Shown here one piece after another: positions 1 to 64,000 of a stretch of 64,000 bases of DNA. The notes under the pieces were generated by a model, which saw only the letters and a list, made by a program, of their open reading frames with translations, was not told the DNA's origin and did not search any database. The DNA comes from an uncultured Bacteroidota bacterium. GTDB taxonomy: Bacteria; Bacteroidota; Bacteroidia; B-17B0; Aurantibacillaceae. The stretch is from assembly GCA_937873155.1 (NCBI GenBank), contig CALMVZ010000026.1:62001-126000 (forward strand), written 5' to 3'. A program made the translations under genes and the position numbers. Position 1 is the first letter of the stretch. The number at the start of each line of letters is the position of its first letter.

Positions 1-218
1 TGGTTTGCATTATCTTTATTGGTAAACGTAATTGTTGTTCCTTTTTTTACAGCTAGCGATGTGGGACTAAAAGTTTTGTAAAGAAGGAAAATTTCGTTTT
101 CACCGGGCGTTCCGATATTTTGCTTTTTACAAGAAATAGCTGTTATCAAAATGAGACCAACACAAGCTGAGATAAATGTTGATACTGTTATTCGGTACAT
201 ATTTTTTTTAAGTGTCAT
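1..218 (-). CDS. Cupredoxin-like lipoprotein, N-terminal part (gene runs off the left edge)
   Basis: The first 72 codons of a gene read leftwards from the ATG at 218. The translation has a basic start (lysines 4-5), a hydrophobic stretch and a cysteine at residue 30 (TAISC), as in a lipoprotein signal. The next segment (residues 41-72) contains FSPTSLAVKKGTTITFTNKD, which resembles the beta strands before the first copper ligand of plastocyanin/azurin-type proteins. The last, incomplete codon is CA-, so the next residue is His or Gln. A His there would fit the usual N-x-D-x-x-x-H arrangement. If so, the protein is a periplasm-facing type 1 copper protein, which suits the metal-resistance genes beside it. 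The Cys and Met ligands lie outside the window, so this remains a family-level call. Confidence 0.6.
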   Translation of the reverse strand, partial: MTLKKNMYRITVSTFISACVGLILITAISCKKQNIGTPGENEIFLLYKTFSPTSLAVKKGTTITFTNKDNAN

Positions 219-257
219 AATTTTTTGAATTTTAATTAGGTGTTTAACGTTATTTAT

Positions 258-884
258 TTATCCTTTCAAGCCTGCAAGAGTGTTAATAGTTAATGCTACT
301 ATAATTGTATTGAATGCGAAAGAAATTAAGCTGTGCATCAGAACAAACCTTCTTATAGCACGTGAGCTAACCGTTACGTCTGAAACTTGAAAGGTCATAC
401 CGATAACAAAGGAAAAATATGCGAAGTCAAGATAGTCGGGAGCCTCGTCAGTTGGAAATTCAATACCTCCCACTTCGCTACCCGTATTTAATTTATTGTG
501 ATCATGGTATAAATGTGCATACCGTACTGTAAACATGGTATGGAGAAGAAACCATGAAAGTATAACAGGTGATAAGGAAATAATGGTATGCAAAATTTTA
601 TTTGCAACTGTTTCATTTTTTTCGGCCAGTAGCGCCAATGTGCCAAATATGCTAAATGATATTGCTACGAGAATAATGGTAAAAATAATTTTAAGGCCAT
701 CGTCCTGCTTTTCGACTACACCACATAGATCATCTGAATTAGTTGTAATAAATAATATCCAACTAAACAGAATCATTAAAACACAAAACATATCCCACGC
801 AAAAATGAGCCGGTTGCTTGCATGGCCTTTAAACAAACAACTTATTGTATAAACAGAAGCTGCTACTATCAAACTAATAATCAT
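258..884 (-). CDS. DUF1345 family membrane protein
   Basis: A 208-residue integral membrane protein with several hydrophobic segments. The stretch FSFVIGMTFQVSDVTV followed by SRAIRR near residue 170 is the hallmark of DUF1345, a family of about 210-230 residues with no assigned function. The ATG at 884 leaves almost no cytoplasmic N-terminus. The same frame stays open upstream but offers no normal start codon. In the neighbouring frame an ATG at 945 gives about 20 residues that would run into this protein if the A-run at 885-891 were one base different. The true start may therefore lie at 945. It is the next gene downstream of the P-type ATPase on the same strand, after a gap of about 125 bp. 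Confidence 0.8.
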   Translation of the reverse strand: MIISLIVAASVYTISCLFKGHASNRLIFAWDMFCVLMILFSWILFITTNSDDLCGVVEKQDDGLKIIFTIILVAISFSIFGTLALLAEKNETVANKILHTIISLSPVILSWFLLHTMFTVRYAHLYHDHNKLNTGSEVGGIEFPTDEAPDYLDFAYFSFVIGMTFQVSDVTVSSRAIRRFVLMHSLISFAFNTIIVALTINTLAGLKG

Positions 885-1008
885 TTTTTTTCGGGCCGGA
901 TACTTTTTCTGACCAATGATGCGTATGTTTTTTAGATGCTGACATAGGGTTAATTTTTTATATGAATGAAAAATATCGTTAAATAATATATAAGTTTTAT
1001 CTCGCGAA

Positions 1009-3024
1009 TTAGAATTTCATTTTCTGTATTCTCACTGCATTTAATATTGCCAGCAAAGCAACTCCAACATCTGCAAACACTGCTTCCCACATAGTAGCCA
1101 ATCCTCCCGCACCTAAAGCCAGTACAATCACTTTAACACCAAAAGCTAATATTATATTCTGCCATACAATCCTTTGAGTAACTCTGCTGATATTAATAGC
1201 TGTAATAATTTTAGAAGGTTGGTCGGTTTGTATGACCACATCCGCAGTTTCAATGGCAGCATCAGAACCGAGAGCACCCATTGCAATACCAACATCGCTC
1301 AATGCAAGAACAGGAGCATCATTGATACCATCTCCGACAAAAGCAATAATACGATTCGGTTCCTTTTTTAAGTCTTCCACTTTCTGTACCTTATGTTCGG
1401 GTAATAAACTTCCGTAAGCATTAACAATATTCAACTCTTTTGCAACCTTATCTACAACACTTTGTTTGTCACCTGAAAGCATTACAATTTTTGTAATCGT
1501 TTGGTGCATCTGTGAAACCGCCTCTTTTGCATCTTCCTTTAGTTCATCAGCTATGGTAATATAACCGGCATATTCATTGTTAATAGCAGCGACAACAATG
1601 GTATCAGTTATTACATCTACTTCTGCCGGATAAGGGATATTGAATTTTTTAAGCAGTTTGGTATTTCCCGCTAATACTACGGAGCCTTTATAGGTCGCTT
1701 TTAAACCATGCCCGGAGATTTCTTCTGCATTACTTACAGAAAAACCTTTCTCCTTCCCGTTTGCGTATTCCACAATCGCTTTTGCAATGGGATGAGTTGA
1801 TTGGGATTCAACGGCTGCCACTATTGCCACAAATTCATCCTTAGAATTATGTATAGTATTTACCTCCTGGACTTTAAACACACCTTTGGTTAACGTACCT
1901 GTTTTGTCCATTACAATAGTATTTATCTTTGTCATCAGGTCAAGATAATTGGAGCCTTTAAACAAGATCCCATTCCTTGATGCAGCTCCGATACCTCCAA
2001 AATATCCGAGTGGGATAGAGATAACCAACGCACAGGGGCAAGAGATCACCAGGAAGATAAGCGCACGATACAACCACTCCGAAAACACATACTGCTCAAC
2101 AAAGAAGTAAGGAATAAAGGTTAACAGTACAGCTAATAATACAACTATGGGTGTGTAGATTTTTGAAAACTTACGAATAAATAGTTCGGTTTGTGCTTTG
2201 CGTGAGTTAGCATTTTGCACCATATCAAGAATACGGGCAAGGGAGCTTTCTGCAAATACTTTGGAAACTTTTATTTCCACCACTTTGTCGAGATTAATCA
2301 TTCCGGCAAGAACAGTTTCGCCTTGTTTTGAGGTGCTTGGTTTGCTTTCTCCTGTTAAGGCAGCTGTATTAAAAGAGCTTCCAGCTGATTGCATAATGCC
2401 ATCGAGTGCCACTTTCTCACCAGCTTTTACCTGTATTATTTCGTCAACTTTTACGGTATCGGGTGCAACCTCAGTTAATGTTCCATTACGCAATACGGTG
2501 GCTTTGTCCGGGCGTATATCAAGCAATGCTTTTATACTGCGTTTGGCACGGTTAACGGCTGCGGACTGGAATAATTCACCCACAGCATAAAATAACATTA
2601 CTGCAACGCCTTCGGGATACTCGCCAATGGCAAACGCACCAATGGTTGCTATACTCATAAGAAAGAATTCGGTAAAAAATTCACGTTTCAGGATGGCATT
2701 CCAGGCATCTTTTATTACAGGAGCACCTACAGGTAAATAAGCTATTCCATACCATGCAAGGCGTACATAGCCGGAAAAAAATTCAAGCTCGAGCCTGTTA
2801 TCCAGAGCGATGCCCATCATTAACATTATAAAACTTAAAATGGCCGGCAGGTACTCTTTCCAAGGCACTTTGTCGGCTGAGCCATGATCATGATCTTGTC
2901 CATCATTCTCTGTGTGTGAATGCGGCGTGCCGGTTTTAGCATCTATTTTTTCTTCCAGTGTGCAGCAGGTGATATTGCCTTTTGCATCGTAAGTGTGCTT
3001 GTGATTTGGGTCTTTATTTATCAT
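1009..3024 (-). CDS. cadA: Heavy-metal translocating P-type ATPase (Zn/Cd/Pb type)
   Basis: A 671-residue P1B-type ATPase that would export divalent metal ions across the inner membrane using ATP. Motifs in order: a metal-binding N-terminal tail with HKHTYDAKG, CC at 20-21 and a His/Asp-rich run to about 50; TGES at 224-227 (actuator domain); the CPC ion-binding motif at 329-331 in a membrane helix; the phosphorylated Asp 373 in DKTGT; HP at 411-412; GDGIND at 564-569; and a conserved Asp in FADVG of the last helix region. CPC plus that Asp indicate the Zn/Cd/Pb class rather than the copper class. There is no GMxCxxC heavy-metal domain, so the His/Cys tail replaces it. The first 17 residues are nearly duplicated as a free peptide at 7092-7193. 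Confidence 0.93.
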   Translation of the reverse strand: MINKDPNHKHTYDAKGNITCCTLEEKIDAKTGTPHSHTENDGQDHDHGSADKVPWKEYLPAILSFIMLMMGIALDNRLELEFFSGYVRLAWYGIAYLPVGAPVIKDAWNAILKREFFTEFFLMSIATIGAFAIGEYPEGVAVMLFYAVGELFQSAAVNRAKRSIKALLDIRPDKATVLRNGTLTEVAPDTVKVDEIIQVKAGEKVALDGIMQSAGSSFNTAALTGESKPSTSKQGETVLAGMINLDKVVEIKVSKVFAESSLARILDMVQNANSRKAQTELFIRKFSKIYTPIVVLLAVLLTFIPYFFVEQYVFSEWLYRALIFLVISCPCALVISIPLGYFGGIGAASRNGILFKGSNYLDLMTKINTIVMDKTGTLTKGVFKVQEVNTIHNSKDEFVAIVAAVESQSTHPIAKAIVEYANGKEKGFSVSNAEEISGHGLKATYKGSVVLAGNTKLLKKFNIPYPAEVDVITDTIVVAAINNEYAGYITIADELKEDAKEAVSQMHQTITKIVMLSGDKQSVVDKVAKELNIVNAYGSLLPEHKVQKVEDLKKEPNRIIAFVGDGINDAPVLALSDVGIAMGALGSDAAIETADVVIQTDQPSKIITAINISRVTQRIVWQNIILAFGVKVIVLALGAGGLATMWEAVFADVGVALLAILNAVRIQKMKF

Positions 3025-3056
3025 TGTGTGAATTTTTTTTGGTGACTTAATGAATA

Positions 3057-3137
3057 TTAAAAAATAGATAAATACAATACTGGTATCACAAAGGAAAAGA
3101 GCAATGCCAAGACGATGACTGAAGGTTGTTTTTTCAT
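3057..3137 (-). CDS. Possible 26-residue membrane peptide
   Basis: A short reading frame starts at the ATG at 3137, two bases after the stop codon of the M28 peptidase gene (TAATTATG), and ends with TAA at 3057. It encodes two lysines followed by a continuous hydrophobic segment (VIVLALLFSFVIPVLYLSIF), enough for one transmembrane helix. Its position between the peptidase and the P-type ATPase and its spacing suggest translational coupling. Small single-helix peptides often accompany ion pumps, but no homologue is recognised, so the coding call is an inference. Confidence 0.4.
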   Translation of the reverse strand: MKKQPSVIVLALLFSFVIPVLYLSIF

Positions 3138-3139
3138 AA

Positions 3140-4330
3140 TTATTGTTTTATAATTTTTTTCACAAACGAATTTTCGGATGTGAACACTTTTAAAAAGTAC
3201 ACACCGTTATTAAATATTTCCGACATGAATAAAGTTGTATAATGGTTATCAACTTGTTTTTCAAAAATGATACGTCCTGTACAATCAAAGAGAGTTACTT
3301 TCTTTATAAGTTCGTTTTGCCCATCCGAATGGATAGTAATTTGTTCTGTAAATGGATTCGGATATAACTGAAATTGAGCAGCAAATGTGTTTTCACTAAT
3401 ACCAACCGTATTTAGTGTGTCCATTGCGAGATCGGCAAGTGTTGCGTACGCCAATTTTGAACATTTCTGATAAAAACTAAGATTGAACTGACCAAGGGAA
3501 TCTGCGGGAGTATGCCAATAAGGATTGAAATCATTATCGTACTCCTCATCAATACCAATTGCTGAAAAATTATTATACCAAAAAGGAGCATGATCTGTGG
3601 ATCCGTTACCGGGATTGACAATATGTAAACCCAATTGAATATTGTAAATGCTATTGCATGATTGAGCCCGATTTGATAATGTGATGGAGTTAGCCACAGG
3701 TCTTACATTAATATCAGCTATCGAATCATTGTTGCCATCCCAACCCAACATATCCACATTGATATAACCCATTAGTGTATCATTATTTGAACCAATTGCA
3801 GGAACATAAGCAATGCTTCCTAAAAGACCGGGCTCTTCTTCATCCCACAAAGCAAATACAATTGTATAAGGAAAATTATAATTTGAAAATATCCTGCCAG
3901 CTTCAAGTACCGTTGATGATCCGCTGGCATTATCATCAGCCCCAGGCGCTATGGTTGTTGTGGGTTGATTATCGTAATGCGCACCAAACATAAATCTGCG
4001 GTTTGGATATTTATAGCCTGTTTTTATTGCAAAGAGATTTTTCCCATTTGTGTTAAACGCAAAGGAATCTATTTGATAACCGTAGCGAATAAACTCTTGT
4101 TTCATGAACTGAAAAGCCTTTTCATTGCCAATGGTTTGATAATGTCTTGATTTAATTGTATCGGTTACACCATTAATTTTTACTGACTTTTCGCCTGAAA
4201 GCTGTCTCACAAAATTGGTAAGAGAATCAAGCCTCACATCGTTCAATAAATTTTGCACCTGCGGATTTTGCGCACTACAAATTACATTCAATAACGAAAT
4301 GACAATTACTATTAGTTTAATTTTTTTCAT
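3140..4330 (-). CDS. Secreted M28 family zinc peptidase with T9SS sorting domain
   Basis: A 396-residue exported protein. Residues 1-20 form a signal peptide (ending CSAQ). The catalytic domain shows the co-catalytic zinc pattern of M28 aminopeptidases: HYD in FGAHYDN, GADDNASG, the acidic pair in DEEEPGLLGS, an Asp in VDMLGWD and a His in STDHAPFW. After a linker the last 75 residues begin with LYPNPF and end in a Lys-rich strand, a type A type IX secretion sorting domain, so the enzyme is probably released or anchored at the cell surface. The gene lies on the minus strand between mgtC and the 26-residue membrane peptide. As a zinc enzyme it suits a locus devoted to zinc export, but a link to metal traffic is only inferred. 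Confidence 0.9.
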   Translation of the reverse strand: MKKIKLIVIVISLLNVICSAQNPQVQNLLNDVRLDSLTNFVRQLSGEKSVKINGVTDTIKSRHYQTIGNEKAFQFMKQEFIRYGYQIDSFAFNTNGKNLFAIKTGYKYPNRRFMFGAHYDNQPTTTIAPGADDNASGSSTVLEAGRIFSNYNFPYTIVFALWDEEEPGLLGSIAYVPAIGSNNDTLMGYINVDMLGWDGNNDSIADINVRPVANSITLSNRAQSCNSIYNIQLGLHIVNPGNGSTDHAPFWYNNFSAIGIDEEYDNDFNPYWHTPADSLGQFNLSFYQKCSKLAYATLADLAMDTLNTVGISENTFAAQFQLYPNPFTEQITIHSDGQNELIKKVTLFDCTGRIIFEKQVDNHYTTLFMSEIFNNGVYFLKVFTSENSFVKKIIKQ

Positions 4331-4374
4331 TTTTAATTAGTTATTTACTATTTTGCTTAACCGGTAAGTTTTGT

Positions 4375-4860
4375 TCAATCCTCATTAGTATGGGTGTTGC
4401 TGTCATCATGTTTATGTTCTTTATTTAATTCCCAACGTTTCTTTATTTTTATATACCATTCGCAATGATGCAATGCAAGTAAAAAATAAATAACAAGGGT
4501 TGAGCAGACGGCAACAATGAGCATGTTGTAAGCCACTGCCACACCAATTGCTGCCGTTGCCCATATTGTTGATGCGGTAGTTAAGCCATGTGTAATACCT
4601 TTTGTATTGTCTTTGTATATAATACCAGCGCCAAGAAAACCGATGCCCGTTACAATATTGGAAACAATTCTTGAAGCGGATGTTGGATCACTCGAATGAA
4701 GTCCAATTAATGTGAACAAAGCGGCCCCCATTGCCACGGCAGCATAGGTTCTTATTCCGGCAGGGTTGCCATGCATTTCCCTTTCTAAGCCAACCATAGC
4801 GCCTAATACAAGGGCGGCAAGCAGCTTTGCAGTAAAAATTAATTCTAATTTTATATCCAT
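4375..4860 (-). CDS. mgtC: MgtC/SapB family membrane protein
   Basis: The conserved MgtC N-terminal membrane domain is clear: LVLGAMVGLEREMHG, PAGIRTYAAVAMGAALFTL and GIGFLGAGIIYKD, followed by GLTTASTIWATAAIGVA. The protein is short (161 residues) and lacks the C-terminal ACT-like domain of Salmonella MgtC, as is common for the SapB-type members. I chose the ATG at 4860. A TTG at 4881, directly after the SulP stop codon, would add seven residues and remains possible. MgtC proteins help cells survive low Mg2+ or acid and modulate the F-type ATP synthase in some species. Here it is the gene directly downstream of a bicarbonate transporter-carbonic anhydrase fusion, so a role in ion or pH balance is plausible. 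The C-terminus is charged and cytoplasmic. Confidence 0.85.
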   Translation of the reverse strand: MDIKLELIFTAKLLAALVLGAMVGLEREMHGNPAGIRTYAAVAMGAALFTLIGLHSSDPTSASRIVSNIVTGIGFLGAGIIYKDNTKGITHGLTTASTIWATAAIGVAVAYNMLIVAVCSTLVIYFLLALHHCEWYIKIKKRWELNKEHKHDDSNTHTNED

Positions 4861-4881
4861 AACACTGGAATTATTTTTCAA

Positions 4882-7056
4882 TTATTTAATTGAGGTTATT
4901 AATGCGTCAAAACCTACATTCCCTGTCTTGGTATCGTAATACGCTGCTACTATACCCAAATTTCCCTTAGCTACCTGTTCTTTTAAATAAGTACTCTCTG
5001 ATAAAATTTCATTTATAGAATTCTGAGCATTTAAACGGCTGGATTTATCCAGTAATTCGTTGGGAAGAGTATCGGTTTGGCCAAGTGATAAAGCAATTTT
5101 ATTTACAGTTGGTCTGATTTTATCAGTAATCATAGCTATTTTCCCATCACTAATATTATGTATCGCTGCATTTACGGCGCCACAATTTGAATGGCCCATT
5201 ACAACGATTAGTTTAACACCAATTTCTTTGTGGGATAGTTCTATGCTTCCTATTATTTCAGGGCTGACGATATTTCCTCCTATCCGGATGGAGATGATAT
5301 CTCCTAAGTTGGCGTCAAAAACCACTTCGGGAGAAGTTCTTGAATCAATGCAGCTTAGCACAACCGCCATCGGAAATTGCCCAGTAGCGGTAGCATTCAT
5401 CTGATGCATGAATTCCTTTTTTGACCATTTACCTTTAAGAAAACGTTCATTGCCGGCCTTCAATAAATTTAGTATTGTTTCGGGAGTCAATTGTTCACGG
5501 GTGTTCTTATCAAGCACATTTACAAATTGTATGTGGTCTATAAATTGATACTCCTTTTTTAACCCAATTTTATTGAGCTTAATTTTTTTCTCCGGAGCCA
5601 CTACCTCTTTAAAATCCTTTAATATTTCAAGGACATCGTTATCAATGTAATCCGTATTTGTTGCATCAATAATTACCTGCGAATTTTCGGGAATGCTCCA
5701 CAAAGTTTCTTTAATGGTGGCTTTATTGAGAAAGGATACCTGATTGGGCAATTCTATGCGGATAGTTTCATTGCTATAAACATTTTCCTTTCCGATCTTA
5801 AACGGATTTCTGAAATTGCTCCTTAACAGGTAAAAAATACTTACGCCCAAGCCAATCAAAATCCCTATTAGTAAATCGGTAAGAAGAATTCCCATTATCG
5901 TTGCTATAAAAGGGATAAACTGATTCCATCCCTTTTGAAACATTTCTTTAAATAGCTTTCCCTTTGCTAATTTATATCCGGTCATAATCAATATAGAAGC
6001 TAACGTAGCCAATGGAATCATATTTAAAACAGAGGCAATTGTTAAAATGCTGATAAGTAAAAATAAGCCATGTAGTATGGCAGATAATTTGGTTTTGGCT
6101 CCTGCATCAATATTTACTGAACTTCTAACAATTACTGATGTTACAGGCAAGCCACCAAAAAATCCTGCTAACATATTTCCCAGCCCTTGGGCAATAAGTT
6201 CTTTATTAGGCGGTGATTCCCTTTTGTGTGGGTCAATGTTATCAACGGCTTCCAGGTTTAATAATGTTTCTAACGAAGCGACAATGGCTATTGTGAAAGC
6301 AACAATCCACACATTATAATCAGCAAGGGCAGACAATGCAGGAAGCTTTATTGTAAACAATTCTGAAATACCGGGCGAAGGTATATTTACCAAATGATGC
6401 CCTTCAATATAAAAGTCAGGAGTAAATCTTCGAAAAACTTCATTAAGTCCAATACTTAAAGCAACAACGATTAACGAAGCCGGCAAAAAATTTACTTTTT
6501 TCAATGTTTTATCCCATAAAACAAGTAATAGCATAGATATAAAACTGATCACTAAAGATCCGGCATTGAAATGATTAAAACTTCCTAATAAGTGAGAAAA
6601 AGTATTTTCGCCATTGGGTTGAATAAAAGAAAAAGCATCTTCATGATCGGCATCGTAACCAATAGCGTGTGGAATTTGTTTTAAGATGAGTAAAATTCCA
6701 ATTGCAGCTAATAACCCTTTAATAACATTTGAGGGTATGTAATTTGCAATTATCCCACCTTTAAAATATCCTCCTGCCATTTGTAAAAAACCCGCTATTA
6801 AAAGGGCTGTCGAAAAAGTTTCAAATCCGCCAAGCTTGGTTATAGAAGCAAGTACAATTGCGGCAAGACCTGCTGCCGGGCCACTTACACTTGTTTGAGA
6901 TCCACTAAAAAAACCTACTACAATTCCTCCTATAATTCCTGAAATTATACCCGATAACAAAGGAGCGCCTGAAGCTAAGGCCACACCTAAACATAATGGC
7001 AGTGCGACAAGATATACCACAAGGCCTGACGGCAAATCATATTTTAAATTTTTCAT
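4882..7056 (-). CDS. SulP transporter - STAS - beta-carbonic anhydrase fusion
   Basis: A 724-residue fusion. Residues 1-415 are the SulP membrane core (LASGAPLLSGIISGIIGGI, SVSGPAAGLAAIVLASITKL, and the TSVIVRSSVNIDAGAKTKLS signature near 306-325). Residues about 425-510 form a STAS-like domain. Residues about 525-724 are a beta-class carbonic anhydrase with all zinc ligands visible: Cys569 and Asp571 in SCIDSRTSPE, His622 and Cys625 in GHSNCGAV. Arg573 pairs with Asp571. SulP proteins with attached carbonic anhydrase are thought to import bicarbonate, the enzyme interconverting CO2 and HCO3- at the inner face of the membrane. The fused Zn enzyme sits in a Zn-efflux locus. The gene follows a 33-codon metal-binding peptide by 35 bp, and its stop is immediately before mgtC. 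Confidence 0.92.
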   Translation of the reverse strand: MKNLKYDLPSGLVVYLVALPLCLGVALASGAPLLSGIISGIIGGIVVGFFSGSQTSVSGPAAGLAAIVLASITKLGGFETFSTALLIAGFLQMAGGYFKGGIIANYIPSNVIKGLLAAIGILLILKQIPHAIGYDADHEDAFSFIQPNGENTFSHLLGSFNHFNAGSLVISFISMLLLVLWDKTLKKVNFLPASLIVVALSIGLNEVFRRFTPDFYIEGHHLVNIPSPGISELFTIKLPALSALADYNVWIVAFTIAIVASLETLLNLEAVDNIDPHKRESPPNKELIAQGLGNMLAGFFGGLPVTSVIVRSSVNIDAGAKTKLSAILHGLFLLISILTIASVLNMIPLATLASILIMTGYKLAKGKLFKEMFQKGWNQFIPFIATIMGILLTDLLIGILIGLGVSIFYLLRSNFRNPFKIGKENVYSNETIRIELPNQVSFLNKATIKETLWSIPENSQVIIDATNTDYIDNDVLEILKDFKEVVAPEKKIKLNKIGLKKEYQFIDHIQFVNVLDKNTREQLTPETILNLLKAGNERFLKGKWSKKEFMHQMNATATGQFPMAVVLSCIDSRTSPEVVFDANLGDIISIRIGGNIVSPEIIGSIELSHKEIGVKLIVVMGHSNCGAVNAAIHNISDGKIAMITDKIRPTVNKIALSLGQTDTLPNELLDKSSRLNAQNSINEILSESTYLKEQVAKGNLGIVAAYYDTKTGNVGFDALITSIK

Positions 7057-7091
7057 TTTGTAATTTCATTTAATAACTAAAATATTATTCT

Positions 7092-7193
7092 TTAATATGT
7101 GTGAATGGAATTTCTCTTTTCTTCTTCCGAGCAGCAGATCATTTCGCCTTTTGCATCGTAAGTGTGTTTGTGGTTAGGATCGGCGTTTATCAT
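7092..7193 (-). CDS. 33-residue metal-binding peptide, copy of the P-type ATPase N-terminus
   Basis: The ATG at 7193 overlaps the stop codon of the upstream lipoprotein gene (TAATG) and the frame ends with TAA at 7092, 35 bp before the SulP start. The translation begins MINADPNHKHTYDAKG and continues with a CC pair and a Glu/Lys stretch. The first 17 residues of the P-type ATPase at 3024 are MINKDPNHKHTYDAKGN, and it also has CC a few residues later, so 15 of the first 16 residues are identical. Two His, a Tyr-Asp and paired Cys make a credible soft-metal site. It is either a free small metal-binding protein or the relic of a second ATPase gene. The intact start, stop and overlap favour expression. 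Confidence 0.6.
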   Translation of the reverse strand: MINADPNHKHTYDAKGEMICCSEEEKRNSIHTY

Positions 7194-7687
7194 TATTTAC
7201 ATTCTTTAAATAATTTAACAATGAAATATGTTTTATGTTTTCTATCATAGGAAGTAAAATCCTGATACCATTTTAACTCCCTTTCTAACTTATTTAGGAA
7301 ACAAGTATCATTGGCAAACTCCTTTTTTATAGCTTTTTGTTTTAAGGAATAGATTTTAGAGTCCAATTTTTTCCTGAAATAATAGGAAGTGTGGCTTGTT
7401 TTATATCCGGCATGACTTTGGGAATAGATAATCAAATCGGAATTTTCCCGCAGCAGGTAATATTGATCATCGAAGTTTCTGTAAACCGTGTCATCTTTAT
7501 ATTTTATGCCCCAGACACTATCGCAGGCTAATACTTTTGTTACTCCATTTCTTTCAGCTATAATTAGAGAATCCGATTTAACTGCACGCCTGATACTTTT
7601 AACCACCTTCAATTCGGGCTGCAACTTGTCAACATCTTCACTACTTCTTAGCAATGCGACATTAAACTTGCAGGAACAGAAAAGCAA
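7193..7687 (-). CDS. Unknown lipoprotein
   Basis: No family is recognised. The coordinates use a TTG start at 7687, giving 164 residues that begin inside a lipoprotein signal (LLFCSC). The same frame continues upstream with AKIIIITFSV and no ATG, GTG or TTG before a stop. An ATT codon at 7720 would give a perfect signal: MAK, a hydrophobic core, then FCSC. The start therefore probably lies near 7720. The mature part is polar, rich in Lys, Tyr and Asp, with a predicted beta-rich centre (GVTKVLACDSVWGIKY) and a basic helical C-terminus. Its stop codon overlaps the start of the metal-binding peptide, so the two are probably co-translated. Confidence 0.6.
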   Translation of the reverse strand: MLFCSCKFNVALLRSSEDVDKLQPELKVVKSIRRAVKSDSLIIAERNGVTKVLACDSVWGIKYKDDTVYRNFDDQYYLLRENSDLIIYSQSHAGYKTSHTSYYFRKKLDSKIYSLKQKAIKKEFANDTCFLNKLERELKWYQDFTSYDRKHKTYFIVKLFKECK

Positions 7688-7760
7688 GACTGAGAATGTA
7701 ATTATGATAATTTTTGCAATAGTTATATATAATTTATTGGATAATTACAATTTTATTTTC

Positions 7761-7851
7761 TTTTTAATTTGGCGGGCGTGAGAACACGATTCTGAAAAAA
7801 GTTTACAATCATAAACCAAAAGGAACCGAGCCTCCGCCCATATTTTTATAA
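7761..7851. repeat. Spacer repeat flanking the Band-7 gene, copy 1
   Basis: The spacer downstream of the Band-7 gene contains TTTTTAATTTGGCGG at 7761-7775 and CCGCCCATATTTTTA at 7834-7848. The same two blocks, in the same order, occupy the spacer on the other side of that gene at 8832-8870. In both cases they directly follow a stop codon of a minus-strand gene. The blocks are loosely inverted copies of each other (GGCGG/CCGCC). Confidence 0.5.
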
Positions 7852-8742
7852 TTATTTAATATCGCCTATATCATTATGAATACCAACCGATTTACCATCT
7901 GTGATGATTAATTTTGAATTGGGCGATGTAACTAAATTTTTTGAAATTTCAAGAGATTTATATTTAAGCATTTTATCGGTTAGTGATTCATTAATAGTTT
8001 GCTGTGCCTTTTTAATTGCTTCCGCTTCTATCTGCATACGCTCCGCTTCTTTTTTCTGCTTTTCTATTGCAAAATCCGCGGTCTGAAGCTGCTTTTCGAT
8101 ATTATAGGTGTTTTCCACTCTTTGCTTTTCGATATCAAAGACCAGCTCCTTCTTTTTTCGTTCGATATCAATAACCGTTTGCAAGGCCACCTGCTCTGCA
8201 GTAACTTTATTTTTAATAGCCTGAGCAATTTCGGCAGGTAAAGTTAAATCCATTATTAAGAAATTATCAACGGCATAGCCAAACGACACGATGTGAGTCT
8301 TTATTTTATCACTTATCGCCTTTTCAAGTTCTTCCCGGATGACAATTAAATCTTTGGCGTTATATAAAATGCTACTTTCCCTTGCCCCTGAATTGAGTGC
8401 GCTTATCACAACCCCATTGTCATAATCCTCTCCAAATTTCAGATAATAGTCGCGTGCACTCTCCGGCTTTACATGATAAAACAAACTTACTTCTGCTGTG
8501 ATTTCGAGTCCGTCTTTAGTTGGCAGGTGTATTGTAGTTTTATACTCGATTATACGGGTATTTATTTTTATGACCTTTGAACTGAAAGGGCCTAATATTT
8601 TTAAGCCACCAGTAACCGTGCCGGGTTTTAAAACACCGTAACGTTGTTTGAGCCCAACTTCACCGGGTCTTATAGTAGTGCAGTTTGTAAGTGAAAGCAC
8701 TATAAAAATGCCAATCACTAAAATAAAAATTCGTGTTTTCAT
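7852..8742 (-). CDS. Band-7/SPFH domain lipoprotein
   Basis: A 296-residue prohibitin-like protein. The signal MKTRIFILVIGIFIVLSLTNC ends in a lipobox, followed directly by TIRPGEVGLKQRYG, the classic start of a Band-7/SPFH domain. That domain runs to about residue 190 (TRIIEYKTTIHLPTKDG, LSLFYHV-like strand, and an ELEKAISDKIKTH segment). Residues 190-255 are a charged coiled coil (EKQRVENTYNIEKQ, EAERMQIEAEAIKKAQQ). SPFH proteins form ring or cage oligomers at membranes. A lipid-anchored periplasm-facing version like this one is less usual than the transmembrane HflKC type. It sits between czcB and the unknown lipoprotein on the same strand. Confidence 0.85.
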   Translation of the reverse strand: MKTRIFILVIGIFIVLSLTNCTTIRPGEVGLKQRYGVLKPGTVTGGLKILGPFSSKVIKINTRIIEYKTTIHLPTKDGLEITAEVSLFYHVKPESARDYYLKFGEDYDNGVVISALNSGARESSILYNAKDLIVIREELEKAISDKIKTHIVSFGYAVDNFLIMDLTLPAEIAQAIKNKVTAEQVALQTVIDIERKKKELVFDIEKQRVENTYNIEKQLQTADFAIEKQKKEAERMQIEAEAIKKAQQTINESLTDKMLKYKSLEISKNLVTSPNSKLIITDGKSVGIHNDIGDIK

Positions 8743-8831
8743 GATTCATATTTTTTAAATTAATAATTAAGAACCTTAAATTTGTTGTGGAAATTACTAT
8801 TTAGTAACTCCTGTATTTGTCATTTCTGCTA

Positions 8832-8870
8832 TTTTTAATTTGGCGGACTTTCTTCGCCCATATATTTTTA
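8832..8870. repeat. Spacer repeat flanking the Band-7 gene, copy 2
   Basis: TTTTTAATTTGGCGG (8832-8846) and CGCCCATATATTTTTA (8855-8870) repeat the blocks of 7761-7851 but with a shorter centre (8 bases instead of 58). The right block overlaps the stop codon of czcB. Confidence 0.5.
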
Positions 8871-10178
8871 ATGTGCATGCCCTTCGCCTTTGTTATTCAT
8901 TTTTGCTAAAATAAAAAACGCGCCGTTTACTACTACTTTACTGTTTGCGGGAATATCTTTTAGTAAAGTAATCTCGCTATAGCCAACATCTGTTGTTCCT
9001 TTGCGGACAGGAATTTTTTCAAAGGTGGTTCCTTCCTCCTCTGCATGTCCGCTTTCTTCTTTTTCTTCATGTTTATGCCCTTCTTCATCATGTCCTTTTT
9101 CTGCATGTTTATGCCCCTGTTCATCATGTTCCTCTTTATCTCCCTCTTCATGATGCTCTTCTTCACTGTGTGCATCAGTAACAATAAAAATATAATCCTG
9201 ACCATCATGATTAATAATGGCATTTGTAGAAACGGCATCCACATTGGCATTTTCTAAACTCACCAATGCAGAGATACTCATACCATCGATCAGCCCTGTT
9301 TTATCGCCTTTTACCATAGCATGTACCGCAATGGCTTTTGTGCTTTCTTCAAAAGTATTACTGATTGCGTATACATCTGCATCATATTCTTTACCTGCAT
9401 TATTAGTAAGAGTGAAATGAATGGTTTGGCCAACCTTCATTTTTATCAAGTCCTTTTCGTAAACATATAAATCTAAGTGCAATTGACTATTGTCTACAAT
9501 TTCTGCAATAGAGTTATTTGCATCAATGAAACTACCAATATTTACCTCTACATTACTTACTACACCACTGATCGGGCTTGTAATATTTACAACTGAATGA
9601 ATATTTTCACTTGTCAATGATGAGACATTGATACCAACCATTTCTAATTGTTTTTGCAAACTTGCTTTCCGTGCTTTCAAAATTCTTAATTCAGATTCAA
9701 CCGATTGAAAATTTTTCAATGCACCTGCGTTACCTGCTTGCAATTCTTTTTGTCTGGCTACTTCTAATTCAGATAAGGCCGTTTTTGACGACACACTTAG
9801 ATATTCTTCCTGCATGGTAATAAAAGATGTGTTTGCAATGGTAGCTATCACCTGTCCTTTACTCACCGTATTACCGGCAGAAATCAAAATTGATTTTATA
9901 ACACCGCCAATCAAAGAAGTAATTGTTGCTTTATTTTGATTTGGTACTTTTAAAATGCCATTTGCTTTTAGCGAAGCTGTTAGCTGCTTTTTTTCGATAG
10001 TCCCAAATTCGATCCTAATAGATTTCATCTGCGCTTCAGTGAGACTTGCGGTACTCGGATTTTCATGTTCATCATGGTGCTCTGTTTCGCTTTCAGCTTC
10101 TTTTTTATCCGAAGAATTTCCACAAGACGAAAAGAAAATAGTTATAGCTATTATTGATATAATTGTTAGATTTTTCAT
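8868..10178 (-). CDS. czcB: CzcB-type RND periplasmic adaptor (membrane fusion protein)
   Basis: A 436-residue lipoprotein adaptor (signal ending FFSSC, Cys19) that would join the inner-membrane pump to the outer-membrane channel. After a His/Glu-rich linker (AESETEHHDEHE) come the barrel-sandwich half motif (ATITSLIGGVIKSILISAGN), a long alpha hairpin (about residues 120-190), the second half (ITSPISGVVSNVEVNIGSF) and beta-barrel segments. Between residues about 345 and 390 an insert contains more than ten His within Glu/Lys repeats (EEHHEEGDKEEHDEQGHKH), surely able to bind Zn or similar ions. The C-terminus also ends in GHAH. The gene ends 10 bp after the czcA-C stop region in transcript order, so the pump subunits are co-transcribed. 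Confidence 0.92.
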   Translation of the reverse strand: MKNLTIISIIAITIFFSSCGNSSDKKEAESETEHHDEHENPSTASLTEAQMKSIRIEFGTIEKKQLTASLKANGILKVPNQNKATITSLIGGVIKSILISAGNTVSKGQVIATIANTSFITMQEEYLSVSSKTALSELEVARQKELQAGNAGALKNFQSVESELRILKARKASLQKQLEMVGINVSSLTSENIHSVVNITSPISGVVSNVEVNIGSFIDANNSIAEIVDNSQLHLDLYVYEKDLIKMKVGQTIHFTLTNNAGKEYDADVYAISNTFEESTKAIAVHAMVKGDKTGLIDGMSISALVSLENANVDAVSTNAIINHDGQDYIFIVTDAHSEEEHHEEGDKEEHDEQGHKHAEKGHDEEGHKHEEKEESGHAEEEGTTFEKIPVRKGTTDVGYSEITLLKDIPANSKVVVNGAFFILAKMNNKGEGHAH

Positions 10179-10188
10179 TGTCTTAATT

Positions 10189-13100
10189 TTATTTGTTTAG
10201 TAAAAAATTTATATTAATAATGGATTGATTAAGCTGGTCTACCGATTGGAGGTAACTTAATCGCACATCATTAGCGGTTTGCAGTGCCTGCAAATACTCA
10301 ATATATCCAATATCTCCGCTTTTAAAACTAACCGTTGCTGTATTAATTATTATGTCAACGTTTGGCAAAGCGGTTGTTTTATAATAGTTGTACTGTGATA
10401 GATTCTGATTATATTGACTGAAAGCATTTTGCATTTGCGTTTTTAAAACCAGTTTGTTATTATCAGCTTCTTTAACTAATGATTGCTGTGTGTATTTTAA
10501 TGATTTTATTCTTGCAGAGCTGCTAAAAAAAGTAAGAGGAATTCCTATTCCAATATTAAAACCATGAAAGCGGTTACTTCCATCAAAATAGACATCGCTG
10601 CCATTAATAACCTGGGTTCCAATTAGCGACTGATTAAAATATCCTATTGTAAAATCAGGCATTACCATTGACACTTCTACTTTTTTAGTTTTTTCAGCAA
10701 TAACTGCCTGTTGGTACAAAAATTTAACAGAGGGATTATTAGTGATTAATGAAGTATCCAAAGAATTGCTTAAGGTTAATGGCAGGAAGTCCTGATTCAC
10801 ACTAATAACAAAATCTTCGGCAGTATTCATCAGTGATCTTAATGTAGCATAAGCCATTGATATATCAGCTTCATTCTGTTTTAGCATTTGTGTTACCTGT
10901 CCACGTTTACTTTCAGCAGTTGCCTTTTCCAATAAATTAGTTTCGCCCGTTTTATACCGCAGCATAGATGCTTTAACAAAATTATCATACAAGCTATCTA
11001 ATTCTTGCAAATGTTTTCTGGTATTTTGCAGATATTGCAATTGATAAAAATAAGATTGCACTTGCGCTTTAATTTCGTTTGCACTCGCTTGCTTCAAAAA
11101 TTCACTTGCCTGCAATTGCGCCTTATACAAGCTTGATCTGGCAGAATAATAACCCGGAAAAGGAATGTTTTGAGATACCTGAAATGCTTTATCCTGATTA
11201 ATACTATTGTACTGACCCATTTGAAGATTCACATTTGTTTTTGGTAATTCAAAGGGAGATTTTTTCAAGGCTGTAGAGGATTGTACTTTAAGTTGCTGCG
11301 ATTGCAGACTTAAATTATTTTTTAAAGCTGTTGAAATAGCATCTTCTACAGTAATGTTTTTTTGCGTAGTCTGTGCATTTGTAACAAAACAGCTGCATAT
11401 CATTATGAGTACGACAACTGTCTTAGAAATAGCGGGCTTGATCTTACCTGCATTATAAAACAACAAATAAAGTAACGGCAAAACAAACAAGGTTAAAAAA
11501 GTAGCCGTAATTAACCCTCCTATCACTACTGTAGCTAAAGGTTTTTGCACCTCTGCACCAGCACCATGTGATAACGCCATTGGTAAAAATCCTAACGAGG
11601 CTACAACCGCCGTCATTAGCACTGGCCTTAAACGTATTTTAGTTCCTTCTCTTACTCTTTCTAAAATATCTGTCATACCATCTTTTTCTAATTGATTAAA
11701 CGTTCCTATAAGTACTATACCATTTAAAACCGCTACGCCAAATAGGGCAATAAATCCAATTCCTGCTGAAATACTAAAAGGCATATCGCGAATAAGTAAC
11801 GCAAATACACCTCCAATAGCTGACATTGGAATTGCTGTAAAAATTAATGTAGCCTGTTTTACAGAGTTGAATGTGAAATATAATAACATAAATATAAGTG
11901 CCAATGCCGCAGGTACAGCTATCATTAATCGCTTAGAGGCTGCTTGTAAGTTTTCAAATGTTCCACCATAGGTGTAATAATAACCTTCGGGCAATTTTAC
12001 TTTTTCAGCCAATTGATTTTGAATATCGGTAACAACACTTGAAACGTCCCTTCCTTTGACATTAAAACCAATTACGATTCTGCGTTTACCACTTTCACGA
12101 CTGATTTGGGCAGGACCCAATTCCATTTTTATCTCTGCTACTTGCGATAAAGGTATTTGTGTCCCGTTTGCGGACGGTATGTATAAATGGCTAACATCTT
12201 CAATATTGTTTCTGTGTGCACTATCTAATCTCACCACTAAATCAAATTTGCGTTCGTTCTCAAATACAACACCTGCGCCACCACCTGCAAATGAAGTGCT
12301 AACGATGTGGTTAATATCCTCTATGTTTAAACCATAATTGGCAATCTGAGAACGGTTATAATTTATCACTATTTGAGGCAATCCGGCTACGCGTTCAACA
12401 CTAGGTTCAGTTGCTCCCTGTACACTTTGTACTACTGAATTAACTTTGTTGGCATAAGCCAATAATGTATCCATGTTTTCACCAAAAATTTTAACGGCAA
12501 CGTCCTGACGAATACCCGTCATTAATTCATTGAAGCGCATTTGTATTGGTTGGTTCTTTTCAAAGAAAACACCGGGAATTGTTTCTAGTTTTTCATTGAT
12601 CTCATCTGCCAATTCATCGTAAGAAATATCTCTTTTCCATTCGCTTTGAGGCTTTAAAATGATCATCATGTCAGAAGCTTCGGGCGGCATTGGATCGGTT
12701 GGCACTTCAGCTGCGCCTGTTTTACCAACCACCATTTTTACTTCGTCAAACTCTTTAATTAAACGGGAAGCCTGCATGGATGTTTCTATACTTTGAGATA
12801 AGGATGTTCCTTGTGAAAGAATACAATGAAAAGCAAAATCGCCTTCCTGTAATGTCGGTATAAATTCACCCCCCATTCTTGAGAAAATAAACACAGCAAT
12901 AAAAAAAACAGATATTGTTACCATTACTACTGATTTCTTAAAACGAATTGATTTTTCTAATAGCGGCACATAACCTCTTTTGAAAAAGTTCATCATTTTA
13001 TCACTTATAGTTACTTTGTGAGAGATGTTTTTTGATAAAAATTTAGCACACATCATTGGAATGTAAGTGAGAGATAATATCAATGCACCAAAAATCGCAA

Positions 13101-14547
13101 AGCCAACAGTTTGCGCCATTGGCCCGAACATTTTCCCTTCGATACCAACAAGGGTAAGAATAGGGATGTACACGATCAGGATAATAATTTCCCCAAAAGC
13201 CGCACTGCTCCTTATTTTTGATGCAGAAACAAATACTTCATCGTCCATTTCTGTTTGTGTTAATCTTCTGGCAATTTTTCTCATTGATAAATGATGAAGA
13301 GTTGCTTCTACTATAATTACAGCACCATCTACAATTAAACCAAAATCAATTGCTCCTAAACTCATTAAGTTCGCACTGACTCCAAATAAATTCATCATTG
13401 CTAAGGCAAACAACATAGATAATGGGATAGCAGATGCTACAATCAATCCTGCCCTAAAGTTTCCGAGAAACAGAACCAAAACGAAGATCACAATTAAAGC
13501 ACCTTCAATCAGATTTGTTTGAACGGTGGAGATTGCGCGCCCAACAAGATCCGTTCTATCCAAATAAGGTTCAATCACCACGTCTTTTGGCAGCGACTTT
13601 TGAATAGTAGTCATTTTATCTTTTACACGATTTACAACTTCAGCACTGTTTGATCCTTTCAACATCATTACAACACCACCAACCGCATCTACCTCTCCAT
13701 TATAAGTGAGCGCACCATACCGAACCGCACTTCCTAGATGTACTTCAGCAACATCTTTAATAAGAACCGGAATTCCATTGGGAGCAGTTTTTACAACAAT
13801 GTTTTTTATATCTTCAAAAGAACCGATCAAACCAACACCACGAATGAAATAGGCGTTTGGTTTTTTATCGATATAAGCACCACCGGTGTTTTCGTTGTTC
13901 TTTTCCAGTGCAGTAAAAATTTCAGGAATGCTTATTCCCATAGCCAATAAGCGATCGGGGTTAACTGCGACTTCGTATTGTTTTAACTGACCGCCAAAAC
14001 TGTTGATTTCTGCAATGCCCGGAGTTCCGTAAAGCTGTCTTGCCACAATCCAGTCCTGCATGGTTCTCAGATCCATTGCTGTATATTTTGATTCGCTACC
14101 TTTTGCAGGATGAATAATGTATTGATAAACCTCTCCTAATCCTGTACTTACAGGAGCTAATTCAGGAGTGCCAATACCGTTTGGTATTTTACTTTCCGCC
14201 TCCTTTAATCTTTCATTGATCAATTGACGGGCAAAGTAAATATCTACCTTATCATCGAACACAACCGTAATTACTGAAAGCCCGAAACGGGAGATGCTTC
14301 GTAGTTCCACTAAATCTTGAAGGTTTGCAATACTTTGCTCGATTGGGTAAGTAACTAATTGTTCCACCTCCTGTCCTGCGAGGGTGGGGCAAAATGTAAT
14401 GATCTGCACCTGATTATTAGTGATATCAGGAAGTGCATCAATAGGTAGCTTAGTTGCACTCCATACTCCCCAAATAATGAGTGCAAAAGTCATCAATCCA
14501 ATGATGAATTTGTTTTTAATACTGAACGAAATTATTTTATCTAACAT
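10189..14547 (-). CDS. czcA: CzcA heavy-metal RND pump fused to a CzcC-like outer-membrane channel
   Basis: A 1452-residue fusion. Residues 1-1040 are a complete heavy-metal RND antiporter: LPIDALPDITNNQVQI near 34-49, two large periplasmic loops, and the proton-relay signature DFGLIVDGAVIIVE with Asp401, Asp407 and Glu414, typical of the Zn/Co/Cd/Ni-exporting CzcA class. Around 1045-1070 a hydrophobic segment ending CFVTNAQ looks like an embedded signal peptide. Residues 1070-1452 are a TolC/CzcC-type outer-membrane factor with long helices and NLLEKATAESKRGQ. Fused CzcA-CzcC proteins are known in Bacteroidota, and the internal signal may be cleaved to release the channel. With czcB it forms the whole envelope-spanning metal exporter. 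Confidence 0.93.
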   Translation of the reverse strand: MLDKIISFSIKNKFIIGLMTFALIIWGVWSATKLPIDALPDITNNQVQIITFCPTLAGQEVEQLVTYPIEQSIANLQDLVELRSISRFGLSVITVVFDDKVDIYFARQLINERLKEAESKIPNGIGTPELAPVSTGLGEVYQYIIHPAKGSESKYTAMDLRTMQDWIVARQLYGTPGIAEINSFGGQLKQYEVAVNPDRLLAMGISIPEIFTALEKNNENTGGAYIDKKPNAYFIRGVGLIGSFEDIKNIVVKTAPNGIPVLIKDVAEVHLGSAVRYGALTYNGEVDAVGGVVMMLKGSNSAEVVNRVKDKMTTIQKSLPKDVVIEPYLDRTDLVGRAISTVQTNLIEGALIVIFVLVLFLGNFRAGLIVASAIPLSMLFALAMMNLFGVSANLMSLGAIDFGLIVDGAVIIVEATLHHLSMRKIARRLTQTEMDDEVFVSASKIRSSAAFGEIIILIVYIPILTLVGIEGKMFGPMAQTVGFAIFGALILSLTYIPMMCAKFLSKNISHKVTISDKMMNFFKRGYVPLLEKSIRFKKSVVMVTISVFFIAVFIFSRMGGEFIPTLQEGDFAFHCILSQGTSLSQSIETSMQASRLIKEFDEVKMVVGKTGAAEVPTDPMPPEASDMMIILKPQSEWKRDISYDELADEINEKLETIPGVFFEKNQPIQMRFNELMTGIRQDVAVKIFGENMDTLLAYANKVNSVVQSVQGATEPSVERVAGLPQIVINYNRSQIANYGLNIEDINHIVSTSFAGGGAGVVFENERKFDLVVRLDSAHRNNIEDVSHLYIPSANGTQIPLSQVAEIKMELGPAQISRESGKRRIVIGFNVKGRDVSSVVTDIQNQLAEKVKLPEGYYYTYGGTFENLQAASKRLMIAVPAALALIFMLLYFTFNSVKQATLIFTAIPMSAIGGVFALLIRDMPFSISAGIGFIALFGVAVLNGIVLIGTFNQLEKDGMTDILERVREGTKIRLRPVLMTAVVASLGFLPMALSHGAGAEVQKPLATVVIGGLITATFLTLFVLPLLYLLFYNAGKIKPAISKTVVVLIMICSCFVTNAQTTQKNITVEDAISTALKNNLSLQSQQLKVQSSTALKKSPFELPKTNVNLQMGQYNSINQDKAFQVSQNIPFPGYYSARSSLYKAQLQASEFLKQASANEIKAQVQSYFYQLQYLQNTRKHLQELDSLYDNFVKASMLRYKTGETNLLEKATAESKRGQVTQMLKQNEADISMAYATLRSLMNTAEDFVISVNQDFLPLTLSNSLDTSLITNNPSVKFLYQQAVIAEKTKKVEVSMVMPDFTIGYFNQSLIGTQVINGSDVYFDGSNRFHGFNIGIGIPLTFFSSSARIKSLKYTQQSLVKEADNNKLVLKTQMQNAFSQYNQNLSQYNYYKTTALPNVDIIINTATVSFKSGDIGYIEYLQALQTANDVRLSYLQSVDQLNQSIININFLLNK

Positions 14548-14562
14548 AATTTTAGCTTTAGA

Positions 14563-14620
14563 TTAATACCAAAAGGACATTATCCCCAATGGAGATAATA
14601 CAAACTGTAAAAGGTATTAA
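14563..14620 (-). promoter_or_regulatory. Nested stem-loop in the leader of czcA
   Basis: Between the stop of the Cys/His-rich gene and the czcA start, the minus-strand RNA has an outer stem UUAAUACC/GGUAUUAA (14613-14620 with 14563-14570). Inside it is a second stem AUUAUCUCC/GGGGAUAAU (14591-14599 with 14579-14587) with a three-base loop. One inner pair is a U-G wobble that exists only in the minus-strand RNA, which supports an RNA rather than a DNA element. The outer 5' arm contains the stop codon of the upstream gene. There is no U-run, so it is not a simple terminator. Confidence 0.45.
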
Positions 14621-14925
14621 GAAAGCTTTGGCGGTTGCCAGATTGGAATAACAGCAGCAGAAGTTTTTACAACCTTGTGAAGCGTGAAAACAGTATTGAT
14701 TACTGCTATTTGATTTGAAGAAGTTTCAAAATCTTTAACTACAAAGTGTGTAGCACAACAAGAGCAGACACATAAAGGGGTACAGGCTTCATCCTTATGT
14801 TCGTGATTTTTGGCTTGTGCATTTTGTGAGTGATTTGCTTCATTGCAATCATCATTATCACCACAAGGCATAACCGTGAGTAAACTAAAGTAAAAAGCAA
14901 ATAATATGTAGAAAGTTTTTTTCAA
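14617..14925 (-). CDS. Small Cys/His-rich exported protein (DUF6660-like)
   Basis: A 102-residue protein with an N-terminal signal (FYILFAFYFSLLTVMP), a His/Asp/Asn-rich segment (residues 22-47) and a cysteine cluster CTPLCVCSCC followed by a hydrophobic C-terminal part ending IWQPPKLS. This is the arrangement of the DUF6660 proteins commonly found directly upstream of czc pumps in Bacteroidota. The Cys/His content suggests a periplasmic metal-binding or sensing role; no reaction is known. The start is a TTG at 14925, with a TATATTTG promoter box only six bases upstream. It heads the minus-strand metal-resistance run. Confidence 0.75.
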   Translation of the reverse strand: MKKTFYILFAFYFSLLTVMPCGDNDDCNEANHSQNAQAKNHEHKDEACTPLCVCSCCATHFVVKDFETSSNQIAVINTVFTLHKVVKTSAAVIPIWQPPKLS

Positions 14926-14930
14926 CTTTA

Positions 14931-14938
14931 CAAATATA
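14931..14938 (-). promoter_or_regulatory. Bacteroidota -7 box of the metal-resistance run
   Basis: On the minus strand TATATTTG fits the TAnnTTTG -7 consensus exactly. It ends six bases before the TTG start codon at 14925, so the transcript would be leaderless or nearly so. No good -33 TTG is seen. Confidence 0.4.
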
Positions 14939-15094
14939 CGTAATTAGATTTAAATGTTAAAACGCTGGAATTGAGGCAGAAATGCTGTTTTCCTATTGCT
15001 TAGAAGAACATTTATGGTTGCTAAGTTACCTACTAAAAAACTTAACACCAGAAAAAAAAAGAAATAATTTATTTATTATAATACATGTTCGATT

Positions 15095-15437
15095 TTAAAA
15101 CACAATTAGAGTGTCCGCAATATTTGGATCATCGCTGGATTTAAAAATGAATTGCCCTGTTTGAGTTGTCTTGAAAGGAAATTTTAATTGAAACTGGGCT
15201 GGCTGATCCAAACATACTACATTATTAGGGTGCTTATAAAACGTCTTTACAGTAATTGTTTTTCCGACCTGTGTACGTTCGAGGTGATCTGCCTCATCAC
15301 ATAATTGCCCTCCACCGAAATTAACTGTTACTTGTGTTTCTTCACTTGACAAGACCAATGGACAAACCGGACTGATCTGAAATCTCAATATTGCCGTTCG
15401 GCAGAACGGATTTAACAAGAGCAATGTTACAAGTCAT
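15095..15437 (-). pseudogene. Broken secreted-protein gene at the element border
   Basis: Two overlapping frames together make sense as one protein. An ATG at 15437 starts MTCNIALVKSVLPNGNIEI and soon hits a stop. The next frame supplies SPVCPLVLSSEETQVTVNF and continues to the TAA at 15095 with a beta-rich domain (ERTQVGKTITVKTFYKH, CLDQPAQFQLKF). A single-base shift near 15370-15378 would join them. No signal peptide precedes either start, although the domain looks like a secreted Ig-like or lipoprotein module. I infer that its 5' end was lost when the adjacent element inserted and that the rest is decaying. Alternatively the 109-residue frame from a TTG at 15424 is still expressed. Confidence 0.45.
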
Positions 15438-15489
15438 ACATCAGTATGTTTAGAATTAGACTCAAATGGAATGGTAAAGTTTAATAATC

Positions 15490-15568
15490 AAGCGCTTAAT
15501 TAAGCGAATTACCCTCGATTAAGCGCTTATTCAGCAGATATTAAGCGCTTAATTCCTCATTCGCTTAA
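15490..15568. repeat. AAGCGCTTAA palindromes, left cluster
   Basis: Three full palindromes (AAGCGCTTAA at 15490, ATTAAGCGCTTAT at 15518, ATTAAGCGCTTAAT at 15540) and two half sites (TTAAGCG at 15500, CGCTTAA near 15562). The same 14-bp palindrome occurs three more times at 17629-17684, on the other side of the ATPase gene. They look like binding sites of a dimeric protein. Confidence 0.75.
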
Positions 15569-15590
15569 AAGACACCACGAAATCGGAGTG

Positions 15591-15761
15591 TTGCATAACT
15601 GAAGCATAGCTCTGACATATCTCTAGCACTTTGATGGGTTTTGTAGCATAGCTGTAGCATAACTATAGCACACCTGTAGCACTTTGGCTGGTTTTATACC
15701 TTACCTGTAGCATAGCTGAAGCACGATTGTAGCATAACTGTTGCACAATACTTGCATAAAA
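15591..15761. repeat. Array of thirteen 11-bp repeats (iteron-like)
   Basis: Units of the form GCATAACTGTA start at 15593, 15604, 15615 and 15626; then 15646, 15657, 15668 and 15679; then 15710, 15721, 15732, 15743 and 15754. Spacing within each block is exactly 11 bp, about one helical turn. The first two blocks are a 53-bp higher-order repeat, each ending GCACTTTG..GGTTTT. Eleven is not a multiple of three, so the array is not coding. It resembles replication or partition iterons, or a cooperative operator. Confidence 0.8.
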
Positions 15762-15780
15762 AAAAGGCGGAAAACCCGCC
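15757..15780 (-). terminator. Rho-independent terminator of the ATPase gene
   Basis: In the minus-strand RNA GGCGG, GUUUU and CCGCC form a tight hairpin followed by eight U. It lies 24 bp past the ATPase stop codon and overlaps the last repeat unit of the 11-bp array. Confidence 0.8.
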
Positions 15781-15803
15781 CTCTAATTAATTTTCAAAAT
15801 CTG

Positions 15804-17594
15804 TTAAACTATTCCCCGTCGGTCTGAATCAAGGTTATAACCACCCTTGTTATTGACGGTAATTTTAGGCTTTGAGATAATGGACTTAGCCTTATTCAAA
15901 TCCTGAAAATCCTCTGTTTTAAAGATCATGCCTTTTGCCTTAAAACGGTTCTTAGTGGTTTCGGCAATATAATTTTTGACATTCACCACCGTATCGCAAA
16001 TATGTTTCTTTTCGTTCGCTCCGAGCAGTTCACCTTTTTTGTTGTTTTGGTCAATGCAGATAAAAGCGGTGTTTTTATAGCGTTCAAAAATTGCTTTAAG
16101 TTTTTTTGCGTCTATTTCCATATCGTGCAAACTGTCCAGGATTATGTAGTGAAACTCATTAGGATTGACCTCCTGCATAAATTCATCGGCTGTCCTAACA
16201 TCTAAAATATGCAGATCATCAACCTCTGCCTTACAGTAAATCAGTTTATCATGGAATGTTTTATTTACCCCTTCCTCTCCGCTTACATAAAGTACCGAGC
16301 CATGATGTTCGGCAAGGTATCGTGCAAACCATAAACAAAACGTCGATTTACCTTCTCCCGAATTACCATGTATTAAAATATGAAAGTTAAGCGAAGGCAA
16401 TCCAAAAAATTCTCTCCATAGTCCTTTAAAGTTTAATGCTTCATATTTTTGATTGGCCAGTTCGGACGCGGAAATGATCTTGTCACTTTTATATCGTTTC
16501 TCTTTTTTATGTTCTTTCTTCATTTCTTTTTCTTTGTTTAACTCATCATTAAGCCCGTTCAATGCTTTTTCATATTCTGGGTTTATGACCTGCGTTGTAG
16601 TCAACTGATATTTTGGTGTTGAGCCTAAAAGCTTTTGTGTGTTACCAACTGCGTTTTTAACCTTTGTAAATTCAGATTGTATTTCTTTCATTCGTTTTTC
16701 AATCGCTTCGATCTTTTGTTTTTTATCAGTTTCCCGCGAATCTTCTGTAACCGTTTTTGCAACATATCCCGCTCCGGCTCCAACCGCACCATATACCAAT
16801 GCTTTGAGCGCACGTTCCAAAAAACTTGGTGTGTCATCTTTTGGCTCTTTATGCTTTTTCCATTTACCCTTTTTGGATTTCAAAATAGGTTTGCCTTTTG
16901 AATCTTTCAGGATCATATCACCCTCTTTTTGTTTGGATTCTTTTTTTTCAGGCACATTCAGGAAACCAAACAACCCCGCACCCAACCCGCCAAGTGAGAT
17001 CAATTCATTGCCTGTACGGTTCTGCTGATATTTTAATTCTGCTTCAAGTCTTTTATATTCCTGTTCAAGATCATGCAGAGCCTTTTGATTTTGATTGGCT
17101 GAGTTATGGTAATACTTATAAAAAGGGTTATCGGTTTGAATTTGTTTAGTGATGTATTTTTCAGGCAAAATATTTTCAGGTGTATTAATTTGTTCTTCTG
17201 CTTCGTCCTGATCTTCTTCCTCAGATTCTTCTTCCGTTACATCGGTCTGGTCAGAGTTTGCCGAAAAACTAAAATCATCAATACCTAATAACTCATTTGC
17301 TGTTTCGGAATCAACGGTAGGCGTTTTATATGATCTCTTAAATTCCTCATCACTTATAACCTGTGTATCTTCAATCCCATTTTGTTGAACATCGTTAATG
17401 GGTTCTACTGTTCCAAGATCACCCAAAGTATTTTTCTTTTTAACAACCTTCTCAGGAATTAGTTTAAGACCGTTTAACCCTGACTTTCTTTGCAGATAAT
17501 TAAAACGGTTCTGACATTCTCTTGAGCAGAATTTTGAATCCCCCCGTTTCCCTTTGTCTATTGTCTCTCCGCATTGTTCACAATGTTTGTTCAT
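15804..17594 (-). CDS. Zn-finger, membrane-zipper P-loop ATPase (RecA/RadA-like)
   Basis: A 596-residue protein with an unusual domain order. Residues 1-30 are a treble-clef type zinc finger (C5, C8, C23, C27 with FCSRECQNRF). Residues 60-165 are a low-complexity acidic linker, and 170-195 a coiled coil. Gly-rich segments occur at about 201-212 and 266-278 (LVYGAVGAGAGYVAK), the latter like a glycine zipper. Another charged coiled coil runs from 285 to 375. From 385 on there is a RecA/DnaB-like ATPase core with Walker A GNSGEGKST (410-418), a VLYVSGEEG strand as in RadA, and Walker B YIILD (483-487). No family name is assigned. The flanking palindromes and the 11-bp array suggest that it acts on DNA for replication or transfer of the element. 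Confidence 0.75.
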   Translation of the reverse strand: MNKHCEQCGETIDKGKRGDSKFCSRECQNRFNYLQRKSGLNGLKLIPEKVVKKKNTLGDLGTVEPINDVQQNGIEDTQVISDEEFKRSYKTPTVDSETANELLGIDDFSFSANSDQTDVTEEESEEEDQDEAEEQINTPENILPEKYITKQIQTDNPFYKYYHNSANQNQKALHDLEQEYKRLEAELKYQQNRTGNELISLGGLGAGLFGFLNVPEKKESKQKEGDMILKDSKGKPILKSKKGKWKKHKEPKDDTPSFLERALKALVYGAVGAGAGYVAKTVTEDSRETDKKQKIEAIEKRMKEIQSEFTKVKNAVGNTQKLLGSTPKYQLTTTQVINPEYEKALNGLNDELNKEKEMKKEHKKEKRYKSDKIISASELANQKYEALNFKGLWREFFGLPSLNFHILIHGNSGEGKSTFCLWFARYLAEHHGSVLYVSGEEGVNKTFHDKLIYCKAEVDDLHILDVRTADEFMQEVNPNEFHYIILDSLHDMEIDAKKLKAIFERYKNTAFICIDQNNKKGELLGANEKKHICDTVVNVKNYIAETTKNRFKAKGMIFKTEDFQDLNKAKSIISKPKITVNNKGGYNLDSDRRGIV

Positions 17595-17628
17595 GGCTTT
17601 GGTTTTTAATCTTAGCCGTTATCCGCTG

Positions 17629-17684
17629 AATTAAGCGCTTAATCGGCTCTGTTATACTGTTTAAGCGCTTATTAAGCGCTTAAT
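17629..17684. repeat. ATTAAGCGCTTAAT palindromes, right cluster
   Basis: Three copies, at 17629-17643, 17661-17671 and 17671-17684, upstream of the ATPase start on the minus strand. The last two are adjacent and share one base. Their place in the promoter region suggests autoregulation by a palindrome-binding protein of the element. Confidence 0.75.
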
Positions 17685-17695
17685 TTATTGTTGCT

Positions 17696-17722
17696 TTAAA
17701 AGGGGCGGTGTTTCCGCCCCTT
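17696..17722 (-). terminator. Terminator of the small acidic-protein gene
   Basis: The minus-strand RNA AAGGGGCGG, AAACA and CCGCCCCUU form a nine-pair stem followed by UU and a U/A-rich tract. It lies 20 bp past the stop at 17742 and separates that gene from the ATPase gene. Confidence 0.75.
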
Positions 17723-17741
17723 AGTTTAGCATCGCTTTGGA

Positions 17742-17981
17742 TTACTTATCGTCCTCTTCTTCTTCCTCCTCTTCCTCGCCTGAAAGCTGTTCTTTCAGGT
17801 CTTGAAGGTGTTCTTCCAGTTCGTCGATCAATCCTGCATCGCTCTTATCGTAATGAACCTCGATTTCGATTTCATCGTCTTCGTTCCTTCCAACAACCCG
17901 GTTAGACAAACCTGTTTCTGCTAACTTTTCTGTGAAGTCCCCGAATATTTCGGCTGGCACTTCAAATTCAATTTTGCGCAT
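17742..17981 (-). CDS. Small acidic protein of the element
   Basis: 79 residues, starting MRKIEFEVPAEIFGDF and ending in an almost pure Glu/Asp tail (eight Glu in a row, then DD). The core is predicted to be beta-alpha (EIEIEVHYDKSDAGLIDELEEHL). No family is recognised. The acidic tail could mimic DNA or bind a basic partner. It starts 11 bp after the stop of the HTH gene on the same strand, so the two are probably co-transcribed, and a strong terminator follows. Such small acidic proteins next to excisionase-type genes are common in Bacteroidota elements, but no function is known. Confidence 0.7.
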   Translation of the reverse strand: MRKIEFEVPAEIFGDFTEKLAETGLSNRVVGRNEDDEIEIEVHYDKSDAGLIDELEEHLQDLKEQLSGEEEEEEEEDDK

Positions 17982-17992
17982 TGCTTTAATTT

Positions 17993-18361
17993 TTAATGGT
18001 TTTGATTATTATTGTTTTTGCGGTCTTTCTTTTTGCCACCGTTTAACAGGAAGTTTTCCGCTTGCCCTTCCAGTTCCGGTTTTGTTTTTACTTTTCCTGA
18101 TCTAATCCATTCTTCTAACTCCTTTCTTTTAAAATATAGTTTGTTTCCTTTTTTAAAATGAGGGATCACCTTTAACGAGGTCTTTTCGTAAAGCGTAGCG
18201 ATCTTGAGTTTTAGAAATGAAGCTGCCTCCCTGATATTTAAAATATCGGGCAGATCGTTCTTTAAATTCTTTAAATCTTCGCTTAGGATTTCTTTAATGG
18301 CCGACTTCAGAAATTCCTTGAATTCCTGTTCGGTAAGGCTGGTTAAAAATGATGCTCCCAT
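17993..18361 (-). CDS. Excisionase-like helix-turn-helix protein
   Basis: 122 residues. The centre (about 43-92) is the winged HTH typical of excisionase/MerR-like (HTH_17) proteins: LNIREAASFLKLKIATLYEKTS, then an HFKKGNKLYFKRKELEEWI wing and helix. The N-terminal helix resembles the coiled segment of element-encoded HTH proteins in Bacteroidota. The C-terminus is basic and Asn-rich. The ATG at 18361 is at the edge of a perfect 11-bp inverted repeat that could be its own operator. It is probably a recombination directionality factor and/or regulator of this element, working with the integrase at 21291-22442. Confidence 0.8.
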   Translation of the reverse strand: MGASFLTSLTEQEFKEFLKSAIKEILSEDLKNLKNDLPDILNIREAASFLKLKIATLYEKTSLKVIPHFKKGNKLYFKRKELEEWIRSGKVKTKPELEGQAENFLLNGGKKKDRKNNNNQNH

Positions 18362-18390
18362 TGTAGTACACTTTTATCTGTGTACTACAA
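18361..18390 (-). promoter_or_regulatory. Inverted repeat overlapping the start of the excisionase-like gene
   Basis: TTGTAGTACAC (18361-18371) and GTGTACTACAA (18380-18390) are perfect inverted arms with an 8-base centre. The base at 18361 is already the first base of the ATG. As DNA it would be an operator for a dimer. As RNA the hairpin would hide the ribosome-binding region. Confidence 0.6.
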
Positions 18391-18417
18391 AGTTCAGTCT
18401 ATGATTTGGGGTTTGAA

Positions 18418-18447
18418 GGGTTCTTGAAGGTTCGTGCTACCTTGAAA
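18418..18447. repeat. Element-specific motif, copy 1
   Basis: GGGTTCTTGAAGGTTCGTGC followed by TACCTTGAAA, 57 bp upstream of the excisionase-like gene start. The copy at 22522-22553 matches at 24 positions in three blocks (GGGTTCTTGAA, TTCGTGC, TTGAAA) and sits upstream of the integrase start. Confidence 0.6.
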
Positions 18448-18454
18448 CGACCTC

Positions 18455-18485
18455 TTTTGGTTCACCTATAATTCTACTATCTTTG
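18455..18485 (+). promoter_or_regulatory. Promoter of the putAbiC-like gene
   Basis: TTTTG at 18455-18459, then 18 bp, then TATCTTTG at 18478-18485, an exact TAnnTTTG -7 box. The predicted transcription start falls on or next to the ATG at 18491, so the message would be leaderless. Confidence 0.5.
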
Positions 18486-18490
18486 TTTAT

Positions 18491-19183
18491 ATGTACCCGC
18501 GCTTTGTAATAGACTTAACTGAGGTAGCAAAAATTGCAATCCCTTCCTTCATTGCCTTTTATGTTCTGTGGAGGCAATTAATACGAAACAGGCAAATGCA
18601 AGCCGAAGGAACCTTTTTTAGTTTATTGAATTCCATAAGGAGCCTGGTCGCAAATACAGAAGGAAGTATTACACAGGCTAAAAGCGACGCATATTCAATG
18701 TACCCAGATAATAAAGGGAAAGGCGTTGAATATTTTTCAAAAGCAAATAATGAATTGCAAAATAGATTAATGAAAGCACTTGGAGATAAAATGGTTAATT
18801 TGGCTATTAGTGCGAATGAGAAAGACGCAAAAGGCGTAAGCGAAATACACCAAATGGCTAAAGACACCTACAATGATTTCTTCCGAGATCATATTGCTGA
18901 ATTAGCCCATTATTACAGGTTTACTTTTAATGCGATTACTTTCGTAGATACCCATCCAGACATTCCGAAAAGAAAAAAGGAGCAATACATCAAATTCATT
19001 CAATCTCAAATGTCAGATAGTGAGCTTCAATTATTATATTACAACGGGATCGGACAGCATGGTAAAAAGTATTATGATCTTATTGAGAAGTATAATTTTC
19101 TCGAAAATATAACTACTTCAGGCAATAAGGGAATGATTGAATTTCTTGAAAATTTTTATCCTAAAAGTTCTTTTAGGCTTTAA
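18491..19183 (+). CDS. putAbiC-like phage abortive infection protein
   Basis: 230 residues with one N-terminal membrane segment (IAIPSFIAFYVLWRQL) and a long alpha-helical body. The C-terminal part matches the pattern I know from the putative phage abortive infection family (putAbiC): HYYRFTFNAITFVDTH, then YIKFIQSQMSDSELQLLYYN and an EKYNFLENI ending. Such proteins are linked with anti-phage defence; the mechanism is not established. It is transcribed opposite to its neighbours from its own promoter and ends 3 bp from the end of the convergent HEPN gene. N-terminal sequence and start are well supported, since no ATG precedes 18491. Confidence 0.75.
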   Translation: MYPRFVIDLTEVAKIAIPSFIAFYVLWRQLIRNRQMQAEGTFFSLLNSIRSLVANTEGSITQAKSDAYSMYPDNKGKGVEYFSKANNELQNRLMKALGDKMVNLAISANEKDAKGVSEIHQMAKDTYNDFFRDHIAELAHYYRFTFNAITFVDTHPDIPKRKKEQYIKFIQSQMSDSELQLLYYNGIGQHGKKYYDLIEKYNFLENITTSGNKGMIEFLENFYPKSSFRL

Positions 19184-19186
19184 TTA

Positions 19187-19909
19187 TTATTTTACGCCTA
19201 TTAGTTCAAATATTAATTGACTACAAACTGTCTTTAACTTCTTTAATTTGTTGTCGCCGTTAATACCAAAGATGATATAAATTTCACCGGGGTTAATTAA
19301 GTGAGCACTTTTGTTTCGAGCCTTATTTAGCTTTTCGGCTGACTTAAACCATTCATCAGTGAATTTTGCTAATTGAATCTCTAAATCTTTATTAATGCTT
19401 TTATATTTTATTTTCTCCTCTTCGGGCATATCTAAATAAACCATTGGTCTTGTTTCGCCTTTGTCCTTAAAAAAAGCATCAGTTAACAGTTCGATATCTT
19501 TAAAAATATTTGGGTTATTTTCCCTGATATACATTATAAGTTCCCATGATCCGCCGTAGGTGATTTGATGTCTAACAGCAGGCTTAATTTCTTTCAGTTT
19601 GTCTTGGGATTTTTTGAACTTTTTAAGAAACTCAACGCATTCCATGAAACTTTTTGGAAGTAATGAATATTTCAAATCACAATCTTCACGAGAATGTTTT
19701 TTTAATTCTAATAATGTCATTATAGCATCCCGAATTATAAAGTCGATCAGAAGCCATGTTTCTATTATAACAATACGAGTATTTTTTTGATTCTTTATCT
19801 CCTTTATTGTTCCTTTTGTAAGATCAATAAGGTCTGTCATTTCTTCAAGACGATGATATGCAAACGGAAATTTATTATGGTCTATATTGTCTTTGCGTTT
19901 TCTCGTCAT
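19187..19909 (-). CDS. HEPN-like protein (RNxxxH motif), likely ribonuclease
   Basis: 240 residues, all-alpha. No named family is recognised overall, but Arg198-Asn199 and His203 in KARNKSAHL form the RNxxxH motif of HEPN ribonucleases, placed after a long helix as expected. An N-terminal helix with IETWLLIDFIIRDAIM (about 50-64) would pack as the first HEPN helix. HEPN proteins cut RNA in toxin-antitoxin and abortive infection systems. The gene is convergent with the putAbiC-like gene (3-bp gap) and 15 bp downstream of the next gene on its own strand, so it may be co-transcribed with the RteC-like gene. The motif is seen; the activity is inferred. Confidence 0.6.
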   Translation of the reverse strand: MTRKRKDNIDHNKFPFAYHRLEEMTDLIDLTKGTIKEIKNQKNTRIVIIETWLLIDFIIRDAIMTLLELKKHSREDCDLKYSLLPKSFMECVEFLKKFKKSQDKLKEIKPAVRHQITYGGSWELIMYIRENNPNIFKDIELLTDAFFKDKGETRPMVYLDMPEEEKIKYKSINKDLEIQLAKFTDEWFKSAEKLNKARNKSAHLINPGEIYIIFGINGDNKLKKLKTVCSQLIFELIGVK

Positions 19910-19924
19910 AGCTTGCTATTGATT

Positions 19925-20782
19925 TTAGGATTTCTTTCCCTTTTGTTCGCTTATTTCTTTATCAATAAGGGTTATGATGCCGTACAAAATTTCACGCACC
20001 GTTTTACGATCATTGTACGTAAGTTCACCCTGACCTTTGAGATTTGTTTTTAACCGAAGTGTATCGGGACTGTAACCTGTAAGCAGTGAGAAAGCCTCAC
20101 CTGCGGTTTTATATGTAAGTATAGTATCGTCTTTAATAATAACCCTTGATTCTTTTAACAGGTTTATTAAATAAGCAGTTTGTGCAAGGTTCAAAGAAGT
20201 TATGTTGTCGCCCGAATCCCGTTTTACCCTTGCTTTTTTGGTGGAGGTTTCTGTTCCTGATAGATTTTGATTTTTTTGTTTAACACTAATCCATTCGTTA
20301 GCGGTTGTAATAGTATCAGGCTTTAAAAGATGTTCGTACCTTCTAAAAATAAGTTGTAAAGCCCTGAAACATTTTTCGGTATCATTATCATAACTGTTCT
20401 CCAAATGATAATTTAAGAATTCATCTAAGTTTAGTATATCAATATGACTTAGTTTACACGCAAAGAAAAAAGGAAAAAAAGGATCGGAGGATTCAATAAC
20501 ATCCATTCCCCATACATCATAATAAACCTGTTCCCGTTTCTTTCCTCTCTGCATTATCATGCCGGGAATAAACTCATGCTTCTTCATTTTTAGAATTTCT
20601 CCGAAATTTTTTGTGGTGCTATATCTCGCCATTATTTCATCTTGAAATAAATGTTTACCCTGATGATTTAACCACATAGCGGCTGTGTGAGTGTATAACT
20701 CATATCTTTTTTCATCCATTGATCTGCTTTCGCCGGCAGAAATGTGATTCAAAACCAATTCGTAATTTTCCTTGTTTTCCAT
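19925..20782 (-). CDS. Unknown element protein, RteC-like C-terminus
   Basis: 285 residues. The C-terminal 80 (LNLAQTAYLINLLKESRVI, then TYKTAGEAFSLLTGYSPDTLR and a basic helix) resemble the C-terminal region of RteC, the regulator of Bacteroides conjugative transposons. The N-terminal part (YTHTAAMWLNHQGKHLFQDE, then FFPFFFACKLSHID) is not assigned. It ends 15 bp before the HEPN gene start and probably forms a unit with it. A role as element regulator, or as the partner of the HEPN protein, is possible. The start ATG at 20782 follows an A/T-rich spacer shared with the divergent small gene. Confidence 0.5.
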   Translation of the reverse strand: MENKENYELVLNHISAGESRSMDEKRYELYTHTAAMWLNHQGKHLFQDEIMARYSTTKNFGEILKMKKHEFIPGMIMQRGKKREQVYYDVWGMDVIESSDPFFPFFFACKLSHIDILNLDEFLNYHLENSYDNDTEKCFRALQLIFRRYEHLLKPDTITTANEWISVKQKNQNLSGTETSTKKARVKRDSGDNITSLNLAQTAYLINLLKESRVIIKDDTILTYKTAGEAFSLLTGYSPDTLRLKTNLKGQGELTYNDRKTVREILYGIITLIDKEISEQKGKKS

Positions 20783-20917
20783 AATACAAATTTAATCAAT
20801 TTGTTATCTATTCAAATTTTCATTGTCAATTATAAAAAAATTTATAGTTCAATTTAATTTACAAAAAAACTTTCGTTTTAGCAAGTAGGTTGGATTTCTA
20901 TTCACAACTAAATTTTC

Positions 20918-20946
20918 TTGACATTGTTTTTCTTATCATATATTTG
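20918..20946 (+). promoter_or_regulatory. Promoter of the small plus-strand gene
   Basis: TTGACA begins at 20918 and TATATTTG, an exact -7 box, is at 20939-20946, separated from the TTG by 18 bp. It overlaps longer possible start codons of the gene (20890, 20947) and so favours the ATG at 20962. Confidence 0.5.
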
Positions 20947-20961
20947 ATGAAAATTAAAGCC

Positions 20962-21228
20962 ATGAATTATGCAACTCAAATTGTAGTTAGAACTTTCCAT
21001 AACAGTATTGAAATTGGAAAATCCTATTATGAAAAGCACAACCTTTCTCGAACATATCCGAGTAAGGAAAAAGTAGAAGAAAAATTGGCGGAGTGTCGTC
21101 AAAGAATTGAAAAGGAGGCAGAAACAGGTAAATATCCTGTTTTTTATATTGATATTGATGAAAACGGCATTCATGTGAATGAAGGCAAACCACTATATCC
21201 AATAAAAAAAGTGCCGGATTTACTTTAA
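20962..21228 (+). CDS. Small unknown protein
   Basis: 88 residues from the ATG at 20962, chosen because a promoter box ends at 20946. It begins MNYATQIVVRTFHNSIEIG, has a central Lys/Glu-rich helix (SKEKVEEKLAECRQRIEKEAE) and ends with a beta strand (FYIDIDENGIHVNEGKPLY). No family is recognised. It is the only gene besides the putAbiC-like one read rightwards in the element, and a bidirectional terminator separates it from the integrase. Longer starts at 20947 (ATG) or 20890 (TTG) cannot be excluded. Confidence 0.6.
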   Translation: MNYATQIVVRTFHNSIEIGKSYYEKHNLSRTYPSKEKVEEKLAECRQRIEKEAETGKYPVFYIDIDENGIHVNEGKPLYPIKKVPDLL

Positions 21229-21246
21229 GAATAAATTTATAATCAT

Positions 21247-21280
21247 AAAAAAAGCCCTGAATACATTTCAGGGCTTTTTA
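21247..21280. terminator. Bidirectional terminator between the small gene and the integrase
   Basis: AAAAGCCCTGAA (21250-21261) and TTCAGGGCTTTTT (21268-21280) form a stem with A and T tracts on both sides, so it can stop both converging transcripts. Confidence 0.85.
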
Positions 21281-21290
21281 TAATTTAAAA

Positions 21291-22442
21291 TTAAGCGGCT
21301 TTTACTGATTTTAAATTCAATTTCGGTAAAGCCTTTACCGCTGATTTTTTTCTGCTATCCCGAACGTGCGCATAAATTTGCGTGGCACTTATGGTCTTAT
21401 GACCTAATAATTTTGATACAGTCCATAAATCCGCATCGGGACTATTCTCCAAAATGTTTGTTGCGAAGGTATGCCTTCCTGTATGGAAGTGAATCCGCTT
21501 TTTGTCGATTCCTGCTACCTCTGCCCATTTTTTCAAACTGTACCAAACTTGTTTGTGGCGGGTTTCTCTTACTGGATCAACTTCCTTAACAAGTGGGAAC
21601 ACAAATAAACTTCTTTCGTTGTTTTCTTCCTGTTCTCTTTTGCGTTCCTTCAAAATCTCAACAGCTCCGTCCGTTAATGGCAGGTATTCTATATCTTCTG
21701 TTTTTTCCTGCTCAAAATAAATAAACCATTCTTCTTTATTGTCTATTTTTTTGGTAATTATTTCCGACCACTTTAACGGGTTTACATCACTCCAGCGAAG
21801 CCCCGTAAAACAGGAGAAAAAATAAGCCTGTTTGTATTGCGGTTCTATATTGCAGGGCGTGTCCGCTAAGCGCTGTAATTCTTCAAACGTAAAAGCATTT
21901 CTGTAAACGGGCTTTTGTCTTAATCTCTCATGGCGAGGAATTTTACGGAAAGGGTTTACATATATGATCCCTTTTCGTACCGCTTCTTCCAATGCTGTAA
22001 AGAGGTTCTTTAAATAGTCAACCGTTGTATTTACGCTTACTTTGGATTGCATATACTTACTAAAGTCTTTAATCCAATCGGGCGTAATGGCTGTAAACGG
22101 TAAAGTTTTTCCATTTAAAAAACTTTCAAGATGTTTCAGGGTTTTTTTATTGTTCTTATAATTTTGGCTTCTTCCTTCAATGTAGTTCTTAAACCACACC
22201 GCAAAGTCCGCTTTGCGTTTTGATTTATCGACAAGCCCGTTATCCTGAACAATTAATTCATTTTCCCGTTTTACTTTTATTTCATTTGCCAACCGCTTTT
22301 TTTCTTTGTCGCTTTCAGTTGGTTTGTTTTTGTTGATATGAATATCTAAGAATTCATACCATCTTTTTTTGTTGTGGTAAATATCCAAGTAATAGGATAT
22401 TTGTCCGTTACTCATTTTCTTTTCTCTTAATTGCACTCCCAT
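21291..22442 (-). CDS. Tyrosine recombinase / site-specific integrase
   Basis: 383 residues. An Arm-type DNA-binding region (about 1-75) is followed by a SAM-like core-binding domain (FAVWFKNYIEGRSQNYKNNK to about 180) and the catalytic domain. Catalytic residues are visible: Arg in FTGLRWSDV, a Lys in the beta hairpin (EQEKTEDIEYLPL), His and Arg in HFHTGRHTFAT, a His in LLGHKTISATQIYAH and the nucleophilic Tyr in IYAH. This is the size and pattern of Bacteroidota element integrases. It lies at the right end of the element facing inward, the usual arrangement with the attachment site just upstream (22.45-22.7 kb). Confidence 0.92.
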   Translation of the reverse strand: MGVQLREKKMSNGQISYYLDIYHNKKRWYEFLDIHINKNKPTESDKEKKRLANEIKVKRENELIVQDNGLVDKSKRKADFAVWFKNYIEGRSQNYKNNKKTLKHLESFLNGKTLPFTAITPDWIKDFSKYMQSKVSVNTTVDYLKNLFTALEEAVRKGIIYVNPFRKIPRHERLRQKPVYRNAFTFEELQRLADTPCNIEPQYKQAYFFSCFTGLRWSDVNPLKWSEIITKKIDNKEEWFIYFEQEKTEDIEYLPLTDGAVEILKERKREQEENNERSLFVFPLVKEVDPVRETRHKQVWYSLKKWAEVAGIDKKRIHFHTGRHTFATNILENSPDADLWTVSKLLGHKTISATQIYAHVRDSRKKSAVKALPKLNLKSVKAA

Positions 22443-22521
22443 AATTTTAGGGTTTTAAAGGGTTAATAAATAAGCCCAATACGCCCTACAACAAATTTCC
22501 CTATATAAAACGGGTAGTGTA

Positions 22522-22553
22522 GGGTTCTTGAACCTTCGTGCAATCCCTTGAAA
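22522..22553. repeat. Element-specific motif, copy 2
   Basis: GGGTTCTTGAACCTTCGTGC followed by AATCCCTTGAAA, about 80 bp upstream of the integrase start. See the copy at 18418-18447. GTTCTTGAAC inside it is nearly palindromic. Confidence 0.6.
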
Positions 22554-22678
22554 GTTTGGGTAACATACGGGTAACAAAAAGCCTCCAAACGCCTCTAAAA
22601 GAACCTAAGCCAACCTACCCGCTTTCTCTTGTAACCCTCTGATAATTTGGGTATCTTTATACCTAATGGATTTTTACT

Positions 22679-22921
22679 TTAGTTTATTGAGGTCACAAAA
22701 TGTGACCTCAAGATTTCAGCCTCATTTTCAGTCAGTTCAAACATAAAATCGTCAGGAAAACGACTTGGGTTCCTTTTTACTGATTGTTTCAGAGCCTTGG
22801 TTTCCACACCATAAAGCTCTGCAAGATCGCTGTCCAACATTACTTTTTGCCCTCTTATTAATAAGATTTTATTCATTACCGTCTCATCCGGTAATACCGA
22901 CCCGTTCTCCTTCTTTGCCAT
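22679..22921 (-). pseudogene. Truncated ORF6N-domain gene at the element border
   Basis: 80 residues. The N-terminal part is a good ORF6N domain (MNKILLIRGQKVMLDSDLAE, then a KALKQSVKRNPSRFPDDFMF stretch). It stops after LRSHFVTS, where intact members continue with a conserved Arg/Tyr/Pro-rich FTEQG region. That continuation is absent from the next 230 bp. ORF6N proteins are phage or element regulators with unknown action. I read this as a chromosomal gene cut at its 3' side by insertion of the element, although a stand-alone short ORF6N protein remains possible. Confidence 0.6.
22687..22711. repeat. Palindrome within the ORF6N fragment
   Basis: TTGAGGTCACA, AAA and TGTGACCTCAA form a perfect inverted repeat that encodes the last residues of the truncated ORF6N frame. 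It is the point where coding similarity ends and therefore a candidate attachment core. Confidence 0.45.
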
Positions 22922-23025
22922 CTCTTAAAATTTTGAGTAACAAAAATAATCAGGCTGTAATGGATTGATGGCTATAAATTGTAGCAATTTGCATGAATTA
23001 CAAATCTGTATGTATCTGTTCACCG

Positions 23026-23161
23026 GAATCCCATAGGGATTCAATGTCGGTAATAAATCAGCTGACTTTGTTTTCCGCCGCTCGTCCCTGCATGCAGGGA
23101 CGAGCGGCGAGGGTTGGTGCGTTGGACTTGATGTTACCAACATATAGTCCCTACGGGACTA
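23026..23161. repeat. Composite palindromic REP-like repeat
   Basis: GAATCCC-ATA-GGGATTC (23026-23042) followed by CAATGTCGGTAA points right. TAGTCCC-TAC-GGGACTA (23145-23161), preceded in the other direction by ATATGTTGGTAA, points left. The two inverted units flank a perfect 34-bp palindrome at 23076-23109 (arms CGCCGCTCGTCCCTGCA). This is the structure of bacterial REP/BIME elements. Confidence 0.7.
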
Positions 23162-23189
23162 AGAACCGAAATGTAATTAAATGAAAAAA

Positions 23190-23975
23190 TTATTTCTTTT
23201 CAAACACCACAAAACAATAATCCCCAATCTCGCTATCGTACTTCTTCTTAACTGATTCAAATTTTCCCGAATCAATATCAGCGCGCAACTGTTTTAACCC
23301 TGCCTCAACTTCTTCTTTATTGGTTAGGAGAGCAAATGTGGAGATGCCTTTTCTTACATTTTGATTAAAATATAATTCAGGGTTGTGTTTCCCGGATTGG
23401 AGGAAGAGATCTTTTAGGTCTTCTTTTACAAAATAATTTTCCTGTTCAATGAAATGAAAACCCGCATCATGACTGCATTGTTTCAATTTATCAAGCGTAG
23501 GAAGGCCTAACGAAGATTCATAGATGATCTTTGGAAAATAATGCATGAGCCAATAATTTTGTGTTTGTTCAGGAAGAGAGGTAAAGAAGACGAGACGACT
23601 CTTTGGTTTTAATACACGGAATAATTCTTTGAACCCTTGTCCTACGTTTTTCCAGTGATGAAGCGTTAAACTTCCTAAGGCACCATCAAAACTTTCATCT
23701 TTGCAGGGGATGTTCTCGGCTGTTCCCTGTAACCAGTTAATTATTTTTGATTTTTGTCGGGCTTCATTCAACATCACTTCCGAAGGATCAACACCTGTAA
23801 ACTGCAATCCTTTTTTCTCTAAAACCGTTGTGTAATTTCCGGTTCCGCAGCCAATATCTAAATACTGTTTTCCTTTTTCTCCTCCCAACAATGCAAACAT
23901 CCGCTCTGATAAATAAGAATCCGCCTGACGAGTGCTGTTATAGCCGATGCCTATGTTGTTGTAGGAGGGTTGCAT
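23190..23975 (-). CDS. Class I SAM-dependent methyltransferase
   Basis: 261 residues with a standard Rossmann-type methyltransferase fold: motif I YLDIGCGTGNYT near residue 40, the acidic end of strand 2 in FTGVDPSEVML, and the post-motif region FDGALGSLTLHHWKNV. This is the Methyltransf_11 pattern shared by small-molecule methyltransferases such as UbiE and tocopherol enzymes; the substrate cannot be told. It ends 14 bp after the REP-like repeat and starts 16 bp after the stop codon of the TIR gene on the same strand, so the two may be co-transcribed. Confidence 0.85.
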   Translation of the reverse strand: MQPSYNNIGIGYNSTRQADSYLSERMFALLGGEKGKQYLDIGCGTGNYTTVLEKKGLQFTGVDPSEVMLNEARQKSKIINWLQGTAENIPCKDESFDGALGSLTLHHWKNVGQGFKELFRVLKPKSRLVFFTSLPEQTQNYWLMHYFPKIIYESSLGLPTLDKLKQCSHDAGFHFIEQENYFVKEDLKDLFLQSGKHNPELYFNQNVRKGISTFALLTNKEEVEAGLKQLRADIDSGKFESVKKKYDSEIGDYCFVVFEKK

Positions 23976-23991
23976 GGAATAAGTCTTTTAA

Positions 23992-24984
23992 TCAAACTTT
24001 ATGAATTCTAACGACTAATTTTATATATTCTGTAAACCAATATTCTGTTAATTCTTCGAGAGACTGAACTTGAGAATCTAATTCATAGTAAGAGTTTTCA
24101 GACATTATTTTGGGATAAAACAATGGGGCATCATCTGAAACAGGAATGACTTTTGACCAACCCCATATTTCATTTGGATTAAAATTGCAACGGTAATCTT
24201 GTGTAAAATAAATTAGATCTGTATTGCTTTTTTTTTCTTCGGAAATTGTAAAGCGCAAAATAAAACATTGCGAAGTATTACCATTATCTGAACCTATAAA
24301 AGAAATTGTAATGTATACTTTACCTAGATATAAAGTGTTTTCAAAAACCGAATCATTATTAAAACCTAAAGAAACATGATTCAAATAATGAAGATTTTCT
24401 ATAGCTTTTTGTACGTATGGAAGAAAGAGAGATTTAGATCTTCTAAATTCAGACATAACAAAATCGTATGATTCTTTCGTCACTAAACTCCTATAATGAG
24501 AATTTTTTTCATCTCGTCTTGTTCTTGCATCAATTAAATATTCTTCATAAGTTTTTGGTTCTAATTCGCCACCTTTTTCCTGTACTTTATATAGTATAAG
24601 GTCGGCTATATCTTTTGTTTCCATTTGTGAATTTATGTATTGCATGTATGGTGGATACCAAATAGGACTTGTTTTGTCTCTTTTTACTAACAAGCAAAAT
24701 TCTGGACCTTCGGCAAGAAAACGACTTTCTATAGCGGATTTTTCAATCCTAGTCCAGTGCGTTTCTCCATAACCTTCCCGATGAATTAACGCAATTATTC
24801 TTGCATCTTCTTTGAAGACTTTGGAAAAAATACTAATTCCATTTTTCCCCGTTAACTCTTTTTGATTATGGGGGTACAGAAAAATATTCAATTTATAATG
24901 ATTTAAAATCTCAAATAAATCTTTAGCAAAATCTAAATCTTCATGTTTTAAGGAAAACGCAATGTCGTATTTGTATTTTTTCAT
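23992..24984 (-). CDS. TIR-domain protein, candidate defence NADase
   Basis: 330 residues from the ATG at 24984 (a TTG at 24999 would add five but overlaps a terminator). Residues 1-125 form a TIR domain: KYDIAFSLKHEDLDFAKDLF (strand A and helix A), a BB-loop YPHNQKELTGKNG, ARIIALIHREGY, and the catalytic-site pattern W-T-R-I-E with Glu81. Bacterial TIR domains hydrolyse NAD+ or make signalling nucleotides in anti-phage systems. Residues 140-330 form a C-terminal domain I do not recognise, with many aromatic residues (WGWSKVIPVSDDAPLFYPK). It may sense infection or a partner. No Thoeris-type ThsA or other partner is adjacent; the methyltransferase is its only close neighbour. Confidence 0.75.
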   Translation of the reverse strand: MKKYKYDIAFSLKHEDLDFAKDLFEILNHYKLNIFLYPHNQKELTGKNGISIFSKVFKEDARIIALIHREGYGETHWTRIEKSAIESRFLAEGPEFCLLVKRDKTSPIWYPPYMQYINSQMETKDIADLILYKVQEKGGELEPKTYEEYLIDARTRRDEKNSHYRSLVTKESYDFVMSEFRRSKSLFLPYVQKAIENLHYLNHVSLGFNNDSVFENTLYLGKVYITISFIGSDNGNTSQCFILRFTISEEKKSNTDLIYFTQDYRCNFNPNEIWGWSKVIPVSDDAPLFYPKIMSENSYYELDSQVQSLEELTEYWFTEYIKLVVRIHKV

Positions 24985-24999
24985 AATTTCTTTCGACAA

Positions 25000-25031
25000 A
25001 AAAGCCCCTCAAGTTCTTGAGAGGCTTTTAT
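25000..25031 (-). terminator. Terminator downstream of nrdA
   Basis: Minus-strand RNA GCCUCUCAAG, AA and CUUGAGGGGC followed by six U. One pair is a U-G wobble only in this orientation, which fits termination of nrdA transcripts. It directly precedes the TIR gene. Confidence 0.8.
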
Positions 25032-25063
25032 ATTGAGTTTTTTGTTTTTCTTTTCTATCAATC

Positions 25064-25169
25064 AGTGGTTTCGACCACTTCGACGAGCTCAGTGACCGCA
25101 ACCACCGTCTTTTCAATCACGCGGTGCCTGAGCAGCCTGTGTGTTTTGCCTGTGCGAGTCGAAGGCACC
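25064..25169. repeat. Dispersed repeat cluster after nrdA
   Basis: AGTGGT-TTCG-ACCACT (25064-25079) is a perfect tetraloop hairpin. It overlaps CACTTCGACGAGCTCAGTGA at 25076, and the same block recurs at 60066. GGTGCCT (25123) and AGGCACC (25163) are inverted arms around GAGC and GAGTCGA fragments. This resembles the family of TTCGAC..GAGCTCAG intergenic repeats seen in many Bacteroidota. Confidence 0.6.
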
Positions 25170-25170
25170 A

Positions 25171-27591
25171 TTAAGATCCACACGCTTCACATGCATCCGG
25201 GTTATCCAGGGAGCAGGTGAGTTGTGCTTGTATCTCTTCTTCAGTTAAAATGTGTGTCTGGCCGCGTTCTACTAATAAAGCATCTTCGTTGCCTAATACT
25301 ACTACATTCGTTTTATCTAACGCGCCCTGGTCAACAGTGAACTTAATAGCATCAGCTGCAGCTTTAGTACGTAAGTAATACATTCCTGTTTTCAATCCTT
25401 TTTTCCAGGCGTAGAAGTGAGCTGAACTCATCTTCGCGAAGTTCGCATCCTGGATGAATAAATTCAAAGATTGTGATTGGTCAATGAATGCACCGCGGTC
25501 AGCAGCCATATCAATGATAGTACGTTGTTTAATTTCCCAAACAGTTTTGTAGATCTCTTTTATGTTAGCAGGTACTGCCGCGATATTTTGTACCGAACCG
25601 TTAGCTGCAATGATCTCATTTTTCAAATTATCATTCCAGATTCCTAACTTAACTAAGTCACGTAATAAATGTTTGTTCACTACAACGAACTCTCCGCTTA
25701 ATACACGGCGGGTGTAAATGTTGCTGGTGTATGGCTCAAAACATTCGTTGTTACCTAAGATCTGTGAAGTACTTGCAGTTGGCATTGGTGCTAACATTAA
25801 TGAGTTGCGTACGCCGTGCTTTTTAATTTCTTCACGTAACACATCCCACTCCCAGCGAGAGCTTGGCGTAACATTCCACATATCTTGCTGGAAAATACCC
25901 TGAGATATAGGAGAGCCGGGGAATGTTTCGTAAGGACCGTCAATTTTTGCTAAGTCTTTACTTGCAGTTAACGATGCGTAGTAAATAGTTTCAAAGATCT
26001 CGGTATTTAATTTTTTAGCCTCTTCGCTTTCGAAAGGGTAACGCATTAAAATAAATGCATCCGCTAAACCTTGTACACCTAAACCAATAGGACGGTGACG
26101 CATATTCGATTTGCGCGCTTCCGGGATCGGATAGTAGTTACGGTCGATGATCTTGTTTAAGTTCTTGGTTGCCGTATAGGTTACTTCAAATAATTTCTGG
26201 TGATCGAAAGTTCCTGTTTTCTCATCCACGAAACGAGGAAGAGCAAGGGACGCTAAATTACAAACCGCTACTTCATCAGCGCTTGTGTACTCTATGATCT
26301 CAGTACATAAGTTAGAAGATTTGATAGTACCCAAATTCTTTTGGTTCGATTTTGAGTTAGCCGCGTCTTTAAATAACATGTAAGGATTTCCGGTCTCAAT
26401 TTGTGAATTGATGATCTCAGCCCACAGGTCGCGTGCTTTAATTTGTTTACGGAATTTTCCTTCAGCTTCGTATTTAGTATATAGTTTTTCAAATTCTTCG
26501 CTGTGGCAATCGCTTAAGCCCGGGCATTCGTTCGGACACATTAAACTCCATTCGCCTTCTGCTTCTACACGTTTCATGAAAAGATCCGGGATCCAAAGTG
26601 CAGTGAAAAGATCACGTGCGCGCATTTCTTCTTTACCATGATTTTTACGGATATCTAAGAAATCAAAAATATCAGCATGCCATGGCTCTAAGTAAACAGC
26701 GATGGAACCTTTACGTTTTCCTCCGCCCTGGTCAACGTAACGTGCAGTTTCGTTGTACACTTTTAGCATCGGGATAATTCCGTTTGATGTACCGTTAGTT
26801 CCTTTAATGTAAGAACCTGTTGCGCGTACATTGTGAATGCTGATACCGATACCGCCTGCAGACTGAGAAATTTTAGCGCAGTTCTTTAATGTATCGTAAA
26901 TGCCATCGATGCTGTCTTCTTTCACTTGTAATAGGAAACAAGAACTCATTTGTGGTTTTGGTGTACCTGCATTGAATAAAGTAGGCGTAGCGTGTGTGAA
27001 CCAGCGCTCGCTCATTAAATTATAAGTTTCTATAGCAGCAGCAATGTCTTCTTTATGAATACCAACAGATACACGCATTAACATATGCTGTGGGCGTTCA
27101 GCAACCTGTCCGTACATTTTTAATAAGTAAGAGCGCTCTAAAGTTTTAAAACCAAAATAGTCGTAACCGAAATCACGGTCGTAAATAATAGAAGAGTCTA
27201 AAAGGTGTGCGTTCTTCTGAACGATCTCATATACATCATCAGCTATTAACTGGGCGCGTAAGTTTGTTTTAGGGTCGATGTAATTGAAAAGAGCTTCAAC
27301 TGTTTTAGAGAAAGACTTGATCGTATTCTTATGTAAGTTACTTACAGCGATACGGGATGCTAACTGGGCGTAATCGGGATGGCGTGATGTTAATCCCGCT
27401 GCAGTTTCCGCTGCAAGGTTATCCAGCTGACTGGTAGTTACACCATCAAATACCCCATCGATCACTTTTTTAGCGACCTGGATCGGATCTACATGTGTTG
27501 GTTCTAAGCCGTAGCTTAATTTTTGAATACGGGCAGTGATCTTATCGAATTTCACTGATTCCCTTGTGCCATCTCTTTTAATTACAAACAT
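25171..27591 (-). CDS. nrdA: Class Ia ribonucleoside-diphosphate reductase, alpha subunit
   Basis: 806 residues. It reduces ribonucleoside diphosphates to deoxyribonucleotides, with the radical supplied by the beta subunit. Residues 1-90 are an ATP-cone ([21 protein letters not shown]), so activity is regulated by ATP/dATP. The catalytic barrel contains the redox Cys in MSSCFLL, the SNLCTEI Cys, [15 protein letters not shown] near 615, and the C-terminal Cys pair CEACGS that accepts electrons from thioredoxin or glutaredoxin. Length and sequence are close to the eukaryotic-like NrdA of Bacteroidota. It lies downstream of nrdB on the same strand, with a 269-bp spacer between them. Confidence 0.97.
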
Positions 27592-27860
27592 AACGCCATT
27601 TTGTTTTTAACCTCTTATACGATTTGAGTGTCGTATAGGAGTGAAGTTTTTTAAATTAGTTCCTTTTATTTAACTCTTTTTGGAAAGAACAAGTTATAAC
27701 CTTAATCCCCGTTTTTTCCCGGCCCGCGAAATCGTTATTAACAATTAAGCGGTTAATTATTTTAAATTTTCTGAGGCTAGAACTCCCATACCCGTTTTAC
27801 ACGAGTTTAAACATTGTTGTTCAATAGTTTAATCGGGAATTTTAGCCGACGAAGATCTGG
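27592..27860 (-). other. Spacer between nrdB and nrdA
   Basis: This 269-bp spacer is long for two subunits of one enzyme. It contains ATACGA/TCGTAT inverted arms 8 bases apart near 27617-27636 and several A/T-rich stretches, but no exact TAnnTTTG box on the minus strand that I could find and no open frame. A separate nrdA promoter or a processed leader is possible. Confidence 0.3.
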
Positions 27861-28832
27861 TTAAAAATCTTCGTCCAGCTTAAATACATTATTTTCCGCA
27901 TCCTTGCCCATAACGCCGGCCTTTTGGTATTCAGCCACACGTTTTTCGAAGAAATTGGTTTTCCCCTGTAACGAGATCATTTCCATGAAATCGAACGGGT
28001 TCGAAGCATTATAGAACTTGCTGCAGCCAAGCGCTACTAATAAGCGGTCGGCAACAAACTCTATATATTGGCACATCAGGTCAGCGTTCATACCAATTAA
28101 CTTAACCGGTATAGCGTCTGACACGAATTCTTTTTCAATTGCTACAGCGTCAGTGATAATTTTGGTCACTTGTTCCTTTGGCAATTGGTTTTTAATATAT
28201 TGTGTATATAATAAGCACGCGAAGTCACAATGTAAACCTTCGTCACGGCTTATTAACTCATTACTGAATGATAATCCCGGCATCAAACCTCTTTTCTTCA
28301 ACCAGAAGATAGAGCAGAATGAACCCGAGAAGAAAATTCCTTCAACCGCTGCAAAAGCAATTAAGCGCTCAGCAAAAGTTCCGTTATTGATCCATTTGAT
28401 AGCCCAGTCAGCTTTCTTACCCACACATGGTACGGTATCTACTGCATGGAACAATTTATCCTTTTCTACAGGGTCTTTAATATAAGTGTCTATTAATAAA
28501 GAATAGGTCTCAGAGTGGATGTTCTCCATCATTACCTGGAAACCATAGAAGCAACGTGCTTCAGGCGATTGCACTTCATTAAGGAAGTTGATCGCTAAGT
28601 TTTCATTCACTATACCATCACTAGCTGCAAAGAATGCCAATACGTGCTTAATAAAATGACGTTCATTGTCGTTTAATTTATTAGCCCAGTCAGTTTGATC
28701 AGAAGCTAAGTCAATTTCTTCAGCTGTCCAGAAACTGGCTTCAGCTTTTTTATACATTTCCCAAATGTCTTTGTGTTTGATCGGGAAAAGGACAAAGCGG
28801 TCTTTGTTTTCGGCGAGGATGGGTTCGGTCAT
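27861..28832 (-). CDS. nrdB: Class Ia ribonucleoside-diphosphate reductase, beta subunit
   Basis: 323 residues forming the di-iron/tyrosyl-radical subunit. The metal-site residues are visible: Asp in [12 protein letters not shown], the Glu-x-x-His in [12 protein letters not shown] with the radical-site Tyr three residues after the Glu, and the second pair around [13 protein letters not shown] and [10 protein letters not shown]. The sequence ([31 protein letters not shown]) is strikingly like the eukaryotic R2 type, as usual in Bacteroidota. The C-terminal tail that docks into NrdA ends VFKLDEDF. It starts the nrdBA unit, divergent from the DUF4349 gene. Confidence 0.96.
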
Positions 28833-29163
28833 AGTAACGTGTAGTATGTAAGGTTAATTAATAGTCTGTTTTATTCATTTTTAGTACATGCAAATATTGG
28901 AAATTAAGAACGTAAAAGCCCGACAAACAAATTAACAAGTTGGGCTACTTTTAAACATTATAAAATAGTTGGGAAAATGTTGAAAAACTCGGAAACCCGC
29001 GTCGTTACAGGGAAATAAAAAAAAGTAAAAAATTTATGGAGATTCTATTTTGATGTAAAGAATATTTTTTTAAGTACATTATGGAAACTTTGAAACAAGG
29101 ACATCTTAATATAAGTTAAAACGAAAATCAACAAAAGGTTACTAAATTTTAAAAAGGGTATAA
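28833..29163. other. 331-bp divergent spacer between nrdB and the DUF4349 gene
   Basis: No gene is seen. It must hold the promoters of both divergent genes. AGCCCGAC (28917-28924) and GTTGGGCT (28939-28946) form an 8-pair stem with one G-U pair in plus-strand RNA. The right half is very A-rich. No exact TAnnTTTG box or known riboswitch pattern was found by eye. Confidence 0.4.
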
Positions 29164-30069
29164 ATGATCAGAAAGCTTAAAACCAAACCTATGAGAACCA
29201 TTAATAAGACCTTAATAACGGCTACAGCCATTTTAATGATAGCCTGTGGTGGCGAAAGAATGGAAAAGAATGCCGAAGCGCCGGGGTATAATAATTATAT
29301 ATCAACAAACGATGATGTGTCAAAGGCAACAGGCGGTGATGAAGGTAAAGATCTGGAAGCTAGCAATCCAACTCAGGAAAATGACAAAACAGCCACAGCG
29401 CCGGTTCCGATGGAAAAAAAACTCATCAAAAATGGTGAGGTCGGATTCCAGGTTAGCAGCCTGTCAGCCACCAAACAAAAGATCGAAGCTGCATTAAAAG
29501 CGAATGGCGGTTATATCTCAAAAGAGAACAGTTATGATTACAGTAACAACCCAACCGATGAATTGATCGTGAGGGTTCCGGCCAAAGACTTCGATAAATT
29601 TTTGGCGGACGTATTAAATGGCGTAGAAAAAGTAGATTATAAGCGTGTTGATATTGAAGATGTGACCGAACAGTTCGTGGATATTGAAGCCAGATTAAAA
29701 ACAAAGCGCCAGTTAGAAGCGAAATATTCTGAGTTACTGACCAAGGCCACTAATATGGATGACATCTTAAAGATCAACAAAGAAATGGAGATCATCCGTG
29801 AGGATATTGAATCAGCAGAAGGGCGGTTGAAATATTTAAGTAACCAGGTTGGCTATAGTACTTTGAAAATTAATTACTACGAGCATAAAGCAACCTCGGG
29901 ATTTAACTTTGGCGGGAAATTAGGAAATGCTTTAAAAGATGGCTCGACCGGATTTTTATGGTTCTTAATTATAATGGTGCAATTATGGCCGCTTTGGTTA
30001 ATGGCCGGATTGATCTGGTGGTTTATTATATTTTTGATCAGAAGAAATAGAAAGAAAAAGCATTCGTAA
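29164..30069 (+). CDS. DUF4349 lipoprotein
   Basis: 301 residues. The signal region (TLITATAILMIACG) ends at a lipobox Cys, followed by a 60-residue disordered linker. The DUF4349 domain (KLIKNGEVGFQVSSL, then NGGYISKENSYDY, LIVRVPAKDFDKFLADV and VEKVDYKRVDIEDVTEQFVDIEARL) runs through a coiled coil (MDDILKINKEMEIIREDIESAEGRL) into a C-terminal membrane helix near 265-290 and a basic tail. The function of DUF4349 is unknown. An ATG at 29191 would give a more standard signal (MRTINK); the annotated ATG at 29164 is preceded by AAAAAGGG. The gene is monocistronic, followed by a MITE-like repeat. Confidence 0.87.
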   Translation: MIRKLKTKPMRTINKTLITATAILMIACGGERMEKNAEAPGYNNYISTNDDVSKATGGDEGKDLEASNPTQENDKTATAPVPMEKKLIKNGEVGFQVSSLSATKQKIEAALKANGGYISKENSYDYSNNPTDELIVRVPAKDFDKFLADVLNGVEKVDYKRVDIEDVTEQFVDIEARLKTKRQLEAKYSELLTKATNMDDILKINKEMEIIREDIESAEGRLKYLSNQVGYSTLKINYYEHKATSGFNFGGKLGNALKDGSTGFLWFLIIMVQLWPLWLMAGLIWWFIIFLIRRNRKKKHS

Positions 30070-30224
30070 AAAAACCCTCCCCGCAAGCGGTACTCCCCAC
30101 TGAAAAAGGGGCAGAAATTTTCTTGTTGCAAAATAAATTTATGTACACGAAATATTTTCTCCCCTTTTTCCAAGGGGAGAACGTCTGATATTCCGATTTA
30201 TCGGAATCAGGCGAGAGGGGTTTT
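30070..30224. repeat. MITE-like element with imperfect terminal inverted repeats
   Basis: The left arm (30070-30123) and right arm (30148-30224) are inverted: AAAACCCTCCCCGC against AAAACCCCTCTCGCC at the ends, then CTCCCCACTGAAAAAGGGG against CTCCCCTTGGAAAAAGGGG inside. The right arm carries an extra perfect hairpin ATTCCGAT-TT-ATCGGAAT (30190-30207). No coding frame lies inside. It could fold as a long hairpin and end both converging genes. Confidence 0.6.
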
Positions 30225-30244
30225 AACGACAAGCTGAATTGAAA

Positions 30245-30817
30245 CTAAACCTTACTCAACTTATAAGCCTTCACTAATTCATTGAACCACTCCTTACCAT
30301 ATTTGGTGATCAACGGATCTTTCAGGAATTGAAAAACAGGAACGTTTAATTTAGCGCCGCATTCGCAAGCAGGTTTGCAGATATTCCATTTATGATAATT
30401 AACAGCGTCGTAATTTTTGTGTTTGGTGATGCGGACAGGATATAAATAACAGGAGATCGGTTTTTTCCATTTCACTTTGCCTTCGTTATAAGCTTGTTCG
30501 ATAGCGCACTTCGCGATTTTCTTTTCATCGAAAAAAACAAAAGCACATTCAGCGCCTTCACTAACCAGTGTTGTTGTGTAATCACCATCGCTGTCTTTTA
30601 CCCAAGGACCATTTTTGTCAACAGCTTTAATTCCTTTTTTGGTCATGTACGGTTTTACTTTCTCAACAACACTTTCCAAAGTTTCTAATTCGTCTTCATC
30701 CAAAGGCGCACCACTGTCTCCGGCAACACAACATTCACCTTTACAGGCGTTGAGGTCGCACACGAATTTTTTTTCGAGGAGGTCTTCTGATACTAATGTA
30801 TTTTTGATCGCGATCAT
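30245..30817 (-). CDS. DUF3109 family Cys-rich protein
   Basis: 190 residues, cytosolic. Eleven cysteines include CDLNACKGECC near residue 20, CAFVFF, CAIEQA, SCYLYPVR and CKPACECGAKL, the pattern of DUF3109/YkgJ-like proteins thought to bind zinc or an Fe-S cluster. The GDSGAPLDEDELETLE segment after the first Cys cluster is also typical of the family. Its function is unknown. It is convergent with the DUF4349 gene and divergent from the permuted NlpC/P60 gene, 74 bp away. Confidence 0.85.
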   Translation of the reverse strand: MIAIKNTLVSEDLLEKKFVCDLNACKGECCVAGDSGAPLDEDELETLESVVEKVKPYMTKKGIKAVDKNGPWVKDSDGDYTTTLVSEGAECAFVFFDEKKIAKCAIEQAYNEGKVKWKKPISCYLYPVRITKHKNYDAVNYHKWNICKPACECGAKLNVPVFQFLKDPLITKYGKEWFNELVKAYKLSKV

Positions 30818-30891
30818 TTGGTGCGCAAATTTACGATTAAAAAAGCGCTTAATTTACGGCTGTTAAAATTTAAACTATAAATTTGTGATAA

Positions 30892-31518
30892 ATGCCGATT
30901 GAGATCATAACCGGCCTTAGTAATAAGGGATTCATTGAGAAATACGCTAAGCCGGGATGTATTGGTTTAGTGGGTGCAGATTCACCTATCGATAATTCCA
31001 TTAAGAAAATGCAGAAATACATTACTTCCGATGGCAAAAGCAGTTTATGGTCGCACGCATTTATTTACAGCAGTAAACGTCACGACGGGCATTGGTGGAT
31101 AATTGAATCAGATCTGGAGTTCCATACTAAACAAATAAAATTAGGCGTCCAGGAGAACCGTGCTGAAAAGTATTTTGATGAGAAACATTTTCCAAATTTG
31201 TCCATACTTGATCTTGGTTTGGATGAACAAAAACAAAACGTTGTGTTAGGTGAAGCGCTTCATTTGGTAAATGCAAGAACTGAATATTCCATCCGCGAAG
31301 TATTTGGTGCTCTATACACTTTACTAAAGAAAGAGAGCAGGGGCAGTGAGAATAAAATGGCCAGGGAAAATTCCTTGTTCTGTTCAGCAATGGTCCAACA
31401 TTGTTACTCTAAACTCGGGTTAGTTTTAGGCGAAGGCGTTTCTTTAAAACAATTAGCGCCTGAAGATATCGCCGCAACAAAAATTCCGCACACGCAATAC
31501 AGGATAATCAGAAAATAA
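30892..31518 (+). CDS. Permuted NlpC/P60-type papain-like protein (YiiX family)
   Basis: 208 residues without a signal peptide. The pattern SSLWSHAFIYS (catalytic His) comes first and ENSLFCSAMVQHCY (catalytic Cys) near residue 164 second, the circularly permuted order of the YiiX/YaeF-type NlpC/P60 proteins. PGCIGLVGADSPIDN at the start is the typical first strand. These enzymes hydrolyse amide or thioester bonds; some act on peptidoglycan or lipids. The lack of a signal peptide argues for a cytosolic substrate. It is monocistronic. Confidence 0.75.
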   Translation: MPIEIITGLSNKGFIEKYAKPGCIGLVGADSPIDNSIKKMQKYITSDGKSSLWSHAFIYSSKRHDGHWWIIESDLEFHTKQIKLGVQENRAEKYFDEKHFPNLSILDLGLDEQKQNVVLGEALHLVNARTEYSIREVFGALYTLLKKESRGSENKMARENSLFCSAMVQHCYSKLGLVLGEGVSLKQLAPEDIAATKIPHTQYRIIRK

Positions 31519-31558
31519 CAGAAAGTCACGCTGCCTGCCGGAGGCATTTACAGCATCT

Positions 31559-31588
31559 CAAAAAATCCCGATGCAATCAGGTTTTTTT
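31559..31588 (-). terminator. Possible terminator at the end of the TPR gene
   Basis: AAAAAATCCCGAT-GCA-ATCAGGTTTTTTT is an imperfect hairpin with A and T tracts on both sides, overlapping the stop codon of the TPR gene. One C-A mismatch weakens it. Confidence 0.4.
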
Positions 31589-33040
31589 GCCTGTTAAACG
31601 CCCTAAACTTTTAACAATGTATTTCTCAGTTGGCAAATGAGCGCGCTGGATCCGTTTAGCGTATTTGATGCTATCGAGGATCTCTTTTTGTTTTTCCACT
31701 ACAATTTCTTTTTGATGCTCAACAATTTCTTTTTGTTTTTCTACTTCCAGTTTTTGCTCAGTAATAATTTTGTTCTTGCGTTTATTGGCCTGGAGACTTT
31801 TAAAGATAACACCAGCCAATACTAAAGTTAAAAGCAAAATTGCTGAAACACTATAGATCACCATCCGTTGTTTTCTTTGTTCTTCAGCGTCAATCGCATT
31901 CTTGATCTTTTGTTCAGTTTTCAGGTCATTTTCTTTTTGATCAAACTCGTACTGCATTGATTTCAGGGCTGCTTCACGTTTGCGTTCATCTTCAAATAAA
32001 CTGTCTTTTAATATAAGGTATGCTTCTAATTCGGCCAGGGCTTTCTCAGGTTTACCCAGTCCTTTATATATATCAACTAAATTATTTTGTATTTCGTTAT
32101 AGGTAGCAAGATCCTGAACTTTATTACTTATCTCTTTCGCTATTGTTATGACCTCTAAGGCCTTTTTGTAGTTCTTTTGTTTTAGGGATACCTGTGCAAG
32201 TTTAGTAAGCGTGACTGCTTCAGCCTGAATATTGCCTATTTCTTTTTTGATCTTTAAAGCTTTATTAAAATCAATTTCTGCAAGGAGGTATTGACCTTGT
32301 TCTAAATGAATAGCACCGATTATATCATACGATTCGGCTATACCCGCCGGATTGTTATTTTCTTCTTCTATTGCCAGGCTTTTCTTTTGGTAAGTCATAG
32401 CTGAACCGTAATTTTTCTCGTGTAAAAAATTTGAACTGAGATTACTTAATGCCATGGCTTGCCCCCAACTTATTCTGAGCCGTTCATATAATTTCAATGC
32501 GCGGAAATGATAATGGCTCGAACGTTTATAATCACCCATTTGCGAATACACCGCCCCGATATTCAGGAAAGAAATACCTTCATCTATATCTTCTTCGGCT
32601 TGACGTATCTTCAATGATCTGAAATGAAAATCCAGTGAGTGTGAATAATCCGCAAGTCCGTAATACACTGTTCCCATCGAAGAATAGAGACTTGCGATCA
32701 GGATCTGTTGATTTTTCGGTGCGATCAAAAGTCCTTTATTTAACCAATTCAAAGCTGTACTGTATTCACCTTTCATATAATAAGCATTACCTATCGTCAT
32801 GCAAGCCGCGCCTTGCCAGGTGTGGTCTTTCTTTTTTTCGGCGAGGGAATGATATTCAAAAGCAAGCTTTAGTGTGGAATCCGGGTAATTATAAACTAAT
32901 TCGTTAGCAATGTTATGCGCGGCAGAAAAACGGATCGAGTCGGGCAATAAAGTATTATTATAGACCTTATAAAGCGAATCGGCCTGTGAGAACAAAAATG
33001 AACTGCCAAAGAAATGAAGGATCAGGAATAGCTTTTTCAT
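31577..33040 (-). CDS. TPR protein with C-terminal membrane helix and coiled coil
   Basis: 487 residues from the ATG at 33040 (a TTG at 33061 would add seven). A signal peptide (FLILHFFGSSFLFSQ) is followed by about seven tetratricopeptide repeats (for example GAVYSQMGDYKRSSHYHFRA, GAIHLEQGQYLLAEIDFNKA), a coiled coil, a transmembrane helix (VIYSVSAILLLTLVLAGVIF) and a cytoplasmic coiled coil ending SIKYAKRIQRAHLPTEKYI. The last segment is the linker that precedes the SpoIIE phosphatase domain in the protein at 50064-52142, but here the protein ends 12 residues later. It may relay a periplasmic signal to a separate partner. It diverges from a LuxR-type regulator gene 54 bp away. Confidence 0.85.
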   Translation of the reverse strand: MKKLFLILHFFGSSFLFSQADSLYKVYNNTLLPDSIRFSAAHNIANELVYNYPDSTLKLAFEYHSLAEKKKDHTWQGAACMTIGNAYYMKGEYSTALNWLNKGLLIAPKNQQILIASLYSSMGTVYYGLADYSHSLDFHFRSLKIRQAEEDIDEGISFLNIGAVYSQMGDYKRSSHYHFRALKLYERLRISWGQAMALSNLSSNFLHEKNYGSAMTYQKKSLAIEEENNNPAGIAESYDIIGAIHLEQGQYLLAEIDFNKALKIKKEIGNIQAEAVTLTKLAQVSLKQKNYKKALEVITIAKEISNKVQDLATYNEIQNNLVDIYKGLGKPEKALAELEAYLILKDSLFEDERKREAALKSMQYEFDQKENDLKTEQKIKNAIDAEEQRKQRMVIYSVSAILLLTLVLAGVIFKSLQANKRKNKIITEQKLEVEKQKEIVEHQKEIVVEKQKEILDSIKYAKRIQRAHLPTEKYIVKSLGRLTGKKT

Positions 33041-33094
33041 GAATAAACCTAAATGTAACAAAAAATTTCAGAACATAATTCATAACTTCGGAGT

Positions 33095-33538
33095 GTGAAA
33101 AAGGTTTTTATATACGGTACAGTTCTGGGTTTTTTGATCCTGGGTTTGAAATTTGCTGAATATCGGTTTCTTATCAAAAGCAATTCTTTCGAAGTGTATG
33201 CCGGCTTGATCGCAATATTATTTGCGATCGTGGGAATTTGGGGCGGATCTAAGTTTGTAAAGAAAAAAGAAATATTGGTTGTGAAAGAAGTTCTGGTTCA
33301 GCCAACAGAAAATTTCAGTGTGAATGAAAATAACCTGAAACAATTAGGCATTAGTAAACGTGAGCACGATGTGCTGATGTTGATGGCACAGGGTTTAAGT
33401 AACCAGGAAGTTGCCGATAAATTATTCGTTTCCTTAAATACCGTAAAGACCCACTCTTCAAAATTATTTGAGAAATTAAATGTGCAGCGTCGTACCCAAG
33501 CCGTTCAGGAAGCCAAAAAATTAGGACTTGTTCCTTAA
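33095..33538 (+). CDS. LuxR-type HTH regulator with N-terminal membrane segments
   Basis: 147 residues from a GTG start. Two hydrophobic segments (VFIYGTVLGFLILGLKFA and VYAGLIAILFAIVGIWGG) precede a linker and a LuxR/GerE DNA-binding domain: LGISKREHDVLMLMAQGLSN, then QEVADKLFVSLNTVKTHSSK and a final helix. No response-receiver domain is present. A membrane-tethered LuxR protein divergent from a TPR membrane protein suggests a linked signalling pair, but that is inference. The start is close to the other gene, with only 54 bp for both promoters. Confidence 0.88.
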   Translation: MKKVFIYGTVLGFLILGLKFAEYRFLIKSNSFEVYAGLIAILFAIVGIWGGSKFVKKKEILVVKEVLVQPTENFSVNENNLKQLGISKREHDVLMLMAQGLSNQEVADKLFVSLNTVKTHSSKLFEKLNVQRRTQAVQEAKKLGLVP

Positions 33539-33660
33539 CTTTTGGGTGATTATCTCCCTTTTAAATCCAAAATCATACTAAAGTATGAGCTGAAACGCAG
33601 CTTGTTACTATAGTTTTGCAGCACAAATAAAAAAATAATTAATTTTAAAAAAACACCATC

Positions 33661-34188
33661 ATGAAAAAAGTAGTACTTACATTCGGTTTATTAAGCGGTG
33701 CGCTTCCAATCACAGTTATGTTATTAGGCCTGGTCTTCACAGGTGGGGGCGCTCATGGAAGCGGTTCCCTGATATTAGGGTGGACGGTTATTTTGTTGTC
33801 ATCATTATTTATTTTCTTTGGCATAAAAAGTTACCGGGATAATTATAATAATGGCGTTATTTCTTTTGGAAAAGCATTCCAGGTAGGAATACTCATCACC
33901 TTGATCTCTGCCGTTTTATACACTATAGTCTGGGAGATCGCATTTTTTAATTTCATGAATGATATGATGGATGGATGGTTTGCCGCTGAAGCGGAAAGAC
34001 TAAGAACATCCGGTGCTTCACAAGCTGAGATCCAGGGTTCACTTGATATGGCGGTCAAGTATAAAACAAATCCATTATATAATGCTATGTTCACCATTCT
34101 GGAGCCAACTACAGTAACCGTTCCAATGACATTGATCGCTTCTTTAGTAATGAAACGCAAAACAAAAAAAGAAGAAGCGATAGCGTAA
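33661..34188 (+). CDS. DUF4199 family membrane protein
   Basis: 175 residues with several membrane helices (VVLTFGLLSGALPITVMLLG; LILGWTVILLSSLFIFFGI; FQVGILITLISAVLYTIVWE) and a C-terminal helix followed by KRKTKKEE. The segment GIKSYRDNYNNGVISFGKAF between helices 2 and 3 is the signature of DUF4199, a Bacteroidota family of unknown function. It follows the LuxR-type gene by 122 bp on the same strand, and a terminator lies about 115 bp downstream. Confidence 0.85.
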   Translation: MKKVVLTFGLLSGALPITVMLLGLVFTGGGAHGSGSLILGWTVILLSSLFIFFGIKSYRDNYNNGVISFGKAFQVGILITLISAVLYTIVWEIAFFNFMNDMMDGWFAAEAERLRTSGASQAEIQGSLDMAVKYKTNPLYNAMFTILEPTTVTVPMTLIASLVMKRKTKKEEAIA

Positions 34189-34207
34189 TTTTCTTATCGA
34201 AGACATG

Positions 34208-34308
34208 TGTCATTCTGCTCGCGAAAGCGTATGCAGAGTCTCGAAAAAAGTCAATCAACACGAACCTGTCATTCTACTCACAAAAGCGCATGCAGGATCT
34301 CAAAAAAA
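34208..34308. repeat. Two tandem degenerate copies of a TGTCATTCT repeat
   Basis: TGTCATTCTGCTCGCGAAAG at 34208 and TGTCATTCTACTCACAAAAG at 34267 start two copies of about 42 bp, 59 bp apart, each ending TCTC(G/A)AAAAAA. The block resembles the widespread TGTCATTCTGAGCG..AATCTC intergenic repeat of Bacteroidota. Confidence 0.6.
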
Positions 34309-34332
34309 GCCACCGGAAAAGTGGCTTTTTTT
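34302..34332 (+). terminator. Terminator of the DUF4199 gene
   Basis: GCCAC-CGGAAAA-GTGGC with A-run before and seven T after (34309-34332). Confidence 0.75.
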
Positions 34333-34335
34333 GGC

Positions 34336-34366
34336 TTGCACAGATACCTTAAATGTGGTATATTTG
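34336..34366 (+). promoter_or_regulatory. Promoter of the suf operon
   Basis: TTG at 34336-34338, a 20-bp spacer and TATATTTG at 34359-34366 fit the Bacteroidota -33/-7 consensus exactly. Transcription should start near 34373, about 60 bp before sufA. Confidence 0.65.
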
Positions 34367-34372
34367 TATAGG

Positions 34373-34391
34373 ATTTAGATTAAGTCTAAAT
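34373..34391. promoter_or_regulatory. 19-bp palindrome at the suf transcription start, likely operator
   Basis: ATTTAGA-TTAAG-TCTAAAT is a perfect 7-bp inverted repeat placed directly after the -7 box. Size, symmetry and TTTAG/CTAAA ends resemble binding sites of DtxR/MntR-type metal regulators. Repression of suf by iron-loaded regulator would make biological sense; the regulator itself is not in the window. Confidence 0.55.
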
Positions 34392-34432
34392 AAGAATAGA
34401 GTATAAATTATTGATTTTTAAATAGTTATAAA

Positions 34433-34759
34433 ATGATAACAGTTTCAGAAAACGCGAAACAACACGCTTTGGAATTAATGAAAGCGGAGAACAAACCGGA
34501 AGGCTCTTTTATACGCGTTGGAGTTGAAGGCGGAGGTTGTTCAGGCTTGTCGTACATGCTCGAATTTGATGATAAAATGCGCGAAGGCGATCAGGCTTTT
34601 GAAGATAAAGGAATTAAGATCGTTGTCGACCGCAAAAGTTTTTTATACCTCGTTGGAACAGAATTAGAATATTCAGGCGGATTGAACGGAAAAGGTTTTG
34701 TTTTCAAAAATCCTAACGCATCAAGAACTTGCGGATGCGGAGAAAGTTTCTCAGTATAA
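34433..34759 (+). CDS. sufA: HesB/IscA-type iron-sulfur carrier
   Basis: 108 residues. A-type carrier proteins receive Fe-S clusters from the SufBCD scaffold and pass them to target enzymes. The three conserved cysteines are present: one in GGGCSGLSYMLEFD and two in the C-terminal CGCGESF. It is the first gene of the suf operon, 52 bp before sufB. Length and sequence fit SufA/ErpA; which of the two it is cannot be told from sequence, but the operon suggests SufA. Confidence 0.93.
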   Translation: MITVSENAKQHALELMKAENKPEGSFIRVGVEGGGCSGLSYMLEFDDKMREGDQAFEDKGIKIVVDRKSFLYLVGTELEYSGGLNGKGFVFKNPNASRTCGCGESFSV

Positions 34760-34811
34760 TAATTCAAAATTTAATCTTTGAATTTTTGAATCTTAAATTT
34801 TGAATTAAAAA

Positions 34812-36263
34812 ATGGCTAACGAGATCTTAAAAGAACATATTGATAACGAATATAAATTCGGATTTGTTACAGACATTGAAGCGGATACCGCGCCGAAAGG
34901 TTTGAACGAAGACATTGTTCGTTTCATTTCTAAAAAGAAAAATGAACCGGAATGGTTGTTGGAATACAGGTTAAAAGCTTACCGTCACTGGCAAACTTTA
35001 ACTGAACCGCATTGGGCACATGTTACCTATCCGAAACCTGATTTCCAGGATATCATTTATTATTCTGCACCAAAAGTAAAACCCACACTCGAAAGTTTAG
35101 ACCAGGTAGATCCTGAACTTCTAAAAACATTCGAGAAACTTGGAATTTCACTCGAAGAACAAAAACGTTTGACCGGCGTGCAAAGTAATATTGCCGTGGA
35201 TGCAGTGTTCGATAGCGTCTCCGTAAAAACAACTTTCCGCGAAACACTTGCTGAGAAAGGCGTGATCTTCTGCTCATTCAGCGAAGCTGTTCAGGAACAT
35301 CCTGAATTAATAAAAAAATACATGGGCATGGTTGTGCCTCATACTGATAATTTTTATGCAGCACTTAACGCAGCAGTTTTCAGTGATGGTTCTTTCTGTT
35401 ATATTCCAAAAGGCGTTCGCTGTCCAATGGAATTATCAACTTACTTCCGTATCAATGCATCCGGCACCGGGCAATTTGAAAGAACATTAATTGTTGCAGA
35501 TGAAGATTCTTATGTTTCTTATTTAGAAGGTTGTACTGCTCCCGCGCGTGATGAAAATCAATTGCACGCGGCAGTTGTAGAAATTGTCACTCACAAAAAT
35601 GCTGAAGTAAAATACAGTACCGTTCAAAACTGGTATCCCGGTGATAAAGACGGTAAAGGCGGCGTATTTAATTTTGTAACTAAACGCGGCATTTGTTTAG
35701 AAGATAACTCTAAAATCAGCTGGACGCAAGTTGAAACCGGTTCTGCTGTTACATGGAAATATCCTTCAGTAATTTTAAAGGGCGATAACAGTGTTGGTGA
35801 ATTTTATTCTGTTGCGGTAACAAACAATTACCAGCAGGCTGATACAGGAACAAAAATGATCCACATCGGAAAGAACACACGCTCCACCATTATCTCAAAA
35901 GGAATTTCTGCAGGTTTCAGTAATAACAGTTACCGAGGTTTAGTACAGATCCGTAAAGGCGCACATAACTCCCGTAACTTTTCACAATGCGATAGTTTAT
36001 TGATGAGCGATAAATGCGGAGCACATACTTTTCCTTATATCGAAATAAAAGATAAATCAGCGATCGTTGAACACGAAGCAACAACAAGTAAAATTGGCGA
36101 AGACCAAATTTTCTATTGCAAACAACGCGGTATCGATACTGAAAAAGCGATAGGACTGATCGTAAATGGTTACTGTAAAGAGGTATTGAATAAACTTCCA
36201 ATGGAATTCGCGGTGGAAGCACAAAAATTACTGGCGATAAGCCTGGAAGGAAGTGTAGGATAA
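34812..36263 (+). CDS. sufB: Fe-S cluster scaffold protein SufB
   Basis: 483 residues. SufB forms the SufBC2D complex on which Fe-S clusters are built with sulfur delivered by SufS-SufE. Family landmarks: [19 protein letters not shown] at the start, [19 protein letters not shown] with [39 protein letters not shown] (conserved Cys), [19 protein letters not shown] and [20 protein letters not shown] near the end. Normal length. It is followed 9 bp later by a membrane glycosyltransferase gene rather than directly by sufC. Confidence 0.97.
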
Positions 36264-36272
36264 AATCTTATT

Positions 36273-38018
36273 ATGCTAACCTCGCAAAATAATCTTTCAA
36301 GATACACTCTCATCTTTACCTGCTTTATCAGCTTACTGGTGATCTGGTTTTTTGTATGGAGAACAGGCGCTGCAGGTTACCATACTGTTGTTGACGGCGA
36401 CGGTAAAGATTATTACTCTTATTTAATGGCCATTTTCATTGATAAAAATCTCGGGCACCAGGATACAACGCCGTGGTATGTGATCCAAACACCAACCGGA
36501 ACTATCAATGTACATACTGTTGGCGTTTCATTATTGTTGTTACCTTTCTTTTTACTTGGATATGCATGGGCTTCATTAGGCGGTTATGAAATAAATGGCT
36601 TAAGCGGCCCGTTCGAGAAAATGATAAGCATCGGCGCTTTATTCTATGCTATGCTTGGTTTGTACTTCATCCGTAAATTACTCCAGAAATTGAATATTAA
36701 AGATCACATCATTGCGGTAGTTCTTCTCTTGATTTTCTTCGGCACACATCTTTTAAATTATAGTTTGAATGAGCCGGCTATGTCGCATGTATATTCATTT
36801 GCTTTAGTCTCAGCATTCTTCTATTATTCTTACCAGGTATTTAATTCAGGAGAAAGGAAATATTTTGTACTTGCTGCATTTATGTTGGCGCTTGTAACGC
36901 TTGTTCGTCCAATTAATTTAATAGTGTTAGGGATTATTCCTTTCTGGTCGAATTCCCTAAGGGATTTTATTGAACGTATGCGCGTTGTGTTCTTTAAAAA
37001 AACCGTGACCATGATAATTGCCGGTGCGGTTTTCAAACTAACGATTTTAATCCAGGGTTTTGTTTGGCTGGCGCAGAATGGAAAAATGATGCAGTGGAGT
37101 TATAAAGACAACGGTTTATATTTCTTAAGTCCGAATACTTTAAAAATGTTATTTGGATTTAATGCAGGGTTTTTTATTTATACGCCGGTTTGTCTGTTGC
37201 TCATGTTAGGATTTATTCCGTTATTCAGGGAGAATACATATAAATTCTTCTCGCTATTTTTATTCCTGGCCTTCATTTTTTATTTATTCTCATGTCATTG
37301 GGCGTACACTTATTTCGACGGACTAAGTATCCGGCCGATGGTGGACATCATGCCGGTATTCGCGATTCTTGGTGCAAAATTAATTTCATCACTCGAAGGA
37401 AAAATAAAAGCAGTAACAGTTCCTGCATTAGGCCTTCTATTGGTTTTGAACTTGGTAACTTGTTACCAATATAAAGCGGGGATCTTACCCCCTGCAAGTA
37501 TGAATTATGAAAAATTCAAATACATTTTCCTGAAGACAGATAAAAAATACGCCGGTGTTCTCGGAGGCTGCAATGATCTTTTACCTTACTCAAAACATCA
37601 TCCTGAAAAAAGCTTCAGTTATGAAAGTCCACTTGGAGAGAAAGAAATATTTGATTATAACAATAAAGAATACGGTTTAGCTTACCAGGTTACTGCTGTG
37701 GGGTTCGATGCAACTAAAATATACGTGAAAGCGAGTTTGCAAAGACGGGAATCAACTGTTAATTCATCCGAAAAAGCATTAATTGTATTTAGTATAGAAT
37801 CGGCAACCGGTGACAAAAAAAATACGCAGTATATTAAATTGAATGATACGCCATCATCGGAATGTGGAGAGTGGCAGCAGTGGAATTATAATGTAACAAT
37901 GGACGGAGGTATTAGCGCCACCGACAAATTTGTAGTGTATGTATGGAACCGGGAAAAGAAAAAATTCCTTGTAAAGGATTTTAAAGTAGAGGTGTACGAT
38001 TATAATTATAAAGAGTGA
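36273..38018 (+). CDS. GT-C type membrane glycosyltransferase-like protein
   Basis: 581 residues with about ten membrane helices and a C-terminal soluble domain (from about 430). DGDGKDYYSY in the first extracytoplasmic loop is the sort of acidic motif used by GT-C (polyprenyl-phosphate sugar) transferases; RPINLIVLGIIPF and SCHWAYTYFDGLSIRPMVDI are further loop motifs. It probably moves sugars or lipid-linked sugars at the periplasmic face. Its stop overlaps the GTG start of the next, related gene by four bases, and it lies inside the suf operon between sufB and sufC, an unexpected place for envelope enzymes. Confidence 0.7.
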   Translation: MLTSQNNLSRYTLIFTCFISLLVIWFFVWRTGAAGYHTVVDGDGKDYYSYLMAIFIDKNLGHQDTTPWYVIQTPTGTINVHTVGVSLLLLPFFLLGYAWASLGGYEINGLSGPFEKMISIGALFYAMLGLYFIRKLLQKLNIKDHIIAVVLLLIFFGTHLLNYSLNEPAMSHVYSFALVSAFFYYSYQVFNSGERKYFVLAAFMLALVTLVRPINLIVLGIIPFWSNSLRDFIERMRVVFFKKTVTMIIAGAVFKLTILIQGFVWLAQNGKMMQWSYKDNGLYFLSPNTLKMLFGFNAGFFIYTPVCLLLMLGFIPLFRENTYKFFSLFLFLAFIFYLFSCHWAYTYFDGLSIRPMVDIMPVFAILGAKLISSLEGKIKAVTVPALGLLLVLNLVTCYQYKAGILPPASMNYEKFKYIFLKTDKKYAGVLGGCNDLLPYSKHHPEKSFSYESPLGEKEIFDYNNKEYGLAYQVTAVGFDATKIYVKASLQRRESTVNSSEKALIVFSIESATGDKKNTQYIKLNDTPSSECGEWQQWNYNVTMDGGISATDKFVVYVWNREKKKFLVKDFKVEVYDYNYKE

Positions 38019-39454
38019 CAGTAACCGAGAACATAACTAATAGAACAAAATATATTTTGTGGGCCTTATTGGGGCTTGTGATCTATTTTGTATTCTTTCA
38101 CCGCCTGGGAACTTACCCTATCCGTACATGGGATGAATCAGTATATGCTGTTTATTCTTATGAGATGATGGAAAGTGGGAATTATATTGTTCCAACTTTA
38201 GGAGGCCAAGTAGATTATTTGAATGATAAGCCGCCGTTATTTTTCTGGAGCCAGATCTTAAGCATTAAATTATTCGGGTATAATGAATTTTCGGCACGGT
38301 TTCCTTCAGCAATGTTCGGGGCACTGACTGTATTGATGTTATTCTTATTCATAGTAAAACGTTTTTCTTTTTACTTAGGTTTATCCGTTGCCTTCGTATT
38401 AAGTTGTTCAGTTGGGTTTGTCACATTTCATTCATCACGTACAGGTGATATGGATACAATGTTATCTTTCGGGTTAACCGGTTCAGTTCTTTCTTTCGTT
38501 TCTTACCTGAAAGAACAAAAAATGAAGTATCTCGTTTGGTATTTTATTTTTGTTCTGTTCTCATTTTACACTAAAAGTGTTGTAGGATTGTTTTTTATAC
38601 CTGCCCATCTGTTACTTCTTTTCATTTCAAAGCGTGAACTTTTAAAAGATCTGAAACTTTGGTTCGGACTTGTGGCAACTTTTGGATTGATCGCCGCTTA
38701 TTTTGTGATCAGGGGAAAATACGAGCCGGGATATTTTTCACACTTCAGTTCTTACCTCGGAAAATTCAAAGGGCATTTTAATGATTCGCATGATAAGCCC
38801 TGGGATTTTTATATCAATAATTTATTCAACGAGCGCTTTTCAACTTTTATTTTGGCTGTAATTCCTTCTGCGATCTTAGTCTGGTTTGAAAGATCCCCTG
38901 AATTAAAACAGTTAATGGTTGTTGCATCGGTATCAGCTGCAGTTTTCTTTGCGATCATTTGTATCTCACCGACTAAATGTTATTGGTATGATGTGCCTTT
39001 ATTCCCTATGCTTGCTATTCTTACAGGATATTTCATTTGGAAAGTGCTTGGTTTTGTCGACGGGCAAATTGAAGGCAGGGTTTCTATTTGCGTGCTTTTA
39101 GTGGTAGTTTTCTTTCCAGTAATTTATTACGCAGTCAAGAGATCTTATAACAATCAAATTCCGCAATCAGAAAGAAGAATAGAGATCCTTCATGAATTTT
39201 TTATGAATAAGGGAGCTGATTTTGCTAACCAAAAACTAAATGTGATCAGTGACAATTACATTTCGCCATTATTATTCTATAAGTACAAATTAGTGCAAAA
39301 TAACACAGATCTTATCATCTGCAATACTAATGAACTACAAAGCGGTGATATGGTGGTCACCGGAAGTGATTCGGTAAAAACTATAATTGAAAAAAATCAC
39401 GCAACAGAAATATCACAGATCTATAAACAAGCAACAGTATATAAAATAAAATGA
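38015..39454 (+). CDS. Glycosyltransferase family 39 (ArnT-like) membrane protein
   Basis: 479 residues from a GTG that overlaps the preceding stop (GTGA). The first loop has [20 protein letters not shown] with the acidic motif of GT39/ArnT enzymes, followed by [19 protein letters not shown] and [18 protein letters not shown], both typical. Such enzymes transfer a sugar from undecaprenyl phosphate to lipid A, protein or glycan on the periplasmic side. The C-terminal 80 residues are soluble. Its ATGA overlap with sufC shows tight coupling to the suf genes. The acceptor is unknown. Confidence 0.85.
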
Positions 39455-40209
39455 TAACAATTAAAAATCTACATGCCTCTATTGGCGACAAAGAAATTCT
39501 GAAAGGAATCAACCTGACAGTAAAAGCAGGAGAGGTGCATGCTATAATGGGGCCGAACGGTTCAGGAAAATCAACCTTATCAGGCGTTTTAGCGGGGAAA
39601 GAAGATTATGATGTGACTGAAGGTGAAGTGACTTTCAACGGAAAGGATTTTCTGGAACTTTCTCCGGAAGACCGCGCCCGCGAAGGATTATTCCTGGCAT
39701 TTCAGTACCCGGTAGAAATTCCTGGCGTGAGCAACATCAACTTTTTGAAAACGGCTTTAAATGAGATCCGTGCTTATCGTGGCCAGGAAGAAATTTCCGC
39801 GAAAGATTTTTTAGCTCTTATAAAGGAGAAACAGAAGATCGTTGAACTCGACGCTAAATTAACAAACCGCAGCGTGAACGAAGGGTTCAGCGGTGGCGAG
39901 AAAAAACGTAACGAGATCTTCCAAATGGCGGTGTTAGAGCCAAAATTAGCGATCCTTGACGAAACAGACAGCGGTTTGGATATTGATGCATTGCGAATCG
40001 TTGCGAACGGCGTTAATAAATTGAAGTCGAAGGATAACGCAACTATTGTCATCACTCACTACCAGCGTTTATTGGATTATATCGTTCCTGATTTCGTTCA
40101 CATTTTATACAATGGAAAAATTGTAAAATCGGGTGGTAAAGAATTGGCGCTTGAATTAGAAGCAAAAGGATACGATGAAATTAAGAAGCAATTTGAAGAA
40201 ACAGTTTAA
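39451..40209 (+). CDS. sufC: SufC ATPase of the Fe-S scaffold complex
   Basis: 252 residues. An ABC-type ATPase that drives conformational change in SufBC2D. Walker [10 protein letters not shown], the signature [14 protein letters not shown] and Walker [20 protein letters not shown] are intact; the DSGLDIDAL form is specific to Suf[18 protein letters not shown] is also a SufC hallmark. The start overlaps the glycosyltransferase stop by four bases. Confidence 0.97.
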
Positions 40210-40239
40210 TTTGTCGATTGACAATTTGATAATGAGACA

Positions 40240-41505
40240 ATGATAGATACAAAGACAAATATCACACAAACGATTTTAGATGCATTAACTGCTTCCGGTA
40301 ATAAGGTTGGCTATATGCCGGATGCTAAAGTGGTAGAGGCGATCCGTTATGTGGAAGAAAATGGAATTCCGAATAATAAGCATGAGGATTATAAATACTG
40401 TAATCTTGAAGCTGTTTTCAGAAAAGATTTTAAGGTGATCGGCAATAAATTTAATTCAGTAGCAAATGTTGATGTTCACAAATTGAAAAATGCGCATAAT
40501 ATTGTTGTTATTAACGGAGAGTACAACGAAAGTTTATCTGATAAGATCTCAGGAATTAAATTAAGCACTTTAGCGAATGCCGGTTCAGAATTAAAGGCAC
40601 ATATTACTAAGTATGCGAATGTAAATTCTGATGCAATGGTTGCTTTAAATACAGCTTTCTGTTCAGGTGGATTATTTATTAGTATAAGCGGTATCCGGGA
40701 AAAACCTATTCATATTATCAATGTAGTTTCAGCGAAGGAAAATGCAGTTATCAATCCCCGTCAGTTAATTATATTGGAGAAAAGTGCTGAAGTAACTCTG
40801 GTAGAAAGTTTTGTTTCTGAAAATAATTCAGGCAAAGTGTTCCAAAATCATTTATCAGAAGTAGTTTTGAATGAGAATTCTAAATTAAAGTCATACCGCT
40901 TGCAAAATGAAGATGAGAATTCTCATCAGGTAAATACAGTCCAGGTTGATGTGAGCCGTTACGCTAATTACAATACAAACACATTTACATTTAATGGCGC
41001 ATTAGTTCGTAATAACTTGAATGCAGTACTATCCGGTGATCTTTGTGAATCGCATTTGAACGGTTTATTTATTAGCTCCGGAGCTAAATTAATTGATAAC
41101 CATACTTTGGTCGATCATCAAAAACCAAACTGTGAAAGTAACGAATTGTATAAAGGTATCGCAAAGGATAAGTCGACAGGGATCTTTAACGGAAAGATCT
41201 ATGTGCGGAAAGATGCACAAAAAACAAATGCATATCAAAGCAGTAAGAATATTTTGTTAAGTGAGGACGCAACTATCAACACCAAACCTCAATTGGAGAT
41301 TTACGCCGATGATGTGAAATGTTCGCACGGAACATCAACAGGTAAAGTGGATGAAGCGGCTTTATTCTACCTGAAGTCAAGAGGTATTGGCGATGAAAAT
41401 GCGAGGAAGCTGTTATTACAGGCTTTCGCACAGGAAGTGATAGATAAAATTGAAATTGAAGAATTACAGGAGAAAGTGATCAAATTATTTGAGAAAGCAT
41501 TATAG
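40240..41505 (+). CDS. sufD: SufD scaffold protein
   Basis: 421 residues. Partner of SufB in the SufBC2D complex, with weak paralogy to SufB. Landmarks: ENGIPNNKHEDYKYCNL near the N-terminus, the beta-helix core (LIILEKSAEVTLVESFVSE) and the conserved C-terminal part TLVDHQKPNCESNELYKGI, ADDVKCSHGTSTGKVDEAALFYLKSRGI, including the functional His in CSHG. Start 30 bp after sufC; its stop codon overlaps the GTG of sufS by one base. Confidence 0.96.
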   Translation: MIDTKTNITQTILDALTASGNKVGYMPDAKVVEAIRYVEENGIPNNKHEDYKYCNLEAVFRKDFKVIGNKFNSVANVDVHKLKNAHNIVVINGEYNESLSDKISGIKLSTLANAGSELKAHITKYANVNSDAMVALNTAFCSGGLFISISGIREKPIHIINVVSAKENAVINPRQLIILEKSAEVTLVESFVSENNSGKVFQNHLSEVVLNENSKLKSYRLQNEDENSHQVNTVQVDVSRYANYNTNTFTFNGALVRNNLNAVLSGDLCESHLNGLFISSGAKLIDNHTLVDHQKPNCESNELYKGIAKDKSTGIFNGKIYVRKDAQKTNAYQSSKNILLSEDATINTKPQLEIYADDVKCSHGTSTGKVDEAALFYLKSRGIGDENARKLLLQAFAQEVIDKIEIEELQEKVIKLFEKAL

Positions 41506-42710
41506 TGTTCGATATAAATATCATACGTAAGGATTTCCCGATCCTTTCCAAAACAATAAATGGAAAGCCGCTGATCTATTTTGATAATGGTGCCACCACT
41601 CAAAAACCAAAAGCGGTAATTGATGCTCTTGTAAAGTATTACTCAGAACAAAACGCAAATATTCATCGGGGAGTTCATACTTTAAGCCGAGAAGCAACCA
41701 TTTTATTTGAAGAAGCAAGAAAGAATGTCGCAAAATTCATCGGTGCTTCGGAAGAAGAACTTATTTTTACCGCAGGAACAACAGATGGCATTAATATTGT
41801 GGCTAGCGGATTAAATTTACCCGGAGGAAGCGAGATCATAGTTACAGAAATGGAGCATCATTCCAATATCCTCCCATGGCAGTTGTGGTGTGAGAGAAAT
41901 AACGGGAAGCTGAAATTCATTCCGCTAAATAAAGATGGTACTCTTCAAGTTGAAAAACTAAATGAGCTAATTACCCCGAACACAAAAGTGCTAGCTATAA
42001 CGCATGTATCAAATACATTGGGCATTATTAATCCTGTGAAAGAATTAGTTAAAACTGCTAAAGAAAAAGGTTTGATCGTTTTGATCGACGGTGCACAATC
42101 CGTTCCTCATATGAAAGTAAATGTTCAGGAACTAGGAGCAGATTTCTTTGTATTCAGCGGACATAAAGTATACGCGCCAACAGGAGTAGGAGTTTTGTGG
42201 ATGAATAAAAACTGGATCTCGAAATTACAATTAGTAAAAGCAGGAGGCGGCACAATAAAAACCGTAAGTTTCGAAAAAACAGAATACGCTGATGGAACTT
42301 TGCGTTTTGAACCCGGCACCCCGAACATTGAAGGCGTTATTGGTTTAGCAGCTGCAATACATTATGTGAATGCAATTGGAATCGAATCTATTTCAAACCA
42401 TGAGCATACCCTATTGGAACATGCAACCAAGCAACTCAACGAAATCAAAGAGGTGGAGATCTACGGAAATACAAAAAATAAAGCAGGAGTTATTTCCTTC
42501 AATGTAAAAGGCGCACATCCTTTTGATGTAGGTACTTTATTGGATAAATACGGAATTGCGGTGAGAACCGGTCACCATTGTACACAACCCTTAATGAGTT
42601 GTTTACATATTCCTGGAACGGTTCGGGCTTCTTTTGCCATGTATAATACTTTGGAGGAAGTAGATCAATTTATTGAAGCTTTGAAAAAATCAATTAAAAT
42701 GTTGTCATGA
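41505..42710 (+). CDS. sufS: Cysteine desulfurase SufS
   Basis: 401 residues, PLP-dependent class V aminotransferase fold. It takes sulfur from L-cysteine as a Cys persulfide. Visible are YFDNGATTQKP at the start, the cofactor Asp in LIDGAQSVPH, the Schiff-base Lys in FVFSGHKVYAPTG and the active-site Cys in RTGHHCTQPLM, in the short-loop arrangement of group II (SufS/CsdA) enzymes that need SufE. The start is GTG at 41505, within the sufD stop; the 3' end overlaps sufE by four bases (ATGA). Confidence 0.97.
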   Translation: MFDINIIRKDFPILSKTINGKPLIYFDNGATTQKPKAVIDALVKYYSEQNANIHRGVHTLSREATILFEEARKNVAKFIGASEEELIFTAGTTDGINIVASGLNLPGGSEIIVTEMEHHSNILPWQLWCERNNGKLKFIPLNKDGTLQVEKLNELITPNTKVLAITHVSNTLGIINPVKELVKTAKEKGLIVLIDGAQSVPHMKVNVQELGADFFVFSGHKVYAPTGVGVLWMNKNWISKLQLVKAGGGTIKTVSFEKTEYADGTLRFEPGTPNIEGVIGLAAAIHYVNAIGIESISNHEHTLLEHATKQLNEIKEVEIYGNTKNKAGVISFNVKGAHPFDVGTLLDKYGIAVRTGHHCTQPLMSCLHIPGTVRASFAMYNTLEEVDQFIEALKKSIKMLS

Positions 42711-43153
42711 CCATTAAAGAGATAGAACAGGAAATAATCGATGAATTTGAGATCTTTGGTGAAGACTGGGAAGGAAAATACGGGCACTTAATTGATCTCG
42801 GAAGATCCTTACCGAAAATAAAAGAAGAATATAAAACGGAAAACAGGATAATAAAAGGGTGCCAGAGTAAAGTATGGTTGCATTCGGAAGTAAAGGACGG
42901 AAAAATAGTTTATACGGCCGACAGTGACGCGATCATTACAAAAGGTATGGTAGCTTTAATGATAAGAGTATTATCAGGACAAAAAGCTGATGATATAGTA
43001 AGTGCAGAATTAGATTTTATAAATAAGATAGGATTAAAAGAACACTTGTCTCCTACAAGAGCAAACGGACTCGTAAGTATGATAAAGCAGATGAAACTGG
43101 ATGCTTTGGCCTTAAGTAGATCTACGAACTACGAACCACCAACTAAGAACTAA
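42707..43153 (+). CDS. sufE: SufE sulfur acceptor
   Basis: 148 residues. Accepts persulfide sulfur from SufS and hands it to SufB. The active Cys is in IIKGCQSKVWL, with the family patterns LIDLGRSLPKIKEEYKTENR before and SPTRANGLVSMIKQMK at the end. ATGA overlap with sufS and 1-bp gap to the next gene show a tight operon. The last dozen residues (RSTNYEPPTKN) are variable. Confidence 0.95.
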   Translation: MTIKEIEQEIIDEFEIFGEDWEGKYGHLIDLGRSLPKIKEEYKTENRIIKGCQSKVWLHSEVKDGKIVYTADSDAIITKGMVALMIRVLSGQKADDIVSAELDFINKIGLKEHLSPTRANGLVSMIKQMKLDALALSRSTNYEPPTKN

Positions 43154-43154
43154 A

Positions 43155-43484
43155 ATGGCAGCAATAATAATAACAAAGAACACAGAATTGATGCAGCGCG
43201 TGATCGATGAGATCAAAACCTGCTTCGACCCGGAAATTCCTGTGGATGTATGGGAATTAGGACTCATTTATGAATTGGATCTGAATGATGAGAATGAATT
43301 AAAGATCACAATGACTTTAACATCTCCGAATTGTCCGGCGGCAGAAAGTTTACCTGCAGAAGTTGAGAATAAGTGTAAATTAGTTCAAGGGATTAAATCC
43401 GTCGAATTAAAATTAACCTTTGAACCAACCTGGACCAAAGAAATGATGAGCGAAGTAGCGCAATTAGAATTAGGATTTATGTAA
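43155..43484 (+). CDS. sufT: SufT-like MIP18/DUF59 protein
   Basis: 109 residues. The MIP18 (DUF59) domain covers nearly the whole protein: IKTCFDPEIPVDVWELGLIY, then MTLTSPNCPAAESLPAEVEN with the conserved Cys, and LTFEPTWTKEMMSEVAQLEL. Members act in maturation of Fe-S proteins, and this one closes the suf operon directly behind sufE. The N-terminus (IIITKNTELMQRVID) is an added helix found in the stand-alone bacterial forms. Confidence 0.92.
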   Translation: MAAIIITKNTELMQRVIDEIKTCFDPEIPVDVWELGLIYELDLNDENELKITMTLTSPNCPAAESLPAEVENKCKLVQGIKSVELKLTFEPTWTKEMMSEVAQLELGFM

Positions 43485-43510
43485 TTGCCTGGATAGAAAT
43501 AACACAATAG

Positions 43511-43583
43511 TAAAAATCCCGAAGGGATAAAATGATTATAGAAAAGAAATGGCAAAGCAATAAAAATCCCGAAAGGATGGTAT
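43511..43583. repeat. Two REP-like units between sufT and DUF2480
   Basis: TAAAAATCCCGAAGGGAT at 43511 and TAAAAATCCCGAAAGGAT at 43561, exactly 50 bp apart. Each is a small hairpin (ATCCC-GAA-GGGAT) followed by an A/T-rich tail; the first tail AAAATGATTATAGAAA resembles the CAATGTCGGTAA tail of the repeat at 23026-23161, so they belong to one family. Confidence 0.6.
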
Positions 43584-43589
43584 AACGGA

Positions 43590-44099
43590 ATGAACGATGA
43601 AATTGTAAATAAAGTAGCAAACAGCGGATTGATCACGATTGATCTTGAAGAATTCTATGGTGATAACGAACGTGTATTGCTGGATGTAAAACCATTGTTA
43701 TTCCGGGAGCTGATACTGAAAGAAAAAGATTTCCGTGAGTTCATTAAGAATGAAGATTGGGCCAAATACAAAAATAAATTTGTTGCTATCACTTGTACCA
43801 ATGATGCGATCGTTCCAACCTGGGCTTATATGTTATTGAGTTTAGCTTTGGAACCATTTGCAAAAAAGATCGTCTTTGGAAATTTGGAGCAATTGGAAGT
43901 GAGCGTATTCGATGAAGCTTTAAGTAAAATTGATTTCTCCCAATACAAAGATGCACGTATTGTCATCAAAGGTTGCAGTGGAAAACCGGTTCCGACAAAT
44001 GCCTTTGTAAAATTAACAGCTGCTTTAAGGCCATTCGCAAAAAGCATCATGTATGGCGAACCATGCAGTACAGTACCCTTATACAAAGCCCCTAAATAA
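43590..44099 (+). CDS. DUF2480 family protein
   Basis: 169 residues, soluble. The sequence NKVANSGLITIDLEEFY at the start, KNKFVAITCTNDAIVPTWAYML in the middle and IVIKGCSGKPVPTNAFVKLT near the end are the conserved blocks of DUF2480, a Bacteroidota family of unknown function. It follows the suf genes on the same strand after a 105-bp spacer with two REP-like units, the second of which forms its leader. In related genomes it is often near suf genes, which hints at a role linked with Fe-S biology; this is memory-based and not shown here. Confidence 0.87.
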   Translation: MNDEIVNKVANSGLITIDLEEFYGDNERVLLDVKPLLFRELILKEKDFREFIKNEDWAKYKNKFVAITCTNDAIVPTWAYMLLSLALEPFAKKIVFGNLEQLEVSVFDEALSKIDFSQYKDARIVIKGCSGKPVPTNAFVKLTAALRPFAKSIMYGEPCSTVPLYKAPK

Positions 44100-44108
44100 A
44101 CAGATTAT

Positions 44109-44128
44109 ACCTCTCCTGAAGGAGAGGT
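44109..44128. repeat. Perfect hairpin after the DUF2480 gene
   Basis: ACCTCTCC-TGAA-GGAGAGGT forms an 8-bp stem with a TGAA tetraloop, 10 bp after the stop. There is no T-run, so it is a repeat hairpin or RNA 3' end rather than a full intrinsic terminator. Confidence 0.5.
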
Positions 44129-44150
44129 TGATTGTCAAATCAGGAGAAGT

Positions 44151-44876
44151 TCACACCCGCGTATCGTTCCAATTACTCTTCGAGAAATTCTTATTGAACG
44201 CAAAGGTCGCGTAAGCTGTAAACCCGCAACAGAAAATAAATAAATGAAAGTAAGTTGCAATTCTGTAACCGCACCAATAAGGAGCGCTTCTGTCAAGCGT
44301 AATAAGCCTTATAGGTAATGAAAGATCGACGATCAGAACAAAAATAGCAATGGTCAGTATCAAAGTTTCAAAGGTCCTCATCGGGAATAAAGCATATTTC
44401 CTGTACCATTTGTATTCTTTCCCCCAGCTGTGGATCAAATAAAAATTCCCATTGATGGTGGGCGCAAACAAAAGGCAAGGCTTGTCCTTTTCTTTTTTCG
44501 AGAACGCTTCCGCCTGGGCAAGGATCTTAAAGCCTTTAAGATCTTTTTTAAATCCTGTATTCAGATCTTTGATTTTCAGAACAGCTTCATAAGGAAATTC
44601 ATCTTTATAATACTGACTGTCTAAAAAACGTAATCGGTATAATATGCAGATCTTCTTAATTTCCTCCAGGCTGAAAACAAAAGACGGGTCAATTTCTGTT
44701 TCATCCAATAACTCAAAACTCTTGTTGTAGAATTTAAGATTCCCTAAAATTTTATTTTCCTTTAAGAGATCTGAACTGAGAATGGTTTTTACTTCATCAA
44801 GCAAAACATCTTCCTGCGAGCGTTTTTTGGTACGCGTCCTTAAAAGTTCATTTGTTATGTTAACGTCGCTGAACAC
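44151..44876 (-). CDS. Unknown protein with C-terminal membrane helices
   Basis: 241 residues. The N-terminal 150 are soluble and charged (RTRTKKRSQEDVLLDEVKTI; a LEEIKKICILYRLRFLDSQYY segment), with a central KDKPCLLFAPTINGNFYLIHSWG strand. Two membrane segments follow (TFETLILTIAIFVLIVDLSL and YFHLFIFCCGFTAYATFAF). No family is recognised. It starts 6 bp after the stop of the next gene upstream on the minus strand, so the pair may form an operon. Perhaps an envelope-associated protein; nothing more can be said. Confidence 0.6.
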   Translation of the reverse strand: MFSDVNITNELLRTRTKKRSQEDVLLDEVKTILSSDLLKENKILGNLKFYNKSFELLDETEIDPSFVFSLEEIKKICILYRLRFLDSQYYKDEFPYEAVLKIKDLNTGFKKDLKGFKILAQAEAFSKKEKDKPCLLFAPTINGNFYLIHSWGKEYKWYRKYALFPMRTFETLILTIAIFVLIVDLSLPIRLITLDRSAPYWCGYRIATYFHLFIFCCGFTAYATFAFNKNFSKSNWNDTRV

Positions 44877-44882
44877 AGAATT

Positions 44883-45596
44883 TTAATAAGGAATAATGGC
44901 GATCCCTACCGAATAAGGTATAACACCCTTAGGGCCATTCTTTGTAAATACTTCACTTAGGTAATAACTGGCAGTTAAACAAACCTGTTCAACACCAATC
45001 CTGAAAACCAAACCGTAACGCAAACGATTTATGTTTTGTGTATTGTAACGGCGGACACGTCCGTCAGCATCATCTGTTTTCCTGAAATCAGAAACTACGT
45101 AACCAATTTTACCGCCTAGCATTATTTTGAACATAGTTGCAGTTTTCGTACGGAAACGTAATTCAATAGGAATTTCAAAACTGCGTTCATTATAACGGTT
45201 CGCGATATATGGAATGGTCTTTGGTTCTAAAATAGTGGTAACAGTAGAATTCGTGCTATCCAATTGATAAACGAAATTTGCATTGGAACTGTAATTGTGA
45301 GCATAAAATCCCAAACCATACCCTAAACTAAAATTTGAACTTCCGAATGGTTTATCGAACATGGTTGCAAATGCAAAACCTATACATTTCCAATCCGATT
45401 TGATCCCTTTTGGTACGCCAAGCCAGTTAGTATAATTAACTTCCAGGATAAGACGGTCGCGCGGATCGCCTTTGTAATTTTTCAGATCGTATTCTGAACT
45501 GCCTTTATAATTGGGAGATGTTGTTGGAGTAGATTGCGCAAGAGCGAAAAACCCTGATAAAATAAATGCAAGTAAATATGTAAAATGCTTTAGCAC
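44883..45596 (-). CDS. Outer-membrane beta-barrel-like protein
   Basis: 237 residues from a GTG start. A signal peptide (FTYLLAFILSGFFALAQ) is followed by a pattern of alternating strands with aromatic ends (DRLILEVNYTNWLG; FSLGYGLGFYAHNY; IPIELRFRTKTATMFKIMLGGKIGYVVSDF; LRYGLVFRIGVEQVCLTASYYL), ending in IPYSVGIAIIPY with a terminal aromatic. This fits an 8-stranded PorT/OmpA-like barrel of the outer membrane. It is divergent from the CxxCH gene at 45690 and probably co-transcribed with 44151-44876. Confidence 0.7.
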   Translation of the reverse strand: MLKHFTYLLAFILSGFFALAQSTPTTSPNYKGSSEYDLKNYKGDPRDRLILEVNYTNWLGVPKGIKSDWKCIGFAFATMFDKPFGSSNFSLGYGLGFYAHNYSSNANFVYQLDSTNSTVTTILEPKTIPYIANRYNERSFEIPIELRFRTKTATMFKIMLGGKIGYVVSDFRKTDDADGRVRRYNTQNINRLRYGLVFRIGVEQVCLTASYYLSEVFTKNGPKGVIPYSVGIAIIPY

Positions 45597-45689
45597 GGGA
45601 CCATAAATTTACGACTTTTTGACTTCTTATTTTCTTTGAAATCCCGAATAAATTGGCTAAATTGCATGTTAACATTCAGGGATTTGCGT

Positions 45690-46511
45690 ATGAAAAGACT
45701 TTTATTTTTTATTTCGTTAGGTGCAATTTTTACAGGATCAACTGCATTTATAATCAGTAGCGGTGGTATAACAGGACGTACCGGTTCTCCGGGAGAAGGC
45801 ACTTGTTCAGGTTGTCATGGCGGTGGTAGCGGACCAACTACTGTTAGCTTATCAGCTTCTCCCTCTTTTACTACAGGACAATTTGCACCCGGGCAAACTT
45901 ACACAATTACTTTAACGGTGATCAACAGTGCCTTCTCGAAATTCGGGTTTAATGCTGAGATCTTAGATCCTTCGAATACAAATGCAGGAAATATTTCCGC
46001 CGGACTTTCCGGTGTACAAGTTATAAATGCTACACGTAAAAATGTAACGCACACGGCTCCAAAATCGGGTACAGGATCTGCTCCTTTTCAATTTGTATGG
46101 ACTGCTCCAAGTACGGGAACGGCTATCGTTTACGTTGCAGGTAACGCTGTTGACGGAACAGGTGGAACAGGCGGAGATGCGGGAGGAAATACTTCATTTG
46201 TACTTACAGCTAATTCAAGTATCGGGATAAATGAAGCGGTTTCCAGCGGGGTTTCCGGACTGAATGTATATCCTAACCCTGTTAGATCTGAATTCAGGAT
46301 CAGCTATAACTTAATTGAAAGCGGCAATGTAAAAGCTGCGTTGTATAATTTACAAGGGCAGGAAATAGCTGAAATTACCAATGAGGATCAGCATATAGGA
46401 TTACAAACCGTAAATGCCCAACTGCCTCCTGATCTGGCTAAAGGCGTTTATTTTGTGAAGATCTCGGTCGACGGAAGACAGCAAGCTCAGCGCTTGATTA
46501 TTACTCAATAA
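45690..46511 (+). CDS. Secreted CxxCH (choice-of-anchor V) protein with T9SS sorting domain
   Basis: 273 residues from the ATG at 45690, chosen because it begins a good signal peptide (MKRLLFFISLGAIFTGSTAF); an upstream ATG at 45666 and the frame from 45636 would place charged residues first. The mature part starts with GEGTCSGCHGGG, a heme c-binding type CxxCH, then a reelin-like beta domain (residues about 50-175) and a C-terminal type IX sorting domain (LNVYPNPVRSEF through RLIITQ). It would be secreted and possibly carry heme. The exact function is not known. Confidence 0.82.
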   Translation: MKRLLFFISLGAIFTGSTAFIISSGGITGRTGSPGEGTCSGCHGGGSGPTTVSLSASPSFTTGQFAPGQTYTITLTVINSAFSKFGFNAEILDPSNTNAGNISAGLSGVQVINATRKNVTHTAPKSGTGSAPFQFVWTAPSTGTAIVYVAGNAVDGTGGTGGDAGGNTSFVLTANSSIGINEAVSSGVSGLNVYPNPVRSEFRISYNLIESGNVKAALYNLQGQEIAEITNEDQHIGLQTVNAQLPPDLAKGVYFVKISVDGRQQAQRLIITQ

Positions 46512-46582
46512 GGCGCTTCTTTTTATTTAGACAAATCCCCAAAAAAAGCGATAAAAAAGGGCTCGGTAACCAAACATTTTTA

Positions 46583-46590
46583 TAGATTTG
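46583..46590 (+). promoter_or_regulatory. -7 box upstream of the aminotransferase gene
   Basis: TAGATTTG fits TAnnTTTG and ends 20 bp before the ATG at 46611. No clear -33 TTG is seen at the usual distance. Confidence 0.4.
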
Positions 46591-46610
46591 TTCCTGAAAC
46601 TATTTAGTTT

Positions 46611-47807
46611 ATGACATACCTTTCACAGCGTGTTAAAGATATCAGCGAATCGCAAACAATCGCGATGGCGCGGAAAAGCCGTGAGTTAAAAGCTCAGGGA
46701 GTTGATATCATCAGTTTGAGTTTAGGTGAGCCGGATTTTACCACGCCTCAGATCATTAAGGATGAAGCTAAAAAAGCAATTGATTCTGATTACAGTTATT
46801 ATACGCACGTTTCGGGATATTTGGAATTACGCCAGGCTATTTGTGAAAAATTTAAAAGGGATAATGGTGTAATATATACACCTGACGAAATTGTTGTTTC
46901 AACCGGTGCGAAACAAAGTATTGCAAACGCCGTATTGTGTTTGTTGAACGAGGGCGATGAAGTTATTGTTCCTTCTCCATATTGGGTAAGTTATTTGGAG
47001 TTGTTGAAACTAGCAGGTGCAAAACCAATTATCATTCCCACAACGATCGAATCCGATTTTAAGATCACTCCTGAACAATTAAAAAAACATATCACACCAA
47101 AGACACGCATGCTGATCTTCAGTACACCGTGTAACCCGACAGGTTCTGTGTATTCGAAAGCAGAATTAAAAGCTATAGCGGAAGAAGTTGTGAAACATGA
47201 AGAGATGTACATCATCAGCGATGAGATCTATGAACACATCAATTTTGTTGGAGGACATGAGTGTATGGCACAATTTGATTTCATTAAAGAACGTACGATC
47301 TTAATTAATGGTGTTTCAAAAGGATTTGCAATGACAGGCTGGAGGGGCGGAATTTTAGCTGCACCAAAATGGATAGCACAGGCTTGCGATAAAATGCAGG
47401 GACAATTCACATCAGCTACGTGCAGCATTACTCAAAAAGCAATGCACAAAGCAATGGAATTAGATTTTCCTACCTATATCAAACCAATGCGTGATGCATT
47501 TCAGAAACGCAGGGACCTTGTTCTGAAATTAATGAAAGAGATCCCGGGGTTAAAAACAAATCATCCGCAAGGTGCATTTTACGTTTTTCCTGAAGTGAGT
47601 TATTATTTCGGAAGATCTTATAATGGAAAAACGATAAAAAACGGCAGCGACATTTCTATGTTCTTGCTGGATGAAGCTCACGTGGCATTAGTGCCCGGCG
47701 CAGCATTCGGTGATGATAATTATATCCGTTTCTCTTACGCCACCTCAGAAGAGAACTTAACAGAAGCTTTAAAGCGCATGAAAGAAGCTCTTGCGAAACT
47801 TAAATAA
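46611..47807 (+). CDS. aspC: PLP-dependent aspartate-type aminotransferase
   Basis: 398 residues, class I/II aminotransferase. DIISLSLGEPDFTTPQIIKD near the start, the CNPTGSVYS motif, Asp and Tyr in ISDEIYEHINFVG, and the Schiff-base Lys in NGVSKGFAMTGWRGG mark the 1-beta aspartate aminotransferase subgroup; the C-terminal Arg in YIRFSYATS binds the substrate carboxylate. Amino donor is probably aspartate. It is followed 3 bp later by the heptose kinase gene, so the two are co-transcribed although their pathways differ. Confidence 0.93.
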   Translation: MTYLSQRVKDISESQTIAMARKSRELKAQGVDIISLSLGEPDFTTPQIIKDEAKKAIDSDYSYYTHVSGYLELRQAICEKFKRDNGVIYTPDEIVVSTGAKQSIANAVLCLLNEGDEVIVPSPYWVSYLELLKLAGAKPIIIPTTIESDFKITPEQLKKHITPKTRMLIFSTPCNPTGSVYSKAELKAIAEEVVKHEEMYIISDEIYEHINFVGGHECMAQFDFIKERTILINGVSKGFAMTGWRGGILAAPKWIAQACDKMQGQFTSATCSITQKAMHKAMELDFPTYIKPMRDAFQKRRDLVLKLMKEIPGLKTNHPQGAFYVFPEVSYYFGRSYNGKTIKNGSDISMFLLDEAHVALVPGAAFGDDNYIRFSYATSEENLTEALKRMKEALAKLK

Positions 47808-47810
47808 TAA

Positions 47811-48827
47811 ATGAGAAAGTTTTCAATCAAAAAAGAACACATCCGCGAAATTTTCCGCTCGTTCAGTAACCTTAACGTATTAATTATTGGCGACGTAATG
47901 GTGGACAGTTATATGTGGGGAAAAGTAGGACGTATCTCTCCTGAAGCTCCTGTTCCGATCGTTTCAGTTACAAAAAAAGAGCGCCGTTTAGGTGGCGCGG
48001 CTAACGTTGCATTGAATGTTCAGGCATTAGGAGCAAATCCAATTTTGTGTTCTGTTATCGGTGTCGATTATGAAGGAATGTCTTTCTTAGATCTGTTACG
48101 CCAGCAAAAATTAAGTCAAAAAGGCATTTTAAAATCGCGCGACCGCGTAACAACGGTAAAGAACCGTGTGATCGGAAATAATTACCAGGTAGTTCGTGTG
48201 GATGAAGAAACGGAAGAAGATATCACCGCTGATGAAACGCAAAACTTAATTACGCTTATCTCTTATATAATCTCTCACGATAAGATTGATGTGATCATTT
48301 TCGAAGATTATAATAAAGGATTGATCACGCCGAAATTAATTCAGAAGGTTGTAGAATTTGCGAAGAGCAAAGGCATTCCAACCTGCGTGGATCCGAAGAA
48401 GAAAAATTTCAATGCGTATAAAGGTGTTACCTTATTCAAACCAAATTTGAAAGAGTTGCGCGAGGGTTTGAAATTGGATATTGACGGTGATAATATTGCT
48501 GAGTTGCAAAGAGCAGTGAGCAGTTTCCGTGTAAAACAGAAATTAGATACAGCATTAGTTACTTTGGCAGATAAAGGTGTAATTACAAATTCCAGAAGCG
48601 TAAAAGAACATATTGAAGCGCACGTAAGAAATATTGCTGATGTATCAGGAGCAGGGGATACAGTTATTAGTGTAGCCGCTTTATGCCGTGCATTAGAATG
48701 TAATCCTGTATTCACAGCCGCACTTTCAAATTTAGCAGGCGGAATCGTTTGCCAGGAAATCGGCGTTGTTCCTATCAATAAAGAAGAGCTTTTACGCGAA
48801 GCCCTTGAACTTGATTTTGTGAAGTAG
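47811..48827 (+). CDS. rfaE1: D-glycero-beta-D-manno-heptose-7-phosphate kinase (PfkB family)
   Basis: 338 residues. PfkB-family sugar kinase with VLIIGDVMVDSYMWGKVGRISPE-type start (the segment runs 25-47), the RRLGGAANVALNVQALG glycine motif, FEDYNKGLITP, and the catalytic Asp in VSGAGDTVIS. This matches the kinase half of HldE/RfaE, which phosphorylates heptose-7-phosphate for LPS inner core. The nucleotidyltransferase half is absent, so it would be supplied elsewhere. The gene ends a few bases before a GxxExxY cassette bounded by inverted repeats. Confidence 0.88.
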   Translation: MRKFSIKKEHIREIFRSFSNLNVLIIGDVMVDSYMWGKVGRISPEAPVPIVSVTKKERRLGGAANVALNVQALGANPILCSVIGVDYEGMSFLDLLRQQKLSQKGILKSRDRVTTVKNRVIGNNYQVVRVDEETEEDITADETQNLITLISYIISHDKIDVIIFEDYNKGLITPKLIQKVVEFAKSKGIPTCVDPKKKNFNAYKGVTLFKPNLKELREGLKLDIDGDNIAELQRAVSSFRVKQKLDTALVTLADKGVITNSRSVKEHIEAHVRNIADVSGAGDTVISVAALCRALECNPVFTAALSNLAGGIVCQEIGVVPINKEELLREALELDFVK

Positions 48828-48831
48828 CGTT

Positions 48832-49325
48832 TTTTCAACACGGAGATACAGAGATGAGGAGTTACACGGAGGAGGAATACAATAAGATAACAGCTCAAAT
48901 TATTGAAGCCGCAATAGAAGTTCATAAAGAACTCGGCCCGGGATTATTAGAATCAGTATATGAGGTTTGTTTGATCGCGGCAATGAAGGAGAGAGGGTTT
49001 TATGTACAAAGACAACTTGTTTTACCGGTTCACTATAAAGGTCAGGCTTTGGATAAGGATTTTATGATCGATGTTCTGGTTAACGACCTTATCGTCCTTG
49101 AATTGAAATCTGTAGAGGGAATTCTTCCAATTCATGAGGCTCAATTGGTACCATATTTAAAACTATCAAATAAAAAGTTAGGATTGCTTATTAATTTTAA
49201 TGTTCCATTATTGAAAGAAGGAATACGAAGAAAAATTAATGGTAATCTCAAAGAACAAAGCATTAGTAATAAACTTAACTAACCTTCTCTGTGTCCTCAG
49301 TAACTCGGTTACTCTGTGTTGAAAG
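48832..49325. mobile_element. GxxExxY cassette bounded by inverted repeats
   Basis: The left end TTTCAACACGGAGATACAGAG (counting from 48833, 20 bases shown by blocks) and the inverted right end CTTTCAACACAGAGTAACCG match at most positions, and the similarity continues inside (GAGG..ACACGGAGG against GAGGACACAGAGAAGG). The unit, about 490 bp with one gene, sits between the heptose kinase and menG. It resembles a non-autonomous mobile unit or spread gene cassette. No target duplication is evident. Confidence 0.55.
48854..49282 (+). CDS. GxxExxY protein (PDDEXK_3)
   Basis: 142 residues. GxxExxY family: ITAQIIEAAIEVHKELGPGL, then LESVYEVCL, where the motif G-x-x-x-x-Y region gives the name, FMIDVLVNDLIVLELKSVEG with Asp and Glu-x-Lys of a PD-(D/E)xK nuclease fold, and a C-terminal NFNVPLLKEGIRRKI. 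Function unknown; nuclease-like residues suggest nucleic-acid cleavage. The first codons lie inside the left terminal repeat (MRSYTEEEY). It is found in many bacteria with the CACGGAGA-type sequences seen here. Confidence 0.87.
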   Translation: MRSYTEEEYNKITAQIIEAAIEVHKELGPGLLESVYEVCLIAAMKERGFYVQRQLVLPVHYKGQALDKDFMIDVLVNDLIVLELKSVEGILPIHEAQLVPYLKLSNKKLGLLINFNVPLLKEGIRRKINGNLKEQSISNKLN

Positions 49326-49339
49326 GACGAATCTCCATA

Positions 49340-50062
49340 ATGACTAAAGTAACTCCATATAATAACGAAGACTCAAAGAAGGAGCAGGTTGCCGATATGT
49401 TCGACAACATTGCGCACCGTTATGATTTTTTGAACGGACTTTTATCCTTCGGCATTCATAAAGGCTGGAGAAGAAAATGCGTTAAGAAATTAAAAAGCGT
49501 AAATCCAAAGCAGATCTTAGATGTAGCTACCGGCACCGGAGATTTCGCAATAGCTTCTGCTAAATTGAACCCTGATAAAATTATCGGCGTGGATATTTCT
49601 GAAGGAATGATGAAATTCGGGAGAGAGAAATTAAAGAAACTAAACCTTGATAAATTAATTGAATTGCAACCGGGAGATGCGGAAACTTTAAATTTTCCGG
49701 ATAATTCTTTCGATGCGATCACTGTAGGTTTTGGTGTACGGAATTTTGAGAATCTTGAAAAAGGATTAGTAAACCTGAACCGTGTTTTAAAACCGGGAGG
49801 TAAGATAGTGATCCTGGAATTTTCTTATCCAAGAGCGTTCCCTGTAAAGCAATTGTACACTTTCTATTTTTCTGTGATCACACCTTTTCTTGGAAAGTTA
49901 TTCTCTAAAGACAGCCGTGCTTATTCTTATTTACCGGAAAGTGTGAAAGCGTTCCCTAATAATGAGGATTTTATTGCTGTTTTGAATAAATGTGGTTTTA
50001 AAAATTCTTCATTTCAAACTTTATCGTTTGGTGTAGCTGCGATCTACGAAGCAGGGAAGTAG
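49340..50062 (+). CDS. menG: Demethylmenaquinone methyltransferase
   Basis: 240 residues from the ATG at 49340 (a GTG at 49316 belongs to the terminal repeat of the neighbouring cassette). UbiE/MenG patterns: VADMFDNIAHRYDFLNGLLS, motif I LDVATGTGDFAIA, GVDISEGMMKFGREK, and the family signature NFENLEKGLVNLNRVLKPGG. It methylates demethylmenaquinone to menaquinone, the respiratory quinone of Bacteroidota. It is convergent with the TPR-SpoIIE gene (1-bp gap). Confidence 0.94.
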   Translation: MTKVTPYNNEDSKKEQVADMFDNIAHRYDFLNGLLSFGIHKGWRRKCVKKLKSVNPKQILDVATGTGDFAIASAKLNPDKIIGVDISEGMMKFGREKLKKLNLDKLIELQPGDAETLNFPDNSFDAITVGFGVRNFENLEKGLVNLNRVLKPGGKIVILEFSYPRAFPVKQLYTFYFSVITPFLGKLFSKDSRAYSYLPESVKAFPNNEDFIAVLNKCGFKNSSFQTLSFGVAAIYEAGK

Positions 50063-50063
50063 T

Positions 50064-52142
50064 TTATACTTTTATCCCAATCACTAAAATATCATCCAGC
50101 TGTTCAATATCACCTTTCCAATCCATAATGGTTTTTTCTAAGATCTTTTTTTGTTGATCCATATTGGAATGAGAATTGTTTAAAAGCAATTCCTGCAATT
50201 GTTTGTACTTAAATTTTTTCCCTTTCGGGCCGCCGAACTGATCCGCATAACCGTCAGTAAAACTATAAACAATATCGCCTTTTAGTAATTGATACGTATG
50301 TAAAGTATAAGGTACGTCTTCTTTTGGTGATTTACCAATAGGAATTTTATCCGCAGGAATGGTCTCTGCTAATTGACCATTCCGTACGATCCAAACCGGA
50401 TTATTTGCACAGGCTAATTGTAGTTCTAATGTTCTAAGATTCAAAGTGCAAAATACAGCATCCATACCATCTTTTGATTCTTCTTCAGCGTCTTCCGGGT
50501 TTAATGCTTTTATTAAGTCACTTCGGAGATTATTCAATACCTGATCAGGTGTGCTGATATTTCTTTCAGCAGTGATCTCATTTAGCATATTTATTCCCAT
50601 CAAACTCATAAATGCTCCCGGAACCCCATGCCCGGTACAATCCGCCGTCATTAACATGAACAGATCGTTCCTGCAAAGCGACCAGTAAAAATCACCACTA
50701 ACAATATCCTTTGGCTTATAGAACACAAAACACTCAGGTATGAATTTTTTCATGTAGGTCTCAGAGGTCAATAAAGCTCTTTGTATCCTGCGGGCATAGA
50801 AAATAGAATCAGTAACTTCTTTATTTTTTTCTTCCAGCATATGCTTTTGCGCGGAAATGATCTCATTAGCTTTCTTTTTCTGTTGGTAACCTCTGAACAC
50901 AAAAAAGATAACGAGTAATGATAATACCAATGCTATAGCAAAAACAATTTTCAAAACATTTTGGCGGTCAATTTCCAATTGTTGGTTCTTCATTTTTTCA
51001 GAATTAAGCTTCAGCTCAGCATCTTTCTTCTCGGTCTGGTAAATAGCTTCCATTTTGTTGACGCTCTCCGAATTTTCTTCAGTATAAAGCGTGTCATTTA
51101 CATTTTTCATTAAAAAAGAGTAATCGGCGCTTTGTTTGAAATCACCCAGTTCGTAATAAGAGCGGGCAAGTGTATAATAGGCATCATAACGGGAACTCAT
51201 CCAGTTATTTGTTTCAGCGATCACTTTAGCTTTTAAGGCACAGGCTACTGCTTTCCTGTATTTTTCCTGTGCAGCATAAATATTAGCGAGACTAATGTAA
51301 CTGTAACAAATATCATTACTGTCGGCAAGCTGCAAACGTATATTCAAACATTCAAGTGAATTTTTTTCAGCGTTCGGCAGATCATTCATAAATTGATAAG
51401 TTTCACCGAGGTTACCAAGTATGGCAGATTTAAGCGGCGCGTCATTCACCTTGTCCGCGATAACGTAAGCTTCCTTTAATATTTTTAGAGTTTCCTCATA
51501 ACGGTCCAGCCTGTTCAATACAGAAGATTTATTGCATAAAGCTATAGCATAGCCGAATTCATCATTAAGTTTCTTTTTTATCGCTGCCGATTTATCAAAA
51601 TACTCAATGGCTTTTTCACTATTTCCCATCTGGTTGTAGGCGTTTCCTAAATTACCATATGTATTTGAAGCACCTTCTTCATCGCCTGTTCTTTCTTTAA
51701 TAGCTAAGGACTGCTGGTAATAATAAACAGATTTTACAAGGTCAGGTATTTCCAAATAGGCGCTGGCTATCTGGTTATATGTTTGTGAAATATCTTTTTG
51801 TCTGTCCAGTGCCTTATAAATGACAACGCTTTTTTCGCACCATTTAATAGCGGTATCATATTTGCCTTGTGCCAATAAAAGCAATCCCTGGTAATAATAG
51901 GCATCGGCTTTATGACGGTCATCCATTTTTTCTGCCAGGTTAAGCAGCTTAAGGGAATATTCATATCCTTTATTAACATTGATCCGCTTAAAAGCCTTGA
52001 CCAGTTTTGTAAGTACCTGAAATTTTACTGTATCGTGTTGAGGAGTGTTCAGTAATTTAATAAGGCTGTCTGTCTTACGTGAACTTTGCGCCGAAGAAAA
52101 AAAAGCAGAACTAATAAAGAGAAATAGAAATAGTTTTTTCAC
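50064..52142 (-). CDS. TPR-transmembrane-SpoIIE phosphatase
   Basis: 692 residues. Signal peptide (FLFLFISSAFFSSAQ), at least eight TPRs in the periplasm (residues about 75-360), a membrane helix (VLKIVFAIALVLSLLVIFFVF, about 400), a coiled coil ending SIFYARRIQRALLTSE, and a PP2C-type SpoIIE domain (about 465-692) with VFYKPKDIVSGDFYW, TADCTGHGVPGAFMSL, DAVFCTLN and FTDGYADQFGG, all metal-binding Asp present. It would dephosphorylate a Ser/Thr target, typically an anti-sigma antagonist, in response to a periplasmic signal. The related protein at 31577-33040 lacks the phosphatase domain. Confidence 0.93.
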   Translation of the reverse strand: MKKLFLFLFISSAFFSSAQSSRKTDSLIKLLNTPQHDTVKFQVLTKLVKAFKRINVNKGYEYSLKLLNLAEKMDDRHKADAYYYQGLLLLAQGKYDTAIKWCEKSVVIYKALDRQKDISQTYNQIASAYLEIPDLVKSVYYYQQSLAIKERTGDEEGASNTYGNLGNAYNQMGNSEKAIEYFDKSAAIKKKLNDEFGYAIALCNKSSVLNRLDRYEETLKILKEAYVIADKVNDAPLKSAILGNLGETYQFMNDLPNAEKNSLECLNIRLQLADSNDICYSYISLANIYAAQEKYRKAVACALKAKVIAETNNWMSSRYDAYYTLARSYYELGDFKQSADYSFLMKNVNDTLYTEENSESVNKMEAIYQTEKKDAELKLNSEKMKNQQLEIDRQNVLKIVFAIALVLSLLVIFFVFRGYQQKKKANEIISAQKHMLEEKNKEVTDSIFYARRIQRALLTSETYMKKFIPECFVFYKPKDIVSGDFYWSLCRNDLFMLMTADCTGHGVPGAFMSLMGINMLNEITAERNISTPDQVLNNLRSDLIKALNPEDAEEESKDGMDAVFCTLNLRTLELQLACANNPVWIVRNGQLAETIPADKIPIGKSPKEDVPYTLHTYQLLKGDIVYSFTDGYADQFGGPKGKKFKYKQLQELLLNNSHSNMDQQKKILEKTIMDWKGDIEQLDDILVIGIKV

Positions 52143-52222
52143 GCACGAACCTTTAAATGAGGCCGATTAAAGGTAAAAAATTAAAACAAAATAGCAAGTA
52201 GTTCTGTAAGGGATCTACGCAA

Positions 52223-54583
52223 TTAACTCTGTTTGTTCTTTCGTCTTTCTTTCCGCTCTTCCCGGAATTTCCTCCTTGGCGGCTTACTGTCAAATTCATC
52301 CATTTTGTGATAAGCCTCCATGAGATTGGGCGGGAAATCACCTTTAAAATTGATCTTAAAATAGGAATAGCCATTATATGGAATATCTGACTTATGCGAA
52401 TTGAATTTTAATTGCTTTTCGGTTCCGTTATCAGCGAAGAATTGTTTGATCAGTTTTTCACGTTGGTCTACTAAATTCTTGTATTTTTTGTTGACGATGT
52501 CATTTCCCACATAAAGCGCACATTTATCTTGTATTGTGAAGATCAACCGTCCTTTCACTAAGCCGTTAAGTTGTTTTACAAAAGGCGGATCTTTCACATC
52601 CATTTTTGCAACCTGTAAAGAATCGTCCCATGTGTAATCAGCAGGTTTCTTTTTGTTTTGTTGTAAAAAGTATTTTTTCTTCGCCTCGTACAGTAAAATA
52701 TGTTCTTTTTCTTTGGAAGTGTATTGGATCGGATTAATTGTAACGTACGCTTCCGGATTTTCTTTTAAAAAGTCGGCAACCTTCCTTACAAAGTATTCCC
52801 TGTCAAGATCAATAGCGGATTCATTCATTCCCCATGTAACTGCTAAAGTTTTTTCAATTGCATTCTCTGTGTGTTTAATATTAAGGCCTTTCCCGGTTGT
52901 AGGAGGTTTGATGATAATATTCTTCAGTACATCAAGGATCACATCCCATAAATGGAATTTCGGATCGTTCAGGTCTCCTGTTATCGGTACTTCATAATCA
53001 ATAACATTTCCGCGTTCTCGCAGCAATGCCATGACCAATGGAACAGGCACCCAATTGTTCCCTTTATTCTTCATTCGGTCAGCAATGCGCGGATCAAGTA
53101 CAATAAAATGATTCTCGCTGCTGATGCCACCATTTAATACATGCCAATCTCCTTTTAATTCGATCGAACCTCTGTCCATAGGATAGGACGTATATTTTAT
53201 CAGGTAAGGATTTACAGCTGACAGCGGAATATTTTTAATATGATAGTTAAGATCAAAATCACTGCTGTCTTTCGGATTTATATTCAGCTTAACCGATAGG
53301 TTGCCATAAGGTTTTATTCCTGATTTAGCGGTCAGTACCACTCTCTTCCTGTTCTTATCAATGGAATCACCTCCGAATGAAAACGGGTTAGCAGCAATTG
53401 CAAATTTTTCTGTCAGTGCGAAATCATTGTACCTTAGATCTCCTTCAATGATTTCAGCGCGGTTCACTTTATAATAACTACGAAAAAAATTCTGTGCTAG
53501 TTTTTTTACATATTCAGCAATTTCAAGTATTAAGTTGAAGTGTTCTTCTTTAGCAGCATTCGCTTCTTTTACATTGGATCCTTTTTGTCCGAAGATATTC
53601 TGGATATTATCAAGGTAGTCATACCGTTCATACTTACCATAAGGCTGCTGCAGTGAAATGGTATCAAAAACATATTTATTGTTATCCGGACTCAGATCAA
53701 TGATCCCGACTATGAATTTTTTAAACGAAGCAAAATCTTCTTTAGGATCTTTTCCAAAATGAAAGTCGTTCAATGCTACTCTTCCATTCGCACTCAGATC
53801 ACGCGCCTCTTTTAAATTGCCGCTGGCGTGAATATCTGCGTCCATATTCGCCCTGAAGGTTCCATAGTTGCTGAAATCTTTCATGTATTGCTCAATGAAT
53901 CCGAGATCATAATTTTTAATAATAGCCGCCAGCCTGTAATCCATATTTTTGACATTTAAGATCATATTCCCATTTGCCTCTCCGGAACCTTCCCCGGGAA
54001 TAAAAGAGTATTTCACCGTAGTTGTATCCACATTCCAGGTCAGGCCTGAACTTTCTATATTTACTTTCTTTACAAAATAATTCACGGGAATTATATCTTC
54101 CCTATAATGGAATTCCCCGTCATTGATGTTCACTTTCAGTATACTGAAATGCACAGGCTCTTTTGCTGTATCTTCTTCAAGACTATCTTTTTTCGAAGCA
54201 AATTTCTCGATGAGGTCATTGAAATTGAAGACGTGTTTTTCTGCTCTCTGTAAAATGATTCCCCACGGTTTATTTAAAATTATTTCACTGATCTCATAAT
54301 TTTTTGAGAATAATTTATACATAGTAACGTTTATACTTAGACCTTCAGTTGAAAAGAACACGCTGTCACTTTCATATTCATACACTTTCAGATCATTAAA
54401 ATGGATCTGCCCGGTAAATAGATTAACGTAAGCCCAATCCATTTCAATTTCACGGCCTGTGAATTGTTTATCATATTTCTCCACCAGGTATTTTGTTATC
54501 GGCGAAATGAAAAGGATAACGGCTGCCACAAATGCAACAATGATAATGCCTGTTGTCAATAATATTTTCTTTGGTCTGGTCAC
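52223..54583 (-). CDS. DUF748/AsmA-like envelope protein
   Basis: 786 residues from the GTG at 54583, directly after the stop of the MlaD gene (an upstream ATG at 54661 would start within that gene). A single N-terminal membrane helix (ILLTTGIIIVAFVAAVILFI) is followed by a long periplasmic region of beta-rich AsmA-like repeats with FTGREIEMDWAYVNLFTGQI and the DUF748 core (DLNYHIKNIPLSAVNPYLIKYT, SIELKGDWHV). AsmA-like proteins are now seen as bridges for lipid flow to the outer membrane. Its position after MlaEFD in one operon supports such a role. The C-terminus is basic. Confidence 0.82.
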   Translation of the reverse strand: MTRPKKILLTTGIIIVAFVAAVILFISPITKYLVEKYDKQFTGREIEMDWAYVNLFTGQIHFNDLKVYEYESDSVFFSTEGLSINVTMYKLFSKNYEISEIILNKPWGIILQRAEKHVFNFNDLIEKFASKKDSLEEDTAKEPVHFSILKVNINDGEFHYREDIIPVNYFVKKVNIESSGLTWNVDTTTVKYSFIPGEGSGEANGNMILNVKNMDYRLAAIIKNYDLGFIEQYMKDFSNYGTFRANMDADIHASGNLKEARDLSANGRVALNDFHFGKDPKEDFASFKKFIVGIIDLSPDNNKYVFDTISLQQPYGKYERYDYLDNIQNIFGQKGSNVKEANAAKEEHFNLILEIAEYVKKLAQNFFRSYYKVNRAEIIEGDLRYNDFALTEKFAIAANPFSFGGDSIDKNRKRVVLTAKSGIKPYGNLSVKLNINPKDSSDFDLNYHIKNIPLSAVNPYLIKYTSYPMDRGSIELKGDWHVLNGGISSENHFIVLDPRIADRMKNKGNNWVPVPLVMALLRERGNVIDYEVPITGDLNDPKFHLWDVILDVLKNIIIKPPTTGKGLNIKHTENAIEKTLAVTWGMNESAIDLDREYFVRKVADFLKENPEAYVTINPIQYTSKEKEHILLYEAKKKYFLQQNKKKPADYTWDDSLQVAKMDVKDPPFVKQLNGLVKGRLIFTIQDKCALYVGNDIVNKKYKNLVDQREKLIKQFFADNGTEKQLKFNSHKSDIPYNGYSYFKINFKGDFPPNLMEAYHKMDEFDSKPPRRKFREERKERRKNKQS

Positions 54584-54593
54584 GTCTTTATAA

Positions 54594-55274
54594 TTATTTT
54601 TTATTCTTGTCTTTCTTTTTCTTGAAGAACCCGCGCAGCAAGATGTTGTGCCCGGCTGCATCCATATTTTCTTTGAACCCGCCTGCGCCTTGTTTTATAT
54701 TTATAAGCGCTTGTTCTACAGTCAGGGCAAATGTACTGTCCATTAATAATTTTCCAATAGCGCCTTTACCATCTTTTATATTGATCATGATCTCTGATAA
54801 ATTCCCTGTTATGCTGGCAGCGTTATCACTTGTTATTTTCAGTTTTAATAAGATCTCGTCCATATCCACAGCTTTGGCTGTTGCCAGGTAATCATTATTA
54901 CTGATCACAGATTTACCCGGTGCGCCGGGAGATATCAGAACTAGCTTGCTGCCCATTAAGCCGTCTGAACCGATCATTGCTGTTGCGTTCTTTTTTATGA
55001 ATTTTCTCGCGTTTTCATTGATCAGCATGTCAACTTTTACAACTGAATCCGAGATCTGGTAAATATTTTCAACCACACCAACATCAATACCGGCAAAGCG
55101 AACATTATTCCCGACTTGTAATCCGCTTATATCTGAGAACATGCCGCTGATCTGGAATGTCTTTGAAAATAATTGTTGGCGTTCCCCGATAATAAATATC
55201 GCACCGGTGAACAGGGCAATGCTCAGCGTAACAAAAAGTCCTAATTTTATTGTATGTCCGCCTTCTTTTTTCAT
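54594..55274 (-). CDS. mlaD: MlaD/MCE domain protein
   Basis: 226 residues. N-terminal membrane anchor (IKLGLFVTLSIALFTGAIFII) and one MCE domain (ISGMFSDISGLQVGNNVRFA, GIDVGVVENI, ATAMIGSDGLMGSKLVLI), then a helical C-terminus that would form the hydrophobic pore. MlaD is the periplasmic lipid-binding subunit of the Mla phospholipid transporter. Starts 1 bp after mlaF. Its stop precedes the GTG of the DUF748 gene by 10 bp, so they are coupled. Confidence 0.92.
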   Translation of the reverse strand: MKKEGGHTIKLGLFVTLSIALFTGAIFIIGERQQLFSKTFQISGMFSDISGLQVGNNVRFAGIDVGVVENIYQISDSVVKVDMLINENARKFIKKNATAMIGSDGLMGSKLVLISPGAPGKSVISNNDYLATAKAVDMDEILLKLKITSDNAASITGNLSEIMINIKDGKGAIGKLLMDSTFALTVEQALINIKQGAGGFKENMDAAGHNILLRGFFKKKKDKNKK

Positions 55275-55275
55275 T

Positions 55276-56004
55276 TTATTTAAAGAATGAATTCACCCAT
55301 TCATCATTTGAAGCTGCTAATTCATTAAAAGTTCCTTCTACTGCCATACGACCGTCTTTTAACATGATGATACGGTTAGCGGTAAGACGAGCACATTCCA
55401 CATCATGTGTGATGATGATGCCGCTTGTATTATATTTTTTTTGAATATCTAATATCAAATGACTGATCTCTTTAGATGTGATCGGATCTAATCCTGTTGT
55501 TGGTTCGTCATACAGAATTATTTCAGGTTTTAAAATAATGGCCCGGGCAAGTCCGATCCGTTTACGCATACCGCCTGAAAGTTCAGAAGGCATTTTATCA
55601 ATTGCATCTTCCAGGCCAACATTTCTTAAAGCTTCAAGAACCAGTTCTTCAATTTCTTCTTCGGATTTAGACCTTAGATTTCTCAAAGGAAATTCGAGAT
55701 TTTCCCGTACGGTCATTGCATCGTAAAGAGCAGCGCTCTGAAAGAGAAAACCTATTTTTTTCCGTAACTTATTTAATTCGTTATTATCCAATTGTGAAAT
55801 GTTCTCGCCAAGAATAACTATTTTGCCATCATCAGGCTGCATTAATCCCACCATGCATTTGATCAGCACGGATTTCCCGCTGCCGGATTTTCCGAGTATC
55901 ACCAGGTTCTCACCTTTCTCTAACGAGAAATTCATATCCTTCAGGACATGATGTTCTCCGAACGATTTTTTTATGTGTTGTATTTCAGCAATTACATTTT
56001 CCAT
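55276..56004 (-). CDS. mlaF: MlaF ABC transporter ATPase
   Basis: 242 residues. ATP-binding subunit of the Mla system: Walker A LGKSGSGKSVLIKCM, Q-loop LFQSAALYDAMTV, signature LSGGMRKRIGLARAI, Walker B IILYDEPTTGLDPITS and the switch His in IITHDVECA. The AALYDAMTV stretch is specific to the MlaF subgroup. It follows mlaE directly (stop and start adjacent). Confidence 0.96.
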   Translation of the reverse strand: MENVIAEIQHIKKSFGEHHVLKDMNFSLEKGENLVILGKSGSGKSVLIKCMVGLMQPDDGKIVILGENISQLDNNELNKLRKKIGFLFQSAALYDAMTVRENLEFPLRNLRSKSEEEIEELVLEALRNVGLEDAIDKMPSELSGGMRKRIGLARAIILKPEIILYDEPTTGLDPITSKEISHLILDIQKKYNTSGIIITHDVECARLTANRIIMLKDGRMAVEGTFNELAASNDEWVNSFFK

Positions 56005-56829
56005 TTAAAAAAGCAGATCTGTTATTTGTACAGCTATCATGTCTAATAAAAATATGGCGAGTGATCCTAATACTACTGATGAATTGGCAGAATGGGCAAC
56101 ACCTTCAGTTCCTTTATCGGCATTATATCCTTTGTAGCAGGCGAGTAGTGCAATAGCAAAGCCAAAAAAGAAAGTTTTTATAACAGCAGGAAGAACATCG
56201 CTGAATTCAAGTGATTCAAACGATTTTATGATGAAGAGTGTAAAATTGACGTCACCTTTTATATTTACACCTACGTAAGCGCCATACAACGAAATAGCGT
56301 CTGCAACAATGGCGAGTACCGGTAACATTAATGTGGCTGCCCCGATCCGCGTTACCACTAAATATTTGAAGGGATTCGTTCCTGAAACTTCCATGGCATC
56401 TATTTGTTCAGTTACTTTCATGGAGGCTAGTTCGGCACCAATACTTGAACCAACTTTTCCTGCAAAGATCAAAGCCGAAATGACAGGGCCGATCTCACGG
56501 ATAATAGAAACGGCAACCATAGCAGGTAACCACGATTCTGCTCCGAATCTTGCTAAGGTTGGACGGGATTGAATAGTTAATACAAGTCCCATGATGAAAC
56601 CTGTGATTGCGATCAACGGAAACGATCTGTAACCAACTAAATAGCATTGGCGGATGAATTCCCTGAATTCGTGAGGCGCCCTGAAAGATTCCCGAATGAA
56701 GCGAAAGGCAAATTTTGTCAGTAGGGTTATCTCAATAAAAAAACCGGTGACCGGATTGATCCGTTCATCTTCTGCAAAGATTGGTTTTTTATTTGCAGCT
56801 CCTGTTTTCTTTATTGAAGCATCGTCCAT
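56005..56829 (-). CDS. mlaE: MlaE permease
   Basis: 274 residues with five or six membrane segments. Family signatures: QCYLVGYRSFPLIAITGFIM, FGAESWLPAMVAVSIIREIG, GKVGSSIGAELASMKVTEQ, and DAMEVSGTNPFKYLVVTR. The N-terminal 30 residues are cytoplasmic. MlaE forms the membrane channel of the Mla phospholipid transporter. An AI-2E family gene precedes it by 8 bp on the same strand. Confidence 0.95.
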   Translation of the reverse strand: MDDASIKKTGAANKKPIFAEDERINPVTGFFIEITLLTKFAFRFIRESFRAPHEFREFIRQCYLVGYRSFPLIAITGFIMGLVLTIQSRPTLARFGAESWLPAMVAVSIIREIGPVISALIFAGKVGSSIGAELASMKVTEQIDAMEVSGTNPFKYLVVTRIGAATLMLPVLAIVADAISLYGAYVGVNIKGDVNFTLFIIKSFESLEFSDVLPAVIKTFFFGFAIALLACYKGYNADKGTEGVAHSANSSVVLGSLAIFLLDMIAVQITDLLF

Positions 56830-56837
56830 TTTAATTT

Positions 56838-57929
56838 TTACGTAGTAGAAGGAGGTGTGTATTTTTCCGGAACTGAATTTCCCATTAACATACCATATGG
56901 TTTAAGTGGTGCAGCATGATCAAATATCACTTTCATGATCGCTATCAAAGGAATAGAGAGGATCATTCCCGGAACACCGGCAATTGTTCCTCCTGCAATA
57001 ACTCCAACCATAGTAACAAGCGCATTGATCTGGACTTTGTTCCCAACAATTTTCGGCACAATAAAATTATTATCTATAAGTTGAACAATTGAGTTGGTTA
57101 CAATGATCCCGATGATCAATGAGATCTCTCCTGAACTTCCCAGTGTGGCGAGGATAGAGATCAGGCCCGCCATTAAAATTCCGATATAAGGAATTAAATT
57201 GAGTATGCCGGTGATGAGCCCGAGTAGCATGGCATATTCTATGCCGATGATCATGAAACCAATGGTGGTCATTGTAGCCACAAGGGCCATTTCTGTCATT
57301 AAACCAACTAAATAACTTTGAACCACATTTCTGACCTGGCATAAAATATCCTGAAGTGCCGGCCAGTTCTTTTTCGCAACTATTTCGTAGAGAAATTTTA
57401 CGAACAAAGTGCGGTACAAAAGGATCAGGAATGTATAAACCGGGATAAGGACAATACTGAGTAAAGTACCGGTGAAAGAATTGAGCGTATCACCCATTAT
57501 CTGGCTATCGCTCTTTAATGTTTCTTGTTTAATATGTTCAAGATAATTTTTCTGTTTGATATAGCTGATATTCAATTTAGTCTTGACCCATTGCTGTGCA
57601 TGATGAAAATGATTCGAGAGATTTGTTTTGATCTTATTCCAATCTTCCGTCATGTCAGCGATCTGCCAGGATACAAGCAGAACGATGCCGGCAACTAAGA
57701 TCACAAGCAAGATGACTGAAACAAGAACGGCGATTACATGAGGGAACCGTAGTTTTCTATTTAGAAAAGCTGCAACAGGTCTTAAAAGGATGGCGAACAG
57801 TAGTGAAAGTACGAGCGGTACCAGAACATTCTGTCCAAGATAAACGATCGTAAAAATTATGATCAGGCTAATTAGTACAAACGCGAGTTTTGCGTAGGAG
57901 GGGAATTTAATGACAGTGGGCGATCCCAT
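56838..57929 (-). CDS. AI-2E family transporter
   Basis: 363 residues with eight predicted membrane helices in the AI-2E (PerM/TqsA) pattern: LGQNVLVPLVLSLLFAILLR, a periplasmic helical region (NKIKTNLSNHFHHAQQWVKT), then TTIGFMIIGIEYAMLLGLIT, GILNLIPYIGILMAGL and LIDNNFIVPKIVGNKVQINA. These proteins export small molecules or ions; substrate not known. It is transcribed 8 bp before mlaE, so it may belong to the envelope operon. Confidence 0.93.
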   Translation of the reverse strand: MGSPTVIKFPSYAKLAFVLISLIIIFTIVYLGQNVLVPLVLSLLFAILLRPVAAFLNRKLRFPHVIAVLVSVILLVILVAGIVLLVSWQIADMTEDWNKIKTNLSNHFHHAQQWVKTKLNISYIKQKNYLEHIKQETLKSDSQIMGDTLNSFTGTLLSIVLIPVYTFLILLYRTLFVKFLYEIVAKKNWPALQDILCQVRNVVQSYLVGLMTEMALVATMTTIGFMIIGIEYAMLLGLITGILNLIPYIGILMAGLISILATLGSSGEISLIIGIIVTNSIVQLIDNNFIVPKIVGNKVQINALVTMVGVIAGGTIAGVPGMILSIPLIAIMKVIFDHAAPLKPYGMLMGNSVPEKYTPPSTT

Positions 57930-57937
57930 GATTTCTA

Positions 57938-58324
57938 TTAAGTTTGTCCGTTTTTATGAAATAACTTTTTTAGAAGCATTCCACCCAGTGTTCTTATACC
58001 ATCGGCATTTTTCCCGACTTTATTTGCAACTGAAACTTCTGCAATTTTGCCAAGAACTTTCGTCAACGGATTCTTTGATCCCCGAACCACCAGTTTTTTA
58101 GCAATGAATCCGGAAGCCATGCCGATCAATGAGTTAACAACATTACCCTGGATACCCGGAGAAGTAACAACATCTTTCACGGTGCTCAGAAGCAGTTTTC
58201 CGGGCCTTAAGGAGTTGAGAGTTTCTTTAAAATTATTTTTGAGTACTATTTCATCAGCTTTAAGTTCGATCTCCAGTTCTAAGATCCTGTTCGTTAAAGT
58301 TGTGCTTGCGTCCGGCTTTTTCAT
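57938..58324 (-). CDS. Unknown protein
   Basis: 128 residues. Starts with a Leu/Glu-rich helix (LTNRILELEIELKADEIVLK), followed by LNSLRPGKLLLSTVKDVV and a Gly-containing hydrophobic patch (NSLIGMASGFIAKKLVVRGS) and ends KKLFHKNGQT. No family is recognised. Its start overlaps the stop of the holin-X type gene by one base, and the AI-2E gene begins 8 bp after its stop, so it is part of one minus-strand operon with small envelope proteins. Confidence 0.7.
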   Translation of the reverse strand: MKKPDASTTLTNRILELEIELKADEIVLKNNFKETLNSLRPGKLLLSTVKDVVTSPGIQGNVVNSLIGMASGFIAKKLVVRGSKNPLTKVLGKIAEVSVANKVGKNADGIRTLGGMLLKKLFHKNGQT

Positions 58325-58671
58325 CAGTCTAATTTTAAAGCATGTTTTATTATCGAATTCCTAACCGGGTATTTGATCAGTTTATCACGGAAAGTGTAAA
58401 AGATGATCCCGCTGAGAAGATAGAATCCTGCAACAACGAAGAAACCGTAATAGGTTCTTCCTAATAATTCGCCCAGCCATAAGGCTAAACCAATATTAAT
58501 GACGAGAACGAAAAGGATCAGGATGGAAACGATGGTGATGTCAGCTGCGATAGTCGACACAATATCCGCTGATTTATCGATTGCTTTAAGTTTATACAAT
58601 TCGATCTTTTTGCGGGCGTAATCGCTGCCTGTTTCCAGTAATACTTCTACGTGTGATTTTTCTTCTTCCAT
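58324..58671 (-). CDS. Phage-holin superfamily III (holin-X) type membrane protein
   Basis: 115 residues. An amphipathic N-terminal helix (LETGSDYARKKIELYKLK), two membrane segments (IAADITIVSILILFVLVINI and YGFFVVAGFYLLSGIIFYTF) with a short loop between, and a C-terminal Arg/Lys-rich helix. This fits the putative Actinobacterial Holin-X / superfamily III proteins, which in Bacteroidota chromosomes are not phage genes but sit in envelope-stress clusters with YtxH proteins, as here. Confidence 0.75.
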   Translation of the reverse strand: MEEEKSHVEVLLETGSDYARKKIELYKLKAIDKSADIVSTIAADITIVSILILFVLVINIGLALWLGELLGRTYYGFFVVAGFYLLSGIIFYTFRDKLIKYPVRNSIIKHALKLD

Positions 58672-58771
58672 GGTGTTAATCCCTTAGGTTTATTTTTGTT
58701 TATTAATATTTGATAAAACCTTACGGGGTTTTATTTTAAATGAACATTCAAATTAAAACTGAAAGCAATGG

Positions 58772-59017
58772 TTAAACACCGTCAGCGTAATCACCGGCAA
58801 TTGCTTTTTCGTTGTCGTCAATTTCTTTTTTCGAGTCTTCCAGTAAAGAGGCCAACGTTTTTTTAAGGCCATCGGTTAGGTCGCCGGTCTGGCTCGCTAA
58901 TTTTTTTCTTGTTTCACTTCCTTTATCAGGGGCGAAAAGAATTCCTAATGCCGCGCCAACTGCGGCCCCGATTAATAATGCTCCTACTAATTTTCCTGTG
59001 TTGTTTGAATCTGACAT
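58772..59017 (-). CDS. YtxH domain stress protein
   Basis: 81 residues. LVGALLIGAAVGAALGILFAPDKGSETRKKLA is the YtxH (gas-vesicle-like) pattern (residues 10-41): a Gly/Ala-rich membrane helix followed by the APxxGxxTR box and a charged helix. YtxH proteins are general-stress proteins in Bacillus. The start is the ATG at 59017. About 100 bp separate it from the holin-X type gene. Confidence 0.88.
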   Translation of the reverse strand: MSDSNNTGKLVGALLIGAAVGAALGILFAPDKGSETRKKLASQTGDLTDGLKKTLASLLEDSKKEIDDNEKAIAGDYADGV

Positions 59018-59192
59018 AAGTTTTGTTTTTTAGTGGTTTATGAATTATGTACCTGCTTTTCATTGGTGAATTCAGGTGTCATTACAAAGATGAATGATTT
59101 TAAAGGCGAAGTCGTTACATAACTAATGGCGAGAGTTGTAAGAATCTTAAAGTATGTTCTGCAATTTGTTGACGATGTGGTTTTTAGAAAGC

Positions 59193-59230
59193 AAAAAAAA
59201 ATGCCGCTCTTTTCGGTAAGAACGGCATTT
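59193..59230 (-). terminator. Terminator of the lmo0937-type gene
   Basis: Minus-strand RNA AAAUGCCGUUCUU, ACCG and AAAGAGCGGCAUUU followed by a long U-run. It lies 20 bp after the stop at 59251. Confidence 0.8.
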
Positions 59231-59250
59231 CTATAGCTAAGCAGATTTTA

Positions 59251-59406
59251 TCACATTGGTTTGCGTCCGCTGATGATCCTGAAGAGAACTGCTATGAGCG
59301 CTATTACCAAAAGTATGTGAATGATCCCTCCGGCATTGTAACCTAAGAATCCTATAGCCCATATCACTACAAGTACTACAGCGATCGTATAAAGTATATT
59401 ACCCAT
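59251..59406 (-). CDS. lmo0937-family small membrane protein
   Basis: 51 residues, from the ATG at 59406 to TGA at 59251. Two hydrophobic segments (MGNILYTIAVVLVVIWAIGF, then an IIHILLVIALIAVLFRII segment after LGYNAGG) and a short basic tail SGRKPM. This is the typical pattern of the lmo0937 family of tiny membrane proteins, known in stress regulons. It lies between the coiled-coil lipoprotein and the YtxH gene, with its own terminator. It is shorter than most gene-calling limits. Confidence 0.88.
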   Translation of the reverse strand: MGNILYTIAVVLVVIWAIGFLGYNAGGIIHILLVIALIAVLFRIISGRKPM

Positions 59407-59417
59407 GTTAGTTACGT

Positions 59418-59873
59418 TTATTTGTGATCTTCTTTAGTTTTATCTTTCACGTTGTTGTTTCCTAGCTCAGAAAAAGCCTTGCCTAATTCATCCATGTCAT
59501 GGTTGAATTCTTCTTTGAACGATTGCCAGTTGTCTTTATTATCTGCTTTATAATCATTCATGCGGGTACGCATGTTGTTGTTCCTTGTTTCAAGGTCGTC
59601 TACTCTTTTGTTGTATTCAGCGCGGGTTTCCTTTTTCTCCTGGTCTGCTCTTGCACGGAATTCACCGATTCGTTTTTCATTCTCAGTGAACCTGTCGTTG
59701 TTCTCGGTTTTATATTTTTCAATTTCTTCAAGATAATCTTCTTGTGCCTTTTGAACATCTTTTTGTTCTTCAACAACATCTTCGTGTTTTTCTTCCACTT
59801 TTTCGGCAGAAGACTGACAATAGGTAAAGAGTAAGGCTGACGATGCAGCAAGCATTAGGATCGACTTTTTCAT
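59418..59873 (-). CDS. Coiled-coil lipoprotein
   Basis: 151 residues from the ATG at 59873 (MKKSILMLAASSALLFTYC, a lipoprotein signal with Cys19). The rest is an uninterrupted charged helix rich in Glu, Lys and Asn (EKVEEKHEDVVEEQKDVQKA through RMNDYKADNKDNWQSFKEEF). No family name; similar small coiled-coil lipoproteins occur with YtxH and lmo0937-type genes. A frame from 59939 would place unlikely residues before the signal. Probably an envelope-stress protein. Confidence 0.78.
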   Translation of the reverse strand: MKKSILMLAASSALLFTYCQSSAEKVEEKHEDVVEEQKDVQKAQEDYLEEIEKYKTENNDRFTENEKRIGEFRARADQEKKETRAEYNKRVDDLETRNNNMRTRMNDYKADNKDNWQSFKEEFNHDMDELGKAFSELGNNNVKDKTKEDHK

Positions 59874-60065
59874 TTTTTTTAAATTTAAGGTTAAGTTTAT
59901 TTTTATAAAACAAAGGTGGGACACAGGAAAGGGACTCATGTTATATTACTTTAACATAAAGTTGTAACATTACCCGATTTCTTTGTAGAAATGAATGTGT
60001 AAGTTCCGCACTTTTGGCAACCCCTATGCTATTTCACGCAACAGTGTTAATAGCAATCTCCCCTT

Positions 60066-60088
60066 CACTTCGACAAGCTCAGTGGCCG
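60066..60088. repeat. Dispersed repeat, second copy of the nrdA-downstream block
   Basis: CACTTCGACAAGCTCAGTGG at 60066 differs from the block at 25076 at two positions in 23. It contains the stop codon of the GNAT gene and encodes its last residues. Confidence 0.6.
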
Positions 60089-60627
60089 AGTGGAGATAAA
60101 TTTAGTTCTAAGAATTTTTCGCGGGTCATTTCCCATCGCTTTACAGGTTGTTCGAAATTCAGCATGCCCGGTGTGGTGATGTATTCTTTTACAAGATCGA
60201 ACCCGACTTTAGCTAAAGTTTTGTTCGGTGCGGGATTTAATGCGTAAGGCTCGCAGATAAGTTTTTTTATTTGCAGGTTATTAAAATAGAAGGGGAGCGT
60301 CTTTTTTACGAGTTCTGTTCCCATTCCTTTTTTTCTTGATCCGCTGTTCCATAAATGTAAATGCATGGTGGCTTCTTCGCCAAATGTAATAGGATTGGTA
60401 TTCGAATGACCAATAGCCTTTCCGTCTTCTTCCCAAATGATGCAATAACCTTTTTTCTGTTCTATGGGTGTTCTTAATTGCAAATGCAGCATGTCAGAGA
60501 ATTTTTCACGGGTCGGCATTTTTTCTATATCACAACCCATGCCGGTAAGAAAAGACTTGTCGGCCGACATCCAATAATTGGTTAGCTGTTCAATATCTTT
60601 TTCCTGTATTTCTCTTACGTTAAGCAT
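60079..60627 (-). CDS. GNAT family N-acetyltransferase
   Basis: 182 residues. N-terminal VREIQEKDIEQLTNYW, central YCIIWEEDGKAIGHSNTNPI strands, the acetyl-CoA pyrophosphate loop in SGSRKKGMGTELVKK (R/Q-x-x-G-x-G/A) and an LICEPYALNPAPNKTLAKVGF segment, as in GNAT enzymes that modify small molecules or protein N-termini. The last five residues (SPLGH) come from a dispersed repeat (60066-60088), so the original C-terminus was replaced or extended. It starts 2 bp after the broken NAD(P)-binding gene. Confidence 0.85.
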   Translation of the reverse strand: MLNVREIQEKDIEQLTNYWMSADKSFLTGMGCDIEKMPTREKFSDMLHLQLRTPIEQKKGYCIIWEEDGKAIGHSNTNPITFGEEATMHLHLWNSGSRKKGMGTELVKKTLPFYFNNLQIKKLICEPYALNPAPNKTLAKVGFDLVKEYITTPGMLNFEQPVKRWEMTREKFLELNLSPLGH

Positions 60628-60629
60628 AA

Positions 60630-61486
60630 TTATTTTTTTGTTTTCATGGCGATGTAATCTTCGAATTTCATTTTGCCGATCTTCGGAGCGAGTGTATCAT
60701 GCTGAAGTACTTCCGCGAAGAAGGCCATTTTATCGTACATGTTCTTATTGAATACTTTCATGAATGGTAAAGCCAATTTCATTAGACCTGCAGGAACACT
60801 TCTTACTTTTTTTGAAGGATCCACGGCACTTTGAATTATTTCATTCAGTTGTTTCCTGGTGTAAACGTTCTCACCGCCGGCGCCTTTAACTACATTGTTC
60901 TCTTTAATGGAATCAACGCAAACTTTTGCAAGATCGCCTTCGTAGATAGGGTTAGTTGTTTTATCACCTTTTCCGATATTCATCAGTTGTCCTTTTTTAC
61001 TCATAGCGATCATATCAATGAAGGCGCAGAAAATGGCTGGAGGTTTAATGATGGAATAATTGATCCCGGACGCTTTTAATTTCTCAGAGAATTCGTGATG
61101 AACCTTGAAATATTCTAAATGCAAATAATTCTCCGATTCAAATGCTGAAACGTAAACGAATTTTTGAATTTTACTTTTTACAGCTTCATTTAAGATCGCC
61201 GAATTGGCATTCAGATCAATATCCCTGAAAGAAGGTTTGTTTTATCGTTCAAAGAAACACTTTTCCCTAAAGCAGAAATAACTACATCAAAACCGGTGCA
61301 AATATTGGCAAGTGAACTTGGATTGGCAATATCAGCAATAACGAAGCGTGTAGCGATGCCGGTTAACTCTTCAGCTTTTGCTTTGTTACGGACCACCGCT
61401 GTTAATTCGCAACCCTGTTTAACGACTTCCTTCCCAATCTCTTTTCCTAAATTGCCCGTTGCTCCGAATAGTAATACTTTTTTCAT
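60630..61486 (-). pseudogene. NAD(P)-binding (NmrA/SDR-like) gene with a frameshift
   Basis: Two frames belong to one protein. The N-terminal frame (61486 to 61211) has the nucleotide-binding start MKKVLLFGATGNLGKEIGKE and runs to DKTNLLSGILI and a stop. The C-terminal frame (from about 61238 to 60630) reads PSFRDIDLNANSAILNEAVK, KIQKFVYVSAFESE and continues with INYSIIKPPAIFCAFIDM. Adding one base to the three-base run at 61236-61238 restores a 286-residue protein. It is either a recent pseudogene or a sequencing error in a short A/T run. Atypical SDR proteins of this kind bind NAD(P) and often act as isomerases or reductases. Confidence 0.75.
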
Positions 61487-61575
61487 GGTTGTTTATTTAA
61501 AGGTATGAAATTTTTGTGTAAAAGAAGGTATAGCTGACTAGCTGGTCTCGGAGAGCCGGTGTTAGTGGCTCGCAT

Positions 61576-62163
61576 TTAATTCACAGTGTCAAATAACGTC
61601 CAGGTTTTATTATTCCTGTCGTATTTGTATAATTGTCTGGTAAGAAGTCTTTCCCCGTCTTGAAATAAGTTTTGAACTAACTTTTTTAATTCAGGCAACT
61701 TCTCTTTATCCGAAGAAGGAACCATTACAACCATGTCTTTTGCTGGAACAGCTACAATTAAGTCGTCATTATTTTGTTCGGCGCACCACTCCCAAATATT
61801 CGGTAAACAGAGTGCGCCAGCTTCGTGGTCACCACCAGCAATTAGTCCATGTCCACCGAACGAACAATCCACATATTGGTATTCTATGTCACGCTCAAGA
61901 TTGGAAACAGCGATATCATGAAGTTTTTCTAATGTCCAAGTTGAATTTAATTGTCGATTTAAAATTAAACTAAAGTAATCACCTTCGTCAAACGCATAGA
62001 ATATGGAAAGATTCCCTAACCACGTCTGGTTAACAGGAGAATCATCTTCACTAAGTTCTATTTCTGAATTTGAGTCAGGAACTTTTTCGTCCGGGTCGAA
62101 CATCACTTTTATCCACGGATAAATTTTGTCTTTAACTTTGTCTATGGAAAGTTCGTTTGTCAT
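61576..62163 (-). CDS. Unknown protein (DUF1444-like?)
   Basis: 195 residues from the ATG at 62163 (MTNELSIDKVKDKIYPWIKV); an upstream ATG at 62202 would add 13 residues. Acidic, soluble, with NLSIFYAFDEGDYFSLILNR, a TLEKLHDIAVSNLE helix, HGLIAGGDHEAGALCLPNIW and DDLIVAVPAKDMVVMVPSSD. The layout (an alpha/beta domain with AVPxxDxxxxVxxSD near the end) is reminiscent of DUF1444 proteins, but the match is weak. It is monocistronic on the minus strand between kdsA and the broken gene. Cytosolic. Confidence 0.6.
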   Translation of the reverse strand: MTNELSIDKVKDKIYPWIKVMFDPDEKVPDSNSEIELSEDDSPVNQTWLGNLSIFYAFDEGDYFSLILNRQLNSTWTLEKLHDIAVSNLERDIEYQYVDCSFGGHGLIAGGDHEAGALCLPNIWEWCAEQNNDDLIVAVPAKDMVVMVPSSDKEKLPELKKLVQNLFQDGERLLTRQLYKYDRNNKTWTLFDTVN

Positions 62164-62254
62164 AATGCTTGCCACTAACTTGCTTATACCCGCCATAAAC
62201 ATTCGCTTATCCGCACCCAGTTTGCCGGATTGGCGCCATTAGGGCGTTTATTCT

Positions 62255-63079
62255 TTAATACTTCCTCACCACATTATGCAATTCGATCAGAGGTTTTAAG
62301 AACTCTTCCAGATCGTAAACGCATAATTGGGATGCGGCATCACATAAAGCTTTTGCAGGTTCAGGATGGGTTTCAATGAAGACACCATCGACACCTGAAG
62401 CAACCCCTGCTCTTGATAATACAGGTAAAAATTCACGCGCGCCGCCTTTTGCATCAGAACTCGGGATACCGTATTTACGCACGCAATGCGTTACATCAAA
62501 CACAACAGGGTAACCAATATTATTCAAATGATAAAAACTCCTCGGGTCAACAATAAGATCATTATATCCGAATGTATAACCGCGTTCAGTCAAAATAATA
62601 TTATCGTTTCCGCTCTCGATACATTTTTGTACCGGGTGCTTCATGTTATCAGGCGCTAAGAATTGTCCGTGTTTTATGTTCACTACTTTTCCTGTTTTTG
62701 CAGCAGCTACCAATAAAGTAGATTGCATACACAAATAAGCAGGGATCTGTAGCACATCACAAACTTCTCCCGCAGCTTTGGCCTGGTCAGGATAATGAAT
62801 ATCCGTTAGCACAGGAAAACCAAATTGCTCTTTTACTTTTGCTAATAAAGCAACACCTTTCGCTAAACCCGGCCCGTCGTAATATTTTAAACTGCTGCGG
62901 TTGTCTTTCTGGAAAGAGGATTTATAAATGATCTTTATGTTCATGCGCTCGGAAACTTCTTTCAGTTTCTCGGCGGTCTTCATCATAATACTTTCTTCTT
63001 CTATAACGCATGGCCCTGAAATAAGGAAAAGGTCCTTAGCGCCACACTCGATATTACCTACTTTTACTATTTTTTTCAT
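62255..63079 (-). CDS. kdsA: 3-deoxy-8-phosphooctulonate synthase (KDO-8-P synthase)
   Basis: 274 residues. Condenses phosphoenolpyruvate with arabinose-5-phosphate to give KDO-8-phosphate for LPS. Landmarks: FLISGPCVIEEESIMMKTAE near the start, YKSSFQKDNRSSLKYYDGPG, LTDIHYPDQAKAAGEVCDVL, LQIPAYLCMQSTLLVAAAKTG, VNIKHGQFLAPDNM and DGVFIETHPEPAKALCD. Normal length. With the heptose kinase it shows that the cell makes a KDO-heptose LPS core. Divergent from a GNAT gene 50 bp away. Confidence 0.96.
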   Translation of the reverse strand: MKKIVKVGNIECGAKDLFLISGPCVIEEESIMMKTAEKLKEVSERMNIKIIYKSSFQKDNRSSLKYYDGPGLAKGVALLAKVKEQFGFPVLTDIHYPDQAKAAGEVCDVLQIPAYLCMQSTLLVAAAKTGKVVNIKHGQFLAPDNMKHPVQKCIESGNDNIILTERGYTFGYNDLIVDPRSFYHLNNIGYPVVFDVTHCVRKYGIPSSDAKGGAREFLPVLSRAGVASGVDGVFIETHPEPAKALCDAASQLCVYDLEEFLKPLIELHNVVRKY

Positions 63080-63130
63080 GGCTTAAATTTACGAATAAAA
63101 AGCCTATTTTTGCCTAACAAAACCAGATTT

Positions 63131-63781
63131 ATGGCCGATACTTTCGAGATAGTAGAATTTAACCCTGATGATAAGGAGCAAATGGATCTTATCTGTGCTA
63201 TCCATTCGGATGTATTGCCGGATAGTTTCGTTGTGGAAATGGGTAATATCTTCATGAAGCAATTTTATTATAAATGCCTCCCGAAGATCGGTTCTTTAAA
63301 GTGTTTTTTAGCGAGATATAATGGCAAATATGTAGGGATGATCGTCACCAATAAAAAGCCATTTTCATTGATCCGTTCCGCTATACCTATTTATTTCTGG
63401 CGCATTAGTTTTGTAATGAGCGCTGCCATGTTAACCGGACCGAAACGCATTAAAACCGTTTTGAATCTGTTGAAATATAAACCGGATCCGCTTTTAAAAA
63501 CCATGGAAGATTCGAAGACTGCTTTCGAAATTCTGACCATTGGTGTATTGAATGACTACCGCAAAGTGTATATCACCGAAAAAGAAAAGATCTCACACAA
63601 AATATTGAAGCATGCCGTTAACGAATACAAAAACAACGGTTACAAAAAGATCACCGGGCAGATCCTAAAATCCAATCGTATGGCATTGGGTTTTTATGAA
63701 ACCTTCAATGCCAATTTTGTACAATCTACTACTAACGAAGGCGGCGTTATTTTGGATCTTAACATTGAGAATGTGAAGTAA
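63131..63781 (+). CDS. GNAT-like acetyltransferase
   Basis: 216 residues from the ATG at 63131 (a TTG at 63110 is the only longer start). It begins FEIVEFNPDDKEQMDLICAI and has LPDSFVVEMGNIFMKQFYYK, GKYVGMIVTNKKPFSLIRSA, then FEILTIGVLNDYRKVYITEK and ILKSNRMALGFYETFNANFV, the last being the final strands of the GNAT fold. The usual acetyl-CoA loop is degenerate (RKVYITEKEK in place of R-x-x-G-x-G), so the donor or activity may differ. Confidence 0.7.
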   Translation: MADTFEIVEFNPDDKEQMDLICAIHSDVLPDSFVVEMGNIFMKQFYYKCLPKIGSLKCFLARYNGKYVGMIVTNKKPFSLIRSAIPIYFWRISFVMSAAMLTGPKRIKTVLNLLKYKPDPLLKTMEDSKTAFEILTIGVLNDYRKVYITEKEKISHKILKHAVNEYKNNGYKKITGQILKSNRMALGFYETFNANFVQSTTNEGGVILDLNIENVK

Positions 63782-63851
63782 TTCATATTCCCGGAAGGTG
63801 TATATTTCAAAAATAAATTTATCTTTGAAAGAACCAATAAGAGATCCTTTT

Positions 63852-64000
63852 ATGTACCGGTTTAAGTCAATTCTTCTTGTTCTCTTTTTAGTTCCATTAC
63901 TGCTTTGTGCCCAGAAAAAACCGTTTAAGGTGGGCGACAGGGTTAATATTTCTGTGGATTGTTATAATGAAGCAGACTCGAAGACCGCTACTTTGATCCC
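63852..64000 (+). CDS. Secreted protein, N-terminal part (gene runs off the right edge)
   Basis: The first 49 codons. A signal peptide (YRFKSILLVLFLVPLLLCAQ) is followed by KKPFKVGDRVNISVDCYNEA, a beta-strand start resembling small barrel or SH3-like domains found in Bacteroidota secreted proteins. The rest lies outside the window, so no function is offered. Confidence 0.6.
   Translation, partial: MYRFKSILLVLFLVPLLLCAQKKPFKVGDRVNISVDCYNEADSKTATLI

Follow-up and report, generated by a model that had tools for sequence, protein, structure and literature searches.

A helically phased array of 11-bp repeats in Bacteroidota integrative elements that encode a RadA-like ATPase

Known Arrays of Short Direct Repeats

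Direct repeats spaced by about one helical turn have been described both for excisionases and for plasmid segregation sites. Apl of phage 186 recognises 6-bp operators arranged as direct repeats with a spacing of 10-11 bp, of which att has five and pR-pL has seven (PMC7498355). RdfS and Cox form head-to-tail filaments, and RdfS is described as having no consensus motif (PMC11963761). On the plasmid side, PMC3098194 and PMC9426499 describe the stbDRs of R388, which have a role in segregation, as 9-bp TTGCATCAT repeats in two sets of five with two nt between repeats, and parC of R1 as a centromere-like site of 11-bp direct repeats, ten in all. The original prediction for the DNA studied here, according to which no described system has such a layout, was thus too strong, as the R388 stbDRs, R1 parC, and the Apl operators are all close layouts.

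Array in the Window

In the window, i.e., the whole 64-kb stretch of DNA that was analysed, a period-11 array at 15587-15761 is the top signal for periods 7-35 (score 65; runner-up 43). None of 1000 dinucleotide shuffles of the intergenic region 15425-15803 equalled the array score at any period from 7 to 35 (observed 64.8, shuffle maximum 32.0). A pattern of three TRTAGCA motifs at 11 bp, with up to three mismatches, matched five times in the window compared to 0.03 expected, and all five matches lie within the array. The array is real. It spans 15589-15760 and consists of 14 units of 11 bp, 13 recognisable and one degenerate, in blocks of 4, 4, and 6.

15589..15632, plus strand: array block 1, four 11-bp units (TGTTGCATAAC, TGAAGCATAGC, TCTGACATATC, TCTAGCACTTT) starting at 15589, 15600, 15611, and 15622
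15633..15641, no strand: spacer 1, giving a 20-bp step between successive unit starts, helix re-phased
15642..15685, plus strand: array block 2, four 11-bp units starting at 15642, 15653, 15664, and 15675, two of them closest to the consensus TGTAGCATAAC
15686..15694, no strand: spacer 2, 20-bp step
15695..15760, plus strand: array block 3, one degenerate and five recognisable 11-bp units starting at 15695, 15706, 15717, 15728, 15739, and 15750
15762..15784, minus strand: terminator-like hairpin (consensus match) 3' of the ATPase gene, adjoining the array

A GCA core is present in 12 units; the unit at 15611 has TGACA, and the unit at 15695 (TATACCTTACC) is degenerate. Thirteen units in blocks of 4 + 4 + 5 had been predicted, and the thirteen recognisable units are indeed there, with blocks of 4, 4, and 6 if the degenerate unit at 15695 is counted. 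Block starts are spaced by 53 bp, as predicted, but this spacing is not limited to the first two blocks, as the start of the third also fits. Likewise, the exact 11-bp step holds within blocks only, since the 20-bp step between unit starts across a block boundary interrupts the 11-bp register. In the window, the array was confirmed to be intergenic, and the terminator-like hairpin belonging to the ATPase gene (15784-15762) lies directly next to it.

Genes and Palindromes of the Window Element

The original prediction of a phased, protein-binding-type array in a small integrative element is supported, the exact pattern being specific, among 467 distinct genomes, to elements with this ATPase. 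The functions originally suggested for it (origin, partition, or transfer initiation) are candidate roles. Most genes of the window element are located on the minus strand: those encoding the ATPase, an acidic protein, an HTH_17 protein, cargo, p285, and a tyrosine integrase.

15486..15571, no strand: cluster of palindromes, TTAAGCGCTTAA with variants, across the array from the ATPase gene
15804..17594, minus strand: RadA-like ATPase, 596 aa, with an N-terminal treble-clef-like zinc finger (below cut-off) and invariant Walker A lysine and KNR
17618..17685, no strand: another cluster of palindromes, located 5' of the ATPase gene
17742..17981, minus strand: acidic protein of 79 aa with predicted beta-alpha-beta-beta-alpha fold, weak KH-like matches, and an acidic tail; marker of the family
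17993..18361, minus strand: HTH_17/excisionase-family protein, 122 aa, putative array binder
18491..19183, plus strand: cargo, putAbiC-domain protein
19187..19909, minus strand: cargo, possible HEPN protein (below curated cut-off)
19925..20782, minus strand: p285, a conserved element protein of 285 aa with no convincing family match
21291..22442, minus strand: tyrosine integrase type A with Arm-DNA-bind_5 domain
22560..22576, minus strand: candidate integrase arm-type pair TGTTAC-N5-TGTTAC with 11-bp spacing, distinct from the array

Sites matching TTAAGCGCTTAA with at most one mismatch number seven in the window compared to 0.35 expected, and six of them are located at 15488-15552 and 17631-17683. 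Palindromes repeated around the ATPase gene occur in all six elements with the long form of this ATPase, with a sequence that varies by element (TTAAGCGCTTAA, TTAATCGATTAA, CTTAATTAAG). In the other loci examined no such repeated palindromes were seen, the filter leaving out palindromes composed of A and T only. Palindromes resembling GGTTCNNGAACC (0-2 mismatches) are situated upstream of int in five and upstream of the HTH_17 gene in all six elements with a type A integrase, e.g., at 18418-18430 and 22522-22534 in the window, at 4976 and 7219 in L038, at 3441 in L042, and at 4965 in L045. Possibly they represent a shared operator; in the window alone, the two-mismatch pattern is not above chance (5 versus 2.7).

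No known RNA family scored above its gathering score in 14900-22700. Concerning the element borders, no shared repeat that could serve as att core was found at the ends of the two related elements of genome G011 (see below), and right-flank synteny, sought in order to place an empty site, was not found in the five same-genus genomes examined (of seven). The right flank of the window element holds a 34-bp perfect palindrome at 23076-23109, and an open frame of 1452 aa at 10189-14547 resembles, by eye, a fusion of a CzcA-type efflux pump with a CzcC-like outer-membrane factor. Very large proteins adjoin three further elements (L036 9322-13998, L037 2638-7077, and L040 10008-15275) and may be cargo. 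A type IX secretion sorting domain was detected in 10 out of 64 scanned flank proteins.

A RadA-Like ATPase

A profile of ten ATPase sequences, including that of the window, retrieved only RadA from the PDB sequences at E <=0.01 (5lkm, E 1.8e-10; 8rxc, E 2e-10). RadA (8rxc) was also the best fold match of the ATPase model, which was searched whole and is of low confidence (mean pLDDT 61). Because of this poor model the assignment rests more on sequence than on fold. In NCBIfam, the best match is RadA/Sms with 35 bits compared to an equivalog cut-off of 403, restricted to residues 379-493; thus, only the ATPase domain aligns, and a full-length match above the curated cut-off, as expected for a RadA/Sms equivalog, was not obtained. 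KNR of the KNRF motif and the Walker A lysine are invariant in all ten ATPase sequences, and the zinc finger matches the treble clef of PF09889 below cut-off. By its sequence, the ATPase domain is RadA-like. The protein had been predicted to be a novel ATPase with a Zn finger; instead, a RadA-family domain is combined with an N-terminal zinc finger of its own, and the protein belongs to a widespread family of integrative elements.

Distribution of the Array in the Element Family

Relatives were collected by an ATPase search of 87 family genomes and with gene models built in this analysis. Ten elements in seven genomes encode the integrase, the HTH_17 protein, the acidic protein, and the ATPase, and, except for L040, all of them also encode p285 or p270. 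The long-form ATPase occurs in six of these, namely the window element, L036, L037, L038, L039, and L040. The acidic marker protein was found in 20 out of 395 genomes of the class, taken as Bacteroidia (E <=1e-6). Its profile matched at 29 places, of which four were already known and 20 of the other 25 were examined, so that 30 loci were available together with the first ten elements. Among these 20 further loci, seven have no ATPase match and two a weak one, and several are cut by contig ends.

TAGCA arrays occur in three of the 30 loci: in the window, in L037 (11797-11914), and in L039 (3966-4084, minus strand). L037 and L039 are related elements in one other genome, G011, and the arrays are common to elements of two genera. 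The G011 arrays share the core TAGCA and consist of four and then six units, separated by a 19- or 20-bp step. A divergent 11-bp array with the core TAGAA is located in L040 at about 8832-8935 between convergent genes, where it represents the top period of the region (z 5.9). We list it as three plus one beside the TAGCA arrays, a listing by layout that leaves kinship aside. No comparable intergenic 11-bp array was found in the other 26 loci, several of which are on contigs that break off inside the element or close to it. The z values of the arrays range from 5.6 to 8.1, and the best value in the 20 further loci is 4.36, except for L585 (5.75), where the signal is inside the ATPase gene. The same is true for the period-11 signal of L036 (z 4.7), and in L043 the leading period is 11 (z 4.6), with the signal immediately 5' of int and next to the TGTTAC pair of this element.

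The place of the array varies. It follows the ATPase gene in the window and in L040 and the int gene in L037 and L039. Both G011 arrays are internal to their element and upstream of the p270 gene, and a terminator-like hairpin is located beyond the array of L037 (11796-11781), so that this array may be transcribed. L038 has no array in the stretch examined, despite 83-87% DNA identity of its module to those of L037 and L039. The array is an accessory of the element family. The fixed link to the ATPase gene proposed by the original prediction did not hold, given that the G011 arrays adjoin the integrase gene instead and that 26 out of 30 loci are without a comparable array.

An exact three-unit pattern was searched in 87 family and 395 class genomes, corresponding to 467 distinct genomes since 15 are present in both sets. 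Only two genomes match, with all matches within the three array elements; the reversed control pattern gave five matches in four genomes. Neither the element family nor the array is named in the literature searched, which leaves out most subscription journals.

Helical Phasing and Core Conservation

Assuming 10.5 bp per turn, a step of 11 bp drifts by 17 degrees per unit. Units of the window array span about 120 degrees of the helix with the 20-bp steps compared to about 223 degrees without this slip; the steps between blocks take back the 11-bp drift and thereby keep the whole array within this sector. In the G011 arrays the units occupy about 86 degrees (C30) and about 103 degrees (C17). Considering the 34 units of the three arrays, the core is conserved and the remaining letters drift: within TAGCA, information content reaches 1.76 bits for G and 2.21 bits for C, and unit positions 8-10 do not exceed 0.25 bits. 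The predicted consensus therefore stands as TAGCA, conserved across elements, and not as the whole GCATAACTGTA.

These features bear on the possibility that the array serves nearby promoters as an operator or arose by neutral expansion of a repeat, two readings that together we regard as unlikely. The common core, block sizes, and phase-resetting steps, combined with drifting spacers, are not expected from neutral duplication. A regulatory role would fit the position of the G011 array upstream of the p270 gene and the Apl arrays, which double as operators. Against it, the divergent array of L040 lies between convergent stops, which speaks against a promoter role there. A sigma-70-like scan found no promoter within the window array, the nearest candidate (15853-15881) being inside the ATPase gene; Bacteroidota promoters differ from the sigma-70 type, so this weighs little.

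Integrase Arm Sites

The array could also be one arm of attP, with the tyrosine integrase binding it through its N-terminal domain. This integrase carries an Arm-DNA-bind_5 domain, and direct repeats with a spacing of about one turn can occur as arm sites. However, the repeats that follow the integrase type in all ten elements, with no cross hits, are different ones, located at the int start or shortly before it: TGTTAC pairs (11 bp) in 6/6 elements of type A and 0/4 of type B, and ACATAC pairs in 4/4 elements of type B and 0/6 of type A. We presume that these pairs are the arm sites of the respective integrases. The TAGCA array is common to two type B elements and one of type A (that of the window); its G011 copies are located inside the element, behind int. 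An arm site should track its integrase and sit at att; here the sequence crosses types. Since the pairs follow the integrase type and the array does not, the integrase is unlikely as binder, and of all readings considered an arm-site function is the least probable.

Similar Arrays on Viral Contigs

The three-unit pattern matched viral contigs at least 120 times, and 66 of the 120 matches listed are intergenic according to the frames called here. Exact four-unit arrays were found in 95 stretches for TAGCA, 70 for the reversed control ACGAT, and 109 for TGACA. After collapsing near-identical arrays, 33 out of 45, 13 out of 31, and 47 out of 76, respectively, are intergenic, and 10, 0, and 14, respectively, are intergenic with drifted spacers. 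In a 12-bp TAGCA scan, 11 out of 80 clusters among the matches listed are intergenic and one has drifted spacers, a comparison confounded by coding repeats as 12 is a multiple of 3. The neighbour proteins of the viral arrays belong to many families, among the 25 families listed per scan. A universal TAGCA phage motif is not shown by these data; rather, arrays of this kind, with an 11-bp step and a short core, are recurrent in phages and come with more than one core sequence.

Terminase genes were surveyed on 47 contigs (33 with TAGCA and 14 with TGACA arrays) of the 93 intergenic arrays; 33 TGACA and all 13 ACGAT arrays were left out, so that this comparison has no ACGAT control. Of the 33 TAGCA contigs, 14 have a terminase match above cut-off, contigs with a sub-cut-off match having been dropped before this count. 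In six of these 14, compared to 1.04 expected, the array precedes the terminase domain by 0.57-1.3 kb, and no array is that close on the downstream side (P 1.5e-4 for 1.3 kb and 0.005 for 3.5 kb, with the distance window chosen afterwards). The six contigs, with the distance taken to the large-subunit domain, are L081, L100, L208, L229, L231, and L237. A TAGCA array upstream of terminase is a possible packaging-site signature.

Accordingly, the element might be a phage satellite whose array mimics the terminase-binding site of a helper phage, a reading to which, besides the terminase neighbourhood, the defence-type cargo of the window element would fit. Several observations disagree with it. 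Neither capsid nor terminase was present among the 25 families listed, out of 73 for 64 flank proteins, and large type-IX-secreted proteins are found in the flanks of some relatives. Since the 467 genomes contain the exact pattern at no other place, none of their prophages carries it. Viral arrays are found on either strand relative to terminase, and TGACA arrays behave similarly, with three contigs having a terminase above cut-off and the array 0.92 kb and 1.7 kb upstream in two of them and far off in the third. We consider packaging improbable, slightly more so than an operator or neutral repeat, and weaker than the partition or replication site discussed below. The viral arrays would allow for a packaging or origin role, but nothing links them to the window element.

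Candidate Binders and Functions

We infer from the phased array that it is bound by a protein, and we tentatively favour the small winged-helix HTH_17 protein of the element, for which the array would form a cooperative one-face site working like excisionase, parC, or stbDR arrays. Many copies of this small DNA-binding protein would line up in head-to-tail order with one copy on each turn of the helix, and each copy would recognise the 5-bp core TAGCA. Between blocks, the 20-bp steps would reset the phase, so that all copies come to lie on about one face and could bend or wrap the DNA. The binder would most likely be the element's own winged-helix protein of the HTH_17 (excisionase) family, and the nucleoprotein may help in excision or in upkeep of the excised circle, as in the arrays of phage 186 Apl and P2 Cox, or may alternatively be a segregation strip similar to stbDR or parC.

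The window protein matches HTH_17 above cut-off (E 4.9e-11) and the excisionase model TIGR01764 just below it (E 5.2e-6, 26.7 bits, cut-off 28.8), and it may act as the RDF of the element. An HTH_17-type protein is encoded in all ten elements compared. Together with direct repeats about one turn (10-11 bp) apart, a winged-helix protein encoded by the element itself is among the features expected of an excisionase array. Another would be a place next to attP or at the regulatory promoters; no att core was found, and in G011 the array is internal. The proteins of the window (HTHx) and of G011 (HTH105) match each other's models with E of about 1e-15 to 1e-16; L040, with its core TAGAA, has no HTH105 or HTHx match of this strength, a covariation of protein and core that rests on four arrays. 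Only three of the nine elements with an HTHx or HTH105 gene have the array, which is missing in L036, L038, L041, L042, L043, and L045 in the stretches examined. The variable place of the array, which in G011 is behind int rather than at the element end, the terminator-like hairpin beyond the L037 array, and the failure to find an att core also count against this reading.

A close rival is a partition or replication site. In this case the array would resemble a centromere or iterons and would be bound not by HTH_17 but by a different protein of the element, e.g., the acidic KH-like protein. The RadA-like ATPase and the flanking palindromes would then help to replicate or segregate the excised element. 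We hold this to be doubtful, if less so than the operator, arm-site, and packaging alternatives. The R388 stbDRs, which function in segregation, have the same 11-bp period, their TTGCATCAT is similar to units such as TTGCATAAC, and ParR of R1 needs 11-bp repeats. The palindrome clusters around the ATPase gene in 6/6 long-form elements would fit as well, and on some phage contigs TAGCA arrays have a RepB-type primase gene nearby (4 among the 42 neighbour proteins that were scanned out of 111). However, apart from weak sub-threshold P-loop matches, the core proteins have no notable ribbon-helix-helix, ParM/ParA, or Rep match in Pfam, PHROGs, and NCBIfam. A ParMRC system, with ParR and ParM encoded nearby, was thus not recognised in these databases, and the acidic protein is predicted to fold as E-H-E-E-H. 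Moreover, the modules of ATPase, acidic protein, and palindromes exist without the array in L036 and L038, the latter despite its 83-87% DNA identity to the modules of L037 and L039.

It is tempting to speculate that the long-form elements carry an undescribed maintenance module composed of the zinc-finger RadA-like helicase, the palindromes, and the KH-like acidic and winged-helix proteins, in which the phased TAGCA strip serves as an exchangeable centromere or origin whose position within the element can change. We give this idea somewhat less credit than a partition or replication site.

Should the proposed binding be correct, the three arrays from two genera would provide a naturally occurring test of the maintenance of helical phase across many turns, their 19-20-bp steps between blocks cancelling the drift of an 11-bp repeat against 10.5-bp DNA. 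In addition, a widespread element family built around a RadA-like ATPase makes it directly testable why mobile elements carry RadA-type helicases.

Comparison with Known Systems

With the branch-migration helicase RadA (Sms), the element ATPase has the RecA-like domain and KNR of the KNRF motif in common; it differs by another N-terminal zinc finger, a long middle region, and its carriage by integrative elements. The ATPase of Salisaeta icosahedral phage 1 (gp40) and phrog_6891 belong to the same ATPase-domain family (phrog_6891, E 1.3e-25; SSIP-1, E 5e-8). In contrast, matches to phage records (7 records) are 24-34% identical over 24-34% of the protein, and no phage structural genes were seen in the window element.

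Repeats of parC in R1 are ordered in two blocks of five. The ParR/parC system resembles the array in its 11-bp direct repeats; the element differs in having no match to an actin-like ParM or a ribbon-helix-helix ParR. For StbA and the stbDRs of R388, the likeness comprises the 11-bp period (a 9-bp repeat plus 2), sets of five, and the similarity of TTGCATCAT to the window unit TTGCATAAC. Different from R388, the array is part of an integrated element, has blocks of 4, 4, and 6, and was not seen with an stbABC operon; no StbA-named match was obtained among the element proteins in NCBIfam, where no StbA model was among those run. Compared to Apl, window-type arrays have 10-14 instead of 5-7 units, arranged in blocks with phase-resetting steps and with att proximity unproven. 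With Apl, P2 Cox, and RdfS of ICEMlSym they share direct repeats one turn apart, a short core, and an excisionase-family HTH protein in the element, cooperative winged-helix binding being a property of the known proteins. On balance, the layout and the likely mode of action are known in kind already, and the block design and the element family with its RadA-like ATPase appear to be new.
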